Shown piece by piece: positions 1-64,000 of a stretch of DNA of 64,000 nt (within the stretch, counting starts at the first letter, position 1; each line of letters starts with the position of its first letter). Source of the stretch: SAR116 cluster bacterium AG-390-L20 (GTDB lineage Bacteria > Pseudomonadota > Alphaproteobacteria > Puniceispirillales > Marisalimonadaceae); NCBI GenBank assembly GCA_003278095.1, contig QCHB01000004.1:124001-188000 (forward strand). The letters run 5' to 3'. The notes under the pieces are model-generated. The model worked only from the letters and a program-made list of their open reading frames with translations. It did no database searches and was not told where the DNA came from. The translations under genes were made by a program, and so were the position numbers.

Positions 1-38
1 TTCTTAGACGATATTTTGCGAAGAGAGTGATTTTTTAC

Positions 39-1790
39 TTAATTCCCAGCATAATATAATTTTTTATATAATGTCGATCTCTTTATCAATTCTTCATGTT
101 TACCAATATCAACTACTTTACCTTTGTTAAATAAAATAATCTGATCAGAACCCACAATATTAGATAATTTATGCGCAACAGTAATAGTAGTTTTATTTTT
201 TGTTAATTTTTCTAGAGTTTTATTAATCTCATTTTCTGTATCAGCGTCAAGAGAACTTGTTGCTTCATCCAGCAGAAGTATTGGTGCATCTTTAAGTATA
301 GCTCTTGCAATGGATATACGCTGTTTCTGGCCTCCAGATAAATTATTGCCACCTTCCCCGACAATAGTTTCATAACCATTTAATGAGTTACTAATAAAAT
401 CATGAATTCCAGCATTTTTTGCAGCTTCTTTAATTTTTTTATCAGGAGCTTTTAAATTTCCAAATTTTATATTCTCCTTAAAGCTCTTATTATATATAAT
501 TGTATCCTGGCTTACTAATGCAATATTATTTCTAAGCGAATTTATGTTTACATCTTTTATATTTTGTTTGTTGATAAAAATTTCTCCAAACACTGGATCA
601 TAAAACCTTGAGATAAGATTAATTATTGAAGATTTTCCAGCACCACTCTGTCCTACTAACGCAACTTTTGATCCTGCATCTACAAAGAAATTAATGTTAT
701 CTAAAACATTTGTTTTTTTATTGTAAGAAAAACTTACATTTTTAAAAACAATTTTTGGAGCTTTATTTTTGAGAATTTTTATATTAGAGGCAGAGAACGT
801 ACTATTGACTTTAGGAGAGATATTTAATTGTAAATATATTCTTCCTAGCGCTGACAGAGCTTCTTGTAGAACAGTATTAAAAGTTCCCAAAGCTCTTGCA
901 GGCTGTGAAATCATTAGTAAAGCAGTAACGTATCCTACTACACTTCCTGGTGATAGTTCTCCTAAAAACACCCTATAACTGGCTAAACCAATAACACAAG
1001 CAGCTGCAATACCCCCTAAAATCTCTAAAATAGGTAAAATTTTTGCTCTTCCAAGCACAAGGCTAAACATTTTAGAAAACAGGTTGTTTAAAACACCTTC
1101 AGACCTTTTTATTTCCATATTTTCCAAATTATATGATTTAACCATTCTTATACCCTGCAACATTTCTGTTAAAGTAGAAGTTACAGTTTCCATTTGCTCT
1201 TGAAGAGAAGTCGCTATAATTTTCTGTTTTTTTCCAATTCTAAAAATGGGTCTAAGAGCTATAGGGTATATAATGAATACCAATATTGATAGAAGCCAAT
1301 CTAACCAAATGAGATAAGACATTAGTACGCTAATTGTCAAAGTGTCTCTAATTAAATTATTTATACTTCGCTCAAAACCATCTCTTATTAAATTGACGTC
1401 ATTCATTATTCTAGAGACATGGTTTCCGGAGGACAATTTATTAAGCTCTATTAGGTCAGTATTTATTAAATGCCTGCTTAATTTTTTTTGAATATCAACT
1501 GAAATAGATAAAGAGATTTTAGATACTTGTTTTATTTGAAAAAACATTGCTATTCCCCTAATTACTGCGACAAATGCGATAATCATAGGTAATATTATCC
1601 AGTCATTATTTTTATTATCTAACAAACCATCAAAGACAAGTTGTATTAAATACGGGTAAACTGAAGCCGTAGCTGCAACTAAAATTAATAAAAAGAAGGC
1701 TGTAATTATGTCCAATTTATATCTTGATACAAAATCATTCCAAAAATTTTTGATTATTACTTTATTAACATCAGCAATCATTTGATACAT
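39..1790 (-). CDS. msbA: MsbA-like lipid ABC exporter (permease-ATPase fusion)
   Basis: A 583-residue half-transporter with an N-terminal six-helix exporter domain (about residues 25-320) and a C-terminal nucleotide-binding domain. Walker A GQSGAGKS is at 380-387, the signature LSGGQ starts at 484, and the Walker B/D-loop region with LLLDEATSSLD is near 503. This is the usual size and layout of MsbA, which dimerises and flips lipid A-core across the inner membrane using ATP. The gene is divergent from the waaA/lpxK/lpxL cluster, and this context favours lipid A as cargo over a drug or peptide. Related multidrug exporters look alike, so cargo is inferred from neighbours. The start is ATG at 1790; a second in-frame ATG four codons in is possible. 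Confidence 0.85.
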   Translation of the reverse strand: MYQMIADVNKVIIKNFWNDFVSRYKLDIITAFFLLILVAATASVYPYLIQLVFDGLLDNKNNDWIILPMIIAFVAVIRGIAMFFQIKQVSKISLSISVDIQKKLSRHLINTDLIELNKLSSGNHVSRIMNDVNLIRDGFERSINNLIRDTLTISVLMSYLIWLDWLLSILVFIIYPIALRPIFRIGKKQKIIATSLQEQMETVTSTLTEMLQGIRMVKSYNLENMEIKRSEGVLNNLFSKMFSLVLGRAKILPILEILGGIAAACVIGLASYRVFLGELSPGSVVGYVTALLMISQPARALGTFNTVLQEALSALGRIYLQLNISPKVNSTFSASNIKILKNKAPKIVFKNVSFSYNKKTNVLDNINFFVDAGSKVALVGQSGAGKSSIINLISRFYDPVFGEIFINKQNIKDVNINSLRNNIALVSQDTIIYNKSFKENIKFGNLKAPDKKIKEAAKNAGIHDFISNSLNGYETIVGEGGNNLSGGQKQRISIARAILKDAPILLLDEATSSLDADTENEINKTLEKLTKNKTTITVAHKLSNIVGSDQIILFNKGKVVDIGKHEELIKRSTLYKKLYYAGN

Positions 1791-1924
1791 TTCATATTAA
1801 TCTACTTTAATATTAACATAATAATAAATTATAATATAAATTATATGTATAGATAGTTATTTTGTTTTGTGTAAATTTAATTTAAATTCTAACAACTTTA
1901 TCTATGAGTAAAATGGATCAATAA

Positions 1925-2596
1925 ATGCGTATTATAAAACGTTTTAGCAAAACTAATATTGGTCAGAAATTAATAGGGTTTTTGTTTTATTCTATAACAA
2001 ATTTAATATCACGTTCAATTAAGTGGGAATATTTAGTTGAGAATAAAAAATCAAACATATTTAACAGCGACGAAAAATATATTTTTTGTTGTTGGCATAA
2101 TAGATTATTTTTAGGACCTCATCTTTTGCCAAGAAATAGAATTATTAATGCACTACAGTCTAGTCATTCTGACGGTATGGTTACTTCTATAGCATTCAAG
2201 CATCTTGGTATGAATGTTATATTAGGATCTTCAAAAAAAGGAGGAATGCAGGCTTTTAGAAAAATGGTTAAATGTATACAATTAGGTGAAAGTGTTGCAA
2301 TTACTCCAGACGGACCCAAAGGTCCAAAAGAAAAAGTAAAAGAGGGTATAATTAAGTTAGCGCAAATGACAGACACGCCTATAATCCCACTTGTTTGGGC
2401 TACTAATAAATTTAAGCTAGTTAATTCATGGGATAGCTTTGTGATACCATATCCTTTCTCAAAGGGTATATATAGTTTTGGTAAACCAATAAAAGTTAAA
2501 AAAAAAATAAATGAAGAAGAGTTAGAAATCGTAAGGCAAAATCTTGAAAATGAAATCAAACGCCTAACAAAGCTAGTAAAGAATAAAGTTAACTGA
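1925..2596 (+). CDS. DUF374 lysophospholipid acyltransferase-family protein
   Basis: A 223-residue protein of the DUF374 group within the glycerolipid acyltransferase superfamily. It shows an HSDG motif near residue 80, in the position of the superfamily's HX4D active site, and the characteristic TPDGPKGPK stretch near 135. The family is typically found beside waaA and lpxK in Alphaproteobacteria and is thought to act on lipid A or membrane lipid acylation, but the exact substrate is not established. It is the first gene of a tight plus-strand run (DUF374, waaA, lpxK, lpxL); the gap to waaA is 26 bp. ATG start at 1925. Confidence 0.82.
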   Translation: MRIIKRFSKTNIGQKLIGFLFYSITNLISRSIKWEYLVENKKSNIFNSDEKYIFCCWHNRLFLGPHLLPRNRIINALQSSHSDGMVTSIAFKHLGMNVILGSSKKGGMQAFRKMVKCIQLGESVAITPDGPKGPKEKVKEGIIKLAQMTDTPIIPLVWATNKFKLVNSWDSFVIPYPFSKGIYSFGKPIKVKKKINEEELEIVRQNLENEIKRLTKLVKNKVN

Positions 2597-2622
2597 ATTA
2601 ATTTAAATTAATGGAATTTTAA

Positions 2623-3942
2623 ATGTCGCTAACTACTTACAACTTTTTCTGGGGCATGGTGAAATTTATTTTACCAAGCTATTTAGAAAGGCGCCAGAAA
2701 AAAGGAAAGGAAGACATACATAGAATTAATGAAAGATTTGGAATTTCAAAAAATGATAGACCAGATGGTACTTTAGTATGGTTACATGGCACCAGTGTTG
2801 GTGAGTCAGTTGCAGCACTAGCACTAGCTAATTCTATGAGTAAAAATGGTTATGGAATTAATAAAAAAGAATTTTTTTTATTGACTACAAATACACTATC
2901 TGCAGCTAAACTTATTAAAAACAAAATAAAAAAAGGCTTACCTGCAATTCACCAGTATCACCCTTATGATCACCCTGATTTTGTATCTAAGTTTTTAGGG
3001 CATTGGAAACCAAACATGGCAGTTTTCCTAGAGTCAGATTTTTGGCCTAATTTAATTTATTTAACTGCAAACTCTAAAATTCCGACTGTATTAGCTTCAT
3101 CTCAAATGTCTGATAAATCTGCTCGTTTCTGGACTGGATTAGGCTTTTTTTTAGCAAAAAAAATTTTTGGAAAAGTAACAGATGTTTTAGCGGTTGATCC
3201 AAAACAAGAAGCACTTTTTAAGAAATTAGGTGCAAAAAATGTTAAAAGTTTAACTAGTTTAAAGTCTATCGCTGAAAAACCACCTATTAACCGAAATTAC
3301 ATAATAAATTTAAAAAAAAATCTGATAAAAAAGAAAGTTCTACTAGCTTCGTCTACTCATCCTGGAGAAGAAGAGTTAATGATTAAATTAGCTGATTTAT
3401 TAAGAAAAAATGCTCAAGATAATGTTTTAATAATTATTGCACCTCGGCATATAAGACGAAGTATGAGTATACAAAATAGAGTAAAATCAGCAGGATTTGA
3501 TATAAAATGTAGAAGCAAAGGAGATTATCCATCTAAAAATGATAAGTTTTACTTGTCAGATACGATGGGTGAAATGGGTTCTCTAATTGAAGTGGCAGAT
3601 TTAGTTTATGTAGCAGGATCTATGGTTCCAGTTGGGGGCCACAGTCCTTCAGAGGCTTCTCAATTTGGCAAGCCAGTAATAATGGGGCCTCATTCAGAAA
3701 AATGTGACGCTCAAATAAAAGATCTTGTTTGGTCTGGAGGAGCAATACAGATAGAAAAAGGACCTAAGATGAATGAAAATTTTCTTAATAATATTTTTGA
3801 ATTGATTAGTAACAAAGAACGTCTAGAGGATATGGGAAAAAATAGCTTAATAGCGTCTGGTTATGCACAACAACGAGCGGACGAAGCAAGTATACATTTA
3901 CTTGGACTATTGAAAAAAAGTAATAAAGAAAATGTTGTTTAA
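2623..3942 (+). CDS. waaA: 3-deoxy-D-manno-octulosonic acid (Kdo) transferase
   Basis: A 439-residue member of the KdtA/WaaA family (GT30). It transfers Kdo from CMP-Kdo to the lipid A precursor at the cytoplasmic face of the inner membrane. The N-terminal half contains the LHGTSVGE segment near residue 55, which holds the conserved acceptor-side glutamate. The C-terminal half has the GT-B donor-binding region with GGHSPSEASQFGKPV near 340. It is close to the usual 420-440 residue length. The stop is two bases before the lpxK start, so translation is probably coupled. How many Kdo residues it adds cannot be read from the sequence. Confidence 0.93.
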   Translation: MSLTTYNFFWGMVKFILPSYLERRQKKGKEDIHRINERFGISKNDRPDGTLVWLHGTSVGESVAALALANSMSKNGYGINKKEFFLLTTNTLSAAKLIKNKIKKGLPAIHQYHPYDHPDFVSKFLGHWKPNMAVFLESDFWPNLIYLTANSKIPTVLASSQMSDKSARFWTGLGFFLAKKIFGKVTDVLAVDPKQEALFKKLGAKNVKSLTSLKSIAEKPPINRNYIINLKKNLIKKKVLLASSTHPGEEELMIKLADLLRKNAQDNVLIIIAPRHIRRSMSIQNRVKSAGFDIKCRSKGDYPSKNDKFYLSDTMGEMGSLIEVADLVYVAGSMVPVGGHSPSEASQFGKPVIMGPHSEKCDAQIKDLVWSGGAIQIEKGPKMNENFLNNIFELISNKERLEDMGKNSLIASGYAQQRADEASIHLLGLLKKSNKENVV

Positions 3943-3944
3943 AT

Positions 3945-4934
3945 ATGATTGAAGCACCAAAATTTTGGTATCAAAAAAATTTATCTTCAAAAATCCTAAG
4001 CATTCTATTTTTCCCATTATCATTATTATGGATTGTAATTTCATTATTAAAAAAAAAATCAATAAAACAATATAAATCAAAGTTAAAAGTGATTTGTATT
4101 GGAAACCTTACTGTAGGTGGTACAGGAAAAACTCCATTTGCAATTTATACTTATAAACTTTTAAAAGAATTAGGGTATAAACCAGTTTTTTTAACTAGGG
4201 GATATGGAGGACTGCTCAAAGGTCCAATAGAAGTATCGGATAGACATGACTATAAAAAGGTTGGAGATGAAGCATTATTATTGAATAAAATTGGCCCAAC
4301 AATTGTTTCAAAGGACAGATCGCTTGGGGCTAAATTAATTGAGAAACATGAAGATAATTTTAATGTAATTATAATGGATGACGGTCTTCAAAATTATCAA
4401 TTAGAGCAGGATATTAAATTTTTGTTAGTTGATAAGAATTTAAAATTTGGTAATGAATTCTGTATTCCTGCAGGCCCCTTGAGAGAACCAATAGATCAAG
4501 GTCTCATAAGAATTGATGCTATAGTCCTAACTGGAAATAATAATAAGGATGCTGATTTTAACAATGTCCATAATAAGACTATCTTTAATTCTAAAGTTAA
4601 AACTATAAGATCACCAAAAATCAAAAATGAAAAATTATTAGCATTTTGCGGACTAGCAAATTCAAATAAATTTTATGAAACGCTGAAAGAAAATGGGTTC
4701 AATGTTACTTCTACAAAATCTTTTCCAGATCATTACGAATATAAAAATGAGGACATTGATAAATTAATATCAGAAGCTAATAAACAAAACCTAAAATTAA
4801 TTACTACAGAAAAAGATTATGTTAAAATCAAGGATAATAAAAACTTGATGAATACTCTACCAATAGAGATGGAATTAGGCTTGAAAGATAAAGCTGTCTT
4901 TAATTCATTTTTACAGGAAAAACTAAATGGCTGA
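3945..4934 (+). CDS. lpxK: Tetraacyldisaccharide 4'-kinase
   Basis: A 329-residue LpxK that phosphorylates the 4' position of the lipid A disaccharide using ATP at the inner membrane. An N-terminal hydrophobic segment (about residues 17-35) anchors it. The P-loop GNLTVGGTGKT is at residues 53-63, followed by the family's FLTRGYGG and DDGLQN motifs. Its end overlaps the lpxL start by 8 bp (the lpxL ATG lies upstream of the lpxK TGA), indicating coupled translation in the lipid A operon. Confidence 0.95.
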   Translation: MIEAPKFWYQKNLSSKILSILFFPLSLLWIVISLLKKKSIKQYKSKLKVICIGNLTVGGTGKTPFAIYTYKLLKELGYKPVFLTRGYGGLLKGPIEVSDRHDYKKVGDEALLLNKIGPTIVSKDRSLGAKLIEKHEDNFNVIIMDDGLQNYQLEQDIKFLLVDKNLKFGNEFCIPAGPLREPIDQGLIRIDAIVLTGNNNKDADFNNVHNKTIFNSKVKTIRSPKIKNEKLLAFCGLANSNKFYETLKENGFNVTSTKSFPDHYEYKNEDIDKLISEANKQNLKLITTEKDYVKIKDNKNLMNTLPIEMELGLKDKAVFNSFLQEKLNG

Positions 4935-5820
4935 TCCTTTAAGTTTTCGACTTAAAAAACAATTTGATAGATATATACATGACCCGATAGCTGCAGCTTT
5001 ATCTATTCCACTTTTTTTAATACTCAAAATTCTTCCATATAAAATTTCTTCTTATTTATGTGGAACGTTAATGTACTTAATTGCTCCACTCACCTCTTAT
5101 AATAGTCGTGTAAAAAAACATATGCATATTGCCTTTCCAAACAAATCTCAAAGAGACATTAATAAACTTGCGTCTCAACATTGGTTTATGCTTGGCCAAA
5201 CTATAGGAGAAATGCCTCATATTAATAAATTAATCAGATCAGGTAATTTAGAAACAGAGGGTCTAGATAAAATAAAAAATGGTCCTGCTATTTTAGTAGG
5301 AGCTCACATGGGTAATTGGGAGTTTCTTTTAAGAGTTGGTGATCTCGCTGGAAGAAGAGCTGGATATGTGTTTAGGCCCATAAATAATTGGATTCTAAAT
5401 AAAATACAAATTCGAAGAAATAAAGATGCAAATGCTGATTTTTTCAGAAAAGGACGTCTTGCTGCTATTGGAATGGCAGGCAAACTTAAAAATGGTGAAG
5501 TTGTTGGGCTAACTGGCGATCAACTTTTACGAGAAGGGATAAAGGTACCTTTTTTTGGGATAGAAACACCAACTCCGCAAGCTGCAGCAGTTATGGCTTT
5601 AAAGTGGAACGTTCCAATCTTTATGGTAAGAGTAGAACGATTTAAAGGAATAAGGTTTAAAATGAGTGTGGAGAACGAACTAAAATTTACAAAGAATTTA
5701 GAAAAAGATAAAGCTGTATTTGAAATAACTAGATTAATTTCTTCAAGAATAGAAGAGTGGATTATTGAGAAACCAGAGCAATGGCTTTGGGCTCATAGAC
5801 GTTGGGGAAAAACTAGATAG
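4927..5820 (+). CDS. lpxL: Lipid A biosynthesis lauroyl/myristoyl acyltransferase
   Basis: A 297-residue member of the LpxL/LpxM/HtrB family, which adds secondary acyl chains to Kdo-lipid A. The catalytic HX4E motif is clear: H127, then MGNW, then E132. A hydrophobic stretch near residues 22-58 fits the membrane-anchored N-terminus. It is the last gene of the DUF374-waaA-lpxK-lpxL run. Whether it is LpxL-like or LpxM-like in chain preference cannot be told from the sequence, so the symbol marks the family. The 88 bases to xseA hold no visible gene. Confidence 0.88.
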   Translation: MADPLSFRLKKQFDRYIHDPIAAALSIPLFLILKILPYKISSYLCGTLMYLIAPLTSYNSRVKKHMHIAFPNKSQRDINKLASQHWFMLGQTIGEMPHINKLIRSGNLETEGLDKIKNGPAILVGAHMGNWEFLLRVGDLAGRRAGYVFRPINNWILNKIQIRRNKDANADFFRKGRLAAIGMAGKLKNGEVVGLTGDQLLREGIKVPFFGIETPTPQAAAVMALKWNVPIFMVRVERFKGIRFKMSVENELKFTKNLEKDKAVFEITRLISSRIEEWIIEKPEQWLWAHRRWGKTR

Positions 5821-5908
5821 AATTGAGCTTATTTTTTAATTTTTTCATATGATTTTCAAATTCATCAATAAAAATTTTAGCTATTTTTAGACAAATTTAC
5901 ATTAGATT

Positions 5909-7246
5909 TTATTTATCTAAATGTGCTATTCTAGTCTCATCGGAAAACTTTATCTTAACTTTTGCATTTTTAGGGGCATCACTGCTGAGTTTAATAAGTC
6001 TACCATTATTATCCATTACAAGTGAAAAACCTCTATCAAGCACTTTATTAAAACTAGATGCCTCTAATAACTGGCTAAATGAATTTAACTTTGTTTCTTT
6101 GTTTGTTAAAATATTTTTTAAATAATTTTTAAATTTTGTATCTAACAGTTGTTGTTTTGAATCCAAGTTACTTATTAATACCTTTGGTGGTACTAATCTT
6201 TGTGTGAATTGTGTAATTTTATTTTTCTGTTCCATAAAAATATTCTTAAACAAGTTTTCTATATCTTTGTAAATAAAATCTAATGTTTGATTTTTATTGT
6301 CAAATATCTGATCTGGTTTACCTAAAAGTCTAATAAGATTATTAAGTCGGTCTTTATTATTATTTAATTTATTAAAAAATGAGGTTTTAAGTCTTAAGTT
6401 CAGTTCACCAATTCTAGCTATTAATTCATCTCTTACTGGCACTGACTTTTCTGCAGCTCCAGTCGGTGTTGGTGCTCTTAAGTCAGATACAAAGTCAATT
6501 AATGTTGTATCAGTTTCATGGCCGACAGCAGAGATGACTGGTATTGAACTATTAAAAACTGCCCTAACTACTATCTCCTCATTAAAAGACCATAGATCCT
6601 CTAAGCTTCCTCCACCTCGTGCAACAATAAGTAGATCTGGTTTCTTAATATTTGTTTGAGCTGTAAATTGGTTAAACTTTTCTATGGCATTTGCTATTTG
6701 TTGCGCTGATCCCTCACCTTGAACAGCGACAGGCCATAAATAAACATGTGATGGGAAGCGATCTGATAATCTATGTAAAATATCTTTTATTACAGCTCCT
6801 GAAGGACTTGTGATGACACCTATTATTTGAGGAAGGTAAGGTATTGCTTTTTTATGCTCTTGTTTAAACAATCCTTCAGCAAGGAGTTTTTTTCTTCTAT
6901 CTTCAAGCATTTTAAGAAGAGCGCCCTCACCCGCAACTTCTATATTATCTACTATTATTTGATATTTTGATTGTCCTGCGAAAGTAGTAATCTTACCCGT
7001 ACAAATAACCTCCATCCCTTCTTCAGGTCTAATCGATAACCTAGGCATTGTATATTTCCAGATTATTGCTGCAATAGTTCCATCAGTATCTTTTAGAGTA
7101 AAGTAAACGTGGCCAGATCCAGGAAATGATGGGCGTGATATTTCGCCTCTAATACGAACATAACTAAAATTTGTTTCTACTAGTTTTTTAATAACATGAG
7201 AAAATTCACCTACAGAATATACGGGATTGTTAGTATTATTTTCCAT
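5909..7246 (-). CDS. xseA: Exodeoxyribonuclease VII large subunit
   Basis: A 445-residue XseA, the catalytic subunit of the single-strand exonuclease ExoVII used in mismatch and damage repair. The N-terminal OB-fold carries RIRGEIS...GHVYFTLKD (about residues 30-55). The central catalytic region has the family motifs GVITSPSGA near 143 and [14 protein letters not shown] near 208. The C-terminal half is a long, charged helical region as expected. The small subunit XseB is not next to it. It converges on lpxL. ATG start at 7246. Confidence 0.95.
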
Positions 7247-7331
7247 TAAATTTCAAAAAACTTTATATTTATCATAAGATGATACTATGGCATATTGAAC
7301 AAAATCTAAAGCTTTTTGGAGTATATAATTC

Positions 7332-8594
7332 ATGAATATTTTAGTTGTAGGTGGAGGTGGCAGAGAACATGCTATTGCTTATTCATTATCAAAATCTTCA
7401 TCAATAAAAAAGCTAATAGTTGCCCCTGGTAACCCTGGGATTGAAATTTTTGCTGAATGTTATCCCATAGCTGCAGAAGATATTGATGGACAATGTAAGC
7501 TAGCAAAAGACATGAAAGCAGACATAGTTTTCATAGGACCTGAAATCCCCTTAGTGCTTGGCTTAAAAGATAAATTATCTGAAATAGGCATTAATGCGTT
7601 TGGACCATCTAAAGAAGCTGCACGCTTAGAAGGATCAAAAATCTTCTCTCGAAATTTCTGTAAAAGATATAATATTCCTCAACCAAATTTTAAATATTGT
7701 AGTGATCTAAAAACTGCAAAAGACCAGATAGAATTATTAAATGGATGCTGTGTTGTAAAGGCAGATGGTCTTGCTGCAGGCAAAGGTGTCGTTGTTTGCG
7801 ACACAGTTAATGAAGCAATTGAGGCATCCACTCAAATGCTGGAAGACAATAAATTTGGAGATGCTGGAAAATCTATTCTAATTGAAGAAAGAATAACTGG
7901 TATTGAAGCAAGTGTGTTTGCAGTATCAGATGGCAATACTGCAATTGTACTTGGAACAGCTCAAGATCATAAGAGAGCTTATGATAATGACCAAGGTCCA
8001 AATACTGGAGGCATGGGAGCCATATCTCCAGCACCAGCACTAAATGAAGAATTAAATAAAAATATTTTTGATAATATTATAATGCCTACAATTAATGGGA
8101 TGAAATTCGATGGTATCCCTTATGAAGGTATTCTTTATGCCGGTGTTATGCTTACTGATCAAGGACCTAAAGTAATTGAATTTAACTGCAGGTTTGGAGA
8201 TCCCGAAACACAGGTAGTACTTCCGCGCCTTAACACAGATTTAGTAGAAATCGTTCATAAGACTGTTACAAACAATCTTGAAAACACTTCCATTGACCTT
8301 ACTGATAACACTGCAATTACTGTTGTAATAGCAAGTAAGGGTTATCCAGGAACATTTAAAAAGGGAATTGAATTACCATCACTTAATAATTTAGACAAGC
8401 AAGATGATATATTGATTTTCCATTCTGGTACTGCAAAAAATGATAATGAAAATCTGATTTCAAGTGGTGGAAGAGTTTTGTCTATTACAGCAATTGGAGA
8501 CAATGTCCAAGATTGTAGGCAAAAAGCATATAAGGCTGTTGAGGAAATAAATTGGAATAAAGGCTTTTATAGAAAAGATATAGGTAAAATCTAA
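7332..8594 (+). CDS. purD: Phosphoribosylamine--glycine ligase
   Basis: A 420-residue GAR synthetase that joins phosphoribosylamine and glycine with ATP in purine synthesis. It has the N-terminal VVGGGGREHAI motif, the ATP-grasp core with KADGLAAGKGV near residue 142, DHKRAYDNDQGPNTGGMG near 214, and EFNCRFGDPETQ near 278. Length and domain order are normal for the single-function bacterial enzyme. It starts 85 bp from the divergent xseA and converges on tadA with a 1-bp gap. Confidence 0.97.
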   Translation: MNILVVGGGGREHAIAYSLSKSSSIKKLIVAPGNPGIEIFAECYPIAAEDIDGQCKLAKDMKADIVFIGPEIPLVLGLKDKLSEIGINAFGPSKEAARLEGSKIFSRNFCKRYNIPQPNFKYCSDLKTAKDQIELLNGCCVVKADGLAAGKGVVVCDTVNEAIEASTQMLEDNKFGDAGKSILIEERITGIEASVFAVSDGNTAIVLGTAQDHKRAYDNDQGPNTGGMGAISPAPALNEELNKNIFDNIIMPTINGMKFDGIPYEGILYAGVMLTDQGPKVIEFNCRFGDPETQVVLPRLNTDLVEIVHKTVTNNLENTSIDLTDNTAITVVIASKGYPGTFKKGIELPSLNNLDKQDDILIFHSGTAKNDNENLISSGGRVLSITAIGDNVQDCRQKAYKAVEEINWNKGFYRKDIGKI

Positions 8595-8595
8595 A

Positions 8596-9042
8596 TCATC
8601 TAATATCGTGAAAAAAATCTTTTAAAAGTCTTTCTGACTGATCTGCAGAAAAACCTGAATAGATTTCTATCGATGTTTTATTGTCTGAGAAAACTCTAAC
8701 TCCATTGTCAACGGCACCACCTTTCTTGTCCTCTGCTCCATAATATAGCCTTCTCATTCTAGTCTGTTTGATAAGTCCTGCACACATAACACAAGGTTCT
8801 AAGGTAACCCAAATATCACAATTATTTAAAAATTTTTGACCTGTTATTTTTAGTGCTATTTCAATAACTAACTTTTCAGCGTGACACGTAGGATCATTTC
8901 TTGTTTCAACTAAGTTGTGTGCCTTAGCAATAACGTTTCCACATCCATCAACTATTATGGCTCCAACAGGCACTTCATTTTTCTTTCTAGCCTTTATCGC
9001 TTCCTTAATAGCTAAACTCATATAATCAATTTGATTTAGCAA
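8596..9042 (-). CDS. tadA: tRNA-specific adenosine deaminase
   Basis: A 148-residue zinc deaminase that converts A34 to inosine in tRNA-Arg(ACG). The zinc/catalytic signature is complete: H54-A-E56 and PCVMC with C84 and C87. The start is a TTG at 9042, preceded on the coding strand by AAGGA with six-base spacing, which supports it over the ATG seven codons downstream (9021). The generic cytidine/guanine deaminase alternative is unlikely given the TadA-type EVPVGA and HAE contexts. Confidence 0.92.
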   Translation of the reverse strand: MLNQIDYMSLAIKEAIKARKKNEVPVGAIIVDGCGNVIAKAHNLVETRNDPTCHAEKLVIEIALKITGQKFLNNCDIWVTLEPCVMCAGLIKQTRMRRLYYGAEDKKGGAVDNGVRVFSDNKTSIEIYSGFSADQSERLLKDFFHDIR

Positions 9043-9102
9043 ATATATTCCTTATTAGTCAGTTATGTTGCTAATAGTACTTAAAAGCTATAATACAAAA
9101 CT

Positions 9103-9936
9103 ATGAAAAATACTTTTAAAAAAAATAATTCTGAAACCTCATCCAATAAAACTGCTCCTGAAAAATCAAAAGCACTTGATACCGGACCAGAAAGGATTGC
9201 TAAAGCTATTGCAAGATCAGGCTTATGTTCCAGAAGAGAAGCTGAGCGATGGATAATTAATGGTCAGGTAAAACTAAATAGTAAAATTTTAACTGAATGT
9301 GGAGTAAATGTTACTTCTAAGGATGACATTGAAGTAAATGGTAAGCCACTACCCAATAAGGTAATAACTAAGTTATGGATGTACCATAAACAGAGAGGTT
9401 ATTTGGTTACTAACTATGATCCAGAAGGTAGGTCAACAATCTTCGATCAATTGAAAAATAAAATAGAGACAAGATTTATTTCTGTTGGTCGTTTAGATAT
9501 GGACTCAGAGGGGCTTATATTACTTACTAATGACGGTGATTTAGCTAGAAAACTTGAATTACCTGCTACAGGATGGCTGCGTAAATATAGAGTTAGAGTT
9601 CATGGCTATGTGGTACCAAAAGATTTAGCACCACTGAAAAACGGAATTATAATTGATGGTATAAGATATGGTAGAATAGATGCCACTTTAGATAGACAGC
9701 AAGGAAGCAATGCTTGGCTTACTCTTAGTTTTAGAGAGGGTAAAAATAGAGAAGTTAGAAAGGTTATGAACCATCTAGGCTATAATGTTAATCGTCTAAT
9801 TAGAATATCTTTTGGGCCTTTTAATCTAAAAAACCTTCCCTCTGGAGAATTAGAAGAAGTTAAAAATAAAACATTTAATGATCAATTACGTTTATCTAAA
9901 CCAAAAAATTTAAAACAGAATAAAAATAGAAAATAA
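9103..9936 (+). CDS. rluB: 23S rRNA pseudouridine synthase (RluB/RsuA family)
   Basis: A 277-residue pseudouridine synthase with an N-terminal S4 RNA-binding domain (about residues 29-75; AIARSGLCSRREAE) and an RsuA-type catalytic domain containing VGRLDMDSEGLILLTNDGD near residue 127, whose Asp is the catalytic residue. The length and the GKNREVRKVMNHLGY segment match RluB, which modifies U2605 of 23S rRNA, better than the shorter RsuA. The first 28 and last 20 residues are low-complexity and lysine/asparagine-rich. It lies just upstream of rsmD, another rRNA modification gene. Confidence 0.87.
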   Translation: MKNTFKKNNSETSSNKTAPEKSKALDTGPERIAKAIARSGLCSRREAERWIINGQVKLNSKILTECGVNVTSKDDIEVNGKPLPNKVITKLWMYHKQRGYLVTNYDPEGRSTIFDQLKNKIETRFISVGRLDMDSEGLILLTNDGDLARKLELPATGWLRKYRVRVHGYVVPKDLAPLKNGIIIDGIRYGRIDATLDRQQGSNAWLTLSFREGKNREVRKVMNHLGYNVNRLIRISFGPFNLKNLPSGELEEVKNKTFNDQLRLSKPKNLKQNKNRK

Positions 9937-9956
9937 TTATAAAAACATTAAAGTCT

Positions 9957-10538
9957 ATGAGAATAATAAGTGGTAAATTTAGAGGGTTAAAACTTCAACC
10001 TCCAGTTGATTTAAGCATAAGGCCTACATCTGATAGATTAAAAGAATCACTTTTTTCAATTTTAGAATCTAATAAATATAATATAAGAATTCCTAATTCT
10101 AACGTTATAGATATTTGTAGTGGAACAGGAGCATTAGGCATCGAGGCATTATCTAGAGGTGCTAAATTTATTTATTTTATTGATAAAGATCCAAAAGCAA
10201 TTGATGTTCTCCAAAAAAATATTTCAAAGTTAAAGATTGATAACAGAGATAAAATTTACATAAAAATTATAAAAGAGGACGCCCTAAAAGCACTTCAGGA
10301 TATAAAAATTGTTTTTGATGTTGTTTTAATAGATCCTCCATATAATTCAAATTTCATTGAAGAATGCTTGGTTAAATTAAAACAACATAATTTGATTGAT
10401 TTTAACAGCTATATTTTTTCTGAGAGTAGCAAAAAGGAAAACTTCAATTTTGATGGCTTTGATTTGTTAGATACAAAAATTTATGGAAAATCCAAACTAA
10501 CTATACTCAAGTTATCTAACTCAGGCTCTATTGAATAA
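9957..10538 (+). CDS. rsmD: 16S rRNA (guanine966-N2)-methyltransferase
   Basis: A 193-residue SAM-dependent methyltransferase. It opens with the RsmD hallmark MRIISGKFRG and shows SAM motif I DICSGTGALG at 52-61 and catalytic motif IV DPPY at 126-129. It methylates N2 of G966 in 16S rRNA. Only 20 bp separate it from rluB, so the two are probably cotranscribed. Its 3' end overlaps the convergent mutL gene by 18 bp. Confidence 0.93.
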   Translation: MRIISGKFRGLKLQPPVDLSIRPTSDRLKESLFSILESNKYNIRIPNSNVIDICSGTGALGIEALSRGAKFIYFIDKDPKAIDVLQKNISKLKIDNRDKIYIKIIKEDALKALQDIKIVFDVVLIDPPYNSNFIEECLVKLKQHNLIDFNSYIFSESSKKENFNFDGFDLLDTKIYGKSKLTILKLSNSGSIE

Positions 10539-12299
10539 TTTTTCAATATCTTTTAATGAAATACTGATAGAAGTCGGGCGACCATGGTTGCATTGTCCTG
10601 AGTTTGGCGTGCGTTCCATCTCTCTTAATAATTCATTCATTTCATTTTCATTTAAACTTCTCCCAGACCTTACGGATCTATGACAAGCTATATTACCTAA
10701 TATTAAATCAATTTTAGCATTATAAGATGATGGCAAACCAACTGACGAAATATCATCTCCAAGGTCAATAATTATTTGTTTAATATTAGCCTCTCCTATC
10801 AAGGCAGGAACCTCTCTAACAACTATCATTCCGTCACCAAACGGCTCAATTATAAACCCAATATCAGCTAGCAATTCGATATTTTCTGTAATTGTAGCTA
10901 ATGGTATAGGTTCAAGATTAACAACCTCAGGAAGTAATAAAATTTGTTTTTCAATAGATTTATTTTGCCGTGCTAGTTTCATTCTTTCTAAAACTAATCT
11001 TTCGTGAGCGGCATGCTGATCAATAATAACAATCCCATTAGAATTTCTCGAGATTATATAATTTTTGTTGAATTGTGCCAAAGCAACTCCTAGTGGAAAA
11101 TCTTCTTGATCAAAAATTTTTGTAATATCATTTTGATTATTCTTATTTTTAACCGGCTTCACAGACGGAATTACATCTCCATATTCAAAAAAAGATTGGT
11201 TAGTTTTATTTTGAATATTTGTGCTTAACTCTGTTACATCATTAAATTTTTTCAAAGCTTCTTTGGAAAGGTTAGTAGTCGTTTCACTATAACTAATATG
11301 TAATTCTCTACTGATTGAACCCACAATCAAACTTCTTATTAAGGCATTATCTTGAAATCTTACTTCTGTTTTACCGGGATGAACATTTACATCAATAAAC
11401 TCAGAAGGCACATTTATGAACAAACAAAAAACAGGAAACCTTCCTTTTGGAAGTGTGTCCCTATAAGCTGCTCTAATTGCTCCAGACAAGTTTCTATCTT
11501 GTATAAACCTTCCATTTATAAAAAGATGTTGTTGGTTATAATTCGATTTATTTAGCGTTGGAAGACCAATAAACCCATAAATATTTGCAAATTCATTTTC
11601 TTTTATTAGCTTAGAGTTCTCAATTTTTATAGCTTCATTAGAAAAATTCAAACCCATTATATTTCTTATTCTATTTAAATACGAATTTTTATCTTCTATT
11701 TCTGGTCTTATATTAAAAATTTCTCGGGCATCCGCTTGAAATTTAAATCCTACAAGTGGGTTTGCAAGAGCCTGTTTTAAAATTATTTGATGACAGTAAC
11801 TTTTCTCAACTTGTGCAGATTTTAAAAATTTTAACCTTGCTGGAGTTGCATAGAATAATTTTTTTACTGATATAATAGTTCCTGTTTGACGTGATGAAGG
11901 GTAAGCTTCATTAAAGTTCCCCGCTGCAACATCTAATGACCATGCTTGATTAGAATCTATGAACTTCGTCTGAATATTTAACTCACTTACAGCAGCTATA
12001 GAAGGGAGTGCTTCTCCTCTAAAACCCAAATAAGCTATTTTGTTTAAATCATTATTGGGAAGTTTAGAAGTAGCGTGTCTTTCAATAGCCATAGGAATTA
12101 AATTTTTTTTAATTCCAATACCATTATCTGAGACTGATATTAGATTTTTACCCCCATTATCAATAGTTATATCAATCTGGGTTGCATCTGCATCTATAGA
12201 ATTTTCTATTAATTCTTTTAATGCTGAAGATGGTCTTTCGACAACTTCTCCAGCAGCTATTTGATTTATGAGATTTTCAGGAAGCCTTCTTATGTCCAT
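10521..12299 (-). CDS. mutL: DNA mismatch repair protein MutL (endonuclease type)
   Basis: A 592-residue MutL with the N-terminal GHKL ATPase (LPENLINQIAAGEVVERPSS at the start, DNGIGI near 57, GFRGEAL near 92) and a C-terminal dimerisation domain. The C-terminal half carries the metal-binding endonuclease motif DQHAAHERLVLE starting at D427. This means it is the nicking type found in bacteria without MutH, not the E. coli type. The CNHGRPT motif near the C-terminus also fits. It sits just downstream of the DUF3035 lipoprotein gene with a 14-bp gap. Confidence 0.96.
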   Translation of the reverse strand: MDIRRLPENLINQIAAGEVVERPSSALKELIENSIDADATQIDITIDNGGKNLISVSDNGIGIKKNLIPMAIERHATSKLPNNDLNKIAYLGFRGEALPSIAAVSELNIQTKFIDSNQAWSLDVAAGNFNEAYPSSRQTGTIISVKKLFYATPARLKFLKSAQVEKSYCHQIILKQALANPLVGFKFQADAREIFNIRPEIEDKNSYLNRIRNIMGLNFSNEAIKIENSKLIKENEFANIYGFIGLPTLNKSNYNQQHLFINGRFIQDRNLSGAIRAAYRDTLPKGRFPVFCLFINVPSEFIDVNVHPGKTEVRFQDNALIRSLIVGSISRELHISYSETTTNLSKEALKKFNDVTELSTNIQNKTNQSFFEYGDVIPSVKPVKNKNNQNDITKIFDQEDFPLGVALAQFNKNYIISRNSNGIVIIDQHAAHERLVLERMKLARQNKSIEKQILLLPEVVNLEPIPLATITENIELLADIGFIIEPFGDGMIVVREVPALIGEANIKQIIIDLGDDISSVGLPSSYNAKIDLILGNIACHRSVRSGRSLNENEMNELLREMERTPNSGQCNHGRPTSISISLKDIEKLFNRA

Positions 12300-12313
12300 A
12301 ACAGGTTTCCTTA

Positions 12314-12835
12314 TTATTTTATCAGTACAGGCTTTCCAGAATTTATGTCTAGAGCAGGTGAAGGACTTGAATTGATTTTTTGTCCCGACAATTTCTTTTT
12401 TCTAATTCTTAACGCTTCTTTTTTAGCGTCTATTACTACACCTGTTTCTGGAACATCTCCAAATAAGATTTGTATACCAGTCCTCTCACTTAATGATATA
12501 CCAAGTGTCTCTTCATCAACTATCTTTCTAATATTTTTTGGGACATTCTTGGAACTAAATAACTCACTAAAACTATTCGCTTCGTTCTTATTTTCCATAT
12601 TAATTTCATTAGTAAGGTTAAAATCATTTTTATTCTCTTCTGCATCATTGTTTTTAAGAACTTGAGGATCTATTTTATAACCTGGCGGCACAATAAGTGA
12701 TGGTGTAAAAGCTACAGAAAATTCATCTGGTATAACCTTTTCTTTACCTACAGCTTTTCGAAAATCAGAGCAACTAGACAATGACGTTGTTAAGGGTAAT
12801 AAAAAAACAAATATTTTTATAAATTTATTTTTCAT
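12314..12835 (-). CDS. DUF3035-family outer-membrane lipoprotein (BamF-like)
   Basis: A 173-residue predicted lipoprotein. From the ATG at 12835 the signal peptide leads to a lipobox LSSC with the acylated Cys at residue 22. The body contains PDEFSV followed by a PPGY segment, typical of the DUF3035 family found in Alphaproteobacteria between lspA and mutL; a member has been reported as an accessory of the beta-barrel assembly machine. The reading frame extends upstream to 12889, but that would add 18 residues inside lspA and spoil the signal peptide, so the internal ATG is preferred. It overlaps lspA by 11 bp. Function here is inferred from family and context only. Confidence 0.72.
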   Translation of the reverse strand: MKNKFIKIFVFLLPLTTSLSSCSDFRKAVGKEKVIPDEFSVAFTPSLIVPPGYKIDPQVLKNNDAEENKNDFNLTNEINMENKNEANSFSELFSSKNVPKNIRKIVDEETLGISLSERTGIQILFGDVPETGVVIDAKKEALRIRKKKLSGQKINSSPSPALDINSGKPVLIK

Positions 12836-13313
12836 AGTAAGAACTTTCAGCAGTAAAAAATTGATTAAAAAGAAATAAAAACGCACCAATAAAGATTATT
12901 GTATCAGCAAGATTAAAAGCTGGCCAGTGTAAATCGTCAATATAAAAGTCTATAAAGTCAACAACCTTACCGTAAATTATTCTATCAATTGCATTACCAA
13001 TTGCTCCACTTGCAATTAAAATAAATCCCAAAGAAGAATATCTTGGCATTTTGAAGGAAGAAAAAATTAACCATATACTCACCAAAAAAGCAAATATAGT
13101 GAAACCATATCTACCAATTTCTCCAGAGCCCTGAAAAAACCCAAAAGAGATCCCACTATTCCAAACTGGGGTCATTGAAAGAAATGAAGTTAATTTTATT
13201 GACTGGTATTTAACAAAAAGGTTTTCAATAGCCCATAATTTGGTAACATAATCAAGAAAAATGAAGGTTATCAAAATTAATAAAAGATTAAATATACCAA
13301 TATTTTTTTTCAT
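12825..13313 (-). CDS. lspA: Lipoprotein signal peptidase (signal peptidase II)
   Basis: A 162-residue four-helix membrane aspartyl protease that cleaves lipoprotein signal peptides after lipidation. The two conserved blocks are present: GNAIDR...VVDFID with catalytic D119, and FNLADT with D137. It sits between ileS (4-bp gap, same strand) and the DUF3035 lipoprotein gene that it overlaps; that product is presumably one of its substrates. Confidence 0.95.
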   Translation of the reverse strand: MKKNIGIFNLLLILITFIFLDYVTKLWAIENLFVKYQSIKLTSFLSMTPVWNSGISFGFFQGSGEIGRYGFTIFAFLVSIWLIFSSFKMPRYSSLGFILIASGAIGNAIDRIIYGKVVDFIDFYIDDLHWPAFNLADTIIFIGAFLFLFNQFFTAESSYYEK

Positions 13314-13317
13314 TTAA

Positions 13318-16086
13318 CTATTTTTGTAAAACACTTGTGCATCTGTAACATATTTCAATATCGTCTTTTACCTCATTAACGACCTTCCAACACCTTAAAC
13401 ACTTGCCCCCAGATGCAAGTTCTACTTGAACATTGATTGTTGGTTCAGACAAATTTTTGTTAAGATTTATTTCAACATCAGAACAAATAAATATTTCTGG
13501 TAAATTAAAACCTTCAAGCTTCTTATAAGCCTCATTATTAGCGTCAATAATAACCTTTGCCTGAAGGCTTGACCCTAATAATCCCTCTTTTCTTTTTTCT
13601 TCAATAGCAGTTGTTACTACAGATCTTAATTCCCTGATATCTGACCATTTATTTCCAATTAAATCATTTTGCCAATCTTCTTTTAGCTTAAAGTAAGTTT
13701 GGAGATGAACAGAGTTCTCTTGATCATTATATCTACTTTGCCATGCTTCTTCAGCGGTAAAACATATGATTGGAGCAAGCCAAGTAGTAAGTGATTTGAA
13801 TAAAATATCCATTACAGTCCTACAAGACCTTCTTTCTATCCCTTTTAATTCTTCGCAATATAAAGTATCTTTTCTAATATCAAAATAAAAAGCCGACAAA
13901 TCAACCGTACAAAAATTGTGTATGTCTAAATAAATATCATGCAGATTAAAGTTTTCTGTATTTTCTTCTATTTTTTTACTTAACTCAGATACTCTATGTA
14001 AAACCCATTGCTCTAATTCTGGCATCTCACTGAAGGTAATCTTTTCGTCATCCTCAAATCCATTCAAAGCACCTAAAAGATATCTAAGAGTATTCCTTAG
14101 TCTTCTATAATGATCGGAGTGTCTAATAAGTATCTCTTTTCCAATTCTTAGATCGTCATAATAATCTGACCCAACAACCCACAAACGTAATATATCAGCT
14201 CCAAACTCATTAATTACTTTTTGGGGTGCAGTTATATTACCTAAAGATTTAGACATCTTTCGGCCTTGCTGATCTAAAACAAATCCATGTGTTAATACGG
14301 CATCATAAGGTGCCCTTCCACGAGTTCCACAACTTTCCAACAAAGAAGAATGGAACCATCCTCTATGCTGATCTGTTCCTTCAAGATATAGAGATGCAGG
14401 CCAAAATAAATCATTTCGCTCTTCTAAGACAAATGAATGAGTTGAACCAGAATCAAACCAAACATCAGCAATATCAGTTACGGCTTCATAATCTTCAGAC
14501 TTATATTTTGAACCTAGAAAATATGAAGAAGGTTTTTGAAACCAAGCATCAGCTCCGTCTTTTTTAAATACCTCAACAACTCTATCAACAACTTCTTGAT
14601 CCCTAAGAGGTTCTTGTGTTTTTTTGTTTACGAAAATAGCCAACGGAACACCCCATGCTCTTTGCCTTGAAATGCACCAATCAGGTCTATCCTCTATCAT
14701 TTTTGTAAGTCTATTTTCACCTTGAGGAGGAAAAAAATTAGTTTCTGATAAAGCCTTAAGAGCAGTATCTCTTAAATTATTGGTTTTCATTGAAATAAAC
14801 CATTGGGGTGTAGTTCTAAAAACCAGAGGTGCCTTCGATCTCCAACTATGTGGATATGAATGGTTTAAAGTACCTCTTCCAATTAGAGCATTATGCTCAG
14901 ACATTATATCCGCAATTTTTTCATTATCTTTTAAAACACGTAATCCACCTAATAGAGGTAATTCATTAAATAATATTCCATTATCAGAAACAGTTTCAGG
15001 TATTGGCAAATTATGTTTTTTTCCTAATTCAAAATCATCTGCCCCATGTCCAGGTGCAATATGAACAAACCCTGTACCTTGGTCAGTAGTAACAAAATCA
15101 GCCTCTAGCAATAGAACATCGTGATCATAACCGTACCCATTTAATGGATGAGCTAAAATTGATCCTTCGAATTCACTCCCTTTTAATTTCTTAGAAACTT
15201 TATAATCTAATATATAAAGCTCTTTTATTGCTTCTTCTAGCAATTGGGTGGCCATTACTATTTTATCACCAATTTTGGCTAGTGAATTTTCACTAACACT
15301 AGTAATTTCTAATAGAGTGTAATCTATGTCCTTTCCATAAGCGACAGCTCTATTACCAGGCATCGTCCAAGGAGTTGTTGTCCAAATTATGATTTCATAA
15401 TCGTCAAGTATTTCTATTGGGGCTTTTTTAATTGGAAATCTGGCAAATATTGTAGTGCTGACATGGTCATGGTATTCAATTTCAGCTTCAGCAAGAGCAG
15501 TTTTCTCTACAGGTGACCACATTACAGGTTTGACACCTCTATATAAACTTCCATTCATCAGAAACTTACCAATTTCAGACATAATAATGGCTTCAGATTC
15601 ATATTTCATCGTTGAATATGGGTCTTCCCAATCACCGTAAACACCTAATCTTTGAAATTCTTCTGATTGAATGTCCATCCACTTAGAGGCAAAATCACGA
15701 CATTCTTTTCTAAACTCTACAACTGGAATATCGTCTTTATTCTTTTTCTTTTTTCTATAATTTTCCTCTATTTTCCACTCAATTGGCAACCCATGACAAT
15801 CCCAACCAGGTACATAATTGGCATTTTTACCAAGCATTGACTGTGATCTATTAATTACGTCTTTGATAATTTTATTTAAGGCATGTCCTATATGTAAATT
15901 ACCATTAGCATAAGGTGGACCGTCATGAAGTATAAATGGCTTAGAATTCTTTCTTTGTTCTCTAAGTTTCTTAAATAACTTTGTATCTTCCCATATTTTT
16001 AATATTTGTGGTTCCTTATTAGGCAAACCAGCTCTCATAGAAAAATCTGTTTTTGGTAAGTAAACGGTATCTTTATAATCAGTCAT
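13318..16086 (-). CDS. ileS: Isoleucyl-tRNA synthetase
   Basis: A 922-residue class I synthetase charging tRNA-Ile. HIGH is at residues 65-68 inside PYANGNLHIGHAL, the editing (CP1) domain lies in the middle third, and KMSKS is at 610-614. The C-terminus ends in two CxxC pairs (CLRC and CYRC) that form the zinc finger of the bacterial-type enzyme. This is the mupirocin-sensitive bacterial architecture by length and zinc tail. The ileS-lspA neighbourhood is widely conserved. Confidence 0.97.
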   Translation of the reverse strand: MTDYKDTVYLPKTDFSMRAGLPNKEPQILKIWEDTKLFKKLREQRKNSKPFILHDGPPYANGNLHIGHALNKIIKDVINRSQSMLGKNANYVPGWDCHGLPIEWKIEENYRKKKKNKDDIPVVEFRKECRDFASKWMDIQSEEFQRLGVYGDWEDPYSTMKYESEAIIMSEIGKFLMNGSLYRGVKPVMWSPVEKTALAEAEIEYHDHVSTTIFARFPIKKAPIEILDDYEIIIWTTTPWTMPGNRAVAYGKDIDYTLLEITSVSENSLAKIGDKIVMATQLLEEAIKELYILDYKVSKKLKGSEFEGSILAHPLNGYGYDHDVLLLEADFVTTDQGTGFVHIAPGHGADDFELGKKHNLPIPETVSDNGILFNELPLLGGLRVLKDNEKIADIMSEHNALIGRGTLNHSYPHSWRSKAPLVFRTTPQWFISMKTNNLRDTALKALSETNFFPPQGENRLTKMIEDRPDWCISRQRAWGVPLAIFVNKKTQEPLRDQEVVDRVVEVFKKDGADAWFQKPSSYFLGSKYKSEDYEAVTDIADVWFDSGSTHSFVLEERNDLFWPASLYLEGTDQHRGWFHSSLLESCGTRGRAPYDAVLTHGFVLDQQGRKMSKSLGNITAPQKVINEFGADILRLWVVGSDYYDDLRIGKEILIRHSDHYRRLRNTLRYLLGALNGFEDDEKITFSEMPELEQWVLHRVSELSKKIEENTENFNLHDIYLDIHNFCTVDLSAFYFDIRKDTLYCEELKGIERRSCRTVMDILFKSLTTWLAPIICFTAEEAWQSRYNDQENSVHLQTYFKLKEDWQNDLIGNKWSDIRELRSVVTTAIEEKRKEGLLGSSLQAKVIIDANNEAYKKLEGFNLPEIFICSDVEINLNKNLSEPTINVQVELASGGKCLRCWKVVNEVKDDIEICYRCTSVLQK

Positions 16087-16157
16087 ATAACTTTCTCTAT
16101 GTCAGTCAATTTATTGTTACTTCTAAAATAACTTTTGTTTATTTTAAAAGTTTATAA

Positions 16158-17153
16158 TTATAAACTTTTTAACTTATGAAAGTCATAAGCCATTTTTGTA
16201 TCAAGCTCGATCTGTTTTTTTAATTCAGATAAGGAATTAAATTTCGTTTCTGATCTTAAAAACTCTAAAAGTTCTACCTTTATTCTTTTACCATATAGAT
16301 TTATATTAAGATCTTCATTATTTAAATCAATTACATGAGTTTCTAAATTAATAGAATCTCCAGAGACAGTTGGTCTTGTACCTATATTTGAGATAGATGG
16401 CAACCAATCATTTGAGGTTTCTAATTCTTTATGGTCTGTGATTTTCAACCTAGTTACATAAACTCCAAGTGGCGGTTTTAAAAATTTTTTTATATCTAAG
16501 TTTGCTGTTGGAAAACCAATTTCTCTACCTTGTTGCTTACCCTGTTCTACAACACCTGTAATGCACCAATTTCTTCCAAGCAGAGAATTTGCTATATTCA
16601 ACTGTCCATCTTGAATTAATTTTCTTATTGTTTGAGAGCTTATAATTTCTAATTCTTTACCTTTTATAGAATGTGTTTGTTTTAAGTCCACATCTATAAT
16701 TTCCAAACCTAATTTACTAGCAAAATTTCTATTTCCTTCAATCGTACCTTCCCTATTTTTTCCAAATCTAAAATTAGATCCTGCAAACATTTTAGTTACT
16801 TTGAAAGTTTCATATAATATTTTGGATAAAAAGTCATTTGCGCTACAATTTTTTAATTCTTCATTAAACTCAATTATAATTAAATAATTAACGCCGATCT
16901 CTTTCAACAAGTTCTCTTTTTCCAATGCATCTAAAAGCTTAAAAGAAGAATTTCCTGAACTAAAAAAATCTCTTGGATGAGGATCAAAAGTTACAACACC
17001 AAAAGCAAGATTATTTTCAATAGCGTTTAATTTAGCTGTTTCTAGAAGTTTTACGTGGCCTTGGTGAATACCATCGAAATTACCAATTGCAATTGAAATG
17101 TTTTTATCAATTTTAGGAGCTATACCACCAAATTTCCATTTAATAATTTTCAT
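16158..17153 (-). CDS. ribF: Bifunctional riboflavin kinase / FAD synthetase
   Basis: A 331-residue RibF. The N-terminal nucleotidyltransferase domain contains AIGNFDGIHQGHVKLL near residue 22 and makes FAD from FMN. The C-terminal riboflavin kinase domain has GREIGFPTANLD near 212 and makes FMN. It supplies flavin for the many flavoenzymes in this window (CoxM, FccB, the GMC and FAD oxidoreductases). It lies 71 bp upstream of ileS on the same strand, a common arrangement. No FMN riboswitch is recognisable upstream. Confidence 0.95.
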   Translation of the reverse strand: MKIIKWKFGGIAPKIDKNISIAIGNFDGIHQGHVKLLETAKLNAIENNLAFGVVTFDPHPRDFFSSGNSSFKLLDALEKENLLKEIGVNYLIIIEFNEELKNCSANDFLSKILYETFKVTKMFAGSNFRFGKNREGTIEGNRNFASKLGLEIIDVDLKQTHSIKGKELEIISSQTIRKLIQDGQLNIANSLLGRNWCITGVVEQGKQQGREIGFPTANLDIKKFLKPPLGVYVTRLKITDHKELETSNDWLPSISNIGTRPTVSGDSINLETHVIDLNNEDLNINLYGKRIKVELLEFLRSETKFNSLSELKKQIELDTKMAYDFHKLKSL

Positions 17154-17295
17154 AAAATTGTTATAACCTTTTTAAGATTTTAAACTCAAGCTGATATATA
17201 ATAAATTTCAAAGTGTTTGTATCTTTTTTTGTTATATATGTTTGAATTATGTGAAATAGTATTGAATGTTAAAAAGCTACTTTGATTAGCCATCA

Positions 17296-18159
17296 ATGGA
17301 GATTAATTTTTTGGGTGATAAAATAAATATAAATTTAGAAATTATTTCTAACTTAATTAATAGCTCCATACAAATATTTGTTGCCTATGCCGGCCAGGTA
17401 CTTGGAGCTACTCTTATTCTTATTCTGGGTTTTTATTTTGCTGGTAAACTTAGTAAAGTTGCCCGCAAAAACTTAAGTCTTTTCAATAAAATAGATCCGT
17501 TAATTGTCCCAATAATCGGAAATATTATAAGATATGGAATAATAATAATTACATTAATAGCTGTTTTAGGACAATTTGGAGTCCAAACAACTTCTATTAT
17601 CGCTGTCCTAGGTGCAGCTGGTTTAGCAATTGGCTTAGCATTGCAAGGAACTCTGTCAAACGTGGCGGCTGGAGTGATGTTATTACTTCTTAGACCATTT
17701 ACTACTGGTGATTGGGTGGAAACTGGTAATGTCTCTGGTACCATAAGAGAAGTAGGCCTATTTACTACAATTATAGACACATTTGATAATGTTTATGTAT
17801 CAATACCTAATTCTAGTATTTGGAATAGTACAATAACAAACCACTCACATTACGAAACACGACGTATAGATGTTGACATTGGAATTCACTATGATACCGA
17901 TTTGGAATTGGCTTCAGAGGTTTTATTAAAATTAGCTGACGATGATAGAGTTAAGAACAAACCCAAAGCACCTCAATTCCTTGTCATGAAATATGACGAT
18001 AGCGCGATAGTGGTGAGACTAAGACTTTATTCACATACTAAAGATTGGTACGCGTTATATACTGATTTAATGCGTAAACTCAAACCTGCTCTTGACGAAG
18101 CAGGTATTGAAATCCCATATCCACATAGAGTTATTTCTTCAAAAAATACAATTTTATGA
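17296..18159 (+). CDS. mscS: Small-conductance mechanosensitive channel (MscS family)
   Basis: A 287-residue MscS-type channel that opens under membrane tension to release solutes after osmotic downshock. It has three N-terminal transmembrane helices. The pore helix is the glycine/alanine-rich segment ending ALQGTLSNVAAGVMLLL near residue 115, followed by the beta domain with RPFTTGDWVE and the IPNSSIWNSTITN motif. The length matches E. coli MscS (286). The stop overlaps the next gene start by 4 bp (ATGA), implying translational coupling to the ChaC-like enzyme. Confidence 0.93.
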   Translation: MEINFLGDKININLEIISNLINSSIQIFVAYAGQVLGATLILILGFYFAGKLSKVARKNLSLFNKIDPLIVPIIGNIIRYGIIIITLIAVLGQFGVQTTSIIAVLGAAGLAIGLALQGTLSNVAAGVMLLLLRPFTTGDWVETGNVSGTIREVGLFTTIIDTFDNVYVSIPNSSIWNSTITNHSHYETRRIDVDIGIHYDTDLELASEVLLKLADDDRVKNKPKAPQFLVMKYDDSAIVVRLRLYSHTKDWYALYTDLMRKLKPALDEAGIEIPYPHRVISSKNTIL

Positions 18160-18857
18160 CAACTACAAAAAAAATTAATCATGGCACAGTTCAATTAACA
18201 AGAGAAAATATAACTCAAGGTCGTCTTGGTGAAAAAATAAGAAGTATAAGTGGAAGTGATAAAGTTCTTTCTCAAAAAGAATTAATTAATGAGCGTAGAA
18301 AAATCATTCCAGATGATGGAATTGGAGAAGATATTTATATTTTTGCTTATGGATCTCTTTTATGGAATCCTACAGTAGATTATGAAGAACAATTTTTAGC
18401 GAAAGTATATGGTTTTCATAGAAGCTTTTGTATGAAAACAAATTTAGGTAGAGGATCTTTTAAAAATCCAGGTTTAATGTTAGCTCTCGACAACGGTGGA
18501 TCATGTAGAGGATCGGCTTTTAGGCTAAATAGAAATGATGCAATAAAAAATATTGATATTTTGTTTAAAAGAGAAATGGTAACTGGGGCCTATAAACCAA
18601 AATTAATAAAAACAAAATTAGATAATAATAAAAACGTTTTATCACTGGCGTTCACAGTTGATAAAAACCACAAAAATTATTTTGCTAAGAAAAGTATCTC
18701 TATAAAAGCTAAGATGATTTTCAAAGCACACGGATTTTTAGGGACTTGCCAAGAATATTTCGATAACACATTAGAAAGCCTTGAGGAGTTAGCTATTAAA
18801 GACCTCGAAATGAGAGCAATATCAAGTCACTTAAAAAAGTTTAATAAAAAGTCATAA
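18156..18857 (+). CDS. ChaC-like gamma-glutamylcyclotransferase
   Basis: A 233-residue ChaC-family protein. The substrate-binding loop IFAYGSLLWNP is near residue 65, and the catalytic Glu sits in the KREM motif near 140. Family members cleave glutathione or gamma-glutamyl peptides to 5-oxoproline. The first 60 residues are a charged extension, as in many proteobacterial ChaC proteins. Coupling to mscS (ATGA overlap) suggests a shared osmotic or stress role. It converges on the GMC oxidoreductase gene with a 6-bp overlap. Confidence 0.83.
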   Translation: MTTTKKINHGTVQLTRENITQGRLGEKIRSISGSDKVLSQKELINERRKIIPDDGIGEDIYIFAYGSLLWNPTVDYEEQFLAKVYGFHRSFCMKTNLGRGSFKNPGLMLALDNGGSCRGSAFRLNRNDAIKNIDILFKREMVTGAYKPKLIKTKLDNNKNVLSLAFTVDKNHKNYFAKKSISIKAKMIFKAHGFLGTCQEYFDNTLESLEELAIKDLEMRAISSHLKKFNKKS

Positions 18858-20444
18858 ATCTTTTTTTATAATATCAGAAGCTTTCTCTGCAATCATTAAC
18901 GTTGCTGCATTTGTATTTCCTGACGGCATGGTTGGCATTATTGAGGCATCAGCAATTCTAATGTTACTTAATCCTTTTACTTTAAGGGATGGTGTTACAA
19001 CTGCATTTTCATCTATCCCCATCCTACAACTACCAATGGCATGGTAAACTGTAGCTCCATTGTTTCTGAGATAATTTAGCATTTCTTCGTCTGTCTGAAT
19101 ATTATCACCTGGAAGTGTCTCCCCAATAGAAATTTTATCTATATTTGAAGTTTTAAGAAGTGCTCTACACATTTTAAAACCTGACACCAATACATCTTGA
19201 TCTATTTTTTCTTTTAGATAGTTAGGTTGAATAATTGGAGCATCTCTAATGTTTTGAGATAGAGCTCTAACATATCCTCTGCTCAATGGCCTAGATTGCC
19301 AAACACCACAAGTTATTCCAGGCACTTCTTGTAATTTGCCAATCATACCTTCAGTATATGACGCTGGTGTAAAAACAAATTGCAAATCAGGAAAATCTAT
19401 TTCAGATGATGATTTTAAAAAAGCTCCAACATGCGCTGGACTGTAAGATATCAGACCTTTTTTCAAAAAAAACCATTTCATAATTTCTAAAAATAATTTA
19501 TAGCCTCGAGCCTTTTCATTAAGGGAAATTGGTAAATTAATTTTGTTTGCAACTCTTACCGCATAATGGTCTTGCAAACCTTCACCCACATTTTTAATTT
19601 CATATAAAGGATCAATTCCTATTGATTTCAAGTATTTTCCATCACCTATTCCAGATACTTGAAGTAAATGAGGTGTACCAATTGCCCCAGCACATAAAAT
19701 AATCTCTTTATTGGCAAAAATTTCAAAAATCTTATTATTTTTCTCATAAACTAATCCAACAGCTTTTTGACCATTGAATATAATTTTTAAGACAAGTGTA
19801 TTTTTTTTTATATTTACATTTTTTCTTTTAAGTGCAGTTTTTAGAAAAGCGTCATAAGCACTATACCTCATCCCATTTTTAATTGTTCTTTGATAATAAA
19901 AGATTCCTTCTTGTTCACCTGAATTATAGTCTTCTTGAACTGATATTCCCAACTCTTTAGAACCAGAAACGAATTCTTCACAAATAGGATGTTTTTCAAC
20001 AACATCTGAAACAAACAAAGGACCGTTTTTACCCCTATACCTCTCATCTCCATTTTCTTTAAATTCTGACTTTTTGAAATATGGTAAAACATCATCATAA
20101 GACCAACCAAGGTTTCCAAGCTGTGCCCATTGATTATAATCATCTGGTTGTCCTCTAACGTACAAATGTCCATTAATAGAACTAGAGCCTCCAAAACCTT
20201 TTCCTCTTGGAAACAATATTTCTCTATTATTAACGTTTTCGTTACTTTCAGTTTTAAAACACCAATTAAATCTTTTATCATTGATTGTTTTAATAAAACC
20301 AGCTGGCATTTTTATAAATGGATGTTGGTTACTGCCCCCAGCTTCAAGAACACATATATTTATATTATTAATTTCAGATAGTCTATTTACAACGACCGAA
20401 CCTGAAGAACCCGAGCCAACTATTATATAGTCAAATTTTTCCAT
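18852..20444 (-). CDS. GMC-family FAD oxidoreductase (choline dehydrogenase-like)
   Basis: A 530-residue glucose-methanol-choline family flavoprotein. The N-terminal FAD-binding motif is VGSGSSGSVVVNRL (about residues 8-21), followed by FPRGKGFGGSSSING near 78. C-terminally YHAIGSCRMG (near 465) carries the active-site His region, and GNTNAATLMIAEKA closes the FAD site. The enzyme oxidises an alcohol to an aldehyde; the BetA branch is closest by eye, but substrate cannot be assigned. It is 19 bp downstream of a TauD-type dioxygenase gene, and the two probably act in one catabolic route. Confidence 0.85.
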   Translation of the reverse strand: MEKFDYIIVGSGSSGSVVVNRLSEINNINICVLEAGGSNQHPFIKMPAGFIKTINDKRFNWCFKTESNENVNNREILFPRGKGFGGSSSINGHLYVRGQPDDYNQWAQLGNLGWSYDDVLPYFKKSEFKENGDERYRGKNGPLFVSDVVEKHPICEEFVSGSKELGISVQEDYNSGEQEGIFYYQRTIKNGMRYSAYDAFLKTALKRKNVNIKKNTLVLKIIFNGQKAVGLVYEKNNKIFEIFANKEIILCAGAIGTPHLLQVSGIGDGKYLKSIGIDPLYEIKNVGEGLQDHYAVRVANKINLPISLNEKARGYKLFLEIMKWFFLKKGLISYSPAHVGAFLKSSSEIDFPDLQFVFTPASYTEGMIGKLQEVPGITCGVWQSRPLSRGYVRALSQNIRDAPIIQPNYLKEKIDQDVLVSGFKMCRALLKTSNIDKISIGETLPGDNIQTDEEMLNYLRNNGATVYHAIGSCRMGIDENAVVTPSLKVKGLSNIRIADASIMPTMPSGNTNAATLMIAEKASDIIKKDL

Positions 20445-20463
20445 ATTAATATCTCAAATCTGT

Positions 20464-21315
20464 TTAATGATTTAAAGTTGACGTTTCACCAGCAATGGTT
20501 GTTCTTACCATTAATCTTTTTTCTATTTTCCCATTTATTGGCGTTGCTCTATGCAAAACAGCTCTGTTGTCCCACATTATTAAATCATATGGTTTCCAAG
20601 AATGTGAATAAACAAAGCTTTCATTATCAACATATTGAAAAATTTCTCTAAAAAGCTTTTTACTTTCAGATTTTGGCATACCTTCGACAGAACTACAATG
20701 TGCGCCTAGGTAAAGAGATTTTCCGTGCTTATCATTATTTAATACTAACTTTTGTTTAACAGGAGGGAGTGCTTTTTTTTCTTCAGGGGTAACTAAATTT
20801 GGATCTATTTTTGATCTTCCATGAGAATAGTCGTGCCAACAAACTTTATCTTCAATTTTTAATTTTAATTTTTCAGGTAATGCACTATAAACTGCTCTCA
20901 TTGATAAGAACTCGGTATTACCACCTTTAGACGGTATCATTTTGGCAGAAAGAATTGACATTTTTGAAGGAATAACTTTGAACGAACTGTCACTATGCCA
21001 CTCTTGATTAGCTAAATTATTTAATCTTTGCCTATCAGTAGCAGGAACAATGTTTCCATCTTCATCAAAGTTTCGAAGTATTATTAATTTTGAACCTGAG
21101 CCATCAGTGCCAGCTTTAGTTGTTTCTAAAGTACCAAAGTACTGACTAAATTTAATATGCTCATCGTTTGTTATATTTTGATTTCTAATTACAACTACTG
21201 AAAATTCTGACAAAAGATCAGAAATTTTACTCTTTATCTTTTTACTTAGATCTACTTTTGTGTCTAAACCTGTAATTTCAATACCAATTGATTTTCCAAG
21301 CTTCTTTGTAAACAT
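20464..21315 (-). CDS. TauD/TfdA-family Fe(II)/2-oxoglutarate dioxygenase
   Basis: A 283-residue dioxygenase. The iron facial triad is seen as HSDSSF (H and D, near residue 105) and a distal His in AVLHRATP near 258; the Arg in KRLMVRT just after it would bind 2-oxoglutarate. Family members hydroxylate taurine, chlorophenoxyacetates, alkylsulfates, carnitine-like and other small acids. It is the upstream gene of a two-gene run with the GMC oxidoreductase, so a hydroxylation followed by alcohol oxidation is plausible. Substrate unknown. Confidence 0.85.
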   Translation of the reverse strand: MFTKKLGKSIGIEITGLDTKVDLSKKIKSKISDLLSEFSVVVIRNQNITNDEHIKFSQYFGTLETTKAGTDGSGSKLIILRNFDEDGNIVPATDRQRLNNLANQEWHSDSSFKVIPSKMSILSAKMIPSKGGNTEFLSMRAVYSALPEKLKLKIEDKVCWHDYSHGRSKIDPNLVTPEEKKALPPVKQKLVLNNDKHGKSLYLGAHCSSVEGMPKSESKKLFREIFQYVDNESFVYSHSWKPYDLIMWDNRAVLHRATPINGKIEKRLMVRTTIAGETSTLNH

Positions 21316-21420
21316 ATATATCTCATATTTTTAAATATATTTTTGTTTAATCTTCATACAGCAATATGTTAAAAATGAAATCTAGTTTGTAAATAAAAAA
21401 TTTGAATATAATTAAAAACA

Positions 21421-22242
21421 ATGGATGAAACTTTAAATATTAATGATGACATTAAATCCTTAAAGTTGGTGGTTTTAAAAGATAATCTTAAGCAAAACTG
21501 GAAACTTGATACTGATTTATGGAATGAGGAATTTCCGCATGACTTTAGATTTGAAGACACATATTTACAATTAAGCTTTGTCCTAAGAGATTTTAATATT
21601 GACGAGTTAAAGCATTTAATTTCAATAACAAATTTATTTGATGTAAAAAACTATAGTCATGATATCTCAACTTTAATAAACAATTACATCAAAAGTTGTG
21701 TTGATTACCTTAACCACGAAATAGATGGAAAAACTGACGAATATTTTCAAAAATTTAATAATAACAATAATTGTTTTTCATATGAAAAAAAAATCAAAAA
21801 ATCTTTAACTAAATACCAAATTAATTATTCTTTATTCTTTTATGGAACACTTAGATCACTAGAAGTTCGAAAAGCTGTAATTGGAAAAAGTAGTGATAAT
21901 CACAATATCTCATTAGGTTATTTGTTAAAGCATAAAGTCTTTAGAGTTAAAAATGCAAATTATCCTCTTATAAAATATACAAATAATCAAGTTGACGTTG
22001 TTAAAGGCTTGCTCATTAATAATATAACTTTTGAAGAATTAAAAAAATTGGATAGATTTGAGGGTAAAAATTACTTTAGGCAATTTGTAAAAATTAATGT
22101 TGATCAAGTTCATCATGATGCACAAATCTATATGCCCACTAAAAACATGGTATCAGAAGAACCTTGGGATTATGAAAAATGGTACAAAAATGATATGAAA
22201 AATTTCTTTTTAAATGAATTTGATTTAAATGGAGTGAAGTAA
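21421..22242 (+). CDS. Two-part protein with C-terminal gamma-glutamylcyclotransferase (AIG2-like) domain
   Basis: A 273-residue protein. Residues 1 to about 130 are an acidic, mainly helical region that I do not recognise. From about residue 138 the sequence switches to an AIG2/GGCT-like fold: LFFYGTLRSLEVR gives the YGTLR substrate loop, and VKGLLI...LDRFEG fits the later strands of the fold. The GGCT-like domain is normally a stand-alone protein of about 130 residues, so this is an unusual arrangement. It stands alone between the divergent dioxygenase gene and the convergent djlA-like gene. Enzymatic activity is not assured. Confidence 0.6.
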   Translation: MDETLNINDDIKSLKLVVLKDNLKQNWKLDTDLWNEEFPHDFRFEDTYLQLSFVLRDFNIDELKHLISITNLFDVKNYSHDISTLINNYIKSCVDYLNHEIDGKTDEYFQKFNNNNNCFSYEKKIKKSLTKYQINYSLFFYGTLRSLEVRKAVIGKSSDNHNISLGYLLKHKVFRVKNANYPLIKYTNNQVDVVKGLLINNITFEELKKLDRFEGKNYFRQFVKINVDQVHHDAQIYMPTKNMVSEEPWDYEKWYKNDMKNFFLNEFDLNGVK

Positions 22243-22265
22243 AGTCTAAATCAATTGTTAATTCT

Positions 22266-22991
22266 TCAGTTACTTTTAAGCTTTTGTACTTGATCCCAGG
22301 CAGCATTAATAGCCCTCATTTTATTCTTACTTTCATTAATAACTTCTATAGGCACACCTTTGCTAATCAATAAATCAGGATGATGTTCTTTAGATAGTTT
22401 TATATATTTTTTCCTAATTGTTTGAAGATCGTCAGTTGGTTGACATTCCAATACAATATAAGGATTAAGCTTATCAGATGACTTTCTAGATTCTTTGATA
22501 CTTTCATACTGTTTTTGCGTTAAACCAAATATATAAGCAATGTTCGCAATCATCGATTCTTCTTCATTACTTACATGACCATCTGACTCAGCAATATAAA
22601 ATAGAATATTTATGACCTCTTCTAAAACATTAATATTACCCCGAAAAATCTCACCAATTTGTTTTGCATATGGTTCGTAACCAGTACTTTCGTCTTTTGC
22701 CTTATTAAAAATTTTAGCCACTTGATCAATTTCACTATCTGGAATTTGCAGCTTATCCTTTACAGCAATCAACTCTTCTTTACTAACCTGTCCATCAGCC
22801 TTACTAAGCTTCGCTGAAAGAACTATGAGTGAAAGTGCAAAAATTTCTTGAGAATTTTGTTGTTTACCAAGGGTTTTAGTAGAGCTTAATCTTGAAATTT
22901 TTCCACCTAAAAAAGACCCCAATAAAGCTCCAAACGGACCTCCAAAAGAAAAGCCAATAACACCACCTAATAAACTTCCCCAAATCGACAT
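22266..22991 (-). CDS. DjlA-like co-chaperone (TerB domain plus C-terminal J domain)
   Basis: A 241-residue protein with a glycine-rich N-terminal segment (GVIGFSFGGPFGALLGSFLG) that may associate with the membrane, a central TerB-like helical domain (about residues 50-160), and a C-terminal J domain with YIKLSKEHHPDLL, in which the HPD motif stimulates DnaK ATPase. This is the DjlA layout. It differs from E. coli DjlA by lacking a clear long transmembrane anchor. Probable role: envelope-stress or membrane-linked DnaK co-chaperone. Confidence 0.82.
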   Translation of the reverse strand: MSIWGSLLGGVIGFSFGGPFGALLGSFLGGKISRLSSTKTLGKQQNSQEIFALSLIVLSAKLSKADGQVSKEELIAVKDKLQIPDSEIDQVAKIFNKAKDESTGYEPYAKQIGEIFRGNINVLEEVINILFYIAESDGHVSNEEESMIANIAYIFGLTQKQYESIKESRKSSDKLNPYIVLECQPTDDLQTIRKKYIKLSKEHHPDLLISKGVPIEVINESKNKMRAINAAWDQVQKLKSN

Positions 22992-23098
22992 ATTTATCTC
23001 TCACAAATTTTTAACAAGTTAGATATTTAAAATATTTATATAATAATTATTAATATAAATAAAAAGCATTTAAGAACTTATTTAGGTCTGAGTTATAA

Positions 23099-24238
23099 TT
23101 ACCAACCATTAGTTCTAGACCAATTGTCTATAATACTATCATTTTCTAAAATATTGTAATTTTCATAAGCAGCACAAGTTAAACATGAATGGTTTGGTAA
23201 TATTCGAACTAGACTTCCTATAGGTAACTTATCAAACCAATCTGTACTTTTTATCTTAATAGATCCATGTTCTTGATGAACTTCTGAAATATTAAGACCT
23301 TCAAAAGGTGTTGCTGTATGTGGATTACAAATTAACCCATAACTTGCTTCTGGCATGAATTTATTTGCACTTATATCTTTTGACAATGCTAATGATCCTG
23401 CATCAACAATTATTCTTTTTCTTTGATGATTATGGCCTATGACACTGGCTAATACAGTTATTGCAATGTCTTCTATTTTACAAATTCCTCTAGAAGCTTG
23501 TGCTAAATCCCAGAACATATAAATACCTGCCCTAACTTCAGAAATACCATCAAGATTTGAAGCCAGAAACATTGTTGGTGTAGACCCTATACTAATTATT
23601 TGAGACTTATCCTCAAAATTTAAAAATTTATTTAAAGAGGCCACAGCCTCTTCGCGTTCAATGTTGCTAATTGAAATAATTTCATTTTTGTCTTTGGTAG
23701 AATAACTATGTCCAGCGTGAGTTAAAACACCTAACAACTTTGTCTTGTGATTTGGTTCAAATACTCGAGATATTTCTCCAATCATTTCGTCTTGATAATC
23801 TAGACCACTTCTTCCCTCTCCGCAGTCAATTTCTATGAGAATTTCAAAATTAGCATTATGCAATTTACTGTACTTTAGAATTTCTTGGGCAACATAAGTA
23901 GAGTCTATAACTATACGAATAATGCAACTATATTTTTGTTGAATGAAATTTAATCTTTTTAGTTTTTTAGGAATTATGCAAACAGCGTATAAAATATCTT
24001 TAAAACCCGCACCAGCAAAATATTCTGCTTCGTTAAGAGTTGAAACTGTTATAGGTCCTATCTGATTATCAAGTGCTATTTTTGCAATTTCAATACTTTT
24101 GGGTGTTTTTACATGAGGTCTTAAAATAGTATTTAATTCAAGACATTTCTTTCTTGCTCTCAAACAATTTTTTTCTAGAAGAAATTTATCTAAAATCAAG
24201 CATGGTGTGTCTAATTCCTCTAAATTTTGTATTTTCAT
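23099..24238 (-). CDS. PLP-dependent D-threonine aldolase / D-serine dehydratase-like enzyme
   Basis: A 379-residue fold-type III PLP enzyme of the DSD1/D-threonine aldolase group (alanine-racemase-like N-terminal barrel). It opens LDTPCLILD, and the PLP-binding lysine lies in LRPHVKTPKS near residue 45. The C-terminal beta domain has PNHSCLTCA near 350, which supplies the His and Cys metal ligands typical of this group. Known members cleave D-threonine or beta-hydroxyaspartate, or dehydrate D-serine; which applies here is not determinable. It is monocistronic by spacing. Confidence 0.8.
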   Translation of the reverse strand: MKIQNLEELDTPCLILDKFLLEKNCLRARKKCLELNTILRPHVKTPKSIEIAKIALDNQIGPITVSTLNEAEYFAGAGFKDILYAVCIIPKKLKRLNFIQQKYSCIIRIVIDSTYVAQEILKYSKLHNANFEILIEIDCGEGRSGLDYQDEMIGEISRVFEPNHKTKLLGVLTHAGHSYSTKDKNEIISISNIEREEAVASLNKFLNFEDKSQIISIGSTPTMFLASNLDGISEVRAGIYMFWDLAQASRGICKIEDIAITVLASVIGHNHQRKRIIVDAGSLALSKDISANKFMPEASYGLICNPHTATPFEGLNISEVHQEHGSIKIKSTDWFDKLPIGSLVRILPNHSCLTCAAYENYNILENDSIIDNWSRTNGW

Positions 24239-24271
24239 TTTTAACTCGCTTTATTTCAATTTTCTAAATTG

Positions 24272-25432
24272 CTATTTAACTAAATCTATTAGTTTTTCCC
24301 ACCAACTTTCAGAAACAATCAAATTTTCCATATCTATCACTTGACCTATAATTGGGGTAATTAAAGATATGTTTTGTTCTTTAGCTCTTTTTTCAATTTC
24401 AACTGGAGGATCAAACCAATTATGCATCGCAAGAGTAAACATTCCCCAGTGAATGGGTATGAGATTTTCTCCCTTAACATCTATAAAGCCCTTTATTACT
24501 TCATCTGGCATATTATGTACCGACCTCCAACGAGTATTATATTGTCCGCTATCCATGAAAACTAGTTCCATAGGACCATATTTTTTGCCAATCTCTTTAT
24601 AATGTTTGGAATATCCTGAATCACCACTAAAATAAAAACTTCTTTTTCCTGACTTAACAACCCAAGATGCCCAAAGCGATTTTTGTGTTTCTACAAAACC
24701 TTTTCTTCCAGAAAAGTGTTGTGCAGGAGTACAAATGAAATTTATATCTTTAATTACTTTATTTTCCCACCAATCCATTTCTGTAATCCTAGAACTTGAA
24801 ACACCCCATTTTTTTAAATGTGACCCAACACCTAAAGGCACAACAAATGAGACATCTTTATTTTTATTAAAGAACTTTATCGTATTCATATCTAAGTGAT
24901 CATAATGATCGTGTGAAATTAATATGAAATCAATTTTTGGTAATTCCTTCATTTTAAAAACAGGTGGCTGATATCTTTTTATTAGCCAACTGAATGGGGA
25001 AGCTGATGACGAAAACACAGGATCAATTAAAATAATTTTATTATTTATAGACATTAAGATACTTGAATGACCTAACCAGGCGAATTTGATATTATTCTTA
25101 CTTTTTATAAAATTTTCATTTAAAGAATTTTTATCTTCTGGCAAAAGTGTCTCTGGCTTTGTAATATTAGAATTAAAGAAAAAATTATTAGCCATGTTTT
25201 TTCTTGGGTTTGCCCAAAACCCACTATTTTTTTTCATTTCTTCAATAATTTCAGAATTCTGGTTTAAGAACTTATCTTTTGGAATATTGTAGTTAGGAGA
25301 TTTTTTCATTCTTAAATAATCATTATCTTTTGGAATTGATCCAAACTGATCACAACCAGAAAGTTGAAAACTTATTAGTATTAAGTATAAAATTAATATG
25401 AATTTATTTTTAAAATTAATTAATTTCTTCAA
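24272..25432 (-). CDS. Metallo-beta-lactamase-fold lipoprotein (NAPE-PLD/UlaG-like)
   Basis: A 386-residue predicted lipoprotein: a hydrophobic N-terminus leads to lipobox LSGC with Cys at 27. The zinc motif HDHYDHLD (near residue 167), AWLGHSS upstream and FYFSGDSGY downstream are typical of the NAPE-hydrolysing phospholipase D / RomA-like group. The late IPIHWGMF segment supplies another His ligand. The enzyme presumably hydrolyses an ester or phosphodiester bond in the periplasm. Start is a TTG at 25432 with GGA upstream; no later Met precedes the signal peptide. Confidence 0.8.
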   Translation of the reverse strand: MKKLINFKNKFILILYLILISFQLSGCDQFGSIPKDNDYLRMKKSPNYNIPKDKFLNQNSEIIEEMKKNSGFWANPRKNMANNFFFNSNITKPETLLPEDKNSLNENFIKSKNNIKFAWLGHSSILMSINNKIILIDPVFSSSASPFSWLIKRYQPPVFKMKELPKIDFILISHDHYDHLDMNTIKFFNKNKDVSFVVPLGVGSHLKKWGVSSSRITEMDWWENKVIKDINFICTPAQHFSGRKGFVETQKSLWASWVVKSGKRSFYFSGDSGYSKHYKEIGKKYGPMELVFMDSGQYNTRWRSVHNMPDEVIKGFIDVKGENLIPIHWGMFTLAMHNWFDPPVEIEKRAKEQNISLITPIIGQVIDMENLIVSESWWEKLIDLVK

Positions 25433-25447
25433 GATTTTTCCAACTAG

Positions 25448-27610
25448 TTATTTTTGATCTAAACGGTTGATTCCGTCCCATAGGTCGAGAGGCATTCCCC
25501 CTTTAATTATTTTTTGACATCGATTGATATAAATTTCTGTCACCTTATCATGTGGATTCATTTTATTAATTTTTAAAAATAATTTTAATGCTTTTTTAAA
25601 GTTTTTTTGAAAGTAATCACTAACTGCCTCTTTGAAATCCTCTAAAGTATCAATTTTTAAATGTTTTAATTTGTCTAAATCTGAATCAAAAATTTCAAAT
25701 ATTTTAACAGGTTTGTCTTTTCCTTTAACGGCCACAACATCTATAAATCTTGTATTAAATAAATCTTTATTAATATTGTTGTAAGTTTCTTCAGAAATAA
25801 TAATACCTACTTTGTAAATTTTGGTTAACCCCTCAAGTCTAGACGCTAAATTTACAGAATCACTAATTACTGATCCCTCCATTCTATTCACATCACCTAA
25901 TGTTCCTAACATCATTTCTCCAGTATTGATTCCAATACCTATATTAATTTTGTGTGTTTTATTTTTAAAAGAGTTAGAATTATATTGCTTCAAGTATCTC
26001 TGCATTCCTATGGCTGCCTTAATAGAGTCATTTGCTGAACTTTTAAACAATGCCATAACACCATCACCCATAAATTTATCTATATAACCTTTATTTTCTC
26101 TAATTATTGGACTCATTTGATTTAAATATGAGTTCAAAAATGAAAAATTTTCTTTTGGAGTCATTTTTTCTGATATCGAAGTAAAAGATCTTATATCAGA
26201 AAATAATATACTCATTTCAATATTCACTTGGTCTCCTAATGAGACATCTAATATACTATCTTTACCAAGATTTTTGAGTAATTGCTGTGGTACAAATCTT
26301 TGGTAAGCTTCTGTTAATTTTACTTGTTGTTGAAGAGCTAACAACTTCATATCATTTAATTGCTGAGCAACAGCAAATCCAAAAGTAATAAACATACCAA
26401 GGAATAAAATTCCTACTGCAGAATTTATGATTAACCAAGTAATCCAATTAAAATCATAAAATAAATATGCCAAACCCGAAATTGGTGCTGATAAAAAAGG
26501 TAACGCGAAGGATATACATAAATATTTGGCGTAGGAGCTTCCTTTTTTCCAAAGTAAGAATGATATAACAGCAGAAGTTAGCAATAAAATTGTAAAAGGG
26601 GCAAATAAATATTTTACTTTAACTAAGCCTGGTCCATTCATGTCAGGTGGATACAAATTTAAATCCAAATACATTATGCTCGGCCAAGATAAAGATGTAT
26701 ATAAATTTAAAAAAATCATAACAATATAAAAAATTATAGTTGAAACAAAAATTTTATTAAAAACTGGATAATTTACTTTTAAATTAAGCGATTGTCTAAA
26801 AAATTGAAGTAATAGTAAAAATAACAGGGATATTGAAGCCAAAGAAAATTCACTTGCATAAAACCAGGAATTTATCCCAATAATTTTGCCAATAACTAAA
26901 TTTGTAATGGACAGAAAAGAGATTTGAAAAAGGCTTAATGACAACCACAAATAGTTACCTTTCGAGACTAAAAAAATGAATAAATAATAAATAGCAAAAG
27001 TTATAGCTATTGCAAAAGTTGCTAAGTTTGAGGCAATTTTTACAAATTGATGAGTACTAATATTTTCCCATGAGCTAATAATCATTCGGTGAAGACTATC
27101 TCTACCCATATAACGGTCAAATGGTTTTTTTCTAAAAAAACTATAAACTTGGGTGGTTTCATTAGGATTCATTATGACTTTATAACTTGCTCTAACTCTT
27201 CCATCATCAATCCATCTATCATGTTTTTCATTCCAATATGGATACTCTATAACTGTCTTATTATTTAGACTAAAAACTTTCTTTTCGTTATTATAATTGA
27301 AAGTGACTCCAATATTTTTCTTATTCGTATTATTTTGAACACTAAATCGAACCCAATAACCATCAACGAATGATTGATCATTCTGTAATTTTTTTTTCCA
27401 GTCTAATTTAAATAATTTTTCAAAAGGAGTGTTTTGATCAAAGCCTTCAACAAATTCTAAATGTTTTGAGGTTATGGTTTCAAAATCGTCTGTATTAAGA
27501 ATAAAAGTTATATTATCTTTATTGTCTACATTTGCGAAAACATTTTCAAAACTAAAAAATAAAAAACCTAATAAATTTAATAAGGTATAAATTTTATTTT
27601 TGATTTTCAC
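25448..27610 (-). CDS. Membrane adenylate/guanylate cyclase with 7TM-DISM sensor region
   Basis: A 720-residue signalling protein. After a signal peptide (about residues 1-26) comes a periplasmic sensory region of the 7TMR-DISM extracellular type (about 30-185), then seven or so transmembrane helices (about 195-415), then a class III nucleotide cyclase domain (about 445-640). The domain has the metal-binding ILFSDIRSFT and FMGDGVMALF motifs. It should make cAMP or cGMP in response to an extracellular ligand. A charged tail of about 60 residues follows. GTG start at 27610. No cyclic-nucleotide receptor is next to it. Confidence 0.85.
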   Translation of the reverse strand: MKIKNKIYTLLNLLGFLFFSFENVFANVDNKDNITFILNTDDFETITSKHLEFVEGFDQNTPFEKLFKLDWKKKLQNDQSFVDGYWVRFSVQNNTNKKNIGVTFNYNNEKKVFSLNNKTVIEYPYWNEKHDRWIDDGRVRASYKVIMNPNETTQVYSFFRKKPFDRYMGRDSLHRMIISSWENISTHQFVKIASNLATFAIAITFAIYYLFIFLVSKGNYLWLSLSLFQISFLSITNLVIGKIIGINSWFYASEFSLASISLLFLLLLQFFRQSLNLKVNYPVFNKIFVSTIIFYIVMIFLNLYTSLSWPSIMYLDLNLYPPDMNGPGLVKVKYLFAPFTILLLTSAVISFLLWKKGSSYAKYLCISFALPFLSAPISGLAYLFYDFNWITWLIINSAVGILFLGMFITFGFAVAQQLNDMKLLALQQQVKLTEAYQRFVPQQLLKNLGKDSILDVSLGDQVNIEMSILFSDIRSFTSISEKMTPKENFSFLNSYLNQMSPIIRENKGYIDKFMGDGVMALFKSSANDSIKAAIGMQRYLKQYNSNSFKNKTHKINIGIGINTGEMMLGTLGDVNRMEGSVISDSVNLASRLEGLTKIYKVGIIISEETYNNINKDLFNTRFIDVVAVKGKDKPVKIFEIFDSDLDKLKHLKIDTLEDFKEAVSDYFQKNFKKALKLFLKINKMNPHDKVTEIYINRCQKIIKGGMPLDLWDGINRLDQK

Positions 27611-27674
27611 CTACTGACCAATCAAGTTATTTTGTAATGTAACTTATGAGTTAGCTCTAATTTTTTCAATTAAA

Positions 27675-30467
27675 TTAAAAATGTGCTGATAAGGTATTCT
27701 GATTTTTTTCCACCGGTGGAGCAAATTTAGTTAGGTCAATTCCTTCTACAGCAATTTTATACTCTTCTATTGTAGGTGTTCTTCCTAATATTGCAGAAAG
27801 AACTACAACTGGGGTAGAAGCAAGTAATGATTCACCTTTTTTTTCTTCAGTGTCTTCTACTACCCTACCTTGAAACAATCTTGTTGAAGTTGCCAAAACC
27901 GTATCCCCTTTTGCAGCTTTTTCTTGGTTTCCCATACAAAGGTTACACCCAGGTCTTTCAAGATAAAGAATATTATCATATTCTAGACGTGCTGAATTTT
28001 TTGGATTTTTATCATCAAACTCAAAGCCAGAGTATTTTTGCAAGATACTCCAGTCACCTTCTTCTTTAAGTTCATCTATTATATTATAGGTTGGTGCCGC
28101 TACAACTAGAGGAGCCTTAAAATTCACTTTACCTGACGATCTTTCAAGATTACGTAACATTTGTGCAACAATTTTTACATCCCCTTTATGAACCATACAC
28201 GAGCCTACAAAGCCAAGATCAACCTTTTTTTCTGCGTTATAATATGAAATTGGTCTTATAGTGTCATGAGTGTACCTCTTAGAGACATCATGATTATTAA
28301 CGTCTGGATCAGCAATCATCGGCTCATCAATTAAGTTAAGATCTACAACAACTTCAGATGAATATTTTGCATTTGCATCAGGTCTTAATGCGGGTTTTTC
28401 CCCTGATTTAATTTGAGAAATTCTTTTTTCTGCAATACCTATTAACTTATGAAGCATTTTGTCTTTATTCTCCATACCCTTATCAACCATTACTTGTATT
28501 CTATCTCTTGCAATTTCTAATGATTTAACAAGTGTATTATCCTCAGAAATACAGATGGATGCTTTGGCCTTCATTTCAGCTGTCCAATCTGTAAAAGTAA
28601 AGGCTTGATCCGCAAGAAGAGTCCCAAGATGTACTTCTATAATTTTTCCTTGAAATACATTATCACCAAATTGTTTAAGCATCTGTGCTTGAGTTGCATG
28701 TACTACATCACGAAAATCCATATGATCACTCATTTTACCTTTAAAGGTAACCTTTACTGATTCAGGTATAGGCATAGTTGCTTCACCAGTTGCCAAGGCA
28801 AGCGCAACTGTTCCGGAGTCAGCACCAAATGCAACACCTTTTGACATTCTGGTATGTGAGTCACCACCAATAATAATTGACCAATCATCAACAGTTATGT
28901 CATTTAAAACTTTGTGAATAACATCAGTCATTGAATGATAAGATTCTTTTGGATCACGTGCTGTAATAAGACCAAATTTATGCATAAATTTCATAAGTCG
29001 GGGCGTGTTTTCTTGAGCTTTAAAATCCCATACAGAAGCAGTATGACATCCTGATTGATAAGCTCCATCAACATTTGGAGAAATTATAGTCGCAGCCATA
29101 GCTTCTAACTCTTGTGAAGTCATTAAACCTGTAGTGTCCTGAGACCCAACAATATTGACTTTTACGCGTACATCAGATCCTGCATGTAACTTGACACCAT
29201 CTTCAACACCTACCGCATTTGCATTAAATATTTTTTCTACAGCAGTGAAACCTTGGCCAGAATTATAAACTTGTTTTGAAGGTGCAAATGCAGATTTTAA
29301 TTCTATATTTAGAGCTTTACAGGCAAAGCTCTGAAGTTTTTTTCCAAATACAATAGCATATGAACCCCCAGCTTTCATGAACTCAAGTTTTTGTGGTGAA
29401 AAAGAGGAAGACATATCTACAAGCTCTTTGTCACCTGTTTCATCATATAGTTTTTGTTTTTTAGTATTGATGGTTAATACTGTCCCAGTATCAACACTGT
29501 ATCTTTGCTCCAGTACTGGATTATCGTCATTATTAATTATTGGATTTCCATCTGTATCAAGCTTTTTAGTCCAATTTTTTAAATCAACTCCTATTCCCCC
29601 AGTAACACCCACTGTTGTTAAAAAAATTGGTGATATACCATTCGTTCCTGCCACTATTGGAGCAATATTTACAAATGGAACATATGGACTAGCTTGAATA
29701 CCTGTCCACAAAGCAACATTGTTAACTCCTGACATCCTTGACGAACCAACACCCATTGTTCCTTTTTCAGAAACTATCATCACACGTTTGTCAGGGTTTT
29801 CCTTTTGCAATCTTCTAATCTCTAATTGTGCTGCTTCTGATATCATACACTTACCATGAAGCTCACGGTCAGATCTTGAATGAGCCTGATTCCCAGGTGA
29901 TAATAAATCGGTTGAAATATCTCCTTCAGCTGCAACATATGTTACAACTTTAATCTCTTCCTCAATTTCTGGAAGCTTAGTAAAAAATTCTGCTTCTGAA
30001 TAACTTTTAATAATATCTTCCGCAATTTTATTACCTTTACTGTAAGCATTCTCTAATCTAGAAGTATCAATCTCATAAAGAAAAACTTGTGTTTTAAGAA
30101 CTTCTGCTGCTTCTAGAGCTACAGATTTATTTTTACCCAAAGCTAAATCAAGAAGTACTTCAATCGATGGGCCGCCTTTCATATGAGATAAAAGTTCAAA
30201 TGCGAACTTTGGTTCAATTTCTTTTACAACAATTTGTTTTGTTATAATTTCTTTCAAAAACTTTGATTTTACTACTGCTGCAGTAGTTGTGCCTGGGATA
30301 GTATTATAAATGAGAAAGTTGAGTGAATCGGTTCTATGAATATTATTTTCGTCTTTTATTTGTGAAATTATTTCTTTTAATAATGTGCCATCTTCTATTG
30401 GCTTTGGCTTTAAACCTTCTTTTTTTCTGTTTTCAATTTCAGATATATAATTCGTATATAAACTCAT
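27675..30467 (-). CDS. acnB: Aconitate hydratase B
   Basis: A 930-residue AcnB interconverting citrate and isocitrate in the TCA cycle. The [4Fe-4S] ligands are C474 (in GCHTAS) and C841/C844 (in GCNLCMG). It has the AcnB-specific N-terminal HEAT-like domain followed by the swivelling domain, rather than the AcnA order. It is somewhat longer than E. coli AcnB (865), with extra residues between domains. It is divergent from fccA across a 192-bp gap. ATG start at 30467. Confidence 0.95.
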   Translation of the reverse strand: MSLYTNYISEIENRKKEGLKPKPIEDGTLLKEIISQIKDENNIHRTDSLNFLIYNTIPGTTTAAVVKSKFLKEIITKQIVVKEIEPKFAFELLSHMKGGPSIEVLLDLALGKNKSVALEAAEVLKTQVFLYEIDTSRLENAYSKGNKIAEDIIKSYSEAEFFTKLPEIEEEIKVVTYVAAEGDISTDLLSPGNQAHSRSDRELHGKCMISEAAQLEIRRLQKENPDKRVMIVSEKGTMGVGSSRMSGVNNVALWTGIQASPYVPFVNIAPIVAGTNGISPIFLTTVGVTGGIGVDLKNWTKKLDTDGNPIINNDDNPVLEQRYSVDTGTVLTINTKKQKLYDETGDKELVDMSSSFSPQKLEFMKAGGSYAIVFGKKLQSFACKALNIELKSAFAPSKQVYNSGQGFTAVEKIFNANAVGVEDGVKLHAGSDVRVKVNIVGSQDTTGLMTSQELEAMAATIISPNVDGAYQSGCHTASVWDFKAQENTPRLMKFMHKFGLITARDPKESYHSMTDVIHKVLNDITVDDWSIIIGGDSHTRMSKGVAFGADSGTVALALATGEATMPIPESVKVTFKGKMSDHMDFRDVVHATQAQMLKQFGDNVFQGKIIEVHLGTLLADQAFTFTDWTAEMKAKASICISEDNTLVKSLEIARDRIQVMVDKGMENKDKMLHKLIGIAEKRISQIKSGEKPALRPDANAKYSSEVVVDLNLIDEPMIADPDVNNHDVSKRYTHDTIRPISYYNAEKKVDLGFVGSCMVHKGDVKIVAQMLRNLERSSGKVNFKAPLVVAAPTYNIIDELKEEGDWSILQKYSGFEFDDKNPKNSARLEYDNILYLERPGCNLCMGNQEKAAKGDTVLATSTRLFQGRVVEDTEEKKGESLLASTPVVVLSAILGRTPTIEEYKIAVEGIDLTKFAPPVEKNQNTLSAHF

Positions 30468-30659
30468 AACTAACCTTACAATTTTTCAAAGATAATAAGT
30501 TATAATTTAAATTGAAAATAGACATATAACAATGAAAATTTTCCCTAGAAAAATTATTCCTTGATAAATAAATAAAATAATAAATAATTATTAATTATGA
30601 AAATAGTTTAACAATGGCTAAATGGTAAATTTTATCTACTTTTAAACCTGGGGGAGGTT
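30468..30659. promoter_or_regulatory. Divergent promoter region between acnB and fccA
   Basis: A gap of 192 bp, very AT-rich, that must hold the promoters for both acnB (leftward) and the fccAB pair (rightward). I see AT-rich runs and a short self-complementary AATAATTATT near 30590, but no convincing -35/-10 pair. The G-run GGGGGAGG just before fccA ends only two bases from its ATG. Confidence 0.45.
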
Positions 30660-30980
30660 ATGAAGTCCAAATTTGTTTTTTTTTCCATCATTATTTTGCT
30701 TTTGTTCTCAAACAAGATATTAGCTGACGATAAAGCTCTAGCTGGGGCTGATTTCGAATATGGTCAACATTTATCTGGAGAATGTGTTACTTGCCACAAT
30801 TCAACCGGTTTAGGTCAAGGTATACCAAAAATAACCGGAATGAAGACTGCAGTTTTTATAAAAAAAATTTTAGCATATAAAACAAAAGAAAAAGATAACG
30901 CTGTTATGCAAATGGTTGCTGACAGACTTGGTGAAGAAGAAATTAACTCACTTGCACTTTATTTAAGCAAAACTAAATAA
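30660..30980 (+). CDS. fccA: Monohaem cytochrome c, sulfide dehydrogenase cytochrome subunit (FccA/SoxE-like)
   Basis: A 106-residue secreted c-type cytochrome: signal peptide to about residue 22, one haem site CVTCH (C42, C45, H46), and a c553-like C-terminus with MQMVADRLGEEEINSLALYL. It is next to fccB and fits the cytochrome partner that takes electrons from the flavoprotein. Allochromatium FccA binds two haems; only one site is present here. The Shine-Dalgarno GGAGG lies just two bases before the ATG, unusually close. A SoxX identity was considered and not favoured, because the tail is of FccA type. Confidence 0.75.
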   Translation: MKSKFVFFSIIILLLFSNKILADDKALAGADFEYGQHLSGECVTCHNSTGLGQGIPKITGMKTAVFIKKILAYKTKEKDNAVMQMVADRLGEEEINSLALYLSKTK

Positions 30981-31049
30981 AAATAAAATTTTACTTAAAT
31001 TTAAAAGTTGTTAACATTTAACAAGTTATTAATTTTGGAGGAGGATTAA

Positions 31050-32315
31050 ATGGCCAAAATAACAAGACGTTCCTTTGTTGGTATTATGGCTGCATCAACA
31101 ACGGCACTTTCAATGCCTTCGATAGCTTTTGGAGCTCTACCAAGAGTTGTTGTTATTGGAGGAGGAGCAGGTGGAGCTACTGCTGCAAAATATATTGCAA
31201 AAGACTCTAAAGGAGCGGTAGACGTTACTTTAGTCGAAGCTTCAAAAAGATATTATACTTGTTTCTTTTCAAACCTATACTTAGGTGATTTCAGAAACTA
31301 TGGGTCAATAGGTCACAACTATTATGGGCTTGCAGTGAACCATGGAGTAAATATGGTCCATGAATGGGCATCATCAGTAAATAGCGCCGAAAAGAAAGTA
31401 TATCTTGGGTCTGGAGCCACTGTTTCTTATGACAAACTTGTTATATCTCCAGGTATTGATTTAAAATTTAATAGTGTAAATGGATATTCTCCAGAAGCAC
31501 AATCTATAATGCCTCATGCATGGAAGTCTGGAACACAAGTTCAACTGCTTAAGAATCAGGTTAAAGGTATGAAAAAAGGTGGTACATTCGTAATGGTCCC
31601 TCCACCAAATCCATATCGCTGTCCTCCTGGACCTTATGAAAGAATTTCTATGATTGCTCACCAATTTAAAAAGACTAATCCTACTGCTAAAATTGTTGTT
31701 CTTGATCCTAAGAATAAATTTTCTAAGCAAGGTCTTTTTATGGAAGGATGGCAAAAACATTATCCAGGAATGATTGAATGGATTAGTGCTGATACCCATG
31801 GTGGAATTAAAAAAATTAATACTTCAACTATGGAATTTGAAACTGATTTAGATACTTTCAAAGCTGATGCTGCAAGCGTTATTCCCGCTCAACAAGCAGG
31901 ACGAATTGCTATGAATGCCGGTGTTAATAAAGGAGATTGGTGTCCAATAGTTCCTGCATCAATGCAATCTCAAGCTGATGAAAATATCTATGTTTTAGGT
32001 GATGCATCAATCGCAAAATCTATGCCTAAGTCAGGGTTTTCAGCAAACAGTCAAGCTAAGGTTGCTGCAAATCATATAAGAGGTAGTTTAACTGGAAGTA
32101 AAGTATTTACACCTCGTTTTGCAAATACTTGCTGGTCTTTAGTAGCGACTAATGATGGTATAAAAGTTGGTGCCAATTATGACGCTAAACCTGACAAAAT
32201 AAATAAGACTAGTGGTTTTATTTCTAAAACAGGTGAAGATAGCAATTTAAGAAAAGCTACCTACGAAGAGTCAATTGGGTGGTATTCTGGTATTACATCA
32301 GACATGTTCTCATAA
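31050..32315 (+). CDS. fccB: Flavocytochrome c sulfide dehydrogenase, flavoprotein subunit (FccB/SoxF-like)
   Basis: A 421-residue FAD-dependent sulfide dehydrogenase with an N-terminal twin-arginine signal (TRRSFVGIMAAS) for folded export. The FAD-binding motif VVIGGGAGGATAAK starts near residue 34. The two redox-active cysteines expected of FccB are present, C191 in PYRCPPGPYE and C361 in NTCWSLV. It oxidises sulfide to sulfur or polysulfide in the periplasm and passes electrons to the haem subunit. A strong GGAGGAGG ribosome-binding site lies five bases before the ATG. It converges on soxB with a hairpin between. Confidence 0.92.
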   Translation: MAKITRRSFVGIMAASTTALSMPSIAFGALPRVVVIGGGAGGATAAKYIAKDSKGAVDVTLVEASKRYYTCFFSNLYLGDFRNYGSIGHNYYGLAVNHGVNMVHEWASSVNSAEKKVYLGSGATVSYDKLVISPGIDLKFNSVNGYSPEAQSIMPHAWKSGTQVQLLKNQVKGMKKGGTFVMVPPPNPYRCPPGPYERISMIAHQFKKTNPTAKIVVLDPKNKFSKQGLFMEGWQKHYPGMIEWISADTHGGIKKINTSTMEFETDLDTFKADAASVIPAQQAGRIAMNAGVNKGDWCPIVPASMQSQADENIYVLGDASIAKSMPKSGFSANSQAKVAANHIRGSLTGSKVFTPRFANTCWSLVATNDGIKVGANYDAKPDKINKTSGFISKTGEDSNLRKATYEESIGWYSGITSDMFS

Positions 32316-32327
32316 TAAAATAATAAT

Positions 32328-32358
32328 AAGAAGGTAACCACATATTGGTTGCCTTCTT
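32328..32358 (-). terminator. Hairpin terminator between convergent fccB and soxB
   Basis: Arms AAGAAGGTAACCA (32328-32340) and TGGTTGCCTTCTT (32346-32358) pair over 13 positions, the only non-Watson-Crick position being one G-U/T-G wobble, with a 5-base loop. It begins three bases past the soxB stop codon. On the minus strand it is followed by a T-rich tract (TTATTATTATTTTATT), so it should terminate the sox operon. On the plus strand the tail is weaker, but the same hairpin can block read-through from fccB. Confidence 0.82.
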
Positions 32359-32361
32359 AAA

Positions 32362-34050
32362 TTACATACCCACTATTTTAACAGCTTCTAAATTATTATT
32401 TTTTATAATTTTCTTTTCTGAAATATAATTTTCTAGCAAATTATATATTGGAGGTCCTTTAACATTTTGGTTAACTGAACCCCAACCACCTACTACATAG
32501 TTTTTATTTGATTCAAGAGGTTTGTCAGATGATATAATCCTTAAATTACTAATTCTGTTTCCCATCTTATTTTTGGGGCGACATGTATAAGTTAAGCCAC
32601 CTACTCTAACCATGTCACCACCTTGTTGAAAAAAAGGATCAGGGTTGAAGATATTATCACAAACATCTTCAAGTATTTCTTTAATCATTTTACCCGTCAT
32701 TTCAATTCTGTAAACTTCAGGATAATTCATTGATGTTTGTGAGTAAATATCATCAATTGTTATTTTTTGTCCTGGCAATAAAGTTGTACCCCATCTAAAA
32801 CCAGGACTTAAAGATATTTCTGTATCTCTTTCTCTAATGATGGTGTCGCAAATAACATCATCCCAACTGCCATTAAAATTACCTCTCCTGTAAAGTAGGG
32901 TTTCAGTTTCACCTATAACCCTATTACACTCGCTTTGATATGGAGCTCTTATTTTATTAATGAGCTTTGTCATGTCGGGATCAGGTGGGATAATATCTGA
33001 AAAAACAGGAATTAAATTAGAACTTGTATCTACAACTTTTCCATTTTTTACTTTAAGATCTATCCTTCCTAAATATTTACCGTGTGAGCCAGATGACAAT
33101 AGAAGTGTGTCTTTAATTCTTATACCCTTAGGGATAGCATCATGAGTATGACCAGTTAAAATTACGTCAATACCGTCAATCATAGAGGCTAACTTTTGAT
33201 CAACATCAAAACCATTATGAGATAAAAGAACTACAATTTCTGCACCTTGTTTTTTAGCCTTATTTACATTTTTCTGAAGAACTTCTGGTCTAATGCCAAA
33301 AGACCAACCATTCACCATATAACTGGGATTTGCGATAGGAGTATATGGAAAATGCTGTCCAATAACTGCTATACTTACTCCTCCTTTTTCAAAAAAGGCT
33401 GTACTTTCGAAAACAGGCTCGTCCCATTCAGTATCAAAAACATTACCACCTAGGAATGGATAGCCCAATTTATCAATTAATTCTTTTAAGCGATCTTGCC
33501 CAAATGTAAACTCCCAATGACCAACCATAGCTTCAGTTCGTAATGCTCTCATCACTTCAACCATGTCAGCGCCTTGAGTTTGAAGCGAAGTGTAGGATCC
33601 CTGCCATGTATCACCTCCATCCAGAAGAAGCACTTTATCATCTCCTCTTTCAGAGCGAATTGCTTTTATCAAAGTTGTTGTATGATCTAGGCCACCTAAC
33701 TTACCATATTCCATTGCCAATGGAACATAATCAACCATAGTGTGAGCATAAGCTAATGGTGTATTTGGCAATATATCAAAGTGTTTTAGAAATGCTTCTC
33801 CAATTAAATGAGGCGGTATTCCTTCAAATTTACCAACACCAAAGTTTTCAGATGGTGGTCGAAAATATACGGGTTTTAATTGACCATGCATATCAGTTAA
33901 ATGTAGGAGTGTAACCTGTCCTTTTGAGTCAAAATCTAACAGATCTTCAGTTTTGAGTTTTTGCTTTGCTGCTACAGCATTCCAAGATTTTGTAGCTAAT
34001 AGCATTGCTGAAACTGATGCTAATTGGATAAATTCACGCCTAGAACGCAT
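32362..34050 (-). CDS. soxB: Thiosulfohydrolase SoxB
   Basis: A 562-residue periplasmic metallophosphoesterase-fold enzyme that releases sulfate from SoxY-bound thiosulfonate. A twin-arginine signal (RSRREFIQLAS) heads the protein. Metal-site motifs are in order: LTDMHGQL near residue 51, LDGGDTWQGS near 144, GHWEFTFG near 175 (the SoxB-specific variant of GNHE), LLSHNGFD near 278, and LTGHTHDA near 300. It is the last gene of the soxSYZCDB run. ATG start at 34050. Confidence 0.95.
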   Translation of the reverse strand: MRSRREFIQLASVSAMLLATKSWNAVAAKQKLKTEDLLDFDSKGQVTLLHLTDMHGQLKPVYFRPPSENFGVGKFEGIPPHLIGEAFLKHFDILPNTPLAYAHTMVDYVPLAMEYGKLGGLDHTTTLIKAIRSERGDDKVLLLDGGDTWQGSYTSLQTQGADMVEVMRALRTEAMVGHWEFTFGQDRLKELIDKLGYPFLGGNVFDTEWDEPVFESTAFFEKGGVSIAVIGQHFPYTPIANPSYMVNGWSFGIRPEVLQKNVNKAKKQGAEIVVLLSHNGFDVDQKLASMIDGIDVILTGHTHDAIPKGIRIKDTLLLSSGSHGKYLGRIDLKVKNGKVVDTSSNLIPVFSDIIPPDPDMTKLINKIRAPYQSECNRVIGETETLLYRRGNFNGSWDDVICDTIIRERDTEISLSPGFRWGTTLLPGQKITIDDIYSQTSMNYPEVYRIEMTGKMIKEILEDVCDNIFNPDPFFQQGGDMVRVGGLTYTCRPKNKMGNRISNLRIISSDKPLESNKNYVVGGWGSVNQNVKGPPIYNLLENYISEKKIIKNNNLEAVKIVGM

Positions 34051-34065
34051 TAATTAACCTTAAAC

Positions 34066-34710
34066 TTATGATTTTTCTTCTTCTGGTGTAACGTCTATAT
34101 CTCTAGCTTTTCCAATGATCTTAGTTGGCACTTTACAATTTTCCATGCATGGTTTTCCATCAGTGTTAGCAATGTCTGGTCTTGGATCAGGTAGTAAAAA
34201 GCCTTTTTGGTTTGGCATTTTTATTTTTCCAATATTTTTTTCCGACAAAACAAAATCTTCTTCTATGATCTCGTTCATATAAAGAAGATAAGCAACTATC
34301 TGATATGTTTCATCATGCGTTAGTGATTGCGCAACACCAAAAGGCATTGCGCGATAAATATAATCATACATTGTTGATGCATAAGGCCAGTAACTTCCAG
34401 TAGTTTTTACAGGATCGTGAGTATCAAGACTACCTTCACCACCAACTAACTCTGGCCATCTATCAACACCTTCACCAAAATCCCCATGACAGGCAGCACA
34501 CTGTTCTGCATAAACTTCTTCACCCTTAATTGCATCTCCACTTCCTTTTGGAGCACCCATACCATCAGGTCTAACATCAATGTTCCATCCAGCAATTTCA
34601 GTTTTGGTTGCTATTTTTCCTAAATTAAATTTTCTATCATCAGCATTTACAAAACTTGATAAAAAAATAAAAAAAGAAAATAATATTGAGTGCTTAACCA
34701 AGTCGAACAT
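34066..34710 (-). CDS. soxD: SoxD-like monohaem cytochrome c of sulfane dehydrogenase
   Basis: A 214-residue secreted cytochrome with one haem site CAACH near residue 55. The family-specific GFLLPDPRPDIAN segment and a Cys-rich end (CMENCK) follow. It should be the electron-accepting partner of SoxC. Characterised SoxD proteins of Paracoccus are near 380 residues with two haems, so this is a short one-haem form. The ATG at 34710 has AAGG upstream with good spacing and is preferred over the ATG at 34725. The gene overlaps soxC by 17 bp. Confidence 0.85.
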   Translation of the reverse strand: MFDLVKHSILFSFFIFLSSFVNADDRKFNLGKIATKTEIAGWNIDVRPDGMGAPKGSGDAIKGEEVYAEQCAACHGDFGEGVDRWPELVGGEGSLDTHDPVKTTGSYWPYASTMYDYIYRAMPFGVAQSLTHDETYQIVAYLLYMNEIIEEDFVLSEKNIGKIKMPNQKGFLLPDPRPDIANTDGKPCMENCKVPTKIIGKARDIDVTPEEEKS

Positions 34711-35971
34711 TATCAACCTTACCATCAGAATTTACCAGCCATGTTGCAATAGAATTATTATGGTAAATTGAGTTAACGCCTCTAATTTTTTGAAGCTCTT
34801 GGATAGTTGGTTGAACATAATTTGTTTCATCAATAGCTCTAGATTGTATAAGTAGCTCTTCTCCGTTCCATTCAAAAGGAAAGGTAAAACGAGCTACACT
34901 TTTGCTCAATACAGGGTCATGTAGTTTTGCAGTTTTCCAATTTTTTCCACCATCCAAAGAAACATCAACTCGTGAAATTTTACCTCTACCTGACCAAGCA
35001 AGGCCTCTTAATTGATGAACACCTTTATTCAAAATTGGTTTTTCAGGACTAGGAGAAGTAACTACAGATTTAGCATCCATAACCCAAGTAAACATTCGTG
35101 CGTTTCCTTCAGGTAACAAATCAGTATATTTTGAAGTTTCTTCACGTGTCATATAAGGCATATCTCCAAACTCAAGCCTTCTTAACCACTTCACCCACAT
35201 ATTACCTTCCCAGCCTGGTACAACAAGCCTAGCTGGATAACCTTGTTCTGATCTCAAAGCTTCTCCATTCATTGCCCAAGCTATCATGCAGTCATCAAGT
35301 AATTTTTCAATTGGTATAGACCTTGTCATACCAGAAGAATCACTCCCTTCAGCTAAAACCCACTTCGCTTTTGGCTTTAAACCAGTCTCTTGAATTAAAT
35401 CTGATAATTTAACCCCAGTGTATTGGACATTGTGAACCATACCAAAAGTATATTGACATCCATTTAACTGAGAGCCTTTCCATTCCATACCACCATTAGC
35501 AGCACACTCTAAAAAGTAAAATTTATTTGTTTGTGGAAATCTTTTAAGATCTTCCAAAGTGAAAATCATTTCTCTATCAACTAAACCATTAATCATGAGA
35601 CGATAATCTTTAGGATTTATTATTGATACGCCTCCATGATGCCTTTCAAAACACAACCCATTAGGAGTAACTATACCCTCTAAATCTTGAATAGGAGTAA
35701 AATTTACTGAAGACTGACTACTTGCAGTTAACCATTCTACATTTCTACGGATGACATTTTCTTCAAACTGTGATGGCATTCCATAAGGATTAACATCCAC
35801 ACCGTCTCCAAGCTCACCAGTCCACTCAGGCACATTAGGTGGTAAGTTCTTAGAGGAAACTTGTTTAGCAAAAACTGAATTGGATGCCGCCGCCATGGCA
35901 CCTAAAGAGGCTGAACCAACTAAGAGTTCTCTTCTATTTAGTTTTAAACTTTGTTTTTTATCTTTCTTCAA
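34694..35971 (-). CDS. soxC: SoxC sulfane dehydrogenase, molybdenum subunit
   Basis: A 425-residue molybdopterin protein of the sulfite-oxidase fold. A twin-arginine signal (NRRELLVGSASLG) lies near residue 13. The Mo-ligand cysteine is in FLECAANGG near 150, and a C-terminal dimerisation domain has VSLDGGKNW. With SoxD it removes six electrons from the sulfane sulfur on SoxY, so that thiosulfate goes fully to sulfate without sulfur globules. Start is TTG at 35971 with AGGT upstream; no other in-frame start precedes the Tat signal. Confidence 0.94.
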   Translation of the reverse strand: MKKDKKQSLKLNRRELLVGSASLGAMAAASNSVFAKQVSSKNLPPNVPEWTGELGDGVDVNPYGMPSQFEENVIRRNVEWLTASSQSSVNFTPIQDLEGIVTPNGLCFERHHGGVSIINPKDYRLMINGLVDREMIFTLEDLKRFPQTNKFYFLECAANGGMEWKGSQLNGCQYTFGMVHNVQYTGVKLSDLIQETGLKPKAKWVLAEGSDSSGMTRSIPIEKLLDDCMIAWAMNGEALRSEQGYPARLVVPGWEGNMWVKWLRRLEFGDMPYMTREETSKYTDLLPEGNARMFTWVMDAKSVVTSPSPEKPILNKGVHQLRGLAWSGRGKISRVDVSLDGGKNWKTAKLHDPVLSKSVARFTFPFEWNGEELLIQSRAIDETNYVQPTIQELQKIRGVNSIYHNNSIATWLVNSDGKVDNVRLG

Positions 35972-35986
35972 AGTAATACCTAAAAG

Positions 35987-36313
35987 TTACGATACGGTCA
36001 TTTTTCTGGACATATTATATTTATCTCCATTATCATCTGTCCATTCAAAATCGAAAGTTCCAGTTTTTTTTGCTTTAAATGGAAATGCTATGTAAGGATT
36101 AGTAGAAATTGATGGCTCTAAATCCATACCAAAAACTTGCTTTCCATTAAATTTTACTAAAAATTTATTAATAATTCTTTTTGGAATTTTTTTTCCATCT
36201 TTGTCCTTCATTCGACCACTATGCATTGGGTGCCTAATAAGTGTTTTAATTTCAATTATTTCATCAACTGAAGCTGTTTTAGGAACTTTTCCTCTTGGTT
36301 TTATTTTTGACAT
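35987..36313 (-). CDS. soxZ: Sulfur-carrier complex subunit SoxZ
   Basis: A 108-residue SoxZ, the scaffold partner of SoxY, with an immunoglobulin-like sheet and no signal of its own (it is exported with SoxY). The family segments LIRHPMHSG near residue 26 and AFPFKAKKTG near 80 are clear. ATG at 36313 is preferred because GGGAGG lies six bases before it; a GTG one codon earlier would be too close. It lies 12 bp downstream of soxY. Confidence 0.95.
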   Translation of the reverse strand: MSKIKPRGKVPKTASVDEIIEIKTLIRHPMHSGRMKDKDGKKIPKRIINKFLVKFNGKQVFGMDLEPSISTNPYIAFPFKAKKTGTFDFEWTDDNGDKYNMSRKMTVS

Positions 36314-36328
36314 CACAAGCCTCCCTTC

Positions 36329-36793
36329 TTAACCACCACAACCACCAATAGTAACTTTTACTTTTGATTTTGTCATGGCAAAATTACCGTTATTATATTC
36401 TGCTAATAAGTAAATATTTTGAGTTTTAGATAATCTCATTCTTGTTGTAGCGGAGCACGCTCCCATATCTGTTGTAAAAGAAAATTTAGCTACATTTGGT
36501 GCGGGATTTCCGTCAGCTAAGATATAAACAGTTTTAACGAAATCTTCTTCTGTCATTGGACTTTCAATATCAAAACTTACTTTGACCTGATTTCCATTCT
36601 CTGCAATTTCTGGAACATCAAGGAAAAGATCAACTTCTTCAACTTTAGCATTTTTACTTATTTCTTTAATTTTATTTAGAGCTAAGTTAGGTTTAGAAAG
36701 TGCATATTTTGAAAATAATACTGAGCCGGTAGTTCCTCCCAATAAATACAGAACATTTCTTCTAGATATTATTTTCATCTTAATTTGCTTCAT
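36329..36793 (-). CDS. soxY: Sulfur-carrier protein SoxY
   Basis: A 154-residue SoxY. A twin-arginine signal (ISRRNVLYLLGG) exports the SoxYZ complex. The protein ends in IGGCGG, the swinging arm whose cysteine carries sulfur intermediates between SoxXA, SoxB and SoxCD. ATG at 36793 has GGAG upstream with six-base spacing and is preferred over a TTG at 36805. It sits between soxS and soxZ. Confidence 0.95.
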   Translation of the reverse strand: MKQIKMKIISRRNVLYLLGGTTGSVLFSKYALSKPNLALNKIKEISKNAKVEEVDLFLDVPEIAENGNQVKVSFDIESPMTEEDFVKTVYILADGNPAPNVAKFSFTTDMGACSATTRMRLSKTQNIYLLAEYNNGNFAMTKSKVKVTIGGCGG

Positions 36794-36837
36794 TAATATC
36801 TCCAATTAATATTTAATCTATTAATTTGTTAATTGTA

Positions 36838-37218
36838 TTAGTTATCAATAATTTCGTCAACTTGCCACCAAAACATTTCTGGATTTGTATATCCCTCAAT
36901 ACGACCTACTTCGTTGTCATTTTTTATAAAAATAAATGTTGGGGTTATATTTGTTTTTTTTAAATCATATTTAGTATAATTAACAAAGTTTTTAACTTCT
37001 ATTCTGTGTAATGAAAATTTTTTTGCTATTTCAGTCTTAGGATATATTTTACCAATTTGTTTTTCCCACACAATGCAATATAAGCAATTTTTATCTGTTA
37101 TCATTATCATTAAAGAAGTATCTTTGGCGTCAACAGATTGAAATATTGATGTTATAAAGATAAGGAAAACAATAATAGGAGTATGAATATATTTTTTTGA
37201 AAAATGTATAGATGTCAT
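36838..37218 (-). CDS. soxS: SoxS-like periplasmic thioredoxin
   Basis: A 126-residue exported thioredoxin-fold protein: hydrophobic N-terminus to about residue 31, active-site CLYC (C45, C48), then the IYPKTEIA segment that resembles Paracoccus SoxS. SoxS keeps the SoxY arm cysteine reduced and reactivates SoxYZ. It is the first sox gene of the run and is separated from soxY by 32 bp. SoxV/CcdA, its usual electron donor, is not in the window. SoxW is the alternative name, but the sequence leans to SoxS. Confidence 0.78.
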   Translation of the reverse strand: MTSIHFSKKYIHTPIIVFLIFITSIFQSVDAKDTSLMIMITDKNCLYCIVWEKQIGKIYPKTEIAKKFSLHRIEVKNFVNYTKYDLKKTNITPTFIFIKNDNEVGRIEGYTNPEMFWWQVDEIIDN

Positions 37219-37249
37219 TTAAAGAATTTGTTTTATGAAAAAGGATATG

Positions 37250-37288
37250 TCAATAATTATTGATAATATGTTTTTCAATTATCAATAG
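37250..37288. promoter_or_regulatory. Inverted repeats upstream of soxS (candidate operator or hairpin)
   Basis: Two overlapping symmetric elements lie between the prdX-like gene end and soxS. One is a perfect 14-bp palindrome TCAATAATTATTGA (37250-37263). The other is a perfect 10-bp inverted repeat TATTGATAAT ... ATTATCAATA (37258-37267 and 37278-37287, 10-base loop). The second could end transcription from the upstream gene or bind a regulator such as an ArsR-type SoxR. No soxR gene is present in the window, and the AT-rich background lowers the weight of this. Confidence 0.4.
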
Positions 37289-37826
37289 AGCTAAGGTTAA
37301 TCCAATTCGGGGTTACTGTTATTTTTTCAAAAAATTTTTCTAACTGTTTAATTGATATTTCAAAAGTTTTGTCGTTTTCTAATGGATGTGCGTAAATTTT
37401 ACTAAATGACTTCAAATTATTGTCTAAAAATAAAGACACACCTGTTTTTGCACCGTTTATCATTGCAAATGGAGACACAGCTCCTGGTAAAACTCCTAAG
37501 TTTTCAAATAGTCTGTTTGGGGAACCAAAACTTAAACGTTCCATTTTTATAATTTTTGCTAATAGTTTTAAATCTATTAAGGCATCTTGATGAGAAACTA
37601 TCAATATATTATTTTTTCTCTTATCTCGCAAATAAAGATTTTTTATATGTCCATTATTTTTATCCAAACCAAAAAGTTCTTCTTGGACTAATTTTGCCTC
37701 TTTAACTGACATAACTGGTTCATGAGAATAGCTTTTATAAATAATTTTCCAATCATCTAATATTTTAATTAAATTTTTAGATGTTATAGGTGGCTCTTTG
37801 TTCAATTTAGAATTATTAATCTGCAT
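37275..37826 (-). CDS. YbaK/ProX-type prolyl-tRNA editing domain protein
   Basis: A 183-residue stand-alone editing-domain protein (YbaK / ProRS-associated INS domain superfamily). It shows the VSHQDALIDLK and PGAVSPFAMIN segments typical of the PrdX/ProXp-ala branch, which hydrolyses Ala-tRNA-Pro or a related mischarged tRNA. It is 56 bp upstream of soxS and could share its transcript, though function is unrelated. Confidence 0.8.
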   Translation of the reverse strand: MQINNSKLNKEPPITSKNLIKILDDWKIIYKSYSHEPVMSVKEAKLVQEELFGLDKNNGHIKNLYLRDKRKNNILIVSHQDALIDLKLLAKIIKMERLSFGSPNRLFENLGVLPGAVSPFAMINGAKTGVSLFLDNNLKSFSKIYAHPLENDKTFEISIKQLEKFFEKITVTPNWINLSSIDN

Positions 37827-37852
37827 TCAAAATCTTTAAAAAAAATTTGCTT

Positions 37853-38428
37853 TTAATTTTTGTAATAACCGACTATGTCACCCTCAGTCGTAACACCCAA
37901 ACCATTAATAGACCTATTAACATAATTGAAATAACATATGATTTGATTAGCCTCTAAAATTTCTCCATCGTCAAGGCCTTCTTCTTTGAGATTTTGAAAA
38001 TCATTTATATTAAACTCAGAAGGATACAGTGTTAATTTTTTTGCATAAATTAATAATGCTAATTCTTTTCCTTTAAAATAATCTTCTGGCTTTTGACTTT
38101 CTAATACCAATTTAATTTTATCACTTTTATTTTTATCATTAATTAAAAAGGCAGCATTTTTCCAATGATTATCATAAGAATACTTACACTTATTAATTAT
38201 TGACACATATGAACTTATTGTTTCCTGGAACCATTGAGGAATAGTGTTTTTTTCATCATGTAAAACTGATTTATATAATTTCATGTGACCAATCATTGTA
38301 CTCGGTCTTAGAGAGTGTACGCGTAATACGTTGTCAACAGTACCGTGAGGAGTTTTAGCTTGATTAAGTGCTAAATTTAAATCCTCATCAGCATCTATTT
38401 CATCGATCATTTTTATCCACGAAGACAT
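37853..38428 (-). CDS. AhpD-like (carboxymuconolactone decarboxylase fold) peroxidase-related protein
   Basis: A 191-residue all-helical protein of the peroxidase-related AhpD-like family. The region expected to hold the CxxC...H catalytic pair reads CKYSYDNHW near residue 82, so the second cysteine is replaced by serine. Without the resolving Cys, a classical AhpD disulfide cycle seems unlikely. It precedes the prdX-like gene by 26 bp. Function unknown. Confidence 0.65.
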   Translation of the reverse strand: MSSWIKMIDEIDADEDLNLALNQAKTPHGTVDNVLRVHSLRPSTMIGHMKLYKSVLHDEKNTIPQWFQETISSYVSIINKCKYSYDNHWKNAAFLINDKNKSDKIKLVLESQKPEDYFKGKELALLIYAKKLTLYPSEFNINDFQNLKEEGLDDGEILEANQIICYFNYVNRSINGLGVTTEGDIVGYYKN

Positions 38429-38460
38429 TACTTATCCTATTTTAAGTAATATTAAGTAAA

Positions 38461-38484
38461 AAAGAGAGCCCTAGAGCTCTCCTT
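38461..38484 (-). terminator. Rho-independent terminator after the amino-acid binding-protein gene
   Basis: On the minus strand GGAGAGC and GCTCTCT pair around a six-base loop, extended by A-T pairs to about nine base pairs, and run straight into a T tract (TTTTTTACTT). It starts 11 bp after the stop of the binding-protein gene at 38496. This separates that transcript from the AhpD-like/sox run downstream. Confidence 0.88.
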
Positions 38485-38495
38485 GAAATTAGTTA

Positions 38496-39269
38496 TTATA
38501 AACCCCATTTCTGAGCTGTTTTTTTGAAAAATCCCTTTGCAATTTTAATTTTAATCCAGTGATTTACAAAGTTGATCCAAACCTGATCATTTTGCGGTAA
38601 TAACATAGCAAGAGGAGTGGGTGATCTTGGAGCGTCAATAGAAACTTCCTTAATATTCGAATATTTAGCTTTTAAGGTTGAGCCTTCTAAATTTGATGTT
38701 ACAAAGACATCTGCTCTTCCCGCCAAGACTTCTTGATAACCTCTTGCCGGGGCCTCAACGCTTTTAATTTCAGCGTTTGGAAACCATCCCTTAACAAGAG
38801 GTTCCATTGCAGTACCAAGCGTAGTTGCAACTTTAACACCTTTTTTATTAATGGAGTCCCACCCTTTAAATTTAGATAATTTATCATTTGTAGTGAATGG
38901 TTTGAAATTCACACTCAGATAACTCTCAGAAAAACCAGCTGCCTTCATTCTTGAGGCTTTTATAGATGCTGAACCAGTTATATGATATTTACCAGCAACA
39001 ACTCCATTGACTATAGTTTTCCAATCTGTGGGAACAAATTCTATTTCTACACCCATATCTTTTGCTAATTCACTCATAATATCTATATCATAGCCTTTAT
39101 ATTTATTAGTAGCAGTATCTCTTACTGAAAATGGATTAAAATCTCCTGTAGTACCTGCTTTTAATTTACCAGAACTTAATATTTGTTTTAAAGCAGACTC
39201 AGCTAAAGCAAAATTATTGACTGAAAACAAAACAAAAACTGAAACTATTAAAATTTTTATTAATTTCAT
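38496..39269 (-). CDS. Periplasmic amino-acid-type solute-binding protein (family 3)
   Basis: A 257-residue family 3 binding protein: signal peptide to about residue 23, then GKLKAGTTGDFNPF, YKGYDIDIMSELAKDMGV and a hinge GTAMEPLVK. It resembles the cyclohexadienyl-dehydratase/PheC-like branch of the fold as well as polar amino-acid binding proteins. Its permease is likely the divergent gene at 39660, with no ATPase nearby. A strong AAGGAGG lies seven bases before the ATG. It follows the yerC-like regulator gene by 10 bp and ends in a clear terminator. Confidence 0.8.
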   Translation of the reverse strand: MKLIKILIVSVFVLFSVNNFALAESALKQILSSGKLKAGTTGDFNPFSVRDTATNKYKGYDIDIMSELAKDMGVEIEFVPTDWKTIVNGVVAGKYHITGSASIKASRMKAAGFSESYLSVNFKPFTTNDKLSKFKGWDSINKKGVKVATTLGTAMEPLVKGWFPNAEIKSVEAPARGYQEVLAGRADVFVTSNLEGSTLKAKYSNIKEVSIDAPRSPTPLAMLLPQNDQVWINFVNHWIKIKIAKGFFKKTAQKWGL

Positions 39270-39279
39270 GAAAACCTCC

Positions 39280-39573
39280 TTAAAAAAGTTTATTTTTTTT
39301 ATCTAAAAATTTTTTTAACACGGAATTATAGCCGTTATGACCATACTTCATATACCTTGCAACACGACCAACAGTAGTTGTACTTACCCCGGTCTCTGCT
39401 GCTATTTGTCGATAAGGTATTTTTTTAGATAATAACCTTACAATAAGCCAACGAGTTGAAAACTCATTAATTTCCGATGGTGTACATAGATCATAAAAGA
39501 AATTTTTACATCCTTCTATATTATCTATAGAAACTATCGCCTCAAAAAGTTCATTTTCGTTTTTTGAAATCAA
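39280..39573 (-). CDS. yerC: TrpR-family regulator of the YerC/YecD type
   Basis: A 97-residue DNA-binding protein of the TrpR superfamily, YerC/YecD group. The helix-turn-helix is RQIAAETGVSTTTVGRVARY (about residues 56-75), and FFYDLCTPSEI upstream is typical of the group. Start is a TTG at 39573 with AAGG upstream; an in-frame stop lies further up and no ATG is in frame. It is divergent from the permease gene and 10 bp upstream of the binding-protein gene, so it most likely represses the transporter, possibly with an amino-acid corepressor. Confidence 0.83.
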   Translation of the reverse strand: MISKNENELFEAIVSIDNIEGCKNFFYDLCTPSEINEFSTRWLIVRLLSKKIPYRQIAAETGVSTTTVGRVARYMKYGHNGYNSVLKKFLDKKNKLF

Positions 39574-39589
39574 ATCATTTGCCTTATTT

Positions 39590-39615
39590 GTATCACTGTG
39601 TTAGCAAAGTGGTAC
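39590..39615. promoter_or_regulatory. 26-bp imperfect palindrome, candidate YerC/TrpR-type operator
   Basis: The segment runs from GTATCACT to AGTGGTAC. Compared with its own reverse complement it matches at 20 of 26 positions; the outer 8-base arms differ at one position. The outer GTA...TAC ends recall the TrpR operator. It sits in the divergent gap, 17 bp from the regulator start and 45 bp from the permease start, where it could control both directions. Confidence 0.6.
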
Positions 39616-39659
39616 AAAAAATAATTTATGTCAATTATTTTTTAAATAGAATTTTTAAA

Positions 39660-40424
39660 ATGAAAAAATATATACTTTTTCTAGCTCTTTTATTCTTAGC
39701 TGGGTGTTCATCATCAGACATATGGGGATGGTATGTAATAGATCCATCAACTAAGTCAGGTTGGAACAACATTGTTTTTTTAGCTGGAGGTTTTTCTTCA
39801 ACTATTCTGCTATCAATAATCGCTGCATTACTTTCAATCACTATAGGTTTATTAATAGCATTGCCTGGTATGTCTAATAATTACATTCTTCGATCAATCA
39901 ATAGGGTCTATGTTGAATTTGTTAGAGCCATTCCACTTTTGCCTATGTTATTTTGGGTTTTTTATGGTTTGCCGGTAATATTTAAATCTCTTGGTTTAGA
40001 TGTTAATATTGATGCATTTTGGGGGGCGGTAATAACTTTAGCTATATCTGATAGTGCTTTTACTGCTGAAATTTTTAGAGCTGGAATTCAATCAATTCAT
40101 AGAGGCCAAACAGAAGCAGCTCAAACAATTGGGTTAAACTATTATCAAACAATGAGACATGTTATTCTTCCTCAGGCAATAAAAAGAATTTTACCTCCAC
40201 TAGCAAACCAGTTTATATATATTGTAAAAATGTCAGCATTTGCATCTGTAATAGGTATGCAGGAGTTAACAAGAAGAGCAAATGAGATAGTTGTTACAGA
40301 ATATCGTCCTCTAGAAATCTACACTTTACTAATATTCGAATATTTAATTTTAGTACTAATAATTAGTTATTTTGTAAGAATGCTCGAAAAAAGAATGGGT
40401 TCTAACGAAAATCAAATAGGGTAA
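39660..40424 (+). CDS. Amino-acid-type ABC transporter permease with N-terminal lipobox-like signal
   Basis: A 254-residue HisM/GlnP-family permease. The EAA loop for ATPase contact is AAQTIGLNYYQTMRHVILPQA (near residue 155, continuing to the membrane). The N-terminus reads LFLAGCSSSDIWGWY, a signal-like helix with a lipobox-like AGC, followed by a short periplasmic stretch before the usual helices. The ATG at 39660 follows an AT-rich leader; the frame extends to 39564, but that would cross the palindromic operator and the yerC start. Partner binding protein is divergent; no ATPase is nearby. Confidence 0.82.
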   Translation: MKKYILFLALLFLAGCSSSDIWGWYVIDPSTKSGWNNIVFLAGGFSSTILLSIIAALLSITIGLLIALPGMSNNYILRSINRVYVEFVRAIPLLPMLFWVFYGLPVIFKSLGLDVNIDAFWGAVITLAISDSAFTAEIFRAGIQSIHRGQTEAAQTIGLNYYQTMRHVILPQAIKRILPPLANQFIYIVKMSAFASVIGMQELTRRANEIVVTEYRPLEIYTLLIFEYLILVLIISYFVRMLEKRMGSNENQIG

Positions 40425-40478
40425 AATGTATTCAAAATATTAATTAATTTTTAATTAAAAAATAATAAAGGGTGAGTT

Positions 40479-40814
40479 ATGGATTGGAAAGCATTTTTAG
40501 ATAAAACAAGAAAAGATTTTACGAGTTTAAGCAAAGAAATTCCAGATACGTTTAAAGGTTTTTCTATTATGGGAAATGAGGCAAAAAAGAATGCTTTAAT
40601 TGATGAAAAAACTAAAGAGTTTGTGGCTTTAGGAATAGCTATTTCAACTAGGTGTGAAAGTTGTATAGGTTTTCACGTTGAAACTCTAATAAAGCTAGGC
40701 ATGACGAGAGAAGAATTGATTGAGATTTTGGCTATGTGTTCTTATATGGGAGGGGGACCTTCAATAACTTTTAGTACCAAAGCTCTCGAAGCATTTGACC
40801 AATTAAGTAATTAA
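40479..40814 (+). CDS. AhpD-like carboxymuconolactone decarboxylase-family protein
   Basis: A 111-residue small helical protein with the intact redox motif CESCIGFH (near residue 59), as in AhpD-type alkylhydroperoxidases. These act as disulfide reductases or small-molecule decarboxylases. The start has GGGTGAG upstream. It lies 54 bp after the permease and 25 bp before a 2-oxoglutarate oxygenase gene, and is probably part of the same transcript. Confidence 0.82.
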   Translation: MDWKAFLDKTRKDFTSLSKEIPDTFKGFSIMGNEAKKNALIDEKTKEFVALGIAISTRCESCIGFHVETLIKLGMTREELIEILAMCSYMGGGPSITFSTKALEAFDQLSN

Positions 40815-40839
40815 AATTTTAAAAATGTAAGAGGAAAAG

Positions 40840-41802
40840 ATGAGTTACGCATATGCAAAGGAGTTAGATTCCAAAAAAATTCCTATTATAGATATTGCCT
40901 CTTTGAGAGATGGTTCTAATAAAATCTCTGTTGCAAAAAAATTACATCAAGCAAATAAGAATCTTGGTTTTCTTTATATTTCAAATCATGGAATATCTAA
41001 TAAAACTATCACAAAAACACGTCAGTATGGTCTGCAATTTTTTAATAAAAAAATAGAAGAAAAAGAAACTGTAAAAATCACAAAAAAACACCGTGGTTGG
41101 TTAGGCTTTGGTGGAGCCCAAATGAAAGACGATGCCAAAGCAGATTTAAAAGAAAGTTTTTTATGGGGATATCAAGATGAAAATGGAAAATCTTTCGAAG
41201 ATCACCCACTCAGAGGTCAAAATTTATGGCCATCTTTTTTACCATCTCTTCAAGAAAATTGTATGGATTTTTTTAATCAAGCTGATCTTTTAGCTAAAGA
41301 CTTATTAAAAGGATTTGCTATTGCAATGAACCTAAATGAAAACTTTTTTTTAAAAAACACCTCTAGACCACTTAGCAGAGCGTCACTAGTTTATTATCCT
41401 AGTCAACCTGAAAAAATGGGAGTAGATCAATTTGGAGTTGGACCTCATACTGACTTTGGTACTCTCACTATTTTATGCCAAGATGATGTAGGTGGCTTAC
41501 AAGTTCAGGATATAAATGGTGACTGGTTTCATGCTCCACCAATTCAAGACACTATTATTGTAAATGTTGCTGATTTATTATCTAGATGGACAGGTGGTGA
41601 ATATAAGTCTACTCCTCACAGAGTTGTCAATTCATCTACAAAAGAAAGATTATCTTTAGTTTTAGCTTTTGATCCAAATCCTGAGACAATGATCGATGCT
41701 AGAGAAGTTCATGGTAAAAGCTTTAACTCCAAAGAAGATCCAATCTCGTGTGGTGATTATCTAATATGGAGATTTGGCAAAGCGTTTTCTTACAGAAATT
41801 AA
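40840..41802 (+). CDS. Isopenicillin-N-synthase-like Fe(II)/2-oxoglutarate oxygenase
   Basis: A 320-residue non-haem iron oxygenase of the IPNS/2OG superfamily. The facial triad is H and D in GPHTDFGTLT (near residue 204) and the distal His in STPHRVV (near 266). RLSLVLAF just after provides the Arg-x-Ser 2-oxoglutarate/carboxylate site. The N-terminal IPIIDIASL strand is typical of the family. It may hydroxylate or open a small amine or ring; the substrate is unknown. It is 6 bp upstream of the M29-like gene. Confidence 0.85.
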   Translation: MSYAYAKELDSKKIPIIDIASLRDGSNKISVAKKLHQANKNLGFLYISNHGISNKTITKTRQYGLQFFNKKIEEKETVKITKKHRGWLGFGGAQMKDDAKADLKESFLWGYQDENGKSFEDHPLRGQNLWPSFLPSLQENCMDFFNQADLLAKDLLKGFAIAMNLNENFFLKNTSRPLSRASLVYYPSQPEKMGVDQFGVGPHTDFGTLTILCQDDVGGLQVQDINGDWFHAPPIQDTIIVNVADLLSRWTGGEYKSTPHRVVNSSTKERLSLVLAFDPNPETMIDAREVHGKSFNSKEDPISCGDYLIWRFGKAFSYRN

Positions 41803-41808
41803 TTTACC

Positions 41809-42864
41809 ATGGACAAAAAACTACTAAATAAAAGTATAAGTAATCTTCTTAATAATTGCGCTGAATTGAACGAGAATGATACTTTACTAATTATTTCAGA
41901 AGACTCAAAGTTTGATTGGTACGACAAAGATATTTCAATTGCAGTTTATGATTATGCAAAAAATAAATTAGGCCTCAGTACTGAATTACTAATTGTCGGC
42001 GAACCTAAAAATAATGCTAGAGATACTCTTGAAAAAATCATTGACAATTATGATTGTGCTATATTCTTTGCAAGAATTGGTGATCAAGAAAGATTTGAAA
42101 AGCCGTCATCTAATACAAAACGTATTATGTCTTATGTTAGAAATATTGATTCGCTTTGCTCCTTGTTCGCATCTACAAATTATGAGGAAATGAAGAAATT
42201 TAAAGATGTAATAAATAAAATTATTTTTGACGCTGATAATATTGAAATATCTTGTCCGTTAGGTACAAATCTAAAAGGTACAATTGATAAGAAAAATATA
42301 AATCAAAACAAAGATACTAGTATTGTTAGATTTCCGGTTGTTGTACCGTCACCAATACTTGCAAAAAATTTTTCTGGGGAAGTAGTTCTAGATGGTTACC
42401 TAACTTCAACTGGATCAAAAGTTTATGAGCCAATCAGTTTAAAAATAGAGAGCCCAGTAACTGCAACTATCTTAAATGGAAAAATAGCTAATTTAAATGG
42501 AGAAAAAAAAGTAGTTGAAAAAATTGTGAAACATTATGAAACCGTTTCAAAAATTTTTAATATAGACCATGACATTGTACATTCTTGGCATGCAGGTATA
42601 AACCCTGGTATTCATTATTCAAATTCGGTTGAGGAAAATCCTGACAGATGGTCAAATACTATTTTCCCGAGCCCAAAATATTTACACTTTCATACCTGTG
42701 GTAATTACGCTCCTGGAGAAATTTGTTGGATGATAGCTAATCATAATATAAAAATTGACAATGTACCTCTTTGGGAAAATGGAATTTTAAAAGTAGGTTC
42801 ATTTGATAAAACTATTCAACATCTTCAAAATTCGTCAGATTTGAGAAATTTGTACAATACTTAA
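41809..42864 (+). CDS. M29-like metalloprotein (aminopeptidase T / NicX-like fold)
   Basis: A 351-residue protein. The C-terminal part shows SWHAGINPG (near residue 263) and HFHTCGNYAPGE (near 297), with histidines and glutamate placed as in the metal centre of the M29 aminopeptidase fold. That fold also includes 2,5-dihydroxypyridine dioxygenase NicX, a ring-cleaving enzyme. The N-terminal half is a less conserved alpha/beta domain. In this catabolic run a ring-cleaving or hydrolytic role is more plausible than general peptide hydrolysis, but this is inference. Confidence 0.55.
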   Translation: MDKKLLNKSISNLLNNCAELNENDTLLIISEDSKFDWYDKDISIAVYDYAKNKLGLSTELLIVGEPKNNARDTLEKIIDNYDCAIFFARIGDQERFEKPSSNTKRIMSYVRNIDSLCSLFASTNYEEMKKFKDVINKIIFDADNIEISCPLGTNLKGTIDKKNINQNKDTSIVRFPVVVPSPILAKNFSGEVVLDGYLTSTGSKVYEPISLKIESPVTATILNGKIANLNGEKKVVEKIVKHYETVSKIFNIDHDIVHSWHAGINPGIHYSNSVEENPDRWSNTIFPSPKYLHFHTCGNYAPGEICWMIANHNIKIDNVPLWENGILKVGSFDKTIQHLQNSSDLRNLYNT

Positions 42865-42894
42865 TTTTAAGACAAAGTTTTGAAAGGATTATTA

Positions 42895-44199
42895 ATGAAC
42901 AATACTTACGATGCAATTATTATTGGAGCAGGTGTTATTGGATCTGCAATAAATTTTGAGTTGTCAAAAAAAGGATGGAAAACTCTAAACATCGATAAAA
43001 ATCCTGAATCAGGTTATGGATCGACATCAGCATCTTGTGCTATTATAAGAGTTCATTATTCTACTTTTGATGGCTGTGCTATGGCTTATGAGGGTTATCA
43101 TTATTGGAAAAATTGGAATAAATATCTAGAATTATCTAATGACCATGATTTTGCAAAATTTGTTGAAAGTGGTTGTATGATTTATAGAACAGAAGAGAAT
43201 GGATACTTAGATACTATAATAAATAGAGCAAAAGAACTTAATATTCCTTTTAAACTTTGGGGTCCCAATGATATTAAATCTAATTTGCCTATCGCAGATG
43301 TTCATAAATACGCACCCGTAAAAGCTCCATCAGATAGACTGTTTGGTAAACATAAAAATGAATTACTTAAAGGGGCTATTTTTTTTCCAACAGCTGGTTA
43401 TATTAATGATCCAAAATTATCTGCATATAATTTACAAGTTGCCTCGGAGCAAAAGGGAGGTAAGTTTTTATTTAATAAAGAAGTAATCAGTATAATTAAA
43501 AAAGATAATAAGGCTGCTGGAGTAGAGTTATCAGATGGTAGTAAAATTAATTCTAAAGTAGTTATTAACGTTGCAGGCCCACATTCACATAAAATCAACC
43601 AAATGGCTCAAGTTGAAAAAGAAATGAATATTAAAACAAAAGCATTAAAAGTAGAAGTGTCTCATGTATCATCTCCTAAAAATTTTGATTATGAAGCAGA
43701 TGCGTTCGTAGTGTCTGACGGTGATATAGGATGCTATAGTAGACCAGAAACAGGGAATCATATTTTAATTGGAAGTGAAGACCCTGAATGTGACGAAAGA
43801 ATATTTGTAGACCCTGATAACTGGGATGAAAATTTTACAGAGCAATGGAAAACTCAAGTATTACGCCAGGCTCAAAGATATCCTAATTTACCCATTTCTA
43901 ACAATGTAAAAGGTGTCGTTTCATTATATGACGTGACTGATGACTGGATCCCAATATATGACAAATCTGACTTACCTGGTTTTTATATGGCGATTGGTAC
44001 TAGCGGTAATCAATTCAAAAATGCTCCCGTCGCAGGAGTGTTGATGTCTGAATTAATTGAGTATTGTGAAAATGGAAATAATCACGATACAGAACCACTT
44101 ACTATTAACCTAAAGTATATTAATAAAGATATAAATTTGAAATTTTATTCAAGAAACAGACAAATCAACGAGGAGAGTAGTATGTCAGTGTTAGGCTAA
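42895..44199 (+). CDS. FAD-dependent DAO-family oxidoreductase (sarcosine/amino-acid oxidase-like)
   Basis: A 434-residue flavoprotein of the D-amino-acid oxidase / sarcosine oxidase group. The FAD motif DAIIIGAGVIGSAINFEL starts near residue 6, and GYGSTSASCAIIRVHYST near 40 is typical. The C-terminal YMAIGTSGNQFKNAPVAG holds the second flavin contact. It should oxidise a secondary or alpha-amine. ATG at 42895 follows AAAGGA with good spacing and is preferred over a TTG at 42880. It ends 7 bp from the convergent coxG. Confidence 0.85.
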   Translation: MNNTYDAIIIGAGVIGSAINFELSKKGWKTLNIDKNPESGYGSTSASCAIIRVHYSTFDGCAMAYEGYHYWKNWNKYLELSNDHDFAKFVESGCMIYRTEENGYLDTIINRAKELNIPFKLWGPNDIKSNLPIADVHKYAPVKAPSDRLFGKHKNELLKGAIFFPTAGYINDPKLSAYNLQVASEQKGGKFLFNKEVISIIKKDNKAAGVELSDGSKINSKVVINVAGPHSHKINQMAQVEKEMNIKTKALKVEVSHVSSPKNFDYEADAFVVSDGDIGCYSRPETGNHILIGSEDPECDERIFVDPDNWDENFTEQWKTQVLRQAQRYPNLPISNNVKGVVSLYDVTDDWIPIYDKSDLPGFYMAIGTSGNQFKNAPVAGVLMSELIEYCENGNNHDTEPLTINLKYINKDINLKFYSRNRQINEESSMSVLG

Positions 44200-44206
44200 A
44201 AATAAT

Positions 44207-44656
44207 TTAATTTTTATCTTTTTCCATATATTGTCTAAAGTTTTCAAAAAAAGTTTTAGATAATTTTTTAGCTGTACTTAAAATTAAACGGCTCCCAAGT
44301 TGAGCAATTTTTCCTTTGACTTCGCTCTTAGCAACATACTTTAATATGGTTTGTTCACCATCTTTGGTCAACTCAACATCAGCTCCACCTTTAGCAAATC
44401 CAGCAACACCACCATCTCCTTCTCCAGTAAGTGAATATTTTGTAGGACCATTGGATAAATCTAAAGTAACTTTTCCCTTAAACTTAGCTTTTATAGGGCC
44501 AATTTTCAAAACAACCTTTGCAGATAATTTGCCATCATCTTCTTCAATAAGTTCTTCACAACCAGGGATACATGATTTTAATACCTCAAGATCGTTTAAT
44601 GACTTATAAACTAATTCCAATTTTGCTGGTATTGTAATTTCATCGTTAAGTTCCAT
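44207..44656 (-). CDS. coxG: CoxG, CO dehydrogenase-associated SRPBCC protein
   Basis: A 149-residue START/SRPBCC-fold protein. It has LEVLKSCIPGCEEL near residue 28 and the ADVELTKDGEQT segment typical of CoxG. CoxG is needed to attach or organise CO dehydrogenase at the inner membrane face. It is the last gene of the cox operon and, unlike longer CoxG forms, has no C-terminal transmembrane helix visible. ATG start at 44656. Confidence 0.88.
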   Translation of the reverse strand: MELNDEITIPAKLELVYKSLNDLEVLKSCIPGCEELIEEDDGKLSAKVVLKIGPIKAKFKGKVTLDLSNGPTKYSLTGEGDGGVAGFAKGGADVELTKDGEQTILKYVAKSEVKGKIAQLGSRLILSTAKKLSKTFFENFRQYMEKDKN

Positions 44657-44686
44657 GATTTTCTCCGATTTACTTAAATTTAATAT

Positions 44687-45478
44687 TTAAAATTTTTTAC
44701 TTCCAATTTTACCAGATCTTTTTAACTCAATTATTTCTGCAAAAATTGACAAGGCTACTTCCTCGGGCATAATTGCATTTATAAAAATTCCTGCAGGACA
44801 AATTATATCTTTTAATTTTTCTTGCGACACACCGTCATCTATTATTTTCTTTTTTAAAGCTTGATATTTTTTTTGGCTTGCAACAAGGCCGATATAAGTT
44901 GCTTTTATCTTAAGCGATTCTGTTATTGCTATTAGGTCTGAGTTACCCTGAGTAGCTATAACAATATATTTCTCCGAAAATTCATTTAAATTATTATTAT
45001 TATCGTCTTGAGAGTTTCTAACATGAACTACATTAAAGCTATATTTCTCGCCAAATTTGACTAATTCATTTGCAATTGGTGTATTACCATAAATTATTAA
45101 TTCTGATTTAGGATAAAAAGGCTCAACAAAAATATCCATTGAACCTTCACTAGGACAATAATTTTTTTTATGAAAAGTTTGATCACTTTTTAATTCGTCC
45201 AAATCTTCTTTGATATCGTCTGGACTTAAAACAACTAATTTGGGTTTTTTTAAATTTAATGTTTCTAAAGCTGTATTACGTACAGCGTTCGTAACACATC
45301 CACCTCCAAGCCAACCTGATAATATTTCACCTTTGTTTGAAATTATCGCTTTCATGCCAGGTTTTGCAGCAGTTGACGACATAGTTCTAATCACAGTAGC
45401 AATTACAAATGAAGATCCCTTATTTTCAAGAGTTTTCAAAACATTTTCAAAATTTATTTTTTCATCATTATTTGTCAT
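44687..45478 (-). CDS. coxF: CoxF, XdhC/CoxI-family molybdenum-enzyme maturation protein
   Basis: A 263-residue XdhC/CoxF-family protein. SAAKPGMKAIIS and GWLGGGCVTNAVRN (near residue 53) form the conserved N-terminal XdhC region, followed by a Rossmann-like C-terminal domain. It should help insert the sulfurated/copper-bearing Mo-cofactor into CoxL. ATG at 45478 overlaps the coxE stop in an ATGA; an alternative ATG at 45487 lies inside coxE. Operon position after coxE supports CoxF. Confidence 0.82.
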   Translation of the reverse strand: MTNNDEKINFENVLKTLENKGSSFVIATVIRTMSSTAAKPGMKAIISNKGEILSGWLGGGCVTNAVRNTALETLNLKKPKLVVLSPDDIKEDLDELKSDQTFHKKNYCPSEGSMDIFVEPFYPKSELIIYGNTPIANELVKFGEKYSFNVVHVRNSQDDNNNNLNEFSEKYIVIATQGNSDLIAITESLKIKATYIGLVASQKKYQALKKKIIDDGVSQEKLKDIICPAGIFINAIMPEEVALSIFAEIIELKRSGKIGSKKF

Positions 45479-46668
45479 ATCATACATAATTCTTTTTCTA
45501 AATTTTCTAAATCTTCTATAGTACTACAAGGCGCAAATAAATCTAAATACGAAGATGCTTCTTTCATGCTAGCAGCAACTGGTTCATAATTCTCCCATCC
45601 AAGAAGAGGATTTAGCCAAATTATTTTACAATTTCTCTTTTTTAATTTTTCAAGTTCTTGCGAAACAATTTTTGGACTTCCTGTGTCGTAACCATCAGAA
45701 ATAATAATAACAACTGTTCTACCATTAACTTGGTTTTTTGAATAAACATTATTAAATTCTTTTAATGACTTTCCAATTTTAGTACCGCCCGAAAATCCCT
45801 CTGTAAGTAAAGAAATCCTATTAACCGCTTTTAAAGTGTCATTTTCTTTAAGATGTTCTGTAACTCTCATCAATCTTGTGTGAAACAAATATATATCTGC
45901 AGATTGATCAACACCTACCAAACCTTTAACAAAAGTTAAAAAAATCTGACTATATACCTTCATAGATCCCGATATATCTAATATACTTACTATTCTCATC
46001 GGCTTTTTAGGCTTACTTTTTTTATACAGTTTAATAGGATATCCTTCATAGGCTAATGATTTACTAACAATTTTCCTTAAGTCTAATTTAACACCTTTTC
46101 TATCTGCTATTAATCGTCTTGATCTTTTATGTTTAATTGACTTAGCTATTTTCAAAACAGCTGAATGTATTCTTTTTTGTAAATCAGAATCAATTAGTTC
46201 TTTTAAATCTGTTTTCTTTTTGTTTTCTATGAAACTGGCAGTTATTTTAGACACTGCATTGCTAGACGCTTCCATTTCGTTTTCGTTATTAGTCATGAAT
46301 TTATTTGTTGATTCATTGTCAAGTGTACCTTGCTCGGGAGGGGCAAAAATACTTCGAGTATTAATTGAGTCGTTATTTTTATTATTATTTTGTCTTTGGA
46401 TATTTGTTTTTTTTCTTCCTTCATTTGTCCAGAAGGAATCGAACAATTCATCAAATTTTTCATATGTATCAAAGTTGTAACAATAAATTGATTTAAGAGC
46501 ATTTTTCCATTCTTGTATTTTAGACAAATCAATATTTTGCAAACCATTAAGAGACTGAGTTACCTGTTCAAAGGAAGTATTAAAACCGTTAGCAAACATG
46601 TGATGACTAAAGTCTAACAACCTAGAAGTTTTGGACGACCTTAACAGAAATTTTGTAGGTTTAAGCAT
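45475..46668 (-). CDS. coxE: CoxE, von Willebrand factor A-domain protein
   Basis: A 397-residue VWA-containing CoxE. The C-terminal VWA domain has the metal-ion-dependent adhesion site LDISGSM at D231, and later SGGTKIG and SDGYDTG. The middle region near 110-150 is low-complexity. With CoxD (a MoxR ATPase) it assembles the [CuSMoO2] centre of CO dehydrogenase. It starts 2 bp after the coxD stop. Confidence 0.9.
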   Translation of the reverse strand: MLKPTKFLLRSSKTSRLLDFSHHMFANGFNTSFEQVTQSLNGLQNIDLSKIQEWKNALKSIYCYNFDTYEKFDELFDSFWTNEGRKKTNIQRQNNNKNNDSINTRSIFAPPEQGTLDNESTNKFMTNNENEMEASSNAVSKITASFIENKKKTDLKELIDSDLQKRIHSAVLKIAKSIKHKRSRRLIADRKGVKLDLRKIVSKSLAYEGYPIKLYKKSKPKKPMRIVSILDISGSMKVYSQIFLTFVKGLVGVDQSADIYLFHTRLMRVTEHLKENDTLKAVNRISLLTEGFSGGTKIGKSLKEFNNVYSKNQVNGRTVVIIISDGYDTGSPKIVSQELEKLKKRNCKIIWLNPLLGWENYEPVAASMKEASSYLDLFAPCSTIEDLENLEKELCMI

Positions 46669-46669
46669 A

Positions 46670-47539
46670 TTATACTTTAGCTAATTTCTGGCTTGTTTCT
46701 AAAGAAATAATTGCCTTGTCAGCTTCTGTTTTTAACAAACAGACCAAAGTTGAATGTAAGATTTCATGATTTTCAGATAAATCATTTAATCCCAATCCTG
46801 ATATAGCGGCAGCCCAGTCTAAAGTTTCTGCTATACCAGGTTTTTTTTCTAAATCTTCCATTCTTAAATTTTGAACAAAGCTGACTATTTGTCTTGATAA
46901 TTCTAATTCAATGTTAGGCATTTTTTTTTGCAATATTTGAAGCTCAAGTTCTTTTTTTGGATAGTATACATAATTATAAATGCACCTTCTTCTTAAGGCA
47001 TCAGACAAATCTCTAGTACTGTTAGACGTTATAATTACAATTGGCTTTGAAACAGCTTTTATTGTGCCAAATTCAGGAATAGACACCTGAAACTCCGACA
47101 AAATTTCTAAAAGATACGCTTCAAACTCTTCGTCAGCTCTGTCGATTTCGTCAATGAGAAGAACAGGTGATTTCTTTTGAGTTATTGCCTTTAATAAAGG
47201 TCTTTCCAAAAGAAAATCCCTAGAAAAAATGTGGTTATCAATATCTATTTCATTGTTACTTTTGGTTTCGTTAGAACGAATTGCAAGTAATTGTTTTTGA
47301 TAATTCCATTCATAAATTGTTGAGGTAGAATCAAGACCTTCATAACATTGTAATCTTATAAGACTAGTTTCATGCAATTTAGATAAAGCAATGGCGAGGG
47401 CAGTTTTTCCAATACCTGCCTCACCTTCCAATAGTAGAGGTCTACCAAGACTTGAAGCTATATGAATACTCATAGCTAATTCATCTGATGCTATATAATC
47501 TAAATCATATAGATACTTCTTAATATTTTGCCATTGCAT
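46670..47539 (-). CDS. coxD: CoxD, MoxR-type AAA+ ATPase
   Basis: A 289-residue MoxR-family AAA+ ATPase. Walker A is GEAGIGKT (39-46), Walker B is VLLIDEIDRAD near 125, and a sensor-1 region holds VIITSNSTRDLSDALRRR. CoxD drives maturation of the Cu-S-Mo active site of CO dehydrogenase. It is 18 bp downstream of coxL, in the standard LDE order. ATG at 47539. Confidence 0.92.
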   Translation of the reverse strand: MQWQNIKKYLYDLDYIASDELAMSIHIASSLGRPLLLEGEAGIGKTALAIALSKLHETSLIRLQCYEGLDSTSTIYEWNYQKQLLAIRSNETKSNNEIDIDNHIFSRDFLLERPLLKAITQKKSPVLLIDEIDRADEEFEAYLLEILSEFQVSIPEFGTIKAVSKPIVIITSNSTRDLSDALRRRCIYNYVYYPKKELELQILQKKMPNIELELSRQIVSFVQNLRMEDLEKKPGIAETLDWAAAISGLGLNDLSENHEILHSTLVCLLKTEADKAIISLETSQKLAKV

Positions 47540-47557
47540 TTTTGTTTATCAGCTAGA

Positions 47558-49981
47558 CTAACTATGAAGTCCAAGATCTTTAGCAATCTTCCAAACTCTC
47601 CAATGATCATGAGGCATATGTGCCTGAGTTAATCCAAATGGTTTAAAAGCGTCATGTACTGCATTTGAAAAAGCAGACACTCCACCTACATTAGGACTTT
47701 CACCTACACCTTTTGCACCTATAGGATGATGCGGACTTGGTGTTTCTGTATAATCAGTCTCGTAATTTGGTGTTTCCCAAGCAGTTGGAATAAAAAAATC
47801 CATCAAAGTGCCTGTCATGACATTACCTTGCTCATCATAAGCAATTTCCTGTCCCATAGATATAGCTAGAGCTTCTGTTAATCCACCGTGAACCTGACCT
47901 TCGATAATCATTGGATTTATTCGAGTGCCACAATCGTCAAGAGCGTAAACCTGTTTAATGTCACTTACCCCGGTGTCTACATCAATTTCCATGACTACTA
48001 CGTAGGCTCCGTTTGGATAAGTCATATTCGGTGGATCATAATAACTAACGGCTTCCAAACCGGGTTCCACACCAGGTATGGCCTGATTATAGGAAGCGAA
48101 TGCAATCTCTTTCATAGTTTTAAATTTTTCAGGTGCACCTTTGACTGAAAATCTATCTACATCCCATTCTAAATCATCGTCGTGAACTTCTAGCAAATAA
48201 GCTGCAATCATTTGTGCCTTTGCTCTTATTTTTCTACCAGCCATGGCAGTTGCGGCTCCAGCAACTGGTGTGGAACGGGATCCATAAGTCCCTAGTCCAT
48301 AAGGAGCGGTATCCGTATCACCTTCTTCTAATGTAATGTCAGACGCTGGGATACCAATTTCAGATGCTAATATTTGAGCAAATGTGGTGGCATGACCTTG
48401 ACCTTGTGATATGGTTCCTAATCTTGCTATAGCTGAGCCAGTTGGATGAATTCTTATTTCACAAGCATCAAACATTCCTAAACCAAGAATATCACAATTT
48501 TTAACTGGACCAGCACCTACTATCTCAGTGAAGTGGCTAAGACCAATGCCCATCAACTTTCGTGATTTACCATCTTTAAATAATTGTAATTGTTTAGCTT
48601 GATCTTCTCTTAATTGTTTATAGTTTACTGAAGTCATAGCTTTTTCCCAAGCTTGATGATAATCGCCTGAGTCATATTCCCAACCAAGAGCTGATGTGTA
48701 AGGGAATTGCTCTTTTTTGATAAAATTCTTAGAGCGTAGTTCAGCAGAGTCCATTCCAAGTTTCTGAGCAAGTACCTCAATCATTCTTTCTATAAAATAA
48801 GAGGCTTCAGTCACTCTAAAAGAGCACCTGTATGCTACGCCACCAGGTGCCTTGTTTGTATAAACACCATCAACAGCTAAATAAGCAACTGGAATATCAT
48901 ATGAACCAGTACAAATATTCATAAATCCAGCTGGAAACTTTGTGGGATCAGCACATGCATCAAATGCTCCGTGATCGGCTGTAGTATGACACCATAAACC
49001 AGTAATTTTTCCTTCTTTTGTTGCTGATATCTTACCATGCATCCAGTAATCTCTTGCGAAAGCAGTGGCCATTAAGTTATCCATTCTATCTTCAACCCAC
49101 TTGATTGGAACACCAGTTACAATTGATGCAACAATTGAACAAACATAACCTGGATAAACACCTACTTTATTACCAAATCCTCCACCAATATCTGGAGAAA
49201 TAATTCTAATGTTATGCTCTGGAATACTTGAAATTAATGACGCTACCGTTCTTACAGCATGTGGGGCTTGAAAAGTACCCCATACTGTAAGTTTACCATT
49301 AACTTTATCCATAGAAGCAACACAACCGCAAGTCTCAAGAGGACATGGATGTGTCCGATGATAATAAACCATCTCATCAGCGACAACTTCAGCTTCTTCT
49401 AATACTTTATTAGTTTCTTCCTTTTCACCTGCTTCCCATGTAAAAATGTGATTTGGGTGTCTTCTGGCTCCATGTGCACCTTCTTTCTGATCTGCAATGT
49501 CTTCTCTTAAGATAGGTGAATCTTTTAATTCAGCTTTAAAAGGATCTGTTACTACTGGCAACTCATCATATTCAACTTCAACCAAAGAAATACCGTCAGC
49601 TACAGCATATCTGTCGTCTCCAACAACAAACGCAACTTCTTGTCCTTGGAATAGAACTTTACCATCTGCAAGAACCATTTGTTTGTCACCTGCGAGCGTT
49701 GGCATCCAATGTAGACCTAATGGCTCTAAATCAGCTGCTGTAAGTACTGCATGAACACCAGGTAAGGCTAGAGCTGCGCTTGTATCAATATTCTTTACTC
49801 GTGCATGTGCAACTGGTGATCTTACAAAGTCACCAAAAAGCATTCCTTTTAGCTTTATATCGTCTACATAATTACCTTTACCTTGAGTAAATCTGGCATC
49901 TTCAACTCTTTTTCTAGAAGTACCAAGACCGCTTAATGCACTTTTTCTTTCTTCTCGTGATGGGGTTTTTACGTCATCCAT
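47558..49981 (-). CDS. coxL: Aerobic CO dehydrogenase large subunit, form I
   Basis: An 807-residue molybdopterin subunit that oxidises CO to CO2. It carries the form I active-site loop AYRCSFR, with Cys at residue 386 (residue 388 in the Oligotropha enzyme), which holds the copper-sulfur bridge. Form II enzymes have AYRGAGR instead, so true CO oxidation is supported. GGGFGNKVG and the C-terminal GAKGVGES with the catalytic Glu are also present. The start ATG overlaps the coxS stop. Length matches the usual 800-810. Confidence 0.97.
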   Translation of the reverse strand: MDDVKTPSREERKSALSGLGTSRKRVEDARFTQGKGNYVDDIKLKGMLFGDFVRSPVAHARVKNIDTSAALALPGVHAVLTAADLEPLGLHWMPTLAGDKQMVLADGKVLFQGQEVAFVVGDDRYAVADGISLVEVEYDELPVVTDPFKAELKDSPILREDIADQKEGAHGARRHPNHIFTWEAGEKEETNKVLEEAEVVADEMVYYHRTHPCPLETCGCVASMDKVNGKLTVWGTFQAPHAVRTVASLISSIPEHNIRIISPDIGGGFGNKVGVYPGYVCSIVASIVTGVPIKWVEDRMDNLMATAFARDYWMHGKISATKEGKITGLWCHTTADHGAFDACADPTKFPAGFMNICTGSYDIPVAYLAVDGVYTNKAPGGVAYRCSFRVTEASYFIERMIEVLAQKLGMDSAELRSKNFIKKEQFPYTSALGWEYDSGDYHQAWEKAMTSVNYKQLREDQAKQLQLFKDGKSRKLMGIGLSHFTEIVGAGPVKNCDILGLGMFDACEIRIHPTGSAIARLGTISQGQGHATTFAQILASEIGIPASDITLEEGDTDTAPYGLGTYGSRSTPVAGAATAMAGRKIRAKAQMIAAYLLEVHDDDLEWDVDRFSVKGAPEKFKTMKEIAFASYNQAIPGVEPGLEAVSYYDPPNMTYPNGAYVVVMEIDVDTGVSDIKQVYALDDCGTRINPMIIEGQVHGGLTEALAISMGQEIAYDEQGNVMTGTLMDFFIPTAWETPNYETDYTETPSPHHPIGAKGVGESPNVGGVSAFSNAVHDAFKPFGLTQAHMPHDHWRVWKIAKDLGLHS

Positions 49982-50484
49982 TATGCTATTTCCTTTTTCT
50001 CAACGTTAGCTTCATCTCTTATTTTATCTGCGGCTGCCATTATTGATTTAACAATATTTTGGTATCCAGTACATCGGCATAAGTTTCCTGAAATACCAAA
50101 TCTAACCTCTTCTTCTGTAGGATTAGGGTTCTCTTGTAAAAACCTATATGACCTCATAATCATTCCAGGTGTGCAATATCCACATTGTAAACCATGATGC
50201 TCTTTAAACATTTCTTGTATAGCATGAAGTTTGTCGGGAGAACCTATACCTTCAACAGTCAAAATTTCAGCTCCTTCTGCTTGAGGGGCAAATACTGTAC
50301 AGGATTTTACTGATTTTCCGTTCATATCTATGGTGCAAGCACCACAATGTGATGAAGAACATCCTATATGTGCACCAGTATAATCTAAGTGCTCTCTAAG
50401 AGCGTGGACTAAAAGTGTTCTCGGCTCAACTGACAATGTCTCTTCTTTACCATTAACTGTCATAGTGACATTAATTTTTTCCAT
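49981..50484 (-). CDS. coxS: Aerobic CO dehydrogenase small [2Fe-2S] subunit
   Basis: A 167-residue iron-sulfur protein. The plant-type cluster is in [13 protein letters not shown] (near residue 41) and the second cluster in [11 protein letters not shown] and NLCRCTGYQ (near 101 and 133). It passes electrons from CoxL to the flavin in CoxM. AAGGGGAAAG lies upstream of its ATG. The stop overlaps the coxL start. Confidence 0.97.
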
Positions 50485-50498
50485 ATCTTTCCCCTTAA

Positions 50499-51353
50499 CT
50501 AGGTTCGTTCAATAGCTCTTGTAAGAGCCTTTTTAATTACAATACCAGCGACGTATTTCTTAAATTCAACTGGTCCTCTTTGATCAGCTACAGGATCACT
50601 TTGCTCTACACAAGCTTCTGTGACTTGATTTAATATGTTTTTATCAATTTCTTTTCCAAGGATTATATCTACAGCTTTATCACAATATACTGGAGTGTCT
50701 GATAAATTAGTTAATGCTATAGAAGCACTTGAACACATAGTATTTTCAACTTTTAATATTACACCAGCTGCTGCAGTTGCATAATCACCAATTTTTCTTT
50801 TTTGTTTTTCATAGGCATAACCACCTGATGGAGCGTCAAAGGAAATTGAAATAAGAATTTCATCATCTTCCCTAACAGTAAAATAAGCTCCTTCATAAAA
50901 TTCTCTTGCTTTAACATCTCGAACACCATTAGATCCACTTAATTTATAAGTGGCGTCAAGTAGTTGCATTAAGCCAGGCATATCATTTGCTGGATCACCA
51001 TTAGCTACATTACCACCGATTGTACCTAAGTTCCTGACTTGAGGGTCAGCAATTTGTAATGAAGCTTCTCTTATAATAGGGGCTTTTTTAAATAATTCTT
51101 CATTATTAATTAATTCAACTTGAGTAGTCATTGCACCAATTGATATTTGGTTGCCTGTAATTTCAATACCTTTAATTTCATTAATCCCAGACAAATCTAT
51201 TAAATGTTTAATATCAGTAAGTCTTTGTTTCATAACTGGTATCAAACTATGACCTCCAGCAATCACCCTTGCCTCATCGCCAAAGTCTGCCATAAGAGAT
51301 ATAGCTTTTTCTATGTTATCTGGTTTATAAAAAGTGAATGCACTAGGTATCAT
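50499..51353 (-). CDS. coxM: Aerobic CO dehydrogenase medium (FAD) subunit
   Basis: A 284-residue FAD-binding subunit. The two conserved flavin motifs are [10 protein letters not shown] near residue 32 and [16 protein letters not shown] near 110. It passes electrons to the quinone pool. ATG at 51353 has the strong GGGAGG at suitable spacing; a TTG at 51368 would fall at the start of that site and is rejected. It is the first gene of the coxMSLDEFG operon. Confidence 0.96.
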
Positions 51354-51676
51354 ATAGATCCCTCCCAATAAATCTAAATTAAAATGATTCTAAACTAACT
51401 TAATTTATATACTCTTTTTTTAAAATTACCAACAAAAACTATTTCACATATTAACGATCTACAGATACCTAAATCGATTAAGAATTTTTGAAAAATAAAA
51501 AAATTAATTGCATTCCTTCATAAATTAAAAATTTAATCATAGATCAATATAAAAAGATTAAAATTGTATCATTTTAAAAATTAAAATAGCTAAATAAATT
51601 TTAAGTTTTGATAAGTATCAATTTGATATCTACATGTGGTTATTTAACGTAATGCAGAGATATAGGAGTATGTAAT
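51354..51676. other. AT-rich divergent intergenic region between coxM and the acquired-looking operon
   Basis: No gene is visible. It must contain the cox operon promoter (leftward; TATATAAA-like tract near 51405) and the promoter of the rightward operon. A GGGAGG site serves coxM at the left end, and AGGAG (51664-51668) serves the binding-protein gene at the right end. GC content jumps immediately after this gap. No tRNA fragment or repeat of the tRNA-Leu 3' end is seen here. Confidence 0.6.
51608..51621. promoter_or_regulatory. Short inverted repeat upstream of the binding-protein gene
   Basis: TTGATA and TATCAA flank two bases (AG), followed at once by TTTGATATC. It lies about 55 bp before the start codon and could be an operator. 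The background is AT-rich, so chance is not excluded. Confidence 0.35.
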
Positions 51677-52531
51677 ATGAAAACAACTAAATTTACACGT
51701 CGTCAAGTTTTAGTCACTGCTGCCTCGGGTTTGGCAGTGTCAATGTTGGCACCTAGTTTAGTTCGCGCAGCAAGTAAAACTTTGTCTGATGTGAAAGCGT
51801 CGGGAGTATTGCAAATCGGATGTGAAGCAACGTATCCGCCTTTTACTTTTCGGGACGCGGGTAAGATAGTGGGCTATGATGTCGACTTAGCAGCTTTGAT
51901 GTGTTCTTCATTGGGGGTTAAGCCAGAATTTATTGACACACAATGGTCTGGTGTAATTCCAGCGCTCTACGCTGGAAGGTTCGATGTGATTATGTCGTCT
52001 ATGAGTTACCGTAAAGAGCGTTTAAAAAAGGTTGCTTTTTCTATTCCGTATGCTGAAGCAAGCCAAGCTATGCTTATTCGAGCAGATGATTCATCAAAAA
52101 TCATGTCAGTGAAGGATCTTTCAGGCAAAGTACTTGGCGTTAAACTTGGATCACCTGGTGAAATGATGAAGCCGGCTCTTGAAAAAGAAATCGTAGCCGC
52201 CAAAGGAAAGGGTTTTTCTGGTGTAAAAATTTATGATGACCATCCTTCTGCTTACCTTGCGCTCAGTCAAGGAACGGTTGATGGTGTGCTTAACACTCTG
52301 CCAACATTAGGAAAAGTGATGAAGGACCGTCCAGGTGCATATGCATTGGTACGCCCAGTCGGAAAGTTGAATTGGGCAGGGATAGCGGCGCGTAAAGAAG
52401 ATACAGAAATTGTCAATTGGATGGATGCTGAACTCACAAAGCTGAAAGATAGCGGAGAGATTTACGCGTTGCAAGAAAAGTGGTTTGGGTTCAAAATGGA
52501 ACTGTCCGATACAATTCCGTCGTTTGCTTGA
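51677..52531 (+). CDS. Tat-exported amino-acid-type solute-binding protein (family 3)
   Basis: A 284-residue family 3 binding protein. It begins with a twin-arginine signal (FTRRQVLVTAASGL), uncommon for this class, which usually uses Sec. The ligand-binding core has IGCEATYPPFTFRD (near residue 47), VGYDVDLAALM and a late GKLNWAGIAARKED. It pairs with the permease and ATPase genes downstream. The ligand is probably a small polar nitrogenous compound that the linked amidohydrolase processes. Confidence 0.85.
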   Translation: MKTTKFTRRQVLVTAASGLAVSMLAPSLVRAASKTLSDVKASGVLQIGCEATYPPFTFRDAGKIVGYDVDLAALMCSSLGVKPEFIDTQWSGVIPALYAGRFDVIMSSMSYRKERLKKVAFSIPYAEASQAMLIRADDSSKIMSVKDLSGKVLGVKLGSPGEMMKPALEKEIVAAKGKGFSGVKIYDDHPSAYLALSQGTVDGVLNTLPTLGKVMKDRPGAYALVRPVGKLNWAGIAARKEDTEIVNWMDAELTKLKDSGEIYALQEKWFGFKMELSDTIPSFA

Positions 52532-52546
52532 TTACTAGTTTAACTT

Positions 52547-52579
52547 ACCTTGTCCCTTTAATAGCTCAGGGGACAAGGT
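52547..52579 (+). promoter_or_regulatory. Intercistronic hairpin between binding-protein and permease genes
   Basis: ACCTTGTCCC (52547-52556) pairs perfectly with GGGACAAGGT (52570-52579), 10 base pairs with a 13-base loop, followed by a short TTT. Such hairpins after binding-protein genes commonly stabilise the upstream mRNA or attenuate read-through, giving more binding protein than membrane components. The permease ribosome-binding site AAGGTGG follows it. Confidence 0.75.
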
Positions 52580-52594
52580 TTAAAAGGTGGTTAT

Positions 52595-53248
52595 ATGACT
52601 ATTGATTGGGGCATTATATTTGAAAGCGTGCCACTCCTTGGTCATGGTGTAGTGGTAACGTTACAAGTCTCAGCACTAGCATCTGTATTAGGTTTGGCAC
52701 TTGGCGTAGTTTTGGGTTTGTGCTCACTGTCGCATAGCAGACCCCTTCGTTTGATTGTTGCCGGTTATGTTGATTTTATACGCGGTACACCTTTGCTGAT
52801 TCAAATTTTTCTAGTTTTTTTTGCACTCCCTGCGCTTGGTATTCGATTTGATGAATTTTGGGCCGGTGTAGTTGCGCTTTCTTTGAACTCTGCAGCATTC
52901 GTAGCAGAAGTTGTGCGCGGTGGCGTTGGGTCTATTGAGCGGGGCCAGTCCGAAGCAGCTTCTGCCATAGGCATGCGACATAGTCAAATCCTTGTATATA
53001 TCTTACTTCCTCAAGCTTATAGACAAATGGTTCCGCCACTGACAAACGAGCTAATAAGCTTGGTAAAAAATTCATCTTTGCTCTCTGTAATATCAGTTTA
53101 TGAACTAACAAGAGCAGGTCAGGCGATAATCTCAGTGCACTTTGTGCCATTTGAGATTTATACTCTGCTGGCGCTGTATTATTATGTTCTTATTAAAGTA
53201 TTAAGCTGGCTGTCGGGTCGACTTGAGCGGAAGCTTCCAACATGGTAA
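52595..53248 (+). CDS. Amino-acid-type ABC transporter permease
   Basis: A 217-residue HisM/GlnP-family permease with about five transmembrane helices. [15 protein letters not shown] near residue 60 is the conserved family segment, and the EAA loop [15 protein letters not shown] (near 119) contacts the ATPase. It overlaps the ATPase gene by 7 bp. As a single permease gene it would form a homodimer. Confidence 0.92.
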
Positions 53249-53988
53249 CTCCGGTAATCCAGGTGCAAAAACTTAGCAAAAGCTTTGGGGATAATTCTGT
53301 CTTACGTCATGTATCGATGGATGTAGCCACTGGTGAAACTGTTGTAATTATTGGAGCCTCTGGTTCAGGTAAGACCACCTTTCTACGCTGCCTGAATAGG
53401 TTGGAGGAGCCTAGCGCTGGTACTGTACAGTTAGATGGAAACCCAGTGGTGAATAGTGGTTCTGAAAAACAAATCGCAGACCAACGCAGTCAATTTGGCT
53501 TTGTTTTCCAAAGGTTCAATCTATTTCCGCATTTTTCTGCCCTCGATAATGTAGCTATCGGGCCTGAAAAGGTTCGTGGGATGTCTAAGTCGGATGCAAG
53601 AGCTCTCGCTGCAGCTGAACTTAGACGGGTTCATATGTCTGATCACGCAATGAAGCGTCCAGTACAACTATCCGGCGGGCAACAGCAAAGAGTAGCAATA
53701 GCACGAGCACTAGCAATGAAGCCCAGAGTTATGCTGTTTGATGAACCAACTTCGGCTCTGGATCCTGAATTGGTTCAAGAGGTGCTTGATGTGATGAAGG
53801 AATTAGCAAAAGGAGGTATGACAATGGTAGTAGTTACCCATGAAATGAATTTTGCGCGTGAAGTTGCAGACCGCGTAATTTATATGGAGAATGGTAGGAT
53901 TGCTGAGGAGAGTCCACCAGAAATTCTGTTCAAAGAACCAAAATCGCCTGGTGCACAGCGGTTTCTTAGGCATTTGACCAATGAGTAA
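53242..53988 (+). CDS. Amino-acid-type ABC transporter ATPase
   Basis: A 248-residue GlnQ/HisP-type ATPase. Walker A is GASGSGKT (38-45), the Q-loop is [11 protein letters not shown] near 90, the signature is LSGGQQQR, and Walker B is [12 protein letters not shown]. It energises the permease immediately upstream. Its end overlaps the amidohydrolase start by 8 bp, so the enzyme and transporter are translationally linked. Confidence 0.95.
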
Positions 53989-55354
53989 GGCTCTTGCAAT
54001 ACCAGATATGATCGTAGCAGGAGGCACTCTGCTTACCTCAGATCCCAGTAGACCTTACATCCAAGAAGGTTGGGTAGTTATCGATAACGGCCGAATACAG
54101 TCAATTCAAGACAAAAAGCCGGACAGGATTCACCCGGCAACAAAAGTAATTGATGCGAATGGTTTTGTCATTACACCTGGGTTCGTTAACGTCCACACCC
54201 ATGCTATCCTTAGTATGGTTCGCGGAGTGGCAGAAGACATGGGGTTTGCGCCAGCTTATACCATTGGTGTGCCTCATGGACATGATCCAAACCCAGAAGA
54301 AGCATATGCTATGGCTCAGCTGGGCGGTTTAGAAGCACTCCTCTTCGGATCAACGATAATCAACGACAGCTTCACACACCAGAATGTTGCACTTCCAGCG
54401 ATGGCTGAAACGGGGATCAGAGCATGGGGCTGTGGAAGAATCCACGATGTTGATTTTACACGCGTACATCTCGGTGAGTGGACCTATAACACAGAAATAG
54501 GAGAGCAGTCTCTTAGGGAAGCCTCGGAGCTGATTGAAGAAAACCACGATCCAATTAGTCTACGCACTGGGGTGGTCCTAGCACCTCACGCGCCAGACAC
54601 TTGTTCGCCAGATCTATTGCGCCAAGTACGCAATATGCGCGATGACAAAGGGCTGCGGATCAACACCCATGTTTCACAAAGTCAAGTTGAAGTTGATTTC
54701 ATTCGAGAACGAGACAAGATGAGTCCACCTGAATTATTGGAAGATGTCGGACTGCTAGATGATCGTTTAATTGGTGCGCATTGTATACACGTCTCGAAAA
54801 CAGATATTGAGCGACTTGGACGCGCAGGCGCACATCTGGCTCATATAGCTAAGGGTAATCAAACACACGGTCATGTGGCGCCGACCAGTGCTCTGCGTCG
54901 CGCGGGTATGAATTTGACACTTTCAACCGACAACATGCATGCTGATATGGTGGAATTGATGAGATGGGCTTTAGCTTCGGGTCGTTTACAAGATGGTAAG
55001 ATTACCAACGATTGGCAGCCTGCCAATGTGTTTGAGGCTGCTACAATTGGAGGTGCGCGGGCGCTTGGTCTGGAAGAAGAGGTTGGTTCTTTAACAGTTG
55101 GCAAACGCGCTGATTTAGTAATGTTTGACTTTAGACGCCCACATTTGAGACCGCTAACAAACGTGTTGGGAACACTTGTACACACAGGACAGGGTCGAGA
55201 CGTAGATACAGTCATTGTGGAAGGCGAGGTTGTTGTTTCTGGTGGAGAGCCACTACGAGTGGACAAATCGGCTGTTCTTGAAGCTGCAGAAACTGCAGCC
55301 GCTGCGCTATGGCGCCGAGCGCGGTCAGAAGAGTTAGCGTTTTCTAAAAGTTAA
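53981..55354 (+). CDS. Amidohydrolase-superfamily enzyme (TRZ/ATZ-like, COG0402 type)
   Basis: A 457-residue metal-dependent hydrolase. The metal motif is VHTHA (H72, H74), the next His is in NTHVSQ (H230), HC(I)H follows (H267, H270), and the late Asp is in LSTDNMH (D317). APHAPDTCS is at 201-209. In cytosine/SAH-deaminase-type relatives the His230 motif is usually HxxE, but here the fourth position is Gln233. The enzyme probably deaminates or hydrolyses a ring or amide compound brought in by the linked transporter. Substrate unknown. Confidence 0.78.
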
Positions 55355-55429
55355 ATTTTAAGAATGTTGGTTGAATTCAAAGTTACGAATAATCTTCCGA
55401 AATCGTTATCTACCTTTATTTGTGAAGTT

Positions 55430-55514
55430 TGGTAGGGATACCCGGAATCGAACCGGGAAGCCTTGCGGCACTGGTTTTTGAGACCAGCGTGTTTACCTAT
55501 TTCACCATATCCCC
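55430..55514 (-). tRNA. tRNA-Leu (anticodon CAA)
   Basis: An 85-base cloverleaf on the minus strand. The acceptor stem GGGGATA pairs with TATCCCT (one G-U), followed by discriminator A and encoded CCA. The anticodon stem CTGGT/ACCAG encloses loop CTCAAAA, giving anticodon CAA for UUG codons. A long variable arm (GCC-GCAA-GGC) marks a class II tRNA. The T stem CCCGG/CCGGG encloses TTCGATT. Its 3' end faces the GC-rich operon. Confidence 0.97.
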
Positions 55515-55600
55515 AATATTTTTAATTATAAGTATACTTAAATAAATATTATATATATCAATGTTAAAAAAATAAAAGATATAAATAAGACATATTAATT

Positions 55601-56200
55601 ATGATTTTTAACAACCATAAAAGAATAATAAATAAATTAATTGAAAAAGCTAAAAAGAATGCTGTTAAGCCATTGGCAGATAAAGTTTTAGGCTTTATTT
55701 CAATGATTGAGTCAATTATTTTCCCTCTTCCAGTTGATCCATTTTTGGCTGGGTTAACTTTAGCCGTCCCTAGTAAAGCTCTTAGATTTGCATTTATTTG
55801 TACAATTGGATCTGTGGTTGGTGGTGTGATTGGATGGTTATTAGGTTATTTAATTGGGCCGTCTATTGAGAATTTATTTCTATATTTTCCTTGGTTTACT
55901 GAAGAGAAGTTTAATGCCGTCAAGATTGCTTACAAAGACAACGGTATGCTGATTATTTTCTTGGGAGCTTTTACACCCCTTCCGTATAAAATTATAACCA
56001 TTACAAGTGGAATAGCAGAAGTAAACATATTTGCATTTATTTTAATGTCCATTTTAGGAAGAGGCACTCGTTTTTTCATAGTTGCTTATCTGGTTAAATT
56101 TTTTGGTAAACCAGCATTATTATTCTTACAAAAAAATCTTCTGATTTCATCTAGCATTTTAGGAGTGGCAATTATAATTTTTACAATTTATGTTATGTAA
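55601..56200 (+). CDS. YqaA-like VTT/DedA-family membrane protein
   Basis: A 199-residue integral membrane protein of the SNARE-associated/VTT (DedA-YqaA) family. It has about four to five hydrophobic segments, with PLPVDPFLAGLTLA (near 45) and GAFTPLPYKIITITSG (near 125) matching the re-entrant loops of the family. Such proteins act in lipid or small-molecule transport across the membrane. It is directly followed by dsbB (no gap) and coq7, a set often kept together in Alphaproteobacteria. Confidence 0.85.
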   Translation: MIFNNHKRIINKLIEKAKKNAVKPLADKVLGFISMIESIIFPLPVDPFLAGLTLAVPSKALRFAFICTIGSVVGGVIGWLLGYLIGPSIENLFLYFPWFTEEKFNAVKIAYKDNGMLIIFLGAFTPLPYKIITITSGIAEVNIFAFILMSILGRGTRFFIVAYLVKFFGKPALLFLQKNLLISSSILGVAIIIFTIYVM

Positions 56201-56683
56201 ATGTTAATGAACAATATTTTTAAAATATCTTTTTTAGTATCTTCTTTAATGCTTTTATCCGCTTTTTATTTGGAATATTTTCACGACGCATTTCCATGCG
56301 ACTTATGCATCACTCAAAGGTGGTTTCACACCCTAATCATTTCTTACAGTTTAATTGCAATTTTAATTTTAGAAAAAAAATTTATAGTAGATAAATTAAT
56401 TTTAATAGGTCTGTCACTTACTTGGATTGCAAGTTCAATTGCCGGATTATATCATTTTGGTATCGAGATGAATTTTTGGACTGGACCAGATGGATGTTCT
56501 TCAAGTATTGATTTTTCAAAAGATACACTTAAATATTTATTAAACAAGTCTCCTATTAAATGTGATGAAGTAATGTTCAGTATATTTGGGTTGTCATTAG
56601 CTGGTTGGAATGCACTTATGTCATTTGTAATGTTTTTGATAGTAAGTGTTTTTTTGGTAAATAAAAGGTTTATAAAAGTATGA
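56201..56683 (+). CDS. dsbB: DsbB-family disulfide bond formation protein
   Basis: A 160-residue four-helix membrane protein. The first active pair is CDLC in FPCDLCITQRW (near residue 28-31). The second pair is split between DGCSSS (near 100) and IKCDEV (near 119). It reoxidises a DsbA-type oxidase using quinone. Its stop overlaps the coq7 start (ATGA). Confidence 0.9.
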   Translation: MLMNNIFKISFLVSSLMLLSAFYLEYFHDAFPCDLCITQRWFHTLIISYSLIAILILEKKFIVDKLILIGLSLTWIASSIAGLYHFGIEMNFWTGPDGCSSSIDFSKDTLKYLLNKSPIKCDEVMFSIFGLSLAGWNALMSFVMFLIVSVFLVNKRFIKV

Positions 56684-57204
56684 AAAAAATTATTAGTAAA
56701 CATCAGATTGATTCTATTTTAAGAGTTGATCATGCTGGAGAGACGGCAGCAGCTAAGATATACGACGGACAGTTGGCTATTTTAAAAAATACCCCCGTTG
56801 GCCCCACTATTCAACATATGAAGGATCAAGAACAAGAACACCTAGATACCTTTAATGATCTTCTTGTGGAAAATGACACTAGACCGACTGCTCTTCTTCC
56901 TCTTTGGAATGTTATGGGTTATGGACTTGGTGTTGCGAGTGCTATAATGGGAGAAAAAGCTGCTATGGCTTGCACAATAGCCGTTGAAGAAGTCATTGGG
57001 GAACATTACGCAAAGCAGGCAGAAAGTTTAGACGAAAAACATAAAGAACTGAAATCCACATTAATGAAGTTCAGGGATGATGAACTTGACCATCTTGAAA
57101 CTGGAGTTGAATATGATGGTAAAGATGCGCCTGGATTTGATGTGATGAAAACTATAGTTCAGTTAGGTTGTAGAACTGCCATAAAAATTTCAGAGAAAAT
57201 ATAA
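56680..57204 (+). CDS. coq7: Demethoxyubiquinone hydroxylase (Coq7/UbiF-type)
   Basis: A 174-residue diiron hydroxylase that makes 5-hydroxy-ubiquinol precursors in ubiquinone synthesis. The ligand motifs are DHAGETAA, EQEHLDTF, EEVIGEHYAKQ and DDELDHLE, the four-helix diiron signature of the family. It is translationally coupled to dsbB. Ubiquinone is the electron acceptor for DsbB and probably for CO dehydrogenase. Confidence 0.95.
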   Translation: MKKIISKHQIDSILRVDHAGETAAAKIYDGQLAILKNTPVGPTIQHMKDQEQEHLDTFNDLLVENDTRPTALLPLWNVMGYGLGVASAIMGEKAAMACTIAVEEVIGEHYAKQAESLDEKHKELKSTLMKFRDDELDHLETGVEYDGKDAPGFDVMKTIVQLGCRTAIKISEKI

Positions 57205-57218
57205 AAATTATAATTTAT

Positions 57219-57782
57219 TCAATTATGACTTTCTAATTCTGTATCCCAATATAAAAAATCACGCCAAGATTCGTGTAAATAGTTTGGGGGGAAATACCTA
57301 CCATTCTTTTTTAGTAAATTTGTTGATGGAGCTTCAGGCTTAATAATAGGGAACATGTTAATTTCCTTGGATCGCTTGCTACCTTTTTTAAAATTACAGG
57401 GACGACAAGCAGCTACAACATTATTCCAATTAGTTTTTCCACCTAGAGACCTTGGAATTACATGATCAAAAGTTAAATCGTGTGATTGTTTAACTGCTCC
57501 ACAATATTGACAGGAAAATCTATCTCTTAAGAAAACATTAAATCTTGTAAAAACAGGAGATTTCTTATTTTTAATGTATTCTTTCAAAGAAATTACACTA
57601 GGTACTTTCATTGAAAATCCAGGAGACCTTACAACTTCGTCATATTCAGAGACAATATTTACTCTGTCAAGAAATACGGCTTTTATTGTATCTTGCCATG
57701 ACCAAAGTGATAATGGAAAATAACTCAACGGTTGATAATCAGCATTGAGAACTAATGTAGGTGAAAATGAATAGGTAGTCAT
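57219..57782 (-). CDS. HNH endonuclease-family protein
   Basis: A 187-residue protein with a C-terminal HNH domain: zinc pair CQYCG (near residue 94), LTFDHVIPRSLGG (near 109), a WNNVVAACRPCN segment, then KG. This is the widespread chromosomal HNH protein of Alphaproteobacteria, about 185 residues long, and not a homing-intron nuclease; its role is unknown, perhaps in repair. It converges on coq7. Confidence 0.87.
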   Translation of the reverse strand: MTTYSFSPTLVLNADYQPLSYFPLSLWSWQDTIKAVFLDRVNIVSEYDEVVRSPGFSMKVPSVISLKEYIKNKKSPVFTRFNVFLRDRFSCQYCGAVKQSHDLTFDHVIPRSLGGKTNWNNVVAACRPCNFKKGSKRSKEINMFPIIKPEAPSTNLLKKNGRYFPPNYLHESWRDFLYWDTELESHN

Positions 57783-57862
57783 TGAACTCTAATTAAATTA
57801 TTTGAATAATAATTAGACTATCAATAATAAAAATTTATTAAATAAAAAAATTAGGATTCTAA

Positions 57863-58522
57863 TTAATTTATTTGTTTTAACATCTCCATTCCTCTGCTTA
57901 TACCTTCAGGATCTATTCCATGGCCAAGTTTAGGTCTTGAGAGTGTTTCAACATTAAAACCAATGTTGTTTAAAAGTGATTTTGATTTTTGTAATGAATG
58001 GAATGGTACGACCTCATCTTGTTCTCCATGAACTAACAATATGGGAGTATCTGAAAATTTATGTTTCCCATTGATTAACTGAAAGCTGGCAGCTTCAATA
58101 TTTTCGTCTCTTAAGGCACCTGAGTATCCTATAATAGCTCCAAGTTGGAACTTATTTAATAATAAGCATTGCATGCTCATCATTGCTCCTTGTGAAAAAC
58201 CTATTAAAACTACATTTTTAAAGGTAAGTTTAAGATCTTCAGCTTCTTTATTGATTAGTTTAATTAAACTTTCTGAAGCTTTAATTGCACCATTAGGAAT
58301 TTCTTCAATCGGAAACCATTGTCTTCCTTGAGGAGACATAGCACAAGGATGAGGTGCATCAGGGGAAATAAAAGTAGCGTTTGGTAAAGCCATAGCAAAT
58401 GGCTTTGCTAAATCAATTAAATCTTTTCCATCAGCACCATATCCATGAAGAAAAACGACTAAATGACTAGAAAGGCCTCCTGCTGCAGGTTTATGTCTAT
58501 ATATTTTAACAAGATCACTCAT
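57863..58522 (-). CDS. Alpha/beta-hydrolase (phospholipase/carboxylesterase family)
   Basis: A 219-residue esterase of the YpfH/carboxylesterase-II family. The nucleophile elbow is GFSQGAMM (near residue 109), the acid is in HGEQDEVVP, and the catalytic His is in KLGHGIDPE near the end. ATG at 58522 is used; a GTG at 58534 lacks a ribosome site, whereas GTGGAA lies ahead of the ATG. Confidence 0.88.
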   Translation of the reverse strand: MSDLVKIYRHKPAAGGLSSHLVVFLHGYGADGKDLIDLAKPFAMALPNATFISPDAPHPCAMSPQGRQWFPIEEIPNGAIKASESLIKLINKEAEDLKLTFKNVVLIGFSQGAMMSMQCLLLNKFQLGAIIGYSGALRDENIEAASFQLINGKHKFSDTPILLVHGEQDEVVPFHSLQKSKSLLNNIGFNVETLSRPKLGHGIDPEGISRGMEMLKQIN

Positions 58523-58647
58523 AATAAATTCCACAAATTAATTATCTATAAATTTACATTATATGTTCTTAAGAAAAAATTGTTACTAAATTTCCAAAAT
58601 AATGTGTTATATTATTTCTCTTGTAATTTAAAACTGAATTTTGCTTT

Positions 58648-59664
58648 ATGAACGAAAAAATTGAAAATCAAAATAAGTTAATTGATCCTTTTGGTAGAGA
58701 TGTAAATTATTTGCGAGTGTCAGTTACTGATAGATGCGACTTCAGATGTACATACTGCATGGCTGAAGATATGGAATTTCTTCCAAAAAAAGATATTTTA
58801 AGTCTAGAGGAAATTGAAGAAGTTTGCAGAACTTTTATGAAACTTGGAACAAGGAAAATTAGATTAACGGGAGGTGAACCTTTAGTTAGAAAAGGTATTA
58901 TGCAAGTAATTAATAATTTAGGCAAAGAGGTTGGTACCTTACTCGATGAATTAACAATTACAACAAATGGCAGTCAGCTGGAATCTAAAGCTGAAGAATT
59001 ATACAAAGCTGGTGTTAGACGTATTAATGTATCTTTAGATCATTTAGACCCAATAAAATTTAGAGAAATAACAAGATGGGGAGATCTTGAGAAAGTTAAG
59101 AGAGGACTAAAAAAAGCCCGTGACGTTGGTCTAAAAATAAAAATAAACACTGTAGCAATTAGTAACTTTAATCAAAATCATCTTTCCGAAATACTTAAAT
59201 GGTGTGGTAAAGAAAATTTTGACATGACTATAATTGAAGTTATGCCAATGGGCGATATCGGTGGAGATACAAGATATGGACAATACTTACCTTTATCACA
59301 GGTCCGAACCGAACTAGAAAAAGAATTCACTCTAAAAGACCTTCCAGAAAGAACAAGCGGCCCAGCAAGATATGTGTCAGTTAAAGAAACAAATAACAAG
59401 CTTGGTTTTATAACACCATTAACGCATAATTTTTGTGAAAGTTGTAATAGGGTAAGACTTACTTGCACTGGTGTCTTATATATGTGCTTAGGACAGGATG
59501 ATAATGCCGATTTAAAAACTGTTCTAAGAGAAGAAGGATCTACTGCTCTAGAAGAAGCGATAAGAATGGCAATAGGGAGAAAACCAAAAGGGCATGACTT
59601 TGAGATTTCACGTCAATCTCCAAACATATCTGTCAACCGACACATGTCTCTTACAGGGGGCTGA
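58648..59664 (+). CDS. moaA: GTP 3',8-cyclase (molybdenum cofactor synthesis)
   Basis: A 338-residue radical SAM enzyme that makes the first Moco precursor from GTP. The SAM cluster is C30-x3-C34-x2-C37 ([13 protein letters not shown]). The C-terminal cluster cysteines are in [11 protein letters not shown] near residue 267. The protein ends in Gly-Gly as required for activity. Its product is needed by CoxL and SoxC in this window. It abuts the convergent MFS gene. Confidence 0.97.
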
Positions 59665-60840
59665 TTAGTATCTTACTCTAATCCCATCAGTTTTGATTAT
59701 AATTATGCTCATGAACAAGATAAGAATTGGTATTGCTGTATAAAACATCATTATTTCCCAGCCAAGAGTGCTGTGAAGTGCGCCTGCTAAAAATGATCCT
59801 GCGGCCACAAAAACAAAAATAATAAAATCTGTTACGCCTTGAACCTTTCCCCTTTCCTCAGGAAGTGCAGACTTTGCAATAATATCACTACCTCCAACAT
59901 AAAGAAAATTCCAACCTAAACCACATAAGAATAAAGCTATCCAAAAATGTTCGATTGTCTGACCAATAATTGTAAAAGAGATTGAAAAAGCATAAAGAAA
60001 TAATCCTATCATCATTACTTTACGGTTACCAAGTGAGTTGATAATTGTACCAGTGAAAAAAGACGGTGCAAACATAGCAATAACATGCCATTGAATCACA
60101 GTTGCACTAGCGCTATCACCCAATTTACATACATTTACAATTTGTAGTGGAGTTGCTGTCATAATAAAACTCATAAGGGAATAACCAATAGCAGCTGCTA
60201 AAATCGCTATTATAAGATTTTTCTGAAATAAAATATCACTTAAAGGCCTATTTATTTTTTTGGATGGAATTGGTTTTTTTATGTTTATGAAAATTAAAAT
60301 TAGAAAATTTATTATTTGTATTATTGCTGCAAATAAATATGTAGCTAAATAGATATAATCAGGGAAAAAATCAAAAGAGTATCTAGAAACTTCAGGACCT
60401 AAAATAGCCGCGATGAGCCCACCAGCCAAAACTAATGAGATAGCTTTACTTTTTAAACTAATTGAAACATTGTCAGCAGCAGCATAACGATAAAATTGTT
60501 GATTTGCTTGCGAAAAACCCAGCAGTATTGAACCAAGAATAAATAAAGAAAAAAGTTTGTAATAGATTGCGCAAGCTATGACTAAACATCCAACAAAAGC
60601 TGACATAGCACCTACAAGAAACATAGGCCTTCTTCCAAATTTGCCCATCAATAAAGAAACAGGAATTAGCGTTAATGCTATTGTTAAAAATTGAAGAGAT
60701 AACGGAATAGTTGCGTAAGATGAATGAGTAGCTAAAATAGTACCAACTAATCCAGTGTTTATCATGTTAATATTTGTAGTTGTAACAGACAGACCCTGAG
60801 CAATTGATAATATTAAAGTATTTCTCTTCTCCAGTTCCAA
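59665..60840 (-). CDS. Major facilitator superfamily transporter
   Basis: A 391-residue protein with about twelve predicted transmembrane helices and a loop 2-3 motif GKFGRRPMF (near residue 65), as in drug/sugar:proton MFS members. Start is TTG at 60840, the codon just after an in-frame stop; no strong ribosome site is seen. Substrate cannot be assigned. It converges on moaA with no gap. Confidence 0.85.
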   Translation of the reverse strand: MELEKRNTLILSIAQGLSVTTTNINMINTGLVGTILATHSSYATIPLSLQFLTIALTLIPVSLLMGKFGRRPMFLVGAMSAFVGCLVIACAIYYKLFSLFILGSILLGFSQANQQFYRYAAADNVSISLKSKAISLVLAGGLIAAILGPEVSRYSFDFFPDYIYLATYLFAAIIQIINFLILIFINIKKPIPSKKINRPLSDILFQKNLIIAILAAAIGYSLMSFIMTATPLQIVNVCKLGDSASATVIQWHVIAMFAPSFFTGTIINSLGNRKVMMIGLFLYAFSISFTIIGQTIEHFWIALFLCGLGWNFLYVGGSDIIAKSALPEERGKVQGVTDFIIFVFVAAGSFLAGALHSTLGWEIMMFYTAIPILILFMSIIIIKTDGIRVRY

Positions 60841-60901
60841 CTACTTGTTGTCTTTACATAGAGATAATATTAACGTCATTACATAATCATTCTTTTAAGT
60901 T

Positions 60902-61975
60902 ATGGAGATAGATTTGAATACGTATTCTGGCCCCGGTCCAAAGAACCTTATAACAGATGTTGTTGGAGTACAAGTAGGTCATGCGCAAGATAAAAAAATT
61001 GGTACAGGAGTAACTGTTATTTCAGGAAATAGACCATTCTCTGCGTCTGTAGATGTGAGGGGTGGTGGCCCAGGAACAAGAGAAACTGACATGCTAAGTC
61101 TGGAAAATTCGATAGGTCGCGCTGATGCTATTGTACTCTCTGGTGGATCAGCATACGGGCTTGATGCATGCTCAGAAATTCAAGATTTGTTGAGAGGAGA
61201 CCAAAAAGGATATCAATTAGGCAAATCAATTATACCGCTAGTACCAGGAGCTGTAATTTTTGACCTTAATATTAATGAAAACCCTCATGTAAATGAACTA
61301 GGTAAAAGATCTCCATGGAGAATTTTAGCAAATAAAGCATATAAGTCACTTAACAGCGAATTATTATTAGGTTCTTATGGTGCAGGTTGTGGTGCAACTA
61401 CAGCAACATTAAAAGGAGGACAAGGATCATCCTCATGGACACAAAATTTTTCTAATGGAAAGGCATATACAGTTGGAGCTATTGTAATAAATAATGCAGT
61501 TGGGAACCCATTACTTAATGATGGACCTAATTTTTTATCAGGTCACTTGGAGTTTGATAAAGAGTTTGGAGGATATGGGCCATCTAATAAAAGATATGAT
61601 AATGTATTAAGAGCAAAAAGGATCCCTCCATCACTTGGAATAACAGACACCTTAAATGATATTTCAAGTAATACAGTCATCGGTGTTGTTGCTACAGATG
61701 CACCCTTAACTCGTACAAACTTAAAAAGAATAGCTATTATGGCTCATGATGGTATAGCAAAATCATTGAACCCTGCTCACACACCTATGGATGGAGACAC
61801 AATTTTTTCTATTTCAACTAAGCAGGATAGCGAAGAACAAGTTTTAGAAAATGTAGACATCTTAGCTCTTGGTTCTAGAGCAAGTGATTGTGTTGCAAGA
61901 GCCTGCAATAGAGCGGTTTATGAAGCAATTTCCATAGGTAGTTCAAAACCTGGATGGAAAGTTTTATTCTCCTAA
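60902..61975 (+). CDS. P1-family peptidase (DmpA/L-aminopeptidase D-esterase-like)
   Basis: A 357-residue self-processing Ntn-type hydrolase of family P1. TDVVGVQVGHAQ near residue 18, GGSAYGLDA near 80, GSYGAGCGATTATLKGG near 160 and VVATDAPLTRTNLKR near 250 are family segments. The position of the processing nucleophile, just before the VVATDAPL strand, appears to hold Thr in SNTVIG. Members release N-terminal residues from peptides or beta-peptides. Confidence 0.87.
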   Translation: MEIDLNTYSGPGPKNLITDVVGVQVGHAQDKKIGTGVTVISGNRPFSASVDVRGGGPGTRETDMLSLENSIGRADAIVLSGGSAYGLDACSEIQDLLRGDQKGYQLGKSIIPLVPGAVIFDLNINENPHVNELGKRSPWRILANKAYKSLNSELLLGSYGAGCGATTATLKGGQGSSSWTQNFSNGKAYTVGAIVINNAVGNPLLNDGPNFLSGHLEFDKEFGGYGPSNKRYDNVLRAKRIPPSLGITDTLNDISSNTVIGVVATDAPLTRTNLKRIAIMAHDGIAKSLNPAHTPMDGDTIFSISTKQDSEEQVLENVDILALGSRASDCVARACNRAVYEAISIGSSKPGWKVLFS

Positions 61976-61991
61976 ATAAATTCGATATATT

Positions 61992-62783
61992 TTAACTCTT
62001 GAGGTTTAAAGCTTCTGCTTTCTTTTTCAAACGCCAATAAAACAGAGATGCAAAAGGCAAGCTGAAAATATAAACTAAAACCAATATTACAAATCCTTTT
62101 ATAGGATTACTAATAATTGCATTACTAAGAAGAGCGAGAATTATGAGCAAAGGTATGACATATGATTTTGGAATTTGAAACACCTTACCTGAAAAAGTGG
62201 GCAGGTTGCTTACCATAGCTATTGAAATGAAACCAATCCAAAGCCCAATATTTTCAAAAGATTTTAAATCTTGTGATTGTAAATATCCATCTATGGCTAT
62301 TGGAAATAGCATTAAAAATGCCGCAGCTGGAGTGGGAACACCATTGAAATAATTTTTAGCATAGCTAGGTCTTTCAGATAATTCTGAATTAAATCTTGCA
62401 AGTCTGAGTGCTGAGCAAATCACATAAAGAACTATTATTATCCAAAATAAATTACCCTGTGGTTTGTCCATCCACAGATATACAGAAAATGCAGGAACAG
62501 CCCCAAAAACTACAAAATCTGATAAAGAATCAAGATGCATACCGAATTCACTAGTAGATTTTAATAATCGAGCAACTCTTCCATCCAACATGTCAAAAAC
62601 TGAAGCAATAATTATCATTATAATCACATTATCCCAATTATTAAAAAGAGCTTGATACATTGCTTGCAAACCAAAGATTAAAGCACATATCGTAAGAAAG
62701 TTCGGAAGCATCCAAACTACTGAAAAACGTCTAGGTCTAGATTGAAAAGCTTTTTTTGCTAATTTAATGCCCTTACTTTTCAT
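61992..62783 (-). CDS. pssA: CDP-diacylglycerol--serine O-phosphatidyltransferase
   Basis: A 263-residue CDP-alcohol phosphatidyltransferase. The signature DG-x2-AR-x8-G-x3-D-x3-D is complete (D67, G68, A71, R72, G81, D85, D89). Several transmembrane helices follow. It makes phosphatidylserine, which the overlapping upstream psd gene product converts to phosphatidylethanolamine. It overlaps psd by 11 bp. Confidence 0.95.
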   Translation of the reverse strand: MKSKGIKLAKKAFQSRPRRFSVVWMLPNFLTICALIFGLQAMYQALFNNWDNVIIMIIIASVFDMLDGRVARLLKSTSEFGMHLDSLSDFVVFGAVPAFSVYLWMDKPQGNLFWIIIVLYVICSALRLARFNSELSERPSYAKNYFNGVPTPAAAFLMLFPIAIDGYLQSQDLKSFENIGLWIGFISIAMVSNLPTFSGKVFQIPKSYVIPLLIILALLSNAIISNPIKGFVILVLVYIFSLPFASLFYWRLKKKAEALNLKS

Positions 62784-63498
62784 CTAGATTTTCCTTAACT
62801 GGTTTACTAGATTTAGTAAAATCTCCAATAATAGTTTCACCTGCAATCATTTTTTGTCCTTGTAAAACCATTACTGCAATATCAGATGGAAAGTAAATAT
62901 CAACTCTACTCCCAAATCTGATAAGACCGAATATTTCTCCTGCCTTTAAAGACGAACCTATGTCAACATCACAAATAATTCTTCTTGCAACTAAACCTGC
63001 AATTTGGACAAATGCAATTTTTTTTCCATTTTCTGTATCCATTCCAAGTATCAGTCTTTCATTTTCAGAAGAAGCTTTATCTAAACTGGCATTAAAAAAA
63101 GAGCCTGGAATATAATTTTTATATGTAATTTGACCTAGCATTGGTGATCTATTTACGTGAACATCAAAGACATTCATGAAAACACAGACCCTAGTCCATT
63201 TTCCTTCAGGCAAGCCAATTTCTTCACTTGGATTGATTTTAGAAATTTCTATAACTCTTCCATCTGCTGGTGAAATAATAAGATTATTTTTATTTGATCC
63301 TGACAAAACTGGGGTAACTCTTAAGGGATTTCTAAAAAAATATATACACCAGACTGTCAAAATTATACCAAAAAAATAAAGTGGGGGCCACAACCAACCT
63401 ATAATCACTGTGAATATAAAAAAGATCGCTATAAATGGAATACCTGCAGGATGAATTGGAGTAAAAATTGAGGCTTTAATAGAATCAACAATATTCAT
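62773..63498 (-). CDS. psd: Phosphatidylserine decarboxylase proenzyme
   Basis: A 241-residue archaeal/short-type Psd. The self-cleavage site is in IRFGSRVDIYFP near residue 206, where Ser becomes the pyruvoyl group. SPADGRVIEI and FMNVFDVHVNRSPM (near 71 and 110) are typical. N-terminal membrane segments are present. It makes phosphatidylethanolamine after PssA. Confidence 0.95.
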   Translation of the reverse strand: MNIVDSIKASIFTPIHPAGIPFIAIFFIFTVIIGWLWPPLYFFGIILTVWCIYFFRNPLRVTPVLSGSNKNNLIISPADGRVIEISKINPSEEIGLPEGKWTRVCVFMNVFDVHVNRSPMLGQITYKNYIPGSFFNASLDKASSENERLILGMDTENGKKIAFVQIAGLVARRIICDVDIGSSLKAGEIFGLIRFGSRVDIYFPSDIAVMVLQGQKMIAGETIIGDFTKSSKPVKENLDEK

Positions 63499-63606
63499 TT
63501 TTTTTCCTATAAAGATAACTTCTAAGTAATTATTTAACTTATATATAGCATCTATGATAAATAATGCTATTATACAATTAATAGAATTTTAATCATTGAG
63601 TAAAAA

Positions 63607-63894
63607 TTGAATTCAACTAAAGAAAAACAGCTAAACAAAATAAAATCTGAGATTTTAGAAATAACTAATTTTGTTACTTCAAATAAAAAAGATGAAACCG
63701 CTGATATTAATACAGACAAAGAAATTAAAATTAATTCTAATGACACTCTTACTTTAACAAATATTGTGAATAGTGAACAAAAAGTTAAAACTAAAGATGA
63801 CTTAACTGAAATAAAGAATGAATTATTGAAATTAAAGTCAATGTTAACCAAGCAGGAAATAGTACTTAAAGAAATTTTATTAAAAATAAAATGA
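63607..63894 (+). CDS. Small hydrophilic, coiled-coil-like hypothetical protein
   Basis: A 95-residue lysine/glutamate-rich protein. The ends are predicted helical with heptad-like leucines (EIKNELLKLKSMLTKQE near the C-terminus). A middle DTLTLTNIV segment vaguely recalls alphaproteobacterial polar-organiser-type proteins, but the match is too weak to name. Start is TTG at 63607 with only a weak GAG upstream, so start and reality are uncertain. No domain is recognised. The overlapping minus-strand frame is judged a shadow. Confidence 0.45.
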   Translation: MNSTKEKQLNKIKSEILEITNFVTSNKKDETADINTDKEIKINSNDTLTLTNIVNSEQKVKTKDDLTEIKNELLKLKSMLTKQEIVLKEILLKIK

Positions 63895-64000
63895 ATGCTA
63901 ATATTTATTTTAATTTTTGAATTTTAAATAACCAGCAAATTTTTCAAAATAGATTTTTAATTTAAAAAAACTGTATCTTTTTTAGTTGTGTGTTATATAT

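Follow-up and report, generated by a model that had tools for sequence, protein, structure and literature searches.

How a Sox pathway might be fed once its usual point of entry is gone is the question raised by a sox locus of SAR116 (Puniceispirillales). SoxXA is usually taken as that entry point, and it normally loads thiosulfate onto the carrier. The window, a stretch of 64,000 nucleotides from contig QCHB01000004.1 within which all coordinates are positions, holds soxS, soxY, soxZ, soxC, soxD and soxB in that order with fccA and fccB convergent to them, as the first-pass annotation had read it; all eight genes were confirmed in place. The host is an open-ocean bacterium.

30660..30980, plus strand: fccA, monohaem cytochrome c subunit of flavocytochrome c (PF00034, 23.9 bits; PDB 5n1t_B, E 1.4e-8)
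31050..32315, plus strand: fccB, flavoprotein of flavocytochrome c sulfide dehydrogenase (PF21706 and PF09242, both over cut-off; PDB 5n1t_A, E 2e-107)
32362..34050, minus strand: soxB, thiosulfohydrolase (TIGR04486, 817.5 bits, cut-off 550; PDB 2wdc)
34066..34725, minus strand: soxD, monohaem cytochrome subunit of 219 aa (PDB 2xts_B, E 2e-60; one CxxCH)
34694..35971, minus strand: soxC, sulfane dehydrogenase molybdoprotein (TIGR04555, 627.4 bits, cut-off 420; PDB 2xts_A, E 2e-161)
35987..36316, minus strand: soxZ, partner of SoxY (TIGR04490, 106.6 bits, cut-off 76)
36329..36805, minus strand: soxY, sulfur carrier with C-terminal GGCGG swinging arm (PF13501, 105.3 bits; TIGR04488, 113.7 bits; PDB 2ox5_Y)
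36838..37218, minus strand: soxS-like periplasmic thioredoxin of 126 aa (PF13098; PDB 3d4t/3dml, E 9e-12)

The soxD gene overlaps the 3' end of soxC, and the gap between soxZ and soxC measures 15 bases, the figure given in the annotation. SoxC is identified by TIGR04555; SoxD (from 2xts_B), SoxS (a thioredoxin fold matching 3d4t/3dml) and FccA are named by no NCBIfam model, and their names rest on Pfam domains, gene position and matches in the PDB. SoxCD is present, as the annotation stated. SoxY clears the Pfam cut-off (105.3 bits against 28.4) and falls below that of NCBIfam TIGR04488 (113.7 against 125). With its FCSD flavoprotein domains (PF21706, PF09242) and cytochrome subunit, the fcc pair is a flavocytochrome c sulfide dehydrogenase like the monohaem enzyme of PDB 5n1t, to which both FccB (E 2e-107) and the monohaem FccA correspond; unlike that system, the SAR116 genes are linked convergently to sox.

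Set beside known Sox systems, the locus is incomplete. Paracoccus pantotrophus has SoxXA-YZ-B-CD together with SoxS, SoxV, SoxW and SoxEF; homologues of its SoxYZ (GGCGG arm included), SoxB, SoxCD and SoxS recur here with a flavocytochrome nearby, but the SoxXA complex is absent and the operon has no SoxV, SoxW or SoxH. The branched, sulfur-globule form of Sox is likewise incomplete, with the opposite gap: it is defined by the absence of SoxCD, whereas the present operon keeps soxC and soxD and lost SoxXA. Also comparable is the soxCDY2Z2 cluster of Campylobacterota, which also combines CD and YZ without XA and is proposed, in the sections of PMC10045233 cited here, to take polysulfide directly; it has no soxB, and its host genomes usually carry soxABXYZ separately, while the present genome retains soxB and has a single locus.

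The gap is genuine in both genome and genus. As the annotation had suspected, neither SoxA (TIGR04484) nor SoxX (TIGR04485) has a match in the genome itself, which is 93.1% complete, or in any of the 37 genomes of the genus, this one included; soxB is matched in 22 of the 37, again including this one, and in the other 15 it is not. The same SoxA search finds 37 of 42 genomes carrying a related soxC, which makes the genus-wide absence meaningful, and as further working controls it matched 5 of 61 relatives and, in the class, 11 of 58 genomes, 9 of which exceeded the cut-off; 14 named control genomes gave no SoxA match and were hence unusable as a control. Were soxA present, about 16.7 matches would be expected from completeness, on the assumption that genes go missing independently. 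Completeness figures of 93.1% for the genome and 52-100% for its relatives leave room in principle for soxXA in an unassembled part, yet both genes are missing from all 37 genomes, 22 of them with soxB, and genome G102, listed as 100% complete, is also without matches to either; this explanation is refuted for practical purposes. A hidden soxXA elsewhere was therefore rejected, there being no matches here or in the genus while the related-soxC genomes do match.

SAR116 relatives that possess SoxXA share the skeleton soxS-X-Y-Z-A-V-W-C-D-(cytochrome)-H-B, and from this common order it follows that X, A-V-W and H dropped out of the XA-less operon. The XA-less genes run on without a break: 0-202 bases separate soxS from soxY, and no more than 43 separate soxZ from soxC. 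Six XA-positive SAR116 loci have 596-693 bases between the first pair and, in five of them, 2404-2457 between the second, the sixth being rearranged. Linkage to fccAB is conserved: of 44 XA-less loci, 35 have the whole eight-gene block and 39 have FccB, and the remaining five end 1.6-3.8 kb past the soxC start, too early for fcc to be included. FCSD matches occur in 21 of the 22 soxB-bearing genomes of the genus. The idea that SoxD is monohaem in response to the loss of SoxXA was rejected, since a single CxxCH is what XA-positive loci most often have too (30 of 38 rows).

One alternative is that an unlinked, non-homologous cytochrome or sulfurtransferase replaces SoxXA, with thiosulfate still loaded and oxidized. 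SoxXA is present in 35 of 37 Sox-bearing relatives outside SAR116, and in Paracoccus even the oxidation of sulfide by Sox calls for a SoxXA-type function (PMC5371076 and the cited sections of PMC5336275), both of which speak for such a substitute. Beside the XA-less operon, however, only fccA and soxD are conserved as cytochrome genes across 13 loci, and H. denitrificans without SoxXA and SoxYZ cannot oxidize thiosulfate, as far as PMC11582611 is drawn on here; we consider replacement unlikely. No non-overlapping gene is common to all 13 loci compared, and a conserved extra partner beside the operon was rejected on that count. The widest-spread neighbour matches at these loci are antisense frames over the sox genes.

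What remains of the operon is under purifying selection with its GGCGG arm intact. Across six XA-less pairs dN/dS is 0.01-0.21 for SoxB, 0.03-0.07 for SoxC, 0.02-0.11 for SoxD and 0.04-0.29 for SoxY, and GGCGG ends SoxY in all 40 XA-less rows (four are duplicates). FccB reaches 0.61 in one pair, the window's copy against that of locus L055, whose reading frame is broken. A pathway on its way out might be suspected from the 15 genus genomes without a soxB match, though mean completeness is low, and from the low GC content of the genus; set against this are purifying selection on every gene, the 35 intact blocks and the long life of an XA-less lineage that spans several families, and degeneration is very improbable. 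Pseudogenization was rejected on dN/dS and intact frames. Somewhat more probable, and still unlikely, is a side use in which SoxCD, SoxYZ and Fcc would, for example, oxidize sulfite or detoxify sulfide and not complete the cycle to sulfate: SoxC has relatives among the sulfite dehydrogenases, and sulfite is also allowed for in the cited part of PMC12262181, but SoxB and the GGCGG arm are strongly constrained, and a sulfite dehydrogenase alone needs neither.

Within SAR116 the XA-less cores share a common origin and form a single molecular lineage. The statement is confined to SAR116 because one MAG that lacks SoxA, L127 from Neomegalonema, falls outside the clade and is absent from the outgroup rows of later trees; L108 was left out of the trees as too short at soxB, and reading frames for GC-rich outgroups were chosen by BLAST. 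The sox tree conflicts with rpoB and gyrB, and sox operons have therefore probably moved between SAR116 families. Between the window and genome G169, identity is 98-99% across acnB-fcc-sox and 86% at the rpoB and gyrB loci; a 2-kb profile along the contig is nevertheless mosaic, with a median of 93.8% and with 15 of its 43 bins reaching at least 96%, so nothing special is claimed for sox and a recent selective spread of the block between close species was rejected.

The gene pattern itself is already known. The cited sections of PMC12262181 (ISME J 2025) report that SAR116 subclades II and III have soxCDBYZ but lack soxAX, and that their sulfur is provided from sulfide by fccAB; the present locus belongs to that suite, having soxYZ, soxCD, soxB and fccAB and lacking soxAX, and agrees with it in clade, gene content and proposed sulfide source. 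The annotation's suggestion of a possibly undescribed pathway thus does not stand. Where that paper, in those sections, infers vertical descent of soxB and fccB, our sox trees conflict with rpoB and gyrB. Added here are this conflict, the shared operon skeleton, the single XA-less lineage within SAR116 with its purifying selection and intact arm, and a testable SoxXA requirement.

SoxXA was probably lost because the bacterium feeds on sulfide instead. On balance we favour an operon that lost SoxXA, SoxV, SoxW and SoxH, kept SoxYZ, SoxCD and SoxB, and would run on persulfide or polysulfide made by Fcc. From the genes we infer a chemistry in which thiosulfate would go unused: FccAB would turn periplasmic sulfide into persulfide or polysulfide and pass it to the SoxY arm cysteine, SoxCD would oxidize the outer sulfane as far as a sulfonate, from which SoxB would release sulfate by hydrolysis, and SoxS would keep the arm usable. 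Entry through FccAB, proposed by the annotation and by the cited part of PMC12262181, is held as the likeliest. Polysulfurated SoxYZ is described as a good Sox substrate (PMC5336275, in part), and soxCDYZ without XAB is tied to S0 oxidation in Campylobacterota in the portion of PMC10045233 used here. The sulfide may come from DMSP via methanethiol and methanethiol oxidase. That oxidase family (PF05694) occurs in 36 of 61 relatives, among them this genome; of the 22 soxB-bearing genus genomes, 19 have it. It is no specific Sox partner, since 8 of the 15 without soxB carry it too.

Against the proposed cycle, no Fcc-to-SoxY sulfur-transfer protein was identified, and the SoxY score below the NCBIfam cut-off and the one high FccB ratio also weigh against it. 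Nor does it run with Paracoccus proteins: in reconstitution SoxAX was still required for sulfide-treated SoxYZ, even where the model says otherwise, a result for which the authors had no explanation (PMC5336275, in the sections cited), and there was no significant removal of H2S unless SoxX and SoxA were both present (PMC5371076, Table 2). A more far-reaching reading, which we advance tentatively, is that SAR116 has a self-sufficient, SoxXA-independent sulfane oxidation loaded directly by flavocytochrome c persulfide; that it arose once; that the operon with fccAB passed between families; and that genus g64 later regained thiosulfate use by acquiring a complete XA-positive operon, its fcc stranded elsewhere. 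If this is true, the SoxXA requirement with persulfurated SoxYZ would be a property of the Paracoccus proteins and not of the chemistry.

A natural SoxXA-free lineage that keeps YZ, CD and B under selection makes that question testable. An earlier survey, in the part of PMC8547437 cited, read SAR116 sox operons as thiosulfate oxidation; for these bacteria, which are abundant in the surface ocean, that reading of sox operons should be avoided.

All eight genes that the first-pass annotation had assigned to this locus (soxS-soxY-soxZ-soxC-soxD-soxB on the reverse strand and, convergent with them, fccA and fccB on the forward strand) are present in the order and position it claimed, and the gap between soxZ and soxC is indeed 15 bases. 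In profile searches SoxB, SoxC and SoxZ each exceed their NCBIfam cut-offs; SoxY falls below its own (113.7 bits against 125) and passes that of Pfam. The other four products match solved structures: SoxD matches 2xts_B (from Paracoccus SoxCD), SoxS matches 3d4t (like 3dml, Paracoccus SoxS), and FccA and FccB match 5n1t_B and 5n1t_A (from a Thioalkalivibrio flavocytochrome c).

SoxY ends in the arm GGCGG, which is found in 40/40 rows from loci lacking soxX and soxA (XA-less; four rows are duplicates) and in 38/38 other rows. A second cysteine lies in the SoxY body, within GACSA (window 36329-36805); there is one such cysteine in all 40 XA-less and all 6 XA-positive SAR116 loci and none in 26 of 31 other loci, while the Hyphomicrobiales-type loci L106, L117 and L131 carry one in a similar place. 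This residue might form a pair with the cysteine of the arm or act as a relay to it. Across six XA-less pairs dN/dS was 0.01-0.21 for SoxB, 0.03-0.07 for SoxC, 0.02-0.11 for SoxD, 0.04-0.29 for SoxY and 0.17-0.31 for SoxS; for FccB it was 0.00-0.04, except for 0.61 against L055, where the L055 frame is broken. The locus is real and, judged from its sequence, looks functional.

The window's genome (2,226,049 bases, 93.1% complete) gave no match to SoxA (TIGR04484) in a profile search. Its nearest soxC sequences, 97-99% identical, come from single cells of the SAR116 cluster or of uncultured alphaproteobacteria, and we infer that its genus is SAR116 subclade II; AG-899-J15 (locus L069) represents subclade III in PMC12262181. 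Among 61 relatives SoxB is matched in 31, SoxA in 5 and SoxX, over its cut-off, in 6. Individual genomes do miss genes, as shown by G117 (88% complete, 380 contigs), where SoxX is present and a SoxA match absent. Profile searches of the 37 genomes of the window's genus, 22 of which match SoxB, found neither SoxA nor SoxX in any; from completeness alone about 16.7 SoxA hits would be expected in those 22. Assuming independent losses, the probability that every one of them was missed is roughly 10^-15. Two genomes outside the genus, G095 and G102, likewise have SoxB and SoxC and no match to SoxA or SoxX. More broadly, SoxA is present in 37 of 42 searched genomes with a related soxC, a set that leaves out one further genome (L125); the five without it are the SAR116-like L081, L087 and L093 and the MAGs L108 and L127. 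The last is a Neomegalonema MAG outside SAR116. Its sox-fcc locus comprises soxS, Y, Z, B, C and D together with fccAB, and the profile search of the MAG gave no SoxA match; it is possibly an independent XA-less case, possibly an incomplete genome.

Annotation of all fetched loci with profiles built in this analysis allows the loss to be followed gene by gene. XA-positive SAR116 loci (L092, L094, L095, L142, L144, L145) read soxS-X-Y-Z-A-...-C-D-...-B, rearranged in L092, where C-D-...-B comes first and S-X-Y-Z follows. Genes named by eye fill the intervals: in L094 and L095 a soxV-like gene for a CcdA-like membrane protein and a soxW-like thioredoxin gene lie between soxA and soxC, and a metallo-beta-lactamase-fold protein (soxH-like) between soxD and soxB, the soxH-like gene being preceded by a small cytochrome c in L094 and L092. 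The DsbD_TM profile confirmed the soxV-like gene adjoining soxA in G105, G111, G112, G114 and G116, and found only a single long DsbD-type frame in the window's genome (G000), G058, G064, G071, G079 and G102 and no such frame in G095. Spacing is much shorter in XA-less than in XA-positive SAR116 loci: 0-202 against 596-693 bases for soxS-soxY, at most 43 against 2404-2457 (five of six) for soxZ-soxC, and mostly 0-21 (six at 61-497) against 988-1367 for soxD-soxB. Of the 44 distinct XA-less loci, 35 hold the whole eight-gene block and 39 have FccB, the remaining five ending before fcc is reached. In L077-L079 fccAB is not convergent with sox but shares its strand. A SoxR-like regulator of the ArsR type stands upstream of soxS in L087, L089, L090 and L091, and none was found beside the XA-less operon in the window's genus. 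A cupredoxin-like protein, possibly an electron acceptor, adjoins sox in XA-less L069, L072, L090 and L091, for example:

L090 11962-12375: cupredoxin-like protein
L069 8168-8707: cupredoxin-like protein

Trees of the sox genes and of host marker genes disagree. XA-less SAR116 rows fall on one side of a branch in the SoxB+SoxC tree (55 rows, 38 XA-less; SH-aLRT 99) and in a tree of SoxB, C, D, Y and Z (25 rows, 15 XA-less; 100/100), with XA-positive L092 adjoining them (90 and 99/98, respectively). With rpoB+gyrB from 19 genomes, XA-less L089, L087 and L091 instead group, at nodes of 95-100, with G112, G105 and G114, which are XA-positive. Monophyly of XA-less rows is rejected on these data (p-AU 0.0065); single-gene constraint tests gave 1e-6 and 3e-5 but contained faulty outgroup rows, and L088, a long branch pulled to the outgroup in the two-gene tree, is not trusted in its placement. 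Conversely, the sox data reject keeping that mixed family's eight rows together (p-AU 2.4e-8), and an independent genome grouping assigns G102 (the genome of L087) to the genus that also contains G105, G112 and G114. This conflict probably reflects exchange of sox operons among families of SAR116, or else the sorting of an old duplication; two marker genes are too few to fix the direction. Later acquisition of the XA-positive operon by G105, G112 and G114 fits the FccB tree, where their unlinked fccB groups weakly with L087 and L089-L091 (66/83). PMC12262181 infers vertical descent of soxB and fccB, and a literature search joining SAR116, soxB and horizontal gene transfer returned nothing.

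Recombination is visible around the locus itself. Aligned with G169:C5, G000:C4:84001-188000 is a mosaic of 83% to 99% DNA identity in 2-kb bins; the rpoB and gyrB loci of the two genomes are 86% identical, which argues for strong recombination between species. Beyond sox the window holds:

37962-44211: 6.2-kb block of transporter and enzyme genes, at a site empty of the block in L057, L059 and L060
44207-51368, reverse strand: coxL, coxS and coxM with accessory genes, a cluster for aerobic CO dehydrogenase
51677-55514: amino-acid ABC transporter genes and an amidohydrolase, 44% GC against 31% for the genome
55433-55514: tRNA gene, next to those transporter and amidohydrolase genes

In coxL the form I motif reads AYRCSFR; the cluster lies near sox within the same high-identity stretch to G169. 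That alignment ends at 51514, and 51677-55514 looks like a recent insertion.

The main obstacle to a SoxXA-free mechanism is experimental work on Paracoccus proteins. As described in PMC5336275, Paracoccus SoxAX is needed even for pre-loaded, sulfide-treated SoxYZ, a requirement that its authors state no model explains; likewise, PMC5371076 (Table 2) reports that a significant drop in H2S needed all six recombinant Sox proteins. In favour of such a mechanism, PMC10045233 proposes direct polysulfide loading by soxCDYZ, citing a Sulfurimonas strain with a soxCDYZ cluster only. PMC4584964 describes soxXYZAB as encoded in all sequenced Sulfurimonas genomes and thiosulfate as not used by strain CVO. 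A SAR116 sox operon was earlier interpreted as thiosulfate oxidation (PMC8547437). The XA-less SAR116 locus itself is already published (PMC12262181), which among the papers examined on Sox systems without soxXA or soxAX is the only one to describe the SAR116 case. New here are the gene-by-gene pattern of loss and the disagreement of sox trees with organism trees. Sox without SoxXA in SAR116 is, though already described, an interesting test case.
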